A DNA stretch of 22,880 nt from a virus, in the IMG/VR virus record IMGVR_UViG_3300046460_000402, positions 1 to 22,880 of that record, one strand, 5' to 3'. Of this stretch, positions 1 through 22,880 are shown in pieces. A program made the position numbers and the translations under genes. Each line of letters opens with the position of its first letter. The first letter of the stretch is position 1. The notes under the pieces are model-generated. The model was given only the letters and a program-made list of their open reading frames with translations. It did not search any database and was not told where the DNA came from.

Positions 1-1191
1 TCATGGGGGGCCGTTCGGGTTGTTCGGATTCTGCCCGGGCGGATAATTGGGCGACGGCGTCGGGGTGGGACTGGGTGCCGGTGTCGGAGTCGGGCTGGGT
101 GTCGGCGTATAGGTCGGCGTCGGCGTGGGCGTTGGCGCCTGTACGTTGTTCGGGCCAGCTCCTGGTGTGGGCGTCGGGGTCGGCGCCTGCACGCTCATCG
201 GCCCCGACTGAGTCTGCGGTTGCGGCCTACGGGTCCGCTCGAAACCCCCTTGCGGCAAGGACGGGATATAGCTGCCCGGCCCCTGCGACCCCGGGGTCGA
301 TCCGCTCGGGTAACCGCCTGGATATCCCCCCGGATAGCCGACGGGCCCGCGCCCCGGCTCGAAGGGCGGCAGCGGACGCGAGCGCTCCTCGACCGGATAA
401 TAAGGCTGGCCGGCCATTTCCGGCGCCAAGCCGAAGCGCGGCGCCAGCGAGGGGAAGATCAGCGCCTGAACCTCACGCAACCCTTCTGGCGAGATGATGA
501 AGGGGCCGATCGGCGCAGCACCGGGCCGCGGCACATACACCGCGCGCATCGGACGGTCGACCGTGACCGTTCGTCCGCCCGAGGTTACATCGATGATGCC
601 CGGCTGCACCCTGCCCTGCGCCCCGCGCCCCGGCCCGCGCAGGATGATCAGCGAGGCGGTGGCGGGGTCGCTGCGGACATTGCGGCCGACGCCCTGCTCC
701 CCGGCGGCAATGCGCACCGCATCCTCGCCGACCACGCCATCGACGATCGTACCGCGGATGCCGATCGTGGCGACCGGCGTGCGGATCGATGAACTGCCTT
801 TCGCATCGGGCCGGCCCGACATGAAGCGGAACGCGCCCTTGACCACCGAGGCGCCGACCGAGCGCGCGCCGCGGGCGGGATCATAGACGAAGCGATCGAT
901 CGTCAGCCGCGCGTTAGCGCCAACGGTGAAGGTGGACTTGTCGAGCAGCAGCACCTGGAGCTGGCTCTTGCCGCCGGTCTGCACCTCGTCGGCGAGCGCC
1001 ACACGCTGCCGCACCACCGCGGTCCGCGCAACCGCTGTGCCGGCAGGACGGATTCTGACGTTGTTGAGGACCGCGGCGTTGATGCCGATCACCTCCGGCG
1101 CGCCCGCGGCGAACGAACCGCCGGCAAGGGTCAGCGCCGTGGCGGCGAGGAGCATGCGCGCCGTTGCGCTGCGGGGCACGAAGCGATTCAT
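1..1191 (-). CDS. FecR-domain secreted protein with Pro/Thr-rich tail
   Basis: The 396-aa product has a signal peptide (positive N-terminus, hydrophobic residues 12-28, AAG-type cleavage region). A FecR-like domain spans roughly residues 60-155, with the segments 'DEVQTGGKSQLQVLLLDKS', 'TIDRFVYDP' and 'IRTPVATIGIRGTIV'. The family includes FecR anti-sigma/sensor proteins and many exported FecR-domain proteins of unknown role. No sigma factor or TonB receptor gene is adjacent, so iron signalling cannot be claimed. The last ~100 residues are low complexity, with Gly/Pro/Tyr then (PT)n repeats, typical of an envelope-spanning or cell-wall linker. The gene is complete (ATG at 1191, TGA at 1-3) and follows the small exported protein with a 4-nt gap, so the two are probably co-transcribed. 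Domain assignment is fairly secure; function is unknown. Confidence 0.8.
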   Translation of the reverse strand: MNRFVPRSATARMLLAATALTLAGGSFAAGAPEVIGINAAVLNNVRIRPAGTAVARTAVVRQRVALADEVQTGGKSQLQVLLLDKSTFTVGANARLTIDRFVYDPARGARSVGASVVKGAFRFMSGRPDAKGSSSIRTPVATIGIRGTIVDGVVGEDAVRIAAGEQGVGRNVRSDPATASLIILRGPGRGAQGRVQPGIIDVTSGGRTVTVDRPMRAVYVPRPGAAPIGPFIISPEGLREVQALIFPSLAPRFGLAPEMAGQPYYPVEERSRPLPPFEPGRGPVGYPGGYPGGYPSGSTPGSQGPGSYIPSLPQGGFERTRRPQPQTQSGPMSVQAPTPTPTPGAGPNNVQAPTPTPTPTYTPTPSPTPTPAPSPTPTPSPNYPPGQNPNNPNGPP

Positions 1192-1195
1192 GGCA

Positions 1196-1588
1196 TCAAC
1201 CTCCCGTTCCGGGTCGCGGCATCGGGCCGCAGGCCGCCGTCATCTCGGCCCAGGCCGGGCCCGGCACCGGCCGGTCGAGCGCTGCCAGTTCCGCCTTGGC
1301 GCCGTCGCGATCATCAAGGCGGCAGAGCAGGGTTGCGTGGAGCAGCAGGGCGGCGTCCGCATCAGCATGGGACATCAGCACGCGTTCGAGCGTGGCGACC
1401 GCAGCCATGAGATCGCCCTCGCCGATCTGCCGGCGCGCGAGCGCGATGCCCGGCCCGGTCTGGACCGAGTCCCGCGACAATTTGTCGAGCTCGGCGGTGA
1501 GATCGGTCTGGGCGGCTAGCGGCGCGGCAGTGCCAAGAGCACACGCCATAGCGATGCAGATCGGTAGAATGCAGTTCCGGACAGCCAT
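1196..1588 (-). CDS. Small exported helical-repeat (TPR-like) protein
   Basis: The 130-aa product has a clear signal peptide (MAVRNCILPICIAMACALG..., likely cleavage after the AAQ near residue 27). The mature part is Ala/Leu-rich helical sequence resembling one or two TPR-like hairpins (about residues 43-105, e.g. 'GDLMAAVATLERVL' and 'ADAALLLHATLL'). I chose the ATG at 1588 because it puts the signal peptide at the N-terminus. An in-frame start at 1756 would add 56 residues without protein-like character. The gene ends 4 nt before the FecR-domain gene, suggesting an operon in which both products act in the periplasm or envelope. TPR-like assignment is from helical pattern only. Confidence 0.68.
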   Translation of the reverse strand: MAVRNCILPICIAMACALGTAAPLAAQTDLTAELDKLSRDSVQTGPGIALARRQIGEGDLMAAVATLERVLMSHADADAALLLHATLLCRLDDRDGAKAELAALDRPVPGPAWAEMTAACGPMPRPGTGG

Positions 1589-1951
1589 GGTCTCGCCCCG
1601 CAATCGCCGCCCGCGATCGGGCGACGCCTGGATCCTATCATTCTTTGCCCATGGCGCGAAGCGGCACGGGCTGACGGGTGCGACCATCTTATGCGGACTA
1701 TACGTCCCCAAGGGCGATACGGATGCAAGCCCTTTCGACACCGTTGATTGACCCACCCCACAAGCTGTGGCAGGCGCCCCGCACCATGAACGCCAAGAAC
1801 CGCGCCAGCTATCGATATTACCGCGTCAACTGACGGGGCGTAGTCGTGCGTCCCGGGAAGCGGGACGATCTGAATTGGCGAAGCATCGGCTTCAACTCCT
1901 TCGGAAAACCTGTGACCCGGTCGCGATCTCGCGTCGTCCGTCCTGTTTTCC
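1589..1951. other. Intergenic stretch, no convincing gene
   Basis: Nothing protein-like is seen on either strand here. Short open frames exist but show no recognisable sequence or ribosome site. The only structure noticed is a perfect 7-bp inverted repeat (1849-1855 with 1861-1867, 5-nt loop), not followed by a T-run on either strand. The promoter of the minus-strand exported-protein/FecR pair should lie in the left part, but I see no clear -35/-10 pair. Confidence 0.5.
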
Positions 1952-2034
1952 GGGAGGGTAAAGCCGGTAGCTCCGGCGGCGGGTCTGTAAAACCCGTCCT
2001 TCGGGGAGTGGAGCGTAACCACACCCTCCCACCA
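1952..2034 (+). ncRNA. tRNA(Tyr)-like cloverleaf element with abnormal T-loop
   Basis: The 83-nt segment folds as a class II tRNA-like cloverleaf. The acceptor stem is perfect over 7 bp (1952-1958 with 2024-2030), followed by A and CCA at 2031-2034. A D-arm-like hairpin is at 1963-1977. A 5-bp anticodon stem (1980-1984/1992-1996) carries loop CTGTAAA, placing GTA (Tyr) as anticodon at 1987-1989 with T33 and A37. A short variable arm with a TTCG turn lies at 1997-2006. The T-arm position (2007-2023) has a 4-5-bp stem, but its 7-nt loop is AGCGTAA instead of the near-universal TTCRANY, and the D-loop is also atypical. It could be a degenerate tRNA, a mobile-element-borne tRNA-like RNA or another structured RNA. 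It may not be a functional tRNA. Confidence 0.4.
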
Positions 2035-2041
2035 CCATCGA

Positions 2042-2788
2042 CTATCGATAGAAGCGCACGAAATCGCCTTGCGTCGCGACGTCCAGCCGCTCGCGATAGT
2101 CGCGATGCTCCGCGGCGACCGGTGCGATACGTCCAATGACGGGGTCATCCTCGTCACTGAGCTTGGCCAGCGCGATCGGGCAGGCTACCGGCACGAGCTG
2201 CGAGCCGGTGCCGACCTGGAGCGTGGTCAGCACGCCGTACAGCGCGCCCTCGATCGTCGGGCGGCCGAGGATCGCCATCCGGTGCTGCCCGGCGACATTG
2301 GTGACCAGATAGATATGGCCCGACAGGTTCGGCATCGAGACATGCCCGGCCTGTTCGAACCGCGCATCCATACGCTGCGATTCAGCAAAGCCGAGATGCC
2401 CTGTCTCGTCGATCCAGCGGATCGTGGTGACATAAGCGAAGATGTCGCCCGGGCTGCCGAAGCTGGGCCTGAGCGTCAGATATCGTCCCTCGATCCAGCG
2501 CACCGCAGCACGGGCATAGGCGCCCATGGTTTCGGGCGCGAGATCATGGGACGGGGCGGGTGGCAGCGGCGCGACGGGGCGGAGCGTGACACCCAGCGCT
2601 TCCTCCAGCCGGATCGTCGTCGCGAGCGTGAAGGGGCGCCCGCCCGACAGCGCCTTTTCCAGGGTCGACAGGCTGATCTTCGCCATATCCGCAAGCGCCT
2701 GGCGCGAAATGCGGCGACGCGCGATCTGTTCGCGCACACGCCGGCCTACCTCACGCGTCTCGCCTTCCAGAAGATCGCGGTCCTGCAT
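2042..2788 (-). CDS. XRE-family (helix-turn-helix) transcriptional regulator
   Basis: The 248-aa product has an N-terminal Cro/C1-type HTH at about residues 15-70 ('RRISRQALADMAKISLSTLEKALSG', given here as its visible pattern: recognition helix around SLSTLEKAL). An uncharacterised C-terminal domain (about residues 85-248) could sense a ligand. The ATG at 2788 is preceded by a good GGGGAGAG ribosome site. The gene is divergent from the phage tail genes (2938 onward) with about 150 bp between, the place a phage repressor would occupy. However, it is longer than a classic C1 repressor, has no visible autocleavage Ala-Gly site, and could equally be a host regulator flanking the insertion. HTH call is firm; role as prophage repressor is only inferred from position. 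Confidence 0.72.
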   Translation of the reverse strand: MQDRDLLEGETREVGRRVREQIARRRISRQALADMAKISLSTLEKALSGGRPFTLATTIRLEEALGVTLRPVAPLPPAPSHDLAPETMGAYARAAVRWIEGRYLTLRPSFGSPGDIFAYVTTIRWIDETGHLGFAESQRMDARFEQAGHVSMPNLSGHIYLVTNVAGQHRMAILGRPTIEGALYGVLTTLQVGTGSQLVPVACPIALAKLSDEDDPVIGRIAPVAAEHRDYRERLDVATQGDFVRFYR

Positions 2789-2874
2789 TCTCTCCCCTTT
2801 TTCGAAGCGCGACTACCGCATTTTTCCGGGCGTTCCGTCAACTGTCCTGTGCCATGCCAACGCACCAAAACGCA

Positions 2875-2886
2875 GGGATTTTTCCC
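2875..2886. promoter_or_regulatory. Possible operator dyad between regulator and tail genes
   Basis: A 12-bp inverted repeat, GGGA-TTTT-TCCC, lies in the divergent intergenic region between the XRE regulator and the first tail gene. Its position fits an operator for the regulator, but only one copy is seen and four-base arms occur by chance. Confidence 0.15.
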
Positions 2887-2937
2887 GAGTCGGGGCGGTT
2901 GATTCAAACTCCGGTCCGGCTGGCCTAATCCCGCTGC

Positions 2938-3582
2938 ATGGCCATCAGCATCACCATCTGCAATCTCGCCCTTGGCGAGCTTCGCGCACCGCCCATCGCC
3001 GATATCGACGAGCCCACCACCGAGGCGGCCGAGTGCCGGCGCTATTACGCGCATTGCCTCACGCTGCTGCTCGAACGCTTCGACTGGAGCTTCGCCACCA
3101 AGGTCGCGACGCTCGCCGAACTCAGCGTGAATCCGCGAGCGAGCGAGTGGGCGCATGCCTATGCCCTGCCGGCGAATATGGCGACGGCGCAGCGGCTCGT
3201 TCCACCCGTTGGCGGCTGGCCGGGCGGGGCGGCGAGCCTGCCCGCCGTGCCGGTGCTGGCCCAGCCCTTCATCATCGAGGACGGCGTGTTGTTCAGCCAG
3301 ATGCGCGGCGCGATCCTGGAATATACCACGCGCGACGTTGCCGAGGCGGAGATGCCCGGCCTGTTCAGCGATGCGCTGGCCTATGCACTGGCCGCCCGGC
3401 TTGCCGTGCCGCTGCGCGACAGTCGCGAGACCAAGGGGCAATTGCTGCATCAGGCCGAGGTGGCAGCCCAGCGCGCCATTGCCGACGACATCAACCGCCA
3501 GCCCAATCGCGATGCGCAAACGCCCGACGAAGTGGCCGCCGTGCGCGGCGCCGGGAACGGCTGCATGATCGGAGGGCAGTGA
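2938..3582 (+). CDS. Podovirus tail tubular protein A (T7 gp11-like adaptor)
   Basis: The 214-aa product starts with the pattern typical of tail tubular A/adaptor proteins (ITICNLALGELRAPPI..., then 'EAAECRRYYAHCLTLLLERFDWSFATK' as the helical core). It also has a C-terminal helical segment ending in a Gly-rich tail. T7 gp11 forms the ring joining the portal to the tail nozzle. The ATG at 2938 lacks a recognisable Shine-Dalgarno site, but the N-terminal family pattern supports it. The stop overlaps the next start (TGATG at 3580-3584), indicating translational coupling. No portal or capsid gene lies upstream, which is unusual because gp11-type genes normally follow head genes. Confidence 0.78.
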   Translation: MAISITICNLALGELRAPPIADIDEPTTEAAECRRYYAHCLTLLLERFDWSFATKVATLAELSVNPRASEWAHAYALPANMATAQRLVPPVGGWPGGAASLPAVPVLAQPFIIEDGVLFSQMRGAILEYTTRDVAEAEMPGLFSDALAYALAARLAVPLRDSRETKGQLLHQAEVAAQRAIADDINRQPNRDAQTPDEVAAVRGAGNGCMIGGQ

Positions 3583-4562
3583 TGCCGCTGCGCACCGGAC
3601 AACCCAATTTCTCCAAAGGTGAGCTCGCCGAGGACCTGATCTCCCGCGTCGATGTCGCGGCCTATGCGACGGGTCTCAGGCGCGCGCGCAATGTCATGAT
3701 CCTCAAATATGGTGGCGTAACCAAGCGGCCGGGCACCAGGCTGGTGGCCGAGGTCTTTGACGATTCCGCACCCGTCCGGCTGATGCCGTTCCAGTTCTCG
3801 CTCACCCAGACCTACGCGCTCGAAATGGGCCAGGGCTATATGCGTCCGGCTGCGCTCGGCGGCATGGTGCTGGAAGAGAAGCTGACGATCGAGAGCATCA
3901 CGCTCGGCACCACAACGACGATCCAGGCCGCCTATCACGAATATGTTGTCGGCGATCAGGTCTATTTCCAGGGCGTCGAGGGAACGACCGAACTCAATGG
4001 CATGATCGGCCGCGTGACCGCAGTGGGGGATAGCGCGCACTTCACGGTCGATATCGATTCGACAGGCTTCACCGTATTCAGCGCGGACACCGGCGGAATC
4101 ACGCGCGTTGCGGCGCCTCCCCCTCCACCGCCACCTCCCCCTGTCCCGCCCCCACCGCCGCCTCCACCTCCGCCCGATACCGGTGGCGGCGGTTATGGCG
4201 GCGGCGGTGGCGGCTGTGTCGTGGACGATACGCCTGTCCTTATGGCCGGCGGGATCGAGCGCGAGGCTCGCTTGCTCAAGCCCGGCATCCTGATCCACAC
4301 TCAGCATCGCGACACGATGGAATGGGGCGACTATCCGGTCACCGCCATCTCGCTGATCTGGCGCCGTGTCTTCAAGGCGGACGGTTATCCGCGCGCGACG
4401 GGTGATCACCGTTTCCGGATCAACGGTGCGTGGGTCCGCATGGACACGATCGGTGAACCGGATGGTGAAGCCTGGGTGGCGCGCATCACGGTGGATGACG
4501 CCAGCACCTATGTTTCCGCCGGCGTGCTTTCGCACAACAAGGTCGCGGAGCCGGAGCTATGA
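3582..4562 (+). CDS. Tail tubular protein B N-terminal part fused to Hint (intein-like) domain
   Basis: 326 aa in three parts. Residues 1-175 match the N-terminus of podoviral tail tubular B/nozzle proteins (QPNFSKGELAEDLISRVD, 'GLRRARNVMILKYGGVTKRPGT'-type core). Residues 179-198 are almost pure proline, followed by a Gly-rich stretch to 211. Residues 212-319 look like a Hint domain. C212 starts the block A pattern (C-x4-T-P-V-L, then a KPG turn at 233-235). T273-G-D-H276 matches block B TxxH. 'TYVSAGVLSHN' ends in the H318-N319 pair of block G. The +1 residue is Lys, not C/S/T, so canonical splicing is not expected; A-type bacterial intein-like domains and hedgehog-type cleavage are better models. 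The stop overlaps the next start (ATGA at 4559-4562), and the next protein appears to continue the nozzle fold. Confidence 0.75.
   Translation: MPLRTGQPNFSKGELAEDLISRVDVAAYATGLRRARNVMILKYGGVTKRPGTRLVAEVFDDSAPVRLMPFQFSLTQTYALEMGQGYMRPAALGGMVLEEKLTIESITLGTTTTIQAAYHEYVVGDQVYFQGVEGTTELNGMIGRVTAVGDSAHFTVDIDSTGFTVFSADTGGITRVAAPPPPPPPPPVPPPPPPPPPPDTGGGGYGGGGGGCVVDDTPVLMAGGIEREARLLKPGILIHTQHRDTMEWGDYPVTAISLIWRRVFKADGYPRATGDHRFRINGAWVRMDTIGEPDGEAWVARITVDDASTYVSAGVLSHNKVAEPEL
4116..4175 (+). repeat. Polyproline-coding tract
   Basis: Twenty codons encode nine Pro, one Val and ten Pro, followed by D-T and two Gly runs (residues 201-211). All four proline codons are mixed, so the tract is kept at protein level rather than being a simple DNA slippage repeat. 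It links the nozzle N-terminal part to the Hint domain. Confidence 0.9.
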
Positions 4563-6331
4563 GCGTTGCCCGCCTCTACCGCGTCGGATCGCCCTTCAAC
4601 GGTGCCGAACTCCAGGAGGTCGACGTCGAGCAGTCGGCGGACACGATGTATTTCGCGCATCTGAACCATGCGCCAACCAAGCTGGTGCGGGCCGGGCACA
4701 CCGACTGGACCTTCTCGTCGATCGATTTCACGCCGACATTGGCCGCACCCACGGGCCTTGGGGTCACGCCGGTCGTCGGCAATTCGGTCACCAGCGGCGA
4801 CTCCCATTTTCCGCAGAACGCGAGCTATGTCGTGACGGCGATCGACGACATTTCGGGCCAGGAGAGTCGGGCGTCAACGGCCCAGACCGTGAGCAACGAC
4901 CTGACGCTGAAGAAAAACTACAACTTCCTCGGCTGGTCGGCGGTGGCCGGCGCCAGCCGCTACCGGGTCTACAAGGCCGACAATACGCAGGAATATGGCT
5001 ATATCGGCGTAACGACGTCCGCGAGTTTCACGGACGACAATATCGGCCCGGATTATTCGGACGGCCCGCCAGTCGGGAACAACCCTTTCCCCGGCAGCGA
5101 TGATTACCCTTCGACCGTCACCTTCTTCGAGCAGCGGCTGCTTTGGGGGCGGACCAACAACCGCCCGAATGCGATATGGGGCTCCCGCTCGGGCAGCTTC
5201 GAGAACATGGATATCTCGCGTCCCCTGAAGGCAAGCGACGCGCTGTCCTTCGCGCTGGTCTCGGGCCGGGTGAATGCCGTCAACCAGCTGGTCTCCACGA
5301 CCAGCCTCCTGGCGCTCACCTCCGATTCGATCTTCAAGATCGAGGGCGGGCAGACGGGCTATCTGACCGCGACGGATTTCGTCACGCGCCGCCAGAACGG
5401 GCGCGGTTCGTCGCGGCTCTCGCCGCTGGTGATCGACAGCGTCGTTTTCTACCAGACCAGCGTCGGGAACAGCGTACGGACGCTTGGTTATGAATTCTCG
5501 ACCGACAGCATCAATTCGAATGACGTCACGATCTTCTCCCCGCACCTGTTCCGGGGCTTCGACATCAAGGCCTGGGCCTATGCGCAGGAGCCGCGATCAG
5601 TGATCTGGGCGGTCCGGGGCGACGGCAAGCTTCTGTGCTTCACCTGGGAGCAGGAGCAGCAGGTCTGGGGCTGGACGCTGTGCGAGACGGCCGGGATCGT
5701 CGAGAGCGTGTGCGTGGTGTCGGAAGGGGCGGAGGACCGGCTTTACCTGACGGTTCGCCGTGGCGAGAGGCTGTTGATTGAGCGCATGGCGGCCACGCGA
5801 TGGGACGCGGTCGAGAATAGTTGCTTCCTCGACAGTGCGGTGACCCATCAGTTTGAGGAGCCGCAGACGGTGCTGCGCAATCTCGGTCACCTTGAGGGCA
5901 TGACCGTCTCCGCATTGGCGGATGGCGGCGTGATCACTGGCCTCGTCGTGACTGATGGCGTTGTCGAGCTGCCGACCGCCGCCATGACGGTGACGATCGG
6001 ATTGCCCTACACGGCCGTGATCGAGACGCTACCGCTGGCCTATCAGGGCCAGGCCGGCTGGACGATCGCCAAGCCGCAGACCCAGGCCAAGGCCGTCATC
6101 CGCCTGATCGACAGCCGCGGGGTGAAAGCGGGGCCGACCGATGCAAAGGTCGAGCCGCTGCGATCGCGCATCAACGAACTTCCCGGCCAGCCGCCCGCGC
6201 TGATGACCGGCCTGTACGAAACCTATCTGCGCGCCGCCATCAATGGCGGCGCGCGCATGGTGGTGCGATCCGACGATCCGCTGCCGATGACCGTGAGCGC
6301 AATCTATCTTGACCCTTCCGTCTCCGAATAA
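4559..6331 (+). CDS. Tail tubular protein B / nozzle, main (C-terminal) part
   Basis: The 590-aa product begins 'ARLYRVGSPFNGAELQEVD' and 'EQSADTMYFAHLNHAPTKL', segments that in intact podoviral nozzle proteins lie internally, after a region like residues 1-175 of the preceding gene. A fibronectin-III-like insert spans about 62-162 (APTGLGVTP..., 'GWSAVAGASRYRVYKA'). Next come typical nozzle motifs: 'TVTFFEQRLLWGRTNNRPN', 'IWGSRSGSFENMD' and 'DSIFKIEGG'. T7 gp12 forms the tail tube tip through which DNA and internal proteins pass. The start ATG overlaps the upstream stop (ATGA), so both halves should be made together. The gene ends inside the start of the next one (about 23 bp overlap). The reading as the second half of a split gene is inferred from family layout, with high plausibility. 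Confidence 0.78.
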   Translation: MSVARLYRVGSPFNGAELQEVDVEQSADTMYFAHLNHAPTKLVRAGHTDWTFSSIDFTPTLAAPTGLGVTPVVGNSVTSGDSHFPQNASYVVTAIDDISGQESRASTAQTVSNDLTLKKNYNFLGWSAVAGASRYRVYKADNTQEYGYIGVTTSASFTDDNIGPDYSDGPPVGNNPFPGSDDYPSTVTFFEQRLLWGRTNNRPNAIWGSRSGSFENMDISRPLKASDALSFALVSGRVNAVNQLVSTTSLLALTSDSIFKIEGGQTGYLTATDFVTRRQNGRGSSRLSPLVIDSVVFYQTSVGNSVRTLGYEFSTDSINSNDVTIFSPHLFRGFDIKAWAYAQEPRSVIWAVRGDGKLLCFTWEQEQQVWGWTLCETAGIVESVCVVSEGAEDRLYLTVRRGERLLIERMAATRWDAVENSCFLDSAVTHQFEEPQTVLRNLGHLEGMTVSALADGGVITGLVVTDGVVELPTAAMTVTIGLPYTAVIETLPLAYQGQAGWTIAKPQTQAKAVIRLIDSRGVKAGPTDAKVEPLRSRINELPGQPPALMTGLYETYLRAAINGGARMVVRSDDPLPMTVSAIYLDPSVSE

Positions 6332-6791
6332 GCGGATCGCGCTGATCGGTGCCACGCCCGTCCATGTCGGCCCGATCGCATCGCGGATGCGCGAGGCCGA
6401 TGTGATCGAGTGTGCGGCGATGGGGCACACGCCGCGACAGGCGTTGCGCGCGGGGCTGCTGTCCTCTTCGCTGTGCCTGACCGCGACGGTGGACGGGCGG
6501 CCTGAGGCGATGTTCGGCCTCGTGGTGACCAATGCGCTATGCGGCGAGGGATCGCCCTGGATGCTCGGCAGCGACGCGATCTACCGGCATCCGCGAACGA
6601 TGCTGCGCTGGGGGCCGCGCATATTATCGACGATGCTCGATTCAACTTCGGTGCTGGAGAACCTAGTAGCCGAGGACAATCACCGCGCCGTCCGCTTCCT
6701 GAAGCGGATCGGCTTCACCATCGGAAAGGAGGTGATCATGATCGCCGGCACCCGCTTTATCCCCTTTAAACAGGAGCGCGCCGATGTGTGA
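6309..6791 (+). CDS. T7 gp13-like internal virion protein A (GNAT-like fold)
   Basis: The 160-aa product has the gp13/DUF2833-type pattern: 'READVIECAAMGHTPRQAL', 'GRPEAMFGLV', 'GSPWMLGSDAIYRHPRTML', and a GNAT-like end 'NHRAVRFLKRIGFTIG'. In T7, gp13 is needed for virion morphogenesis, and homologues resemble N-acetyltransferases without proven activity. The best start is TTG at 6309, overlapping the nozzle gene by 23 bp; no nearby ATG preserves the N-terminal strand. The stop overlaps the next gene by 8 bp. Its position between nozzle and gp14-like genes matches the T7 order. Family call is reasonably firm; biochemical activity is unknown. Confidence 0.72.
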   Translation: MTLPSPNKRIALIGATPVHVGPIASRMREADVIECAAMGHTPRQALRAGLLSSSLCLTATVDGRPEAMFGLVVTNALCGEGSPWMLGSDAIYRHPRTMLRWGPRILSTMLDSTSVLENLVAEDNHRAVRFLKRIGFTIGKEVIMIAGTRFIPFKQERADV

Positions 6792-7353
6792 TCCCGTCAC
6801 GCTCGGCATCGCCGCGACTGCCGTCTCGACCGCTGGCGCCGTCACCTCCGGTATCGGCCAGGCCCAGCAATATCGCTATCAGGCCCAGATCGCCGACCAG
6901 AATGCGAGGCTGGCCAATGACCAGGCACGGGATTCGGTCGAGAATACGAACCTCGAAGCACGACAACGCTCCCGGCAGATCGCTCAGACCAAGGGCGCCC
7001 AGCTCGCGGCGATGGCTGCGAACGGCGTCGACCTGAATTTTGGATCGCCGGTCGATATCCAGAAGGACACCGCAATGATCGGCGCCGAGGATGTCGCCCA
7101 GATCTACAAGGGCGGCAATGAGCGCACCCGCGGCTTCGATATCAATGCCTTCAACTACAAATCCGAGGCTTCCGCGAACCGTGCCAAGGCGAGCGGCGCT
7201 TTGATGAAGGGAGTCTTCGACGGCCTATCGACGGCGCTAGGGGGAGCATCGCAGGCGATGGGAATGAAGAAGCCATCTACCGGGAAAACTACTGGCAGCA
7301 CTCCGGCACCAAGCGGCAAGCGTAGCGGCCTTTTGTGGGAGGGACCGGATTGA
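6784..7353 (+). CDS. T7 gp14-like internal virion protein B
   Basis: The 189-aa product starts MCDPVTLGIAATAVSTAGAV, a hydrophobic N-terminal helix, followed by long Ala/Gln-rich helices (about 28-75) and the family-like segment 'AANGVDLNFGSPVDIQKDTA'. The C-terminal tail is polar and low complexity. In T7, gp14 is ejected with gp15 and gp16 and forms the outer-membrane part of the channel through which DNA enters. ATG at 6784 has an AGGAG ribosome site. The gene ends at 7353, only 14 bp from the end of the convergent glutaminase gene, with no terminator visible. The expected gp15/16-type gene is displaced by about 5.7 kb. Confidence 0.72.
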   Translation: MCDPVTLGIAATAVSTAGAVTSGIGQAQQYRYQAQIADQNARLANDQARDSVENTNLEARQRSRQIAQTKGAQLAAMAANGVDLNFGSPVDIQKDTAMIGAEDVAQIYKGGNERTRGFDINAFNYKSEASANRAKASGALMKGVFDGLSTALGGASQAMGMKKPSTGKTTGSTPAPSGKRSGLLWEGPD

Positions 7354-7367
7354 AACAGGATAGCGTC

Positions 7368-8306
7368 CTACAAAGCCGATGGTTCGAATACTGACCATCC
7401 AGTGCGTTGCACCAAACGCTCCAGTGCCAGCGCGCCTAGCTGCGAGGTTCCGCGCGGATTGAGGCCCGGCGACCATACGGCGATCGACGCCTTGCCCGGC
7501 GCGATCGCCAGGATGCCGCCGCCAACGCCGGACTTGCCCGGCAGGCCGACGCGGTAGGCGAACTCACCCGAGCCGTCATAATGGCCGCAGGTCATCATCA
7601 GCGCGTTGATGCGGCGTGCGCGCTGGGGCGAGACGATCGAATGACCGGTCGCCGGGTTGATGCCGCCGGCCATCAGATAGCCGCCAGCGCGGGCAAGCTG
7701 GCAGCAGCTCATCGCCAGCGCGCATTGGTGGAAATACACCCCGAGCGTCCGTTCGACCGGCTGTCGGACATTGCCGAAGGCGCGCATGTAATTGGCCAGC
7801 GCGATGTTGCGGAATCCGGTCTCCTGCTCCGCCCGGGCGATGCGTTCGTCGATGAAGATGCTGTCATCGTCCGCCAGCGACCGCACGAAACGCAATATTT
7901 CGCCGATCGCCTCGATCGGCTCGTGCGCACCCAGGATCATGTCGGCGACGACGATCGCACCGGCATTGATGAACGGGTTGCGCGGGATACCAGATTCGGT
8001 TTCGAGCTGGACGATCGAGTTGAACGCGCTGCCTGATGGCTCGCGCCCGACCCTGTCCCATAGCCGGTCGCCGATTGCGCCCAAAGCGAGGGTCAGGCTA
8101 AACACCTTGGAGATGCTCTGGATCGAGAAGGGTTCATCAGCATCGCCCGCTTTGTGGCAGGTGCCGTCCGCCTCGATCACGGCGATGCCGAACTTGCCCG
8201 GATCGATCTCGGCAAGCCCCGGGATATAATCGGCCACAACGCCGCGGTCGGGCGCATCCGCCATCTCGGCCGCGATATCGGCGACGATCGTCTCAAGAGA
8301 AGCCAT
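7368..8306 (-). CDS. glsA: Glutaminase A
   Basis: The 312-aa product matches bacterial glutaminases (serine-dependent, beta-lactamase-like fold) along its full length, close to the usual ~308 aa. The enzyme hydrolyses L-glutamine to glutamate and ammonia in the cytoplasm. The S-x-x-K catalytic motif is S64-I-S-K67. Other conserved segments are '[14 protein letters not shown]', '[12 protein letters not shown]', and the C-terminal '[12 protein letters not shown]', which supplies part of the active site. It lies 40 nt after the P450 gene on the same strand and may be the last gene of that operon, although its upstream ribosome site is weak. It is a host-type enzyme, so its place inside the phage gene order is odd. 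Confidence 0.93.
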
Positions 8307-8346
8307 AGGCGTTGTTAGCGAGCCCGGCCCGCGGAATCACGCAGCT

Positions 8347-9576
8347 TCAGTCGAACTCGACCGTCAGCGATTCGGCAAAGGCACCGCTCTTGCGCAGCTT
8401 GCCCGCCGCACCGGGCGCGCGGCGCAGATTCTGGCGCTTCAGCAGCGGCTTCAGCATCAAGTGCAAGGTCGCGTTGTTGATGTGGATGCCGAAGCACTGG
8501 TGCAGGTCATAGCCGAAGTGAATATATTCGTGCGGCAGGCGGCGTGGGTTGAACCGCTCCGGATCGGGCACGCGGCGCCCGTCGCGCATCCCCGAGGCGA
8601 AGGCGGCGAGTACGGTCGAGCCGGCGGGGACGAGCTTCTGGTGCTTGGTGCCTTTCGCGATCGTCCAGTCCTGCAGCGTGATCCGCGGCAAGCCAGGCGC
8701 GAGCGGATCGAAGCGCATCGCCTCGCGCACATAGCCGGCCAGCAGCGCATCGTCGCCAGCGAGCGCGGCCGCCTGGGCACCGCTAAGCGCATCGGGCCGG
8801 CGCAGCAATTGCTCCATCGCCTGCGGCACGACCATCGGCGGCTGGGGCGGCCCGCCGACGATGAAGCCCATCAGCGCGGTGCGGATCTGGGCGTCGCTGT
8901 AACCTGGCTCTCCCGCTTTTTGCAGCGTCAGGCAGCGGCCGAGCACGTCATCGGTGCCGGGCTTGGTACGACGCTGCTCGATCTGCTTCTGGATATGCGC
9001 GCGGAGCGCTGGCGCGATCACCTCGACCTCTGCGACCAGCGGCGCGTCGCTCGCCACGAACTGATATTCGAATAGTCGCGTTCCCCAGACGCGCAGGTCG
9101 CCGCCGGGCGGTTCGGGCACGCCGAGATAATCGGCGAGGAAATCGAAGGTGACGCGCCTGACCAGCGTGTCGACCACTTCGATCCTGCCGCCGGCACCCG
9201 CCACGATCGCCTCGGCCCGCGCCTCGACATCGGCTGCGAGGTGAACAAGATCCTCGCGGCGCACCACCTTGCGCATCGCGGCAGTGTCCGCCTGATATTG
9301 CGGCGTGTTGGCCATGCCGAGGAAGAAGGGCTCGCCGCCCATGATGACGTCGAGCTTGTCCTTGTACGTCACCCCAAACGCCGGATCGGTAGCGAACACT
9401 TCGCGCACATCGTCATAGCGGGTTACCGCGTAGGTCTTGCCGAAATGCGGGATCGGTTTCAGCCAGCGCAGCAATTTGAAGACGAACGGCATGGCCGCCA
9501 TCGCCTTCGTCATGAGCCAGCGCTTGAGGCCCTTGGGTCCAGGCCGCAAGACCTCGGTGGAGGAGAGGATGCTCAT
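8347..9576 (-). CDS. Cytochrome P450 with non-canonical I-helix
   Basis: The 409-aa product has the heme-ligand loop FGYDLHQCFG with C361 as thiolate ligand, and the ExxR pair of the K-helix at E285-R288 ('YVREAMRFDP'). The I-helix oxygen-activation motif (A/G)Gx(D/E)T is missing: around residues 237-250 the sequence is GFIVGGPPQPPMVV, with several prolines and no acid/Thr pair. That suggests a peroxide-using (shunt or peroxygenase-like) enzyme, or one with altered chemistry, rather than an NAD(P)H/ferredoxin monooxygenase. No ferredoxin or reductase gene is adjacent. Its start overlaps the DyP peroxidase stop (ATGA at 9573-9576), which ties the two heme proteins together. Substrate unknown. 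Confidence 0.87.
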   Translation of the reverse strand: MSILSSTEVLRPGPKGLKRWLMTKAMAAMPFVFKLLRWLKPIPHFGKTYAVTRYDDVREVFATDPAFGVTYKDKLDVIMGGEPFFLGMANTPQYQADTAAMRKVVRREDLVHLAADVEARAEAIVAGAGGRIEVVDTLVRRVTFDFLADYLGVPEPPGGDLRVWGTRLFEYQFVASDAPLVAEVEVIAPALRAHIQKQIEQRRTKPGTDDVLGRCLTLQKAGEPGYSDAQIRTALMGFIVGGPPQPPMVVPQAMEQLLRRPDALSGAQAAALAGDDALLAGYVREAMRFDPLAPGLPRITLQDWTIAKGTKHQKLVPAGSTVLAAFASGMRDGRRVPDPERFNPRRLPHEYIHFGYDLHQCFGIHINNATLHLMLKPLLKRQNLRRAPGAAGKLRKSGAFAESLTVEFD

Positions 9577-11177
9577 AGCAGCGCCAGATATTGGAGGGCC
9601 GGCATGCTCGGCAGGAAGAAATAATCCCCGCCCGCCATTCGGATGAAGGTTTCGACGTCGACGATCCGGCGTAACGGCTTTTCGCGGATCGTCATCTTGC
9701 CCTTGGGGCCGACCAGCGGATCGGTCTCATCATAGAGCGTCGCGAAGTTCGGGTTGAGCAGCCAGGTCTGCTGAACGAATTCGAACTGGCGGGCGATGTC
9801 GGTGTTGAGACAGATGAACAGCAGGCCGCGATCGACCCCGTCCTCCCTGGGCGGCACGCTGATCGTCGAGCCATATTTGCGACCGCGGCGCAGGATGCGG
9901 TGATTGTTCGCCGCATCGAGCAGGGTCTGTTTCTGATCCGGCGTCGGCGCGAGGCCGTCGCGCGGGTTGGAACGGCGGACATGCGATCCCGCAGGGCAGC
10001 CCACGCCGTGCAGGTCGCGGTCGAAAAAGCCGAAATCATTCTCCGGCATGTCATAGGCATCGGGCGGCAGATAACCGGCGGGGCAGAGCAGGTCGCCCTT
10101 GGTATTGCGGCCGACCACGCGCTCGGCGAGCCAGGTGGTGGTGACATGTGCCGAGCCGGCGGGATCGCGCGCGCGGATGTGTGCGGCATTGTCGCGCATC
10201 GATTGCCAGAAGGCGACGACGTCCTGCTTCAATTCGCGCACGACCATATAGCTGCCGTGAATCCCGAAATCGAGGAATCCTTCCGCCAAGGGGTGCGCCT
10301 CCAGGCCGGCGGCCTGGCCATTGGCATCGTCGGGCACGACTGGGCCAGGCGCCTTTTCGTGGTGACCGTTGGTGTAGCCGAACAGGATCTCGCCGAGCGG
10401 GACGCCGTTCCAGTAATCGCGCACTGCGGGTGCGCCGGTACTGAGCACGACCGCGTCATCGTCGAACGGCACGGGTTGCGAGATGCCGTCCGCGAACCCG
10501 AAATGTTCGCGCGCGACGCCCTTCTCGTCCGGGCGCAGATCGAGCGGCAGGCGGTGGACAACCTGCACGTCATGTGGCTTCAACGCCGCTTCGACCTGCT
10601 CGGCCCAAGCCTCGGCGCTGTCCTCGTCCTTGTCGTAGAGCAGCAGCAGGGCGTGGACGGTGATCGGCGTGACGATCTGTTCCTCGCGGTGACCGGTCGA
10701 GGTCTTGGCGGTGGACTGCGCCTCCTCGACCGTCGTGAGGGCGGCGCGCTGCCGCGCGTTCGAGCTCCATTTCGGGCCGCCCTCGATCACGGTGCCGAGC
10801 CATTCGCCCTTGCGTCGATCGCCCAGCCGGCGGAGCCGATCCTCCTGGAACATGCCCTCCCGGAACGGCGCCGCGAAAGATTCGAGCGCCGATTTCGGCA
10901 GGTTCATCTTCTCCAGCCCGGCATAGGCAAAGGCGATCGCCGTCGCCCGCGCGTCACGGCCATCGGCATCGGTGACCGGCGCGAGCTCCTGCACCGTCTT
11001 GAGCCAGCCGCCACCGCCCTTGCCCTTCCAGGTGAATTCAAGGAACAGCGCCCGCCCCGTCGGCAGCGAGGCGAAGCCGCTGACGACCAGGCCCTGGGTC
11101 AGCGTGCAATGCGGCGCCTTGAGCTGCCAGCTCGGCGGCTTCTTCCGCGGCGTCCCGCTCACAGGTCGTTGATCCAC
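9573..11177 (-). CDS. DyP-type (dye-decolorizing) heme peroxidase
   Basis: The 534-aa product carries the GxxDG motif at 227-231 (GFADG, catalytic D230) and the proximal heme-ligand region 'GSHVRRSNPRD' with H399. The distal Arg segment is 'HRILRRGRKYG' (around 428-436). The length fits the longer DyP subfamilies (class D/V-like) rather than the ~300-aa encapsulin-targeted type. No Tat signal or encapsulin-targeting tail is apparent, so it is probably cytoplasmic or membrane-associated. The GTG start at 11177 has a strong AAGGAGG site 7 nt upstream. It overlaps the end of the membrane-protein gene by 19 nt and the P450 start by 4 nt. The gene order membrane protein-DyP-P450 suggests a peroxide-dependent oxidation unit, which is an inference. 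Confidence 0.92.
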   Translation of the reverse strand: MDQRPVSGTPRKKPPSWQLKAPHCTLTQGLVVSGFASLPTGRALFLEFTWKGKGGGGWLKTVQELAPVTDADGRDARATAIAFAYAGLEKMNLPKSALESFAAPFREGMFQEDRLRRLGDRRKGEWLGTVIEGGPKWSSNARQRAALTTVEEAQSTAKTSTGHREEQIVTPITVHALLLLYDKDEDSAEAWAEQVEAALKPHDVQVVHRLPLDLRPDEKGVAREHFGFADGISQPVPFDDDAVVLSTGAPAVRDYWNGVPLGEILFGYTNGHHEKAPGPVVPDDANGQAAGLEAHPLAEGFLDFGIHGSYMVVRELKQDVVAFWQSMRDNAAHIRARDPAGSAHVTTTWLAERVVGRNTKGDLLCPAGYLPPDAYDMPENDFGFFDRDLHGVGCPAGSHVRRSNPRDGLAPTPDQKQTLLDAANNHRILRRGRKYGSTISVPPREDGVDRGLLFICLNTDIARQFEFVQQTWLLNPNFATLYDETDPLVGPKGKMTIREKPLRRIVDVETFIRMAGGDYFFLPSMPALQYLALL

Positions 11178-12799
11178 GCGGACGCCTCCTTCGTGCTGAG
11201 CGACGGCTTGCGCAGGCCGTTGGCGATGCGGTTGTTGCGTTCGACCTGGTCGACGGTGAGGTCGCTATAGGCGCTGTACCAGAAGCGGCTGACCGCCATG
11301 GAATGCCGCGCCCAGGCCTTGAACTTGCGACCATGGCTGGCGCCGTCCTGGATGAGGAAGCGGGTCGGCGGGAAACCCACGCCGCAGCCCCAGGCCAACG
11401 TCAGGCCGACATGTGCCTTTTCGATGAAATCATCGAGATAGCTTTCCCAGCTCTGATCGAAATTGCTGAAGAACATCAGCCGGCTGCCATTGTTGACGAA
11501 CGCCCAATGCGCGAAATGCACCGTGCGCATGCTGCCGAGATAGCCGCGCACCCCGCTGTTCGGCATCGCGCGAAGCACCAGGCCGAGGCCGTGATGACCG
11601 ACATGAACGATGAGCGTGCGCAACACGCCCGGCTTGATCAGCACGACCGAGCCCATATGGTTCTGCGGGATCCAGTCCTCGCGCTGGGCCATCTGGCGCA
11701 CCGTCTCCTCGTCGATCGGCGGCGCATCCTGCGAGGCATCGCGCCGTTCGAGGTAGCGAAGCCAGCACAGGATGAGCAGCACCGAGAAGGGCACGCTGAG
11801 CACGCCGAACAAGGTGATGCGCGGCGCATGCTCCTTTGCCAGCGCCAGCGGCAGGCCCGTCATCAGTGAGATGGCGATAGTGATCAGCGGAGCGAGCACG
11901 GCGTAAAGGCCACCGCCCACCAGGATCAGGATGAGGGTCTGCGGTTTAAACAGCGCGCTGATCAGGTTGAACTTGCCCGCCGTGTCGGTGCCCGGCAGCG
12001 GCTCGCGGATCAGGTACAGGCGGATGCCGCAATAGAGGATGCCGAAGGCGAGCAGCAGGTAGAAGCGGCTGTCCGGCATCATCGGCGCGAGGATCAGCCC
12101 CGGCAGCGCGAGCGCGAGGAAGACGAGCACGGCGAAGACCGCGACCTTCAGATAATCGCCGCAGCGCGTGAGGAACGGGACGCGAGCCGGCGCGCGTTCG
12201 GCGAGCCAGGGAAAGGCCGGCAGCAGCGCCGCGCGGAGATGGCGATGGATATCGGACGGGGTCACCTCGCCGCGATAGGGGCTCGGACCTGCGCCGTTGG
12301 CGGTCGCGATCTCGGTACGGGTCGCGCGGAACAACTCGCCCTCGCTCAGGATGCGGTCGCGCGTCATGCCGCGGTTGCCGTGGTGGTAGACGCTTGGCTC
12401 GAGCGAGCGCGCCTCGAAATAGGGGGCGACCGGCGCGCGGGAATCAGGCGCGGTTACCGCGTCGTAGAGCGGCCCGCACGGATCGAGCGGGCGCTTGCAG
12501 CAGCGCAGCATGGCCCGCAGATCGCCCCCGATCGCTGCCTCGAGCTGACCCCAGAACACGCTCGGCCTGCCGTCGAAATTGGCCTCCAGCACGAACAGCG
12601 GATCATAGTCTTCGCCAGGGAAGACGCTCATCGACAGGAAATGCACCGAAGGCACGCCGGCCATGAACCCTGCATAGTCGCCGGCAGCGGCAGCGCTGCC
12701 GGTCGAGCCGCTGTCGTGCAGCCGGTCGATCAGCGCGGACAGCTTGTCGTGGCTCTCCGGCTTGACCTCCAGCGCCATGGACAAAGTCGTTTGTCGCAT
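11159..12799 (-). CDS. Four-TM protein with duplicated alpha/beta-barrel-like halves
   Basis: The product is 546 aa from the ATG at 12799, chosen for its AGGGAG site 7 nt upstream; an in-frame ATG at 12844 lacks one, and 12778 is a third option. Four hydrophobic segments lie near residues 216-240, 244-264, 287-312 and 326-347. The soluble parts on either side share a pattern: 'SVHFLSMSVF'...'LFVLEANFDG' (51-77) and 'TVHFAHWAFV'...'RLMFFSNFDQ' (426-449). Each is followed by a helix with acidic or amphipathic character. This resembles the ferredoxin-like half of DyP/dimeric alpha-beta-barrel proteins. No signature of a known enzyme is seen. It is the first gene of the operon with the DyP peroxidase and P450 and could anchor or supply substrate to them. 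Confidence 0.72.
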   Translation of the reverse strand: MRQTTLSMALEVKPESHDKLSALIDRLHDSGSTGSAAAAGDYAGFMAGVPSVHFLSMSVFPGEDYDPLFVLEANFDGRPSVFWGQLEAAIGGDLRAMLRCCKRPLDPCGPLYDAVTAPDSRAPVAPYFEARSLEPSVYHHGNRGMTRDRILSEGELFRATRTEIATANGAGPSPYRGEVTPSDIHRHLRAALLPAFPWLAERAPARVPFLTRCGDYLKVAVFAVLVFLALALPGLILAPMMPDSRFYLLLAFGILYCGIRLYLIREPLPGTDTAGKFNLISALFKPQTLILILVGGGLYAVLAPLITIAISLMTGLPLALAKEHAPRITLFGVLSVPFSVLLILCWLRYLERRDASQDAPPIDEETVRQMAQREDWIPQNHMGSVVLIKPGVLRTLIVHVGHHGLGLVLRAMPNSGVRGYLGSMRTVHFAHWAFVNNGSRLMFFSNFDQSWESYLDDFIEKAHVGLTLAWGCGVGFPPTRFLIQDGASHGRKFKAWARHSMAVSRFWYSAYSDLTVDQVERNNRIANGLRKPSLSTKEASAWINDL

Positions 12800-12932
12800 C
12801 CGGCCGCTCCCTATCTTCGCCCACCGCCCCCGCCTTGAAGGCATCGAGGAAACCCGTTCCCGCCCGAACGTTTCGCCTCCGATTCGGAAGGCTTACTATG
12901 TCACAGCTTTCAACGACGCACAGACAAACGCA

Positions 12933-12938
12933 ATTATA
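12933..12938 (-). promoter_or_regulatory. Candidate -10 box for the membrane protein/DyP/P450 operon
   Basis: A perfect TATAAT is read on the minus strand, about 135 nt upstream of the chosen start at 12799. The hexamer 17 nt further upstream (GGAGAT) is a poor -35. Placement is right for the operon but the call rests on one hexamer. Confidence 0.28.
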
Positions 12939-13030
12939 GGTCGCATTCTGGATCTATCTCCGGCCGGTCGCGGTCGATTCAAGATATGCTCTTGCCGCCT
13001 TAAGCCTTCCTTCAAACCAAGGAGGAGCCC

Positions 13031-13066
13031 ATGGCCATGTCCCCCAACACGCGATCGGCGGCCTGA
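13031..13066 (+). CDS. 11-codon leader ORF before the internal virion protein
   Basis: ATG at 13031 is preceded by a near-perfect AAGGAGG (13019-13025) with 5-nt spacing and encodes MAMSPNTRSAA before TGA at 13064-13066. The next start (13068) lies one base after that stop, with no ribosome site of its own. It may be a short translated leader that couples initiation of the large virion gene, or a leftover start of a lost gene. The peptide itself shows no recognisable feature. Confidence 0.4.
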   Translation: MAMSPNTRSAA

Positions 13067-13067
13067 G

Positions 13068-15272
13068 ATGCCGACGGTCCCCACAGAGCAGAACCGGGTC
13101 GGCATTGCCGGCCTGACCGACTCGAGGCTTCAGCCTGGCGATTATTCCGGCACGGGCCTGCAGGCGCTTGGCGCCGGGATGCGAACGCTTGGCGTCGCCG
13201 GCGCGGAAAGCGCCGAGACCATGGCCAGGGCGCGAAAATTAGCGGCCGGTGCTCCCCGGCAGCCGGTCGCGCAGGACGCCGCGGCGCAGGCGATCGACGC
13301 GACCAGCCACGAGGCACTGCACGCGGCGATGCTGCCCCCGTCCCCGGAGGAAATCCGCGACGACGCCATCTGCAAGATCGGCTGGAATCAATTCTCCGAT
13401 GTGTGCCGCGGCGTCTGGAAGGAGCTGGAGGGGCAGAAGGGCTTCGGCGCCGTCCTGAAGGTCGAACCGGCGATCGAGGCACTCAATGCCGAGTACAAGC
13501 GTGGCCTGGGCATGCTGCCGGCCGAACTGCATCCGGTCTATGAAGGGTCGGTCGGTGCACGCCTGCCGATGGAAGTCGCGGGGCTGCAGGCTTTTGGCGC
13601 TGCGCAGAGCGCGGTCGAACAGGACCGCCAGAGCCTTCTCGCCCAGCAGAATGCTGCGGACGACGCGGTGCGGCATGCCGATGATCGCGACATGTTCGAC
13701 CGGCATGTCGAGACCGGCGCGGGCTCGATCGCGACCCAGGGCGCGTTGCGAGGCGACGACCCGGCAACCATCGACGGCGCCATCAGGGCCTATCGATCGG
13801 GCATCAACCGCCGGGTCCTGGAGGAAATGACCGAAAAGGACCCGATGGCCACAGCCATCCGGTACGGGACGGTGCGGGAAAGCATGACGCCGGACGACCA
13901 GTTTGCGGTTGAGAAGGGACTGTTCGAGCCCCTGGCCCGCACGCAGGCGGCGAGCGATGTCGATCGCTTTCTGCCGCCACGGGAGCCGGGACAGCCCCTT
14001 GCTCCCCTCAGCCCCGAGGCTCGCGCCGCCGCTCAGCAGGCGATCGAAGCGGAGCCGTGGAACGAAGCGCGCAAGCGTTACGCGCTGGACGACCTGGCGG
14101 AGCGCAGCGCGATGCAGGAGCGTTCGCGCAAACAGGCGGAGGACGCAGCCCGGGACAACGGGTTCGCCACTGCCGAGCAGTTCGGGTCAGGCTTCACGTC
14201 GATCACGCAGATCCCCGCGGCCGTGCGCCGCGATCTCGACGAGGAAGCCGATCAGGCGCTGAGGAGCCTGGCGCAGGCCAATCTCGATCCGACCTCGATC
14301 TCGGCGGGCGGCGAGGCCGCGCTGATAATGAATATTATGGCGTCGGAGAACCCGGCCACGTTCGCGAAGGAGGACCTGCGACTGATACGAGGCAAGGTGA
14401 CGCCAGAGGAATATAGCAAGCTGGCGCGGATTCAGCAGGGCTTTGGCGAGGAAAGTCCCGCCGTCGCTGCGTTCTCGCTGGGCCGATTCTCCAAGCTGCT
14501 GAGCGGGCCATCAACCAGCGAAACGGGCTTTACGCCGCTTGTTCGGGAAGCCTCCTTCGTACCAGATCAGAAGACCGCGTTGCCATCTAGTGGGCAACCC
14601 GCCCGCGAGTCCGAAACGCTGCTTCCGTCCGAAATGGACATTGGGAGCATCAATGCGAATCTCACACCGGACAGCCGCAAGCGGCCGGAGCCCGCACCCG
14701 GAGCAGAAGGGATAAGCATAAATCTTCTCAGCGACGCCAAGGACAGACCAGCAATCGCCGCCCTAAAGAAAATGGGCAGCCCGGCGGATACCGTCGTAAT
14801 ATTTTCGCACGGATCGCCGAGCGGGCAAATCGCTGACGCTTCACGCGGCGAAGGGCAACCTGCCCTGAGCGCGCAAAACATACTGGCTCGGCTTGGCAAA
14901 AGTTACAAGAAGGGGACAACCATTATCCTCTCCAGTTGCTTCGCCGCAAACGGTGATGTGGCTCGGAAATTGTCGAGGCTGACTGGGGGGATCGTCTACG
15001 CTGCAAGGGCGTTTGTCACGGTGCCGAATGAAACGCACAAGAAATACGACCTTACGGTCTATTCATTAGGGTATGGAGTAGGTGATAAGTCCGGATACGC
15101 CAAATTCTATAATGGCAAAGAGATCCCGTCAAAGCTTCTTGGTCTAACCTACAATCCCGTATCATCGGAATGGGAATGGAAATTTTCTAGAACTGCCACC
15201 AAAACTGATGTTCGGGTTCAGTTTCAAAAAAAGAGCGCCCTCACGCTATTGCGAGAAGGCTGGGGATTCTAG
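13068..15272 (+). CDS. Internal virion (ejection) protein with C-terminal HG...SC peptidase/toxin-like domain
   Basis: 734 aa. The N-terminus (MPTVPTEQNRVGIAGL...) and the long helical, Ala/Gln/Glu-rich body to about residue 500 resemble podoviral internal virion proteins of the gp15/gp16 type. These are ejected through the tail into the host. A polar, Pro/Ser-rich linker (about 500-545) leads to a distinct domain (548-734). There a strand ends in H581-G582 ('VVIFSHGSPSG'), and another strand ends in S-S-C624 ('TTIILSSCFAANGD'), 43 residues later. This His-Cys arrangement after hydrophobic strands is the hallmark of clan CD cysteine peptidases (caspase, C80 and relatives), and is also seen in polymorphic-toxin tips. 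The domain-coding DNA is much lower in GC than the body (28/60 at 15121-15180 against 42/60 at 13921-13980), pointing to separate acquisition. Peptidase activity is not shown. Confidence 0.7.
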   Translation: MPTVPTEQNRVGIAGLTDSRLQPGDYSGTGLQALGAGMRTLGVAGAESAETMARARKLAAGAPRQPVAQDAAAQAIDATSHEALHAAMLPPSPEEIRDDAICKIGWNQFSDVCRGVWKELEGQKGFGAVLKVEPAIEALNAEYKRGLGMLPAELHPVYEGSVGARLPMEVAGLQAFGAAQSAVEQDRQSLLAQQNAADDAVRHADDRDMFDRHVETGAGSIATQGALRGDDPATIDGAIRAYRSGINRRVLEEMTEKDPMATAIRYGTVRESMTPDDQFAVEKGLFEPLARTQAASDVDRFLPPREPGQPLAPLSPEARAAAQQAIEAEPWNEARKRYALDDLAERSAMQERSRKQAEDAARDNGFATAEQFGSGFTSITQIPAAVRRDLDEEADQALRSLAQANLDPTSISAGGEAALIMNIMASENPATFAKEDLRLIRGKVTPEEYSKLARIQQGFGEESPAVAAFSLGRFSKLLSGPSTSETGFTPLVREASFVPDQKTALPSSGQPARESETLLPSEMDIGSINANLTPDSRKRPEPAPGAEGISINLLSDAKDRPAIAALKKMGSPADTVVIFSHGSPSGQIADASRGEGQPALSAQNILARLGKSYKKGTTIILSSCFAANGDVARKLSRLTGGIVYAARAFVTVPNETHKKYDLTVYSLGYGVGDKSGYAKFYNGKEIPSKLLGLTYNPVSSEWEWKFSRTATKTDVRVQFQKKSALTLLREGWGF

Positions 15273-15292
15273 GGTTGCCTTCTCCTTTATTT
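15253..15292 (+). terminator. Rho-independent terminator overlapping the stop codon
   Basis: A perfect 8-bp stem, GAGAAGGC (15253-15260) with GCCTTCTC (15277-15284), is followed by CTTTATTT. The stop TAG of the internal virion protein (15270-15272) lies in the 16-nt loop. The loop is long for a strong terminator, but pairing and T-rich tail are clear. Confidence 0.5.
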
Positions 15293-15601
15293 GCTGCAGT
15301 GTGACGCGGCGTGATGCCAGAAGCAAGGTTTCTATTACGATAAAGAGCAATGGAGAACTAGCCTGACTCATGACGAATCCACCGAAGGGTCCGGACTGCT
15401 GGACACTCACCAACAACGCGACGCCGCAACGAGATCCTCCGGTCATTGAACGAGACGAAAAGGCCGCTCACTCGCTCGCAAGCCTTCGACACAAGCAACG
15501 GCTCATCTTGACATATCCGGAACGAACAGCGAACATCGCTCAAACCGACTCCTCGTGAATTGAAGCCTCATTCCACATTGAGTGCGCAAGGGAGGGTAGC
15601 G
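15293..15601. other. Low-GC intergenic stretch between terminator and first paralogue
   Basis: About 310 bp. A 62-codon frame (15370-15558, plus) has its nearest GGAGA about 14 nt upstream and no recognisable sequence, so I do not call it. The one useful signal is a perfect TTGACA at 15508-15513 (see the promoter entry). The stretch may be debris from the acquisition of the toxin-like tip. Confidence 0.45.
15508..15536 (+). promoter_or_regulatory. Candidate promoter for the first membrane-anchored paralogue
   Basis: A perfect -35 TTGACA (15508-15513) is followed after 17 nt by GAACAT (15531-15536), a weak -10. It lies about 65 nt upstream of the TTG start at 15602 and downstream of the terminator. 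That would allow expression independent of the phage late genes, as expected for an immunity gene. Confidence 0.33.
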
Positions 15602-16135
15602 TTGATAAAAGGGTCTATCGCACGAATCTTGCTGGCCTCCATCAGCTTTGCATTGGCGTGCGGCATCATCATCGGTGGCTGGCTCTATTCAGATAGGAAG
15701 ACCACCATCGAAGAATGCTTACGGGCCGCGGAGGGTTGGACAATCCAGGGCGACACCGGAGGGGGATTTGGGGGCTGTGAAACACTCGCCAGGGAGGGGG
15801 CGCTGAAACACGACGCCAGGGCTTACCGGTACATGGCCTTGCACAGCGAAATCTCAGGCGATTTTGCAGCGGCCAGGCGCCATTGGGAAACCGCCATCAG
15901 GCTCGGGGATAACGAGGCGAATCTTGCGCTGATCAGTCTCATCTCCAGCGTTCCCGGCCAACCGAATTGCAAACGGATCAGCGACGCTTTGGACTCGTAC
16001 AAGGCCAATACCGACAATGAGCGGATCAGAAAATATGAAATGTCCGACTTCATCATGAGTGGTGACTGCCCGTTTTCCGAAGAAGCCCGGCGCAAGGCGC
16101 TGGGCCCCAATTGGAGTCGGAGCGTGCCCAAATGA
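15602..16135 (+). CDS. Membrane-anchored Sel1/TPR-like protein, possible immunity protein (copy 1)
   Basis: 177 aa from TTG at 15602, chosen because GGGAGGG sits 5 nt upstream; an in-frame TTG at 15560 would add 14 residues and has no such site. An N-terminal signal anchor (about residues 7-28) is followed by a soluble domain. The helical-hairpin core is of Sel1/TPR type ('YRYMALHSEISGDFAAARRHWETAIRLG'-like, A/G/W spacing), and Cys residues near both ends could form disulfides. Topology would place the domain in the periplasm. It resembles the gene at 16310 in order of features and lies just after the HG...SC-tipped virion protein. Low GC matches that domain. An immunity role is an inference from context; no sequence family proves it. 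Confidence 0.6.
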   Translation: MIKGSIARILLASISFALACGIIIGGWLYSDRKTTIEECLRAAEGWTIQGDTGGGFGGCETLAREGALKHDARAYRYMALHSEISGDFAAARRHWETAIRLGDNEANLALISLISSVPGQPNCKRISDALDSYKANTDNERIRKYEMSDFIMSGDCPFSEEARRKALGPNWSRSVPK

Positions 16136-16309
16136 GATTTTTGGCTGCCGTACAGAGGCCGGCTAGACCGAGTCCGATCGAACAAAACAGGTAACGGTGA
16201 CTCGTGCATTTACCCTTCACCACACGAGGAAGTGGTTTCGCGTTGATTCGAAGACGCCCTCGCCCCCTAGAGCTAAAATCCCGCTACCGCCCAAGAATAG
16301 GAAGTTCTG

Positions 16310-16807
16310 ATGACCAGCAGGTTTCTTGCCCGCATATTGTTTGGAGCGGCATCGGCCGTCATCATGGCATTGGTTATTTCCGTCTCTTTTCAACGACAGC
16401 CTCGCCCAATTTCCGCAAATTCGTGCGTTTCAGGCCTTGAATCCCCGAAAACGAGTGAAGAAATCGCCGCAGAATGTGTCGCGATCGCGGAGAATCTCAT
16501 ACGCAACGGAGCAACGGAAAAAGATGCCCATGTGATACACATGGGTGTATTATACAGCGCAAACGATTTGGATGATGCAGATAGGGCAGCGGCTCTTTTC
16601 ATAAAAGCAAATGAATTGGGATTCCCGGAATCTCAAAACGAACTCTTGGTCCTGTTCGAGAATAACGGCGGCAAATACTGCGCCGACATGAACTCGATTA
16701 TCCAAAAACTGAATGACGAAACCGACGTACAGAAAATGTACAAGAAAATATGGACAGACTCTTGGGAAAAACAAAGGTGCAGCCCGTTACGGCCAAGAAC
16801 TAGCTAG
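16310..16807 (+). CDS. Membrane-anchored Sel1/TPR-like protein, possible immunity protein (copy 2)
   Basis: The 165-aa product has an N-terminal hydrophobic anchor (about 6-27) and a soluble helical domain. Its central segment 'DDADRAAALFIKANELGFPE' aligns in pattern with 'GDFAAARRHWETAIRLGDNE' of the preceding gene. Both then have a 'C...I...L' helix and a final Cys-containing segment. The two are therefore probably diverged paralogues. ATG at 16310 has an AGGAAG site about 5 nt upstream. The DNA is AT-rich for this window (25/60 G+C at 16681-16740). The gap to the previous gene is about 175 bp with no gene seen. Tandem variants of this kind are common for immunity genes beside toxin tips, but other roles are possible. 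Confidence 0.58.
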   Translation: MTSRFLARILFGAASAVIMALVISVSFQRQPRPISANSCVSGLESPKTSEEIAAECVAIAENLIRNGATEKDAHVIHMGVLYSANDLDDADRAAALFIKANELGFPESQNELLVLFENNGGKYCADMNSIIQKLNDETDVQKMYKKIWTDSWEKQRCSPLRPRTS

Positions 16808-16986
16808 CTACGAGAGATCGATCCTGCTGAGCTTTCCGGCGCCGTTGCGCTGTCAGGTTTTCGCGCGACCTCCTGCGGGATGACGAAATAGGGAATCGGA
16901 AGTACCGAAGCCGCTGACCTTATGGGTCGATCGATTCAAACCTTTCCCGCCGCCGCGTATCCCACCTTCATCACAGGAGGTGCCGC

Positions 16987-19887
16987 GTGGCCGCAATCAG
17001 TCCGAACGTTTCGAGCGAACCCCAGCTGGGCACCGGCTCGAAAACCGATTTCGCCTTCAATTTCTCGATCGTCGCCGCGACGGACATCGGCGTCTATGTC
17101 GACGGGGTCCGCAAGGCCTACCCCGCCGATTATAGTGTCACCTTCGGCAACGTCTCCGGCACGGTGACCTTCACCGCGGCGCCGGCCAATGCGGCGGTGA
17201 TCCTGCTCGTCTCCGAGCCGGACTACCTCCAGGCGAGCGACTTCGCCGATCAGGGCGCCTACAACCTCTCGACAGTCAACACGATCAACCGCCGCGCGGC
17301 GATCCGCGAGCTGGTGAACCATGATCTCGGCACGCGCGCGCTGAAAGTGCCGCGCGGCGAGGACGCGGAGGGCCCGGAGATTCCGCTGTCGGATGTCTCC
17401 TCGATCGTGGCGGTGGGCGACAGCCTGATTGCCGGAAGCGACATTCCGAGCGTGGCAGGGGCGCTGACGAATATCGGCCTGGTCGCGGGGTCGATCGCCA
17501 ACGTCAACACCGTCGCCGGCATTCATGCGGCGGTCTCGACGGTCTCGGGCGTCGCGGCAGCGGTTTCGACCGTGTCGGGGATTACGGGCAATGTCACCGC
17601 CGTAGCTGGGATCGCCGCAAACGTGACCACGGTTGCAGGCGTCTCGGGCAGCATTTCGACGCTGGCGCCGATCGCCGCGAATATCACGACCGTTGCGGGC
17701 ATCAGTGGGGCGGTGACGACGGTTTCCGGCATCTCGGCCAACGTCAGCATCGTCGCCAGTATCGCCGCCAATGTGACCACCGTGGCCGGCATTTCGGCGA
17801 ATGTGACCTCCGTTACGGGGGCGCTGACGAACATCAACGCGGTCGCCACGAACATCGCCGCAGTCAATATCGTCGCCACGAACATCGCCGCGGTCAACAC
17901 CTGCTCGACCAACATAGCGGCGATCATTGCCGCGCCCACCGCGGCGGCCAGCATCTCCGCGGCGCTCCCGATTAAAAACAACGCGCTCTCGGCCTTCCTG
18001 CAGCTGGACCGCCTGTCGAATGCCACGCGCAACGGGAACGGTACCGCTACCTTCACGACGTTCGGCGTTTGGGGCGCGGGCACGCTGCCACGCGAATGGG
18101 CGGCGGCGCGAGATGCGGGCACGGGCATTCAGTTCTGGTGCGAATATGTCTCGGGTGCGGCGCTGTCTTCAGTCTATCTCCGCCAATATCTAGGCGTAAA
18201 TAGTACCGGCGGCCAGATCGGTTCGAACATCCAACTCGTTGGCGCGAGCGGCGACTTCATGAAGTCGATCGTCCTTGATCCAGCCTGTCTCAGCCTCGAT
18301 ATCGTCGCCAACAGCGCCGGCACCGCGACGGTTAGGGATATCGGCGGCGGCGTCGTGGCGGCGGCGCGGCCGGTGGTCGATCCGAACTTCCTCGTCTCGC
18401 AAGGGAGGGCTGTAGCGCTCCAGAACCGCGCCACAGCAATTCCTTTTCAGTACAACGCCCTGACGGGCGTCGTCGGCACGCCAACCTTGGCCAATGGCGT
18501 GCTGACAATCCCTTCTGGTGCATCGGGCGCGATGACGCTATTTTTCATAGGCAGCCGTCTAGCAAACGGTTCTGCCTGCACCATAGGTTATGCGGCAAGC
18601 TTTCCCCCGGGTAACGTGGCGCAAACCGGAACCCTCGTATATGACGCCGCTGGCGGAAGCGGGCCGCTGGCGGGACACGCGCAGGTCTACCCTATCCAGG
18701 TCGGGAATGGCATGTATCGGTGGTCCGATACGGTCGATCAACCGGCTGGCGCGGCCAACACTTGCTACGGCTTCCGTCTCACCTTCAATAACACGAGCGC
18801 AATCACCCTCGTTTTGTCTGACTTCACTGCTTGGGCGAGCGCCAATCTGCCCGTTCTTACCGAGGTGCCAGCTGTCGTGGAATCGCGGATAGGGGCAGTC
18901 GCCATGGCGGAGAGCGACGCGGGCCCGCTGATCCGGCGTTTTACGATCCTTGCCGACAGCGTGTTTCACCAGACCGACCTTACTGGACCGACTCCCGTCA
19001 CCACGGCCAAGCGCTTCCTCGGCGATTTCGGGCGCATTGGTGACCGCGCACGGCTTCGCAACCTCGCAATCCCAGGGTCGGGCTTGCGGGCGATGCTGTC
19101 ACATGCCGGGCTGCCTCCGACTACGGTCTCCCTTCCAAGCGACACGATGCCCGCCAGTGGTTCGGTCACGGTATCCTCATGGAGCGGCGACCCGATCACC
19201 GCGTTCTATGGCGCGAACCCTGAGTTTTCGCGGATCTTCTACCTCCGGGGCGTCAAGGTACTGGTGAGCGCGACATCCTTCCATGCGAACCTGTGGCCGA
19301 ATGTCGGCACTCTGGTACTGACCCGGCTTGAGGCTGGCGATGTCGTGCCGGTGCCGCCTGGCTCGAAGCTGATCAGCGAACAGGCGTTCATGATGCGTGA
19401 CGATTTTGTGGCGCTGGAAGGATCCATCAATCCGTCAAACCCGTCGATGACAGTGTTGCAGGGCGCGGCTGCGTTCTTCGCGGCGCGTGATGCCCAAGCG
19501 ACGGCGCGCGGGGAGAATCCGGCGACTGTCATCAAGAGCCTCTTCATGCCTGCGTTGATGTCGGTTCCTGGCGTCACGCCATTGACCCAGAACACAGGTC
19601 ACGCGAACACGGCGGCTCTCGTCGCGTCCTACGGGGTCGATCGCATTCTCGACCTGAATGCGCCCGGCATCCCCGGCGGCAACTATCTCAGCGCGGATGA
19701 AGCCGCATTCATGGCGGCCATCGGCTGGACAGCCAGCGGATCGGATAACGCCTACATGGTGCTCGGCTGGCGGCCTCCAAGCATGGCGCCTGACACCTAT
19801 CATCCTGACGACTATTGCGATCAGCTGCTTGGACGGCGCTTTGCCCTCTGCAATGCAGTTCAGAATTACATGGAAAACGTCGGCTGA
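16987..19887 (+). CDS. Tail fibre/spike with T7 gp17-like base, repeat shaft and SGNH-hydrolase-like tip
   Basis: 966 aa from GTG at 16987, with a strong CAGGAGG site 5-6 nt upstream. Residues 1-150 resemble the T7-type tail-fibre N-terminus, which docks to the tail ('TDFAFNFSIVAATDIGVYVDG', 'GTVTFTAAPANAAVILLVSEP' as pattern). Residues 155-325 are short repeats rich in N-V-x-T-V-A-G-I, a likely coiled or beta-helical trimer shaft. The C-terminal third has features of an SGNH/GDSL hydrolase. A strand ends in A-D-S658 ('FTILADS', the GDS block), a Gly-containing 'LAIPGSG' block follows, and a final D936-T-Y-H939 (DxxH, block V) precedes the last helix. Such tips deacetylate capsule or O-antigen during adsorption. 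The triad assignment is from motif spacing only. Confidence 0.8.
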   Translation: MAAISPNVSSEPQLGTGSKTDFAFNFSIVAATDIGVYVDGVRKAYPADYSVTFGNVSGTVTFTAAPANAAVILLVSEPDYLQASDFADQGAYNLSTVNTINRRAAIRELVNHDLGTRALKVPRGEDAEGPEIPLSDVSSIVAVGDSLIAGSDIPSVAGALTNIGLVAGSIANVNTVAGIHAAVSTVSGVAAAVSTVSGITGNVTAVAGIAANVTTVAGVSGSISTLAPIAANITTVAGISGAVTTVSGISANVSIVASIAANVTTVAGISANVTSVTGALTNINAVATNIAAVNIVATNIAAVNTCSTNIAAIIAAPTAAASISAALPIKNNALSAFLQLDRLSNATRNGNGTATFTTFGVWGAGTLPREWAAARDAGTGIQFWCEYVSGAALSSVYLRQYLGVNSTGGQIGSNIQLVGASGDFMKSIVLDPACLSLDIVANSAGTATVRDIGGGVVAAARPVVDPNFLVSQGRAVALQNRATAIPFQYNALTGVVGTPTLANGVLTIPSGASGAMTLFFIGSRLANGSACTIGYAASFPPGNVAQTGTLVYDAAGGSGPLAGHAQVYPIQVGNGMYRWSDTVDQPAGAANTCYGFRLTFNNTSAITLVLSDFTAWASANLPVLTEVPAVVESRIGAVAMAESDAGPLIRRFTILADSVFHQTDLTGPTPVTTAKRFLGDFGRIGDRARLRNLAIPGSGLRAMLSHAGLPPTTVSLPSDTMPASGSVTVSSWSGDPITAFYGANPEFSRIFYLRGVKVLVSATSFHANLWPNVGTLVLTRLEAGDVVPVPPGSKLISEQAFMMRDDFVALEGSINPSNPSMTVLQGAAAFFAARDAQATARGENPATVIKSLFMPALMSVPGVTPLTQNTGHANTAALVASYGVDRILDLNAPGIPGGNYLSADEAAFMAAIGWTASGSDNAYMVLGWRPPSMAPDTYHPDDYCDQLLGRRFALCNAVQNYMENVG
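17449..17940 (+). repeat. Shaft-coding degenerate repeats in the tail fibre
   Basis: About 20 imperfect units of seven residues, with cores such as IAANVTTVAG and ISANVTSV. At DNA level phrases like 'gccgcgaatatcacg' and 'accgttgcgggcatc' recur with third-base changes. They stay in frame, so they are protein repeats, and recombination between units could change shaft length. Confidence 0.75.
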
Positions 19888-19890
19888 TGG

Positions 19891-20064
19891 CTAAAGCGGG
19901 GCAGCCAGCGCGCAGCATGAGCATTCGCGCTCATCGGGAGCGGTGTGCTCACCGCAAATCTGGCAGCGACCGCCAGTCGGGAAGTCGCGCCGCAATTGGT
20001 CCTGCATCCGCAGCGTATCGCGCCAGCCGCGCAACGGCATCAGCAAGAGGTCGTATAGGCTCAT
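19891..20064 (-). CDS. Small zinc-ribbon-like protein on the opposite strand
   Basis: The 57-aa product reads MSLYDLLLMPLRGWRDTLRM..., an amphipathic helix, followed by a Cys cluster C34-x2-C37 and C48-x-C50-C51 that could bind one zinc ion. ATG is at 20064 and TAG at 19891-19893. Third-codon G/C is high, as in real genes here, and the plus-strand frames across the stretch look random and Arg/Ser-rich. There is no strong ribosome site (GAGCGGG close to the start). It runs against the tail-fibre/lysis direction and ends 3 bp from the fibre stop. It may be a small phage or host regulator; function unknown. It is too short to be called with certainty. Confidence 0.5.
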   Translation of the reverse strand: MSLYDLLLMPLRGWRDTLRMQDQLRRDFPTGGRCQICGEHTAPDERECSCCALAAPL

Positions 20065-20101
20065 ACCCGCTCAATACGTCCGCCCGCGCCCGAGGTCCAG
20101 T

Positions 20102-20407
20102 ATGACCGAACCCCTCGACACCACCGGGATGATGCTCGGCGAGATGAAGGGCCAGCTCCGCGAGCTCATCCACAACCTCAACACCATGTCGGCCAAGATC
20201 GACAGCCTCACCGAAAGGGTGGCCGGCGCCGCCGGCCTGCCCGCGAAGGTCAAGGAGCTCGAGGACCGGATCATGATGCTGGAGGCGGACAAGAACAAGC
20301 GGGACGGCGCCATGGGACTGGGCAGTTGGCTCATCCGGTCTCCAGTGATCGCATGGTTGGCGGCGGCCAGCGTCGCGTTCTGGGCCGTGCTGAAAGGCAA
20401 GTTGTGA
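20102..20407 (+). CDS. Coiled-coil protein with C-terminal TM helix (lysis region)
   Basis: The 101-aa product begins MTEPLDTTGMMLGEMKGQLR. Residues 12-66 form a heptad-rich coiled coil, and residues 79-97 are one TM helix (WLIRSPVIAWLAAASVAFW), followed by a short basic end. Small proteins of this shape are common next to holins in alphaproteobacterial phages. A GAGG site lies just upstream of the ATG at 20102, which I prefer over an upstream in-frame start because the added residues are not protein-like. The stop overlaps the next start (TGATG). It may be a holin partner, antiholin or tail chaperone; which is not clear from sequence. Confidence 0.62.
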   Translation: MTEPLDTTGMMLGEMKGQLRELIHNLNTMSAKIDSLTERVAGAAGLPAKVKELEDRIMMLEADKNKRDGAMGLGSWLIRSPVIAWLAAASVAFWAVLKGKL

Positions 20408-20685
20408 TGACGATCAAGGCTGGCGCCGAGGCGGCAAAAGCGCTGCAACCAAGCGCGATCAACATGCCGGACCACTGGATTCGCGAGCGGGCCTGGTACC
20501 AGGTCTTCGTGCGGCTGGCGCGCCCTACGCTCGATTGGATCACCAACGCGACGGTCGCCTGGACGATGATCCTGCAACCATGGCTGTTCGACCGGTTCGA
20601 CATCACCGCGGCGGGCATGTCGCTAGCTTGGGCGGGCACGGTCTACGGCTTCAAATTCGCCGAGAAGATCAAGGGGGTTGCGTGA
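20407..20685 (+). CDS. Holin candidate
   Basis: The 92-aa product has a polar N-terminal half with Trp/Arg residues ('HWIRERAWYQVFVRLARPTL'). Two hydrophobic segments follow (about 46-63 and 68-84) before the end 'GFKFAEKIKGVA', with a basic tail. Size, two TM helices and basic C-terminus fit a class II holin, which makes holes in the inner membrane at the end of infection. It overlaps both neighbours by stop/start (TGATG), and the overlapping spanin pair follows, so the setting is a lysis cassette. No sequence family is certain. Confidence 0.6.
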   Translation: MTIKAGAEAAKALQPSAINMPDHWIRERAWYQVFVRLARPTLDWITNATVAWTMILQPWLFDRFDITAAGMSLAWAGTVYGFKFAEKIKGVA

Positions 20686-21047
20686 TGCCCGACATCCCGG
20701 CGGCGACATTGTCGAGGATCGCGTTGGCCGCAATCCTGATCGCCTTGCTGGCCGGCTTGTTCGCGCTGCGATCGTGCAACAGCGCGCGCACGGCCAGCGT
20801 GGAAGCGCGCCTCGCGACTGGCCAGCAGGGCGCCGCGATCGCAAGCGGCCGGGACGCCGTCCAGACCCTCGGCAACGCTCAAGCGGCCGAGCAGACTATC
20901 CATACGACCGTGAAGGAGGGAACCGATGCGATCAACCAGGCGCCTGGCGGCAACAGCAACGATGCTGCCGATCGCGCTGCTTGCCGGCTGCGCTCATACC
21001 GCCATTCAGGCAAGTGCGTCGCCCTGCTCGGCCCTGTTGCCGACTAG
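20685..21047 (+). CDS. Rz-like inner-membrane spanin
   Basis: The 120-aa product has an N-terminal TM helix (about 10-29, IALAAILIALLAGLFAL) and then a periplasmic Ala/Gln/Glu-rich helical part (about 33-85). This is the layout of i-spanins, which link inner and outer membranes and fuse them in the last step of lysis. The start overlaps the holin candidate's stop (TGATG at 20683-20687). The lipoprotein gene starting at 20926 overlaps its 3' end in another frame, the arrangement typical of Rz/Rz1. Two Cys residues near the C-terminus (100 and 111) are unusual for an Rz and may come from the overlap constraint. Confidence 0.68.
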   Translation: MPDIPAATLSRIALAAILIALLAGLFALRSCNSARTASVEARLATGQQGAAIASGRDAVQTLGNAQAAEQTIHTTVKEGTDAINQAPGGNSNDAADRAACRLRSYRHSGKCVALLGPVAD

Positions 21048-21270
21048 CTGGCTCGCCGGCGTCCCCCCGACGGCGATGCCCGGAAGTGCCAAGCTGCCCG
21101 ATGGACATGACGATTCGCGGCCATGGCAGTCGGGCTTTGTCGAGCAGACGGGCCGACTGGAAACAGCGAATGACCGCTACGACGCAGCAGTCGGTATCGT
21201 CAGTCGGTGCGAAGCTCGGGACGCCGCGGCGGTAAAAAAGACGCGACCGGGCTTGTCAGGTATTTTCTGA
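20926..21270 (+). CDS. Rz1-like outer-membrane spanin lipoprotein
   Basis: The 114-aa product has a signal sequence and lipobox L-A-G-C with C22 as the lipid-modified residue. Pro-containing segments follow ('PTSWLAGVPPTAMPG'). It overlaps the Rz-like gene by 122 nt in another frame and runs about 220 nt past it, so it is longer than classical Rz1 (~60 aa). The ATG at 20926 has a strong AAGGAGG site. With Rz it would span the periplasm. The C-terminal part 'TGRLETANDRYDAAVGIVSRC' is helical and resembles small phage lysis lipoproteins. Confidence 0.68.
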   Translation: MRSTRRLAATATMLPIALLAGCAHTAIQASASPCSALLPTSWLAGVPPTAMPGSAKLPDGHDDSRPWQSGFVEQTGRLETANDRYDAAVGIVSRCEARDAAAVKKTRPGLSGIF

Positions 21271-21301
21271 GTGGTCGTATGAGGCCCGGAGCGGTTAAGA
21301 G

Positions 21302-21320
21302 CCCCCATCCACCCAGGGGG
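21302..21320 (+). promoter_or_regulatory. Hairpin that includes the FkbM gene's ribosome site
   Basis: CCCCC (21302-21306) can pair with GGGGG (21316-21320), leaving a 9-nt loop. The G-run is the likely Shine-Dalgarno for the TTG start at 21329. Folding would hide it, so translation could depend on upstream ribosomes or conditions. This is a small structure and may have no role. Confidence 0.3.
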
Positions 21321-21328
21321 TAAGCACG

Positions 21329-22135
21329 TTGAGAGATTCGTTCCAGCGCCTGATGTCGTGGCACGCCGGCACCCGGGCTCCCCTTAGCGACATGCTGTAC
21401 CGCTTCAGCCGGCGCTACATCATGGCGTGGAGCAACATCGAGAATGATCTCGGCGCCAATGGCGAGGGATGGGTCCTGCGGACGATCCTCGCCCGCCAGA
21501 CGAAAGCACCCGTGATCTTCGACGTCGGCGCGAATATCGGCGACTGGAGCGCCATGGTCGTGCCGCACCTCCCGCAGGCGCGCCTCCTTGCCTTCGAGCC
21601 CGTTCCCCCGGTGCGCGAGAAGCTGAAAAAGTCGCTCGAGGGGACCTCGGCAGAAGTGCTGAGCTACGCCCTGTCGAACGAGGCAGGCAGCGTGACCATC
21701 AATTATACGCCCGACAACCCTCACCTCTCCTCGCTGGTGAGCATGGACGGCGATTCCGCGATCGCGGTCAATTCTGTCGAGGTCGAGCGCCGCACCGGGG
21801 ACGATCTCTGCCGCGAACTCGGCATCGACCGCATCCGCTTCCTGAAGGTGGATACCGAAGGGCACGACCTGGGGGTGCTGCAGGGCTTTGCGCGCATGAT
21901 CACGGAAGGACGCATCGACGTCATCCAGTTCGAATATAATTACATGTCGATCTATTCGCGGACCTTCCTGAAAGACTTCTACGACATGCTCGCACCAGGA
22001 ATGGCGATCGGTCGGCTGCTTCCCAACCGGGTCGAGTTCGCGGAATACGACTTCGCGGCGGACAATTTCATCCAGTCGAACTGGATCGCCGTTCGCACCG
22101 ACCTGACCGAAGACCGCGCGGCCCTGAGCCAGTGA
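21329..22135 (+). CDS. FkbM-family SAM-dependent methyltransferase
   Basis: The 268-aa product has the FkbM-type core: SAM loop 'VIFDVGANIGDWS' (62-74), 'LLAFEPVPP' (86-94), 'IRFLKVDTEGHDLGVLQGF' (169-187) and 'VIQFEYNY' (198-205). The family O-methylates sugars or polyketides. Start options are TTG at 21329 with AGGGGG upstream, or ATG at 21353 without a site; I chose the former. It follows the spanin pair by about 58 bp on the same strand and is followed by a second methyltransferase after about 30 bp. It may modify surface glycans (lysogenic conversion) or be a host gene beyond the phage edge. Substrate unknown. Confidence 0.88.
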   Translation: MRDSFQRLMSWHAGTRAPLSDMLYRFSRRYIMAWSNIENDLGANGEGWVLRTILARQTKAPVIFDVGANIGDWSAMVVPHLPQARLLAFEPVPPVREKLKKSLEGTSAEVLSYALSNEAGSVTINYTPDNPHLSSLVSMDGDSAIAVNSVEVERRTGDDLCRELGIDRIRFLKVDTEGHDLGVLQGFARMITEGRIDVIQFEYNYMSIYSRTFLKDFYDMLAPGMAIGRLLPNRVEFAEYDFAADNFIQSNWIAVRTDLTEDRAALSQ

Positions 22136-22166
22136 CAATTGCATCCCCAAGGAGCAGCGATTAGGC

Positions 22167-22880
22167 ATGCCCAACATGAACGCACCCAGCGACTTCGTCT
22201 TCGCCGCCCCACCGCCGGCGGGCCTTTTCGGCAAGCTGGCGCGCTATCGCCAGCGTTACGGCACAGTGCACGCGCTGGCGCGGTTCGCCGCGACGAAGGT
22301 GCCGGGGATCTGGCCGGTGATCGGCCCCGCCGTCACCCGCGGATATCGGGAGCGCTGGAAGCGGCAAGAGGGCGTGAAGCTGCTCAACCTCGGCGGCGGC
22401 GGCAACATCATCGAAGGGGCGCTCACGGCCGACCTCGACCCGCGCGCCGATACCTATATGAATCTCGCACGGACGCTTCCCTTCGCCGATGCGTCGATCG
22501 ACCTCATCTTCACTGAAGAATTCATCGAGCATATCAGCAAGGCGGATGCCGCGATCATGCTGCGGGAGTGCCACCGCGTGCTGAAACCCGGCGGCGCCCT
22601 GCGTATCGCCACTCCCGACCTCGATTGGCTGGGCGCCAGTGTGAGCGCTGGAATCATCCCCTGCGATCTCGTGAACTCGACCTTTTACGAACACGGGCAC
22701 CGATACATCTATTCCCGGGCCGAGATGCTGAGCGCATTGGCATTGGCGGGTTTCAGCGATGCGAGGCACTCGACGTACAAGGACCCGACATCGGAGCTGG
22801 GTTTCCTCGACAGCCATGCCGACCGGTTCAACCATGATCCGCTGTTGTCGCAATATGTGGAAGCCAGGCGCTCGGAATAG
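22167..22880 (+). CDS. Class I SAM-dependent methyltransferase (type 11-like)
   Basis: The 237-aa product carries 'KLLNLGGGGN' (71-80, motif I variant), acidic 'ADLDP' (88-92), 'LPFADASIDLIFTEEFIEHI' (104-123), and the 'LRECHRVLKPGGALRIATPD' block (132-151) typical of Methyltransf_11 enzymes. The stop TAG is the last codon of the window, so the gene is complete. ATG at 22167 is preceded by AAGGAGC about 11 nt upstream; ATG at 22176 is an alternative. With the FkbM gene it forms a likely two-gene unit of glycan-modifying type, as in O-antigen or exopolysaccharide clusters. The window ends here, so the rest of any cluster is not seen. Confidence 0.85.
   Translation: MPNMNAPSDFVFAAPPPAGLFGKLARYRQRYGTVHALARFAATKVPGIWPVIGPAVTRGYRERWKRQEGVKLLNLGGGGNIIEGALTADLDPRADTYMNLARTLPFADASIDLIFTEEFIEHISKADAAIMLRECHRVLKPGGALRIATPDLDWLGASVSAGIIPCDLVNSTFYEHGHRYIYSRAEMLSALALAGFSDARHSTYKDPTSELGFLDSHADRFNHDPLLSQYVEARRSE

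Follow-up and report, generated by a model that had tools for sequence, protein, structure and literature searches.

A split podoviral nozzle gene whose first cistron ends in a BIL-like Hint domain: a candidate self-processed tail arm in a gene-transfer-agent-like element or phage

The window, meaning the whole stretch of 22,880 nucleotides analysed here (IMG/VR record IMGVR_UViG_3300046460_000402), carries a short run of podoviral tail genes on the + strand: a tail tubular A / adaptor gene (2938..3582; phrog_394), two overlapping nozzle cistrons (3582..4562 and 4559..6331), and genes for T7 gp13-like (6309..6791; phrog_308) and T7 gp14-like (6784..7353; phrog_418) internal virion proteins. 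Cistron 1 encodes 326 aa, arranged as a nozzle N-terminal domain (3582..3899; residues 5-105 of phrog_376, 14-110 of 8ck1), an E1_FCCH-like beta-barrel (3906..4097, residues 109-172; Pfam E 4.2e-6, slightly under the cut-off), a polyproline arm (4116..4175) with 19 Pro in 20 residues (9P-V-10P), the Gly-rich linker DTGGGGYGGGGGG (4176..4214), a Hint domain of apparent bacterial intein-like (BIL) type (4215..4538; 108 aa, Cys212 to Asn319), and the C-terminal tail KVAEPEL (4539..4559), which puts Lys320 at +1. The cistron stops at 4560-4562 within an ATGA stop-start overlap (4559..4562), and the ATG at 4559 opens cistron 2, whose 590 aa form the remainder of the nozzle. The features listed in an earlier sequence-only reading (ATG at 3582, 19 prolines, Gly run, Hint motifs, Lys320 and the ATGA overlap) were all in place. 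That reading missed the FCCH-like barrel, which separates the nozzle N-domain from the polyproline and is a confident region of the AlphaFold model. A promoter and terminator scan found neither.

Profile searches bore out the claims that the first cistron begins as a nozzle N-terminus and that the second starts inside nozzle sequence: phrog_376 positions 5-105 matched cistron 1 (E 2.5e-30) and positions 103-707 matched cistron 2 (E 1.4e-144). Against the intact solved nozzle 8ck1, cistron 1 covers residues 14-110 and cistron 2 about 115-820, so that together the cistrons cover one protein with the split at one point, a correspondence beyond chance. The possibility that no joined form exists in other phages is set aside by BPP-1, Mel-JY33 and SR18, where the family is covered at a single place or by a single gene. 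The window thus shares the podoviral nozzle / tail tubular B family (phrog_376, 8ck1) through both cistrons taken together; unlike the usual one-polypeptide nozzle, it has two chains from stop-start overlapping cistrons, as do most relatives found, with FCCH-like, polyproline and Hint additions. In the AlphaFold model of cistron 1, residues 101-198 were predicted with high confidence but residues 1-96, taken alone, with low confidence, which fits a first half that folds together with its partner.

We compared the layout among relatives of the N-cistron. Most are split at the same place and carry the same polyproline arm, conserved in position and length, without a Hint. The split and the arm are by this distribution evidently older than the Hint, which would be an optional C-terminal cap, and the proposal that a polyproline linker and Hint had themselves caused the split did not hold; nor does the Hint lie between the halves, since it stands at the end of the first chain and need not be removed to restore the protein. 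The stop-start offsets among relatives (-1, +2, +4, +7, +8 and +12) fit reinitiation and not frameshifting, and a programmed frameshift joining the cistrons was ruled out by the differences in offset and in relative frame. That the Hint might rejoin the nozzle halves in trans is scarcely credible: the halves are indeed adjacent parts of one ancestral protein, but most of the split relatives lack a Hint altogether, and trans-splicing between the cistrons was ruled out, cistron 2 having no Hint C-half.

The Hint assignment is firmly decided by profile and predicted fold and not by the single-sequence Pfam search, in which the window Hint matched Intein_splicing weakly (E 0.25-0.27, under the curated cut-off). 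The suggested Hint profile search succeeded at the level of the family, whose profile retrieves solved inteins (7cfv, E 6.6e-7), and fell short for the single sequence. Structural comparison of the AlphaFold model (pLDDT 93.6) gave Z 15.0 for the Ssp DnaB intein (1mi8), 13.7 each for a BIL domain and Hedgehog 1at0, and 13.0 for the Spl DnaX intein (7cfv). The catalytic set is intact in the window (C212, T273-x-x-H276, H318-N319); in the family alignment, C1, H65, H107 and N108 are invariant in 34/34 members, and block B position 62 is Thr or Ser in every one of the 34. A median dN/dS of 0.26, close to the 0.27 of the nozzle N-part, indicates that the Hint domain is under purifying selection. 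In inteins the block-F histidine assists Asn cyclisation; the alignments show it replaced by Ser in the window and, among some relatives, by Arg, Gln or Gly. C-terminal cleavage may for this reason proceed slowly here, and the tail that it would free measures just 7 residues. The dS of the Hint between the window and the chromosome of Sphingomonas sp. QA11 (1.19) is above that of its neighbours; this stretch may have recombined, or it may simply be fast-evolving.

The residue following Asn bears most directly on the chemistry. Across the 33 non-redundant members, position +1 is always one of I, K, V, A, L and M and never Cys, Ser or Thr, and Lys occupies +1 or +2 in all 33, versus 1/215 further along the same tails. 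We regard the lysine at +1/+2 as the strongest mechanistic clue. The nature of the +1 residue excludes the standard class 1 branched intermediate, and to this extent the earlier argument that Lys at +1 speaks against splicing was sound; it was too strong as worded, since type A BIL domains without a +1 nucleophile can splice, with cleavage predominating (PMC4031507). A C-terminal His-Asn without Cys, Ser or Thr at +1 is how type A BIL domains are defined (PMC4031507), and the profile, the fold and this ending support the earlier suggestion of a Hint with a BIL-like C-terminus of the type A kind. The solved type A BIL domains (2lwy of Clostridium thermocellum; 6y75/6tmm, Tetrahymena BUBL1 BIL2) resemble the window Hint in fold, Cys1, Thr/Ser-x-x-His and His-Asn as well as in the +1 position, the window Hint being shorter (108 residues versus chains of 138-156). 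Type A BIL domains occupy variable regions of bacterial proteins that are not themselves conserved (PMC7765530); the carriers of the present family are conserved phage tail proteins, yet it is in their variable tails, near the C-termini, that the Hint is fixed. A further difference is the lysine, always present at +1/+2. Class 1 mini-inteins (Ssp DnaB 1mi8, Spl DnaX 7cfv) have the fold and catalytic blocks in common with it, whereas the window Hint has no +1 nucleophile and is followed by the 7-residue tail and a stop where a conserved extein would continue.

Caps from the same Hint family also occur on tip proteins of the J type, on lambda-I-like proteins and on further tail proteins, usually behind a Gly/Pro-rich linker; a literature search, with most subscription papers outside its reach, returned no report of a Hint on tail-tip proteins. 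A single gain of the Hint in nozzle genes was rejected, as the N-cistron tree requires Hint state to have changed at least twice; in the Hint tree, a single clade of nozzle Hints was not rejected (p-AU 0.31). Such a sporadic distribution, together with the non-standard +1 residue, the variable block-F histidine and the lack of space for an endonuclease, would suit an intein that at one time entered the C-terminal tail, has degenerated and is today inert or a passenger. We consider this unlikely, given that the four core catalytic residues are retained throughout, that Hint dN/dS equals that of the structural domain, that the lysine is invariant and that the domain has been placed repeatedly on tail-tip proteins.

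Alternatively, the Hint could be active and, by splicing, join the Gly run directly to the few residues of the C-terminal tail, giving a mature arm that resembles the end of Hint-less relatives. These end in polyproline, Gly and a short tail, as if the Hint directly preceded a tail that exists without it, and splicing is possible for type A BIL domains. This outcome is also improbable: no sequence shared between the short tails and those of Hint-less relatives is evident, cleavage is the predominant reaction of type A BIL domains, and the one Hint-less I-like relative examined (L089) has a chain that stops before the linker. A search for Hint-less J relatives yielded either Hint-bearing proteins only or too few relatives to look for an empty site. 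As the I-like chain stops before the linker, the empty-site idea draws on the nozzle and on no other carrier.

The explanation that we favour, at slightly better than even likelihood, is a split nozzle with Hint-capped arms that are self-processed in a gene-transfer-agent-like particle or phage. The two nozzle pieces would assemble non-covalently, so that Hint-bearing arms would hang from the tail, presumably outside the nozzle core, and would number six if the nozzle is hexameric as in SU10 (PMC9509320). The Hint would activate the bond preceding Cys212 as a thioester, cyclise Asn319 and thereby be released, mainly via hydrolysis; alternatively, the Gly-rich arm end might be passed to an amine, for which the conserved Lys at +1/+2 is the first candidate. 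In this way the tail arms would undergo a timed maturation or become covalently capped. The literature surveyed describes no acyl-acceptor chemistry by a lysine at +1/+2, whether for inteins or for BIL domains. Covalent anchoring of the particle through an amine on the host surface or the virion, by analogy with the Hedgehog Hint, which transfers its N-terminal part to cholesterol, seems very unlikely. A functional domain followed by a C-terminal Hint is common to both systems, the identified carriers are tail proteins and their linkers are flexible; however, the sterol-recognition region of Hedgehog (1at0) has no counterpart here for any acceptor, and the chain stops 7 residues past Asn319. 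Self-processing Hint domains are familiar as inteins, in Hedgehog proteins and in surface or toxin proteins of bacteria. Their fixture, as a family, on the tail proteins of several types of phage points to a step of virion maturation or attachment that has gone unrecognised. The invariant lysine makes the chemistry testable through a one-residue mutation, and the compact 108-residue Hint may serve as a small autoprocessing module.

The window is colinear, flanks included, with the complete chromosome of Sphingomonas sp. QA11, where the phage genes are scattered, the head genes lying 57 kb and the terminase 1.6 Mb from the tail genes. Between the window and QA11, phage genes differ by a dS of 0.42-0.90 and flanking genes by 0.60-0.80; TerL dS was 0.37 versus 0.38 for a neighbour gene (QA11 against another relative, G004), and low dN/dS of the structural genes indicates purifying selection. 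By these comparisons the window would not be a free phage and looks like a gene-transfer-agent-like podoviral element inherited with the chromosome, as flank synteny and matching dS suggest, but it is present in few of the family's genomes. As in the gene transfer agents of Rhodogtaviriformidae and Bartogtaviriformidae (PMC9662315), the structural genes are Caudoviricete-derived, endogenised across several loci (in QA11) and apparently co-inherited with flanks; unlike those, the window has a podoviral T7/BPP-1-like nozzle with gp13/gp14-like genes. An ordinary prophage or phage fragment broken by recent rearrangement is a possible, though doubtful, reading. Two relatives, L010 (integrase, terminase, portal) and DG1-23, are compact, the window record is itself a fragment in IMG/VR, and carriage of the nozzle is sparse; against this stand the colinearity with a complete chromosome, the divergence of the phage genes in step with the flanks, and dispersal also in ERG5, G1184 and the Hint-less G1165. 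A strict association of the Hint with dispersal was ruled out by G1165, by G1162 (portal and nozzle 24 kb apart, no Hint) and by DG1-23, which has the Hint. No podoviral gene transfer agent in Sphingomonas was reported in the literature within reach, most subscription papers lying outside it; if particle-forming, the dispersed set would be an independently domesticated gene-transfer-agent-like lineage in that genus. The narrower proposal of a dispersed Sphingomonas podoviral gene transfer agent, with arms matured by a Hint that uses its invariant Lys at +1/+2 as an isopeptide-forming acyl acceptor, is quite improbable.

The tail cluster is bordered on the - strand by an HTH regulator gene (2042..2788; 91% identical in QA11) and by a block encoding a glutaminase, a P450, a DyP-like protein and an unknown protein (7368..12844), whose order beside the tail cluster is the same in QA11, G004 and L007. 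Further along the + strand, a tail-fibre-like gene (16987..19887) gave a weak match to the T7 tail-fibre N-terminus, and a reading frame at 20425..20682, conserved in QA11 beside an endolysin-like gene, gave a weak match to GTA_holin_3TM (E 0.0053).

The nozzle gene of the window is divided between cistron 1 (3582-4562) and cistron 2 (4559-6331), whose frames, motifs and overlap were all confirmed where the sequence-only reading had placed them; the observation made there stood, and its interpretation held only in part. In a comparison with phrog_376, the podoviral nozzle family (tail protein), the match of cistron 1 spanned profile positions 5-105 (E 2.5e-30) and that of cistron 2 positions 103-707 (E 1.4e-144); against the intact solved nozzle 8ck1, cistron 1 covered residues 14-110 and cistron 2 about 115-820. 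This complementary coverage, with one break, indicates that the two cistrons are one nozzle cut at a single point. The AlphaFold model of cistron 1 was confident for residues 101-198 and not for residues 1-96, which fits folding that depends on the other nozzle half, and the first 96 residues perhaps need that half to fold.

Following the nozzle N-domain, cistron 1 encodes an FCCH-like domain, 19 prolines, a Gly run, the intein-like Hint domain (108 aa, Cys212-Asn319) and the tail KVAEPEL. The FCCH-like barrel (3906-4097; named from ubiquitin E1) scored slightly below the cut-off for Pfam E1_FCCH (E 4.2e-6) and was matched by Foldseek to the corresponding part of UBA6. Such a barrel in podoviral nozzle proteins is a side observation; the annotation is also found in Vibrio, Nostoc and Microcystis phages.

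Single-sequence Pfam scores for the window Hint were weak; however, a profile built from ten members matched the Spl DnaX mini-intein (E 6.6e-7) and other solved inteins. The structure model (pLDDT 93.6, pTM 0.85), also run through Foldseek, matched the Ssp DnaB intein (Z 15.0, rmsd 1.9, 110 residues), Tetrahymena BIL2 (Z 14.7), the C. thermocellum bacterial intein-like (BIL) domain (Z 13.7) and Hedgehog (Z 13.7). Together the profile and modelled-fold matches establish that the Hint domain is real. Cys1, His65, His107 and Asn108 were invariant in 34/34 sequences, and position 62 was Thr or Ser in all 34.

We used the N-part as query against viral contigs and obtained 46 loci, the majority of which are split at the identical point and carry the FCCH-like domain and polyproline arm. 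The Hint is present in a minority, the others ending in a short, mostly Gly-rich tail. The proposal that the Hint and polyproline linker made the split is therefore not supported, since most relatives share the split and the arm without a Hint. We also looked for a joined form, the lack of which would point to two separate families, and it is present: one place or gene spans phrog_376 in BPP-1 and SR18. Because the split is common without the Hint and a joined form is known, split and Hint appear as separate events, the split most simply the older. Hint presence switches at least twice along the N-cistron tree, where DG1-23 (L082) lies outside the main group beside a Hint-less sister. The median dN/dS of nozzle-borne Hint copies was 0.26 vs 0.27 for the nozzle N-part. 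Overall, the Hint caps the arm of a nozzle that had already been split; this cap is BIL-like, optional and under selection. Stop-start offsets among relatives were -1, +2, +4, +7, +8 and +12 with varying relative frames, a pattern consistent with reinitiation but not with frameshifting between the cistrons. N-cistrons of three relatives (L042, L049, L050) have an extra insert of ~75 residues (GQTISGTGVAPGTVISAFGTG...) in the nozzle N-domain, past about residue 60.

The Hint profile search also found J-type tip proteins (phrog_31/5616), lambda-I-like proteins (phrog_32), a phrog_2048 tail protein and a minor tail protein, which places the nozzle Hint in a Hint family of tail proteins. The preceding linker is usually Gly- or Pro-rich and the Hint usually last in the protein; the phrog_2048 copy of locus L068 has no Gly run immediately upstream of Cys. 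Hint carriers in locus L071 and in a jumbo-phage contig (L005) had no PHROG family match. The 746-residue frame of L071 (6001-8121) carries its Hint close to the N-terminus and continues for 581 residues beyond it, which makes this the sole close-family member with a long downstream part. Two Hint-bearing tail proteins per genome occur in L068, L072, L073 and the contigs of L084 and L086. Strong Hint matches were found in 5/398 sampled Sphingomonadales genomes; elsewhere in the class sample matches were weak, and in the phylum sample Sphingomonas sp. QA11 itself alone matched.

Among 33 representatives at 90% identity, the +1 residue after Asn was I, K, V, A, L or M, and Cys, Ser or Thr in 0/33. 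Lys stood at +1 in 9 and at +2 in 24, hence in 33/33, compared with 1/215 residues elsewhere in the short tails and 64/3783 in the Hint, counts to which a simple probability does not apply because the sequences are related. The contrast with an otherwise variable tail indicates that selection maintains this Lys. In long proteins of L102, L105 and L106, BIL-like domains that are more distant from the family have Lys at +2 followed by an Asp/Gly-rich DGDG-type stretch, so Lys at +2 may be a wider type A BIL feature. Type A BILs form the N-terminal thioester and cyclise Asn, with ligation partial for want of a +1 nucleophile and cleavage products dominant (PMC4031507). That chemistry is the best model for the window Hint, whose putative thioester could be hydrolysed, attacked by the freed alpha-amine (splicing) or attacked by the Lys side chain (isopeptide), fates that sequence does not discriminate. 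The block-F histidine is variable in the family and is Ser in the window, so that Asn might cyclise only slowly.

Although catalogued in a virus collection, the 22,880-base window has bacterial genes on both sides of its tail genes. It is colinear with the complete QA11 chromosome at 2028-5089, 5105-7274 and 7378-12982 (78-85%), stretches that include the HTH gene, glutaminase, P450 and DyP-like genes. Separate chromosomal loci of QA11 (L131, L132, L135, L136, L150), at 3,707-3,710 kb, 5,309-5,324 kb and 5,380-5,386 kb, carry terminase, head and tail genes that share one podoviral type. Its TerL (3,708 kb, single in the search) adjoins a 1537-residue gene, which we take to be NAD-glutamate dehydrogenase; the only portal found (5,383.5-5,385.2 kb) adjoins the capsid gene (PF12236, PF20911 GP7), and these head genes lie ~57 kb from the tail genes (5,319-5,324 kb) across ordinary chromosomal genes. 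Equivalent pieces in ERG5 and bin G004 are far apart or on separate contigs, and Hint-bearing G1184 has a portal-capsid gap of about 37 kb. Since G1165, without Hint, has a capsid-tail gap of about 30 kb, and compact phage arrangements exist (L010, DG1-23), dispersal is not strictly tied to the Hint.

Between window and QA11, the adaptor, nozzle and gp13/gp14-like genes gave dS values of 0.42-0.90, and the glutaminase, P450 and DyP-like genes of the flank gave 0.60-0.80, with phage-gene dN/dS of about 0.1-0.3; between QA11 and G004, dS was 0.37 for TerL (dN/dS 0.31) and 0.38 for its neighbour. Since dS matches that of the neighbours and dN/dS is low, the phage genes have probably been resident as long as their neighbours and maintained by selection. 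The window seems to belong to a podoviral element that has been domesticated and dispersed, and the QA11 terminase, head and tail genes seem co-inherited with their neighbours, a gene-transfer-agent-like candidate. Two of the published criteria for such agents (PMC9662315) apply, in that the structural genes are phage-derived and endogenised over several loci; the pattern is also compatible with vertical inheritance. RcGTA-like elements occur in Sphingomonadales (PMC9662315). In contrast to these, the window and QA11 genes are of T7/BPP-1-like podoviral type.

At 7368-12844 (-) glutaminase, P450, DyP-like and one unknown gene lie between the gp14-like and tail-fibre genes, a block whose order is conserved in QA11, G004 and L007. 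Phage-derived shells are known to carry DyP peroxidases as cargo. An FkbM-type methyltransferase gene (21329-22135, +) lies close to lysis-type genes.
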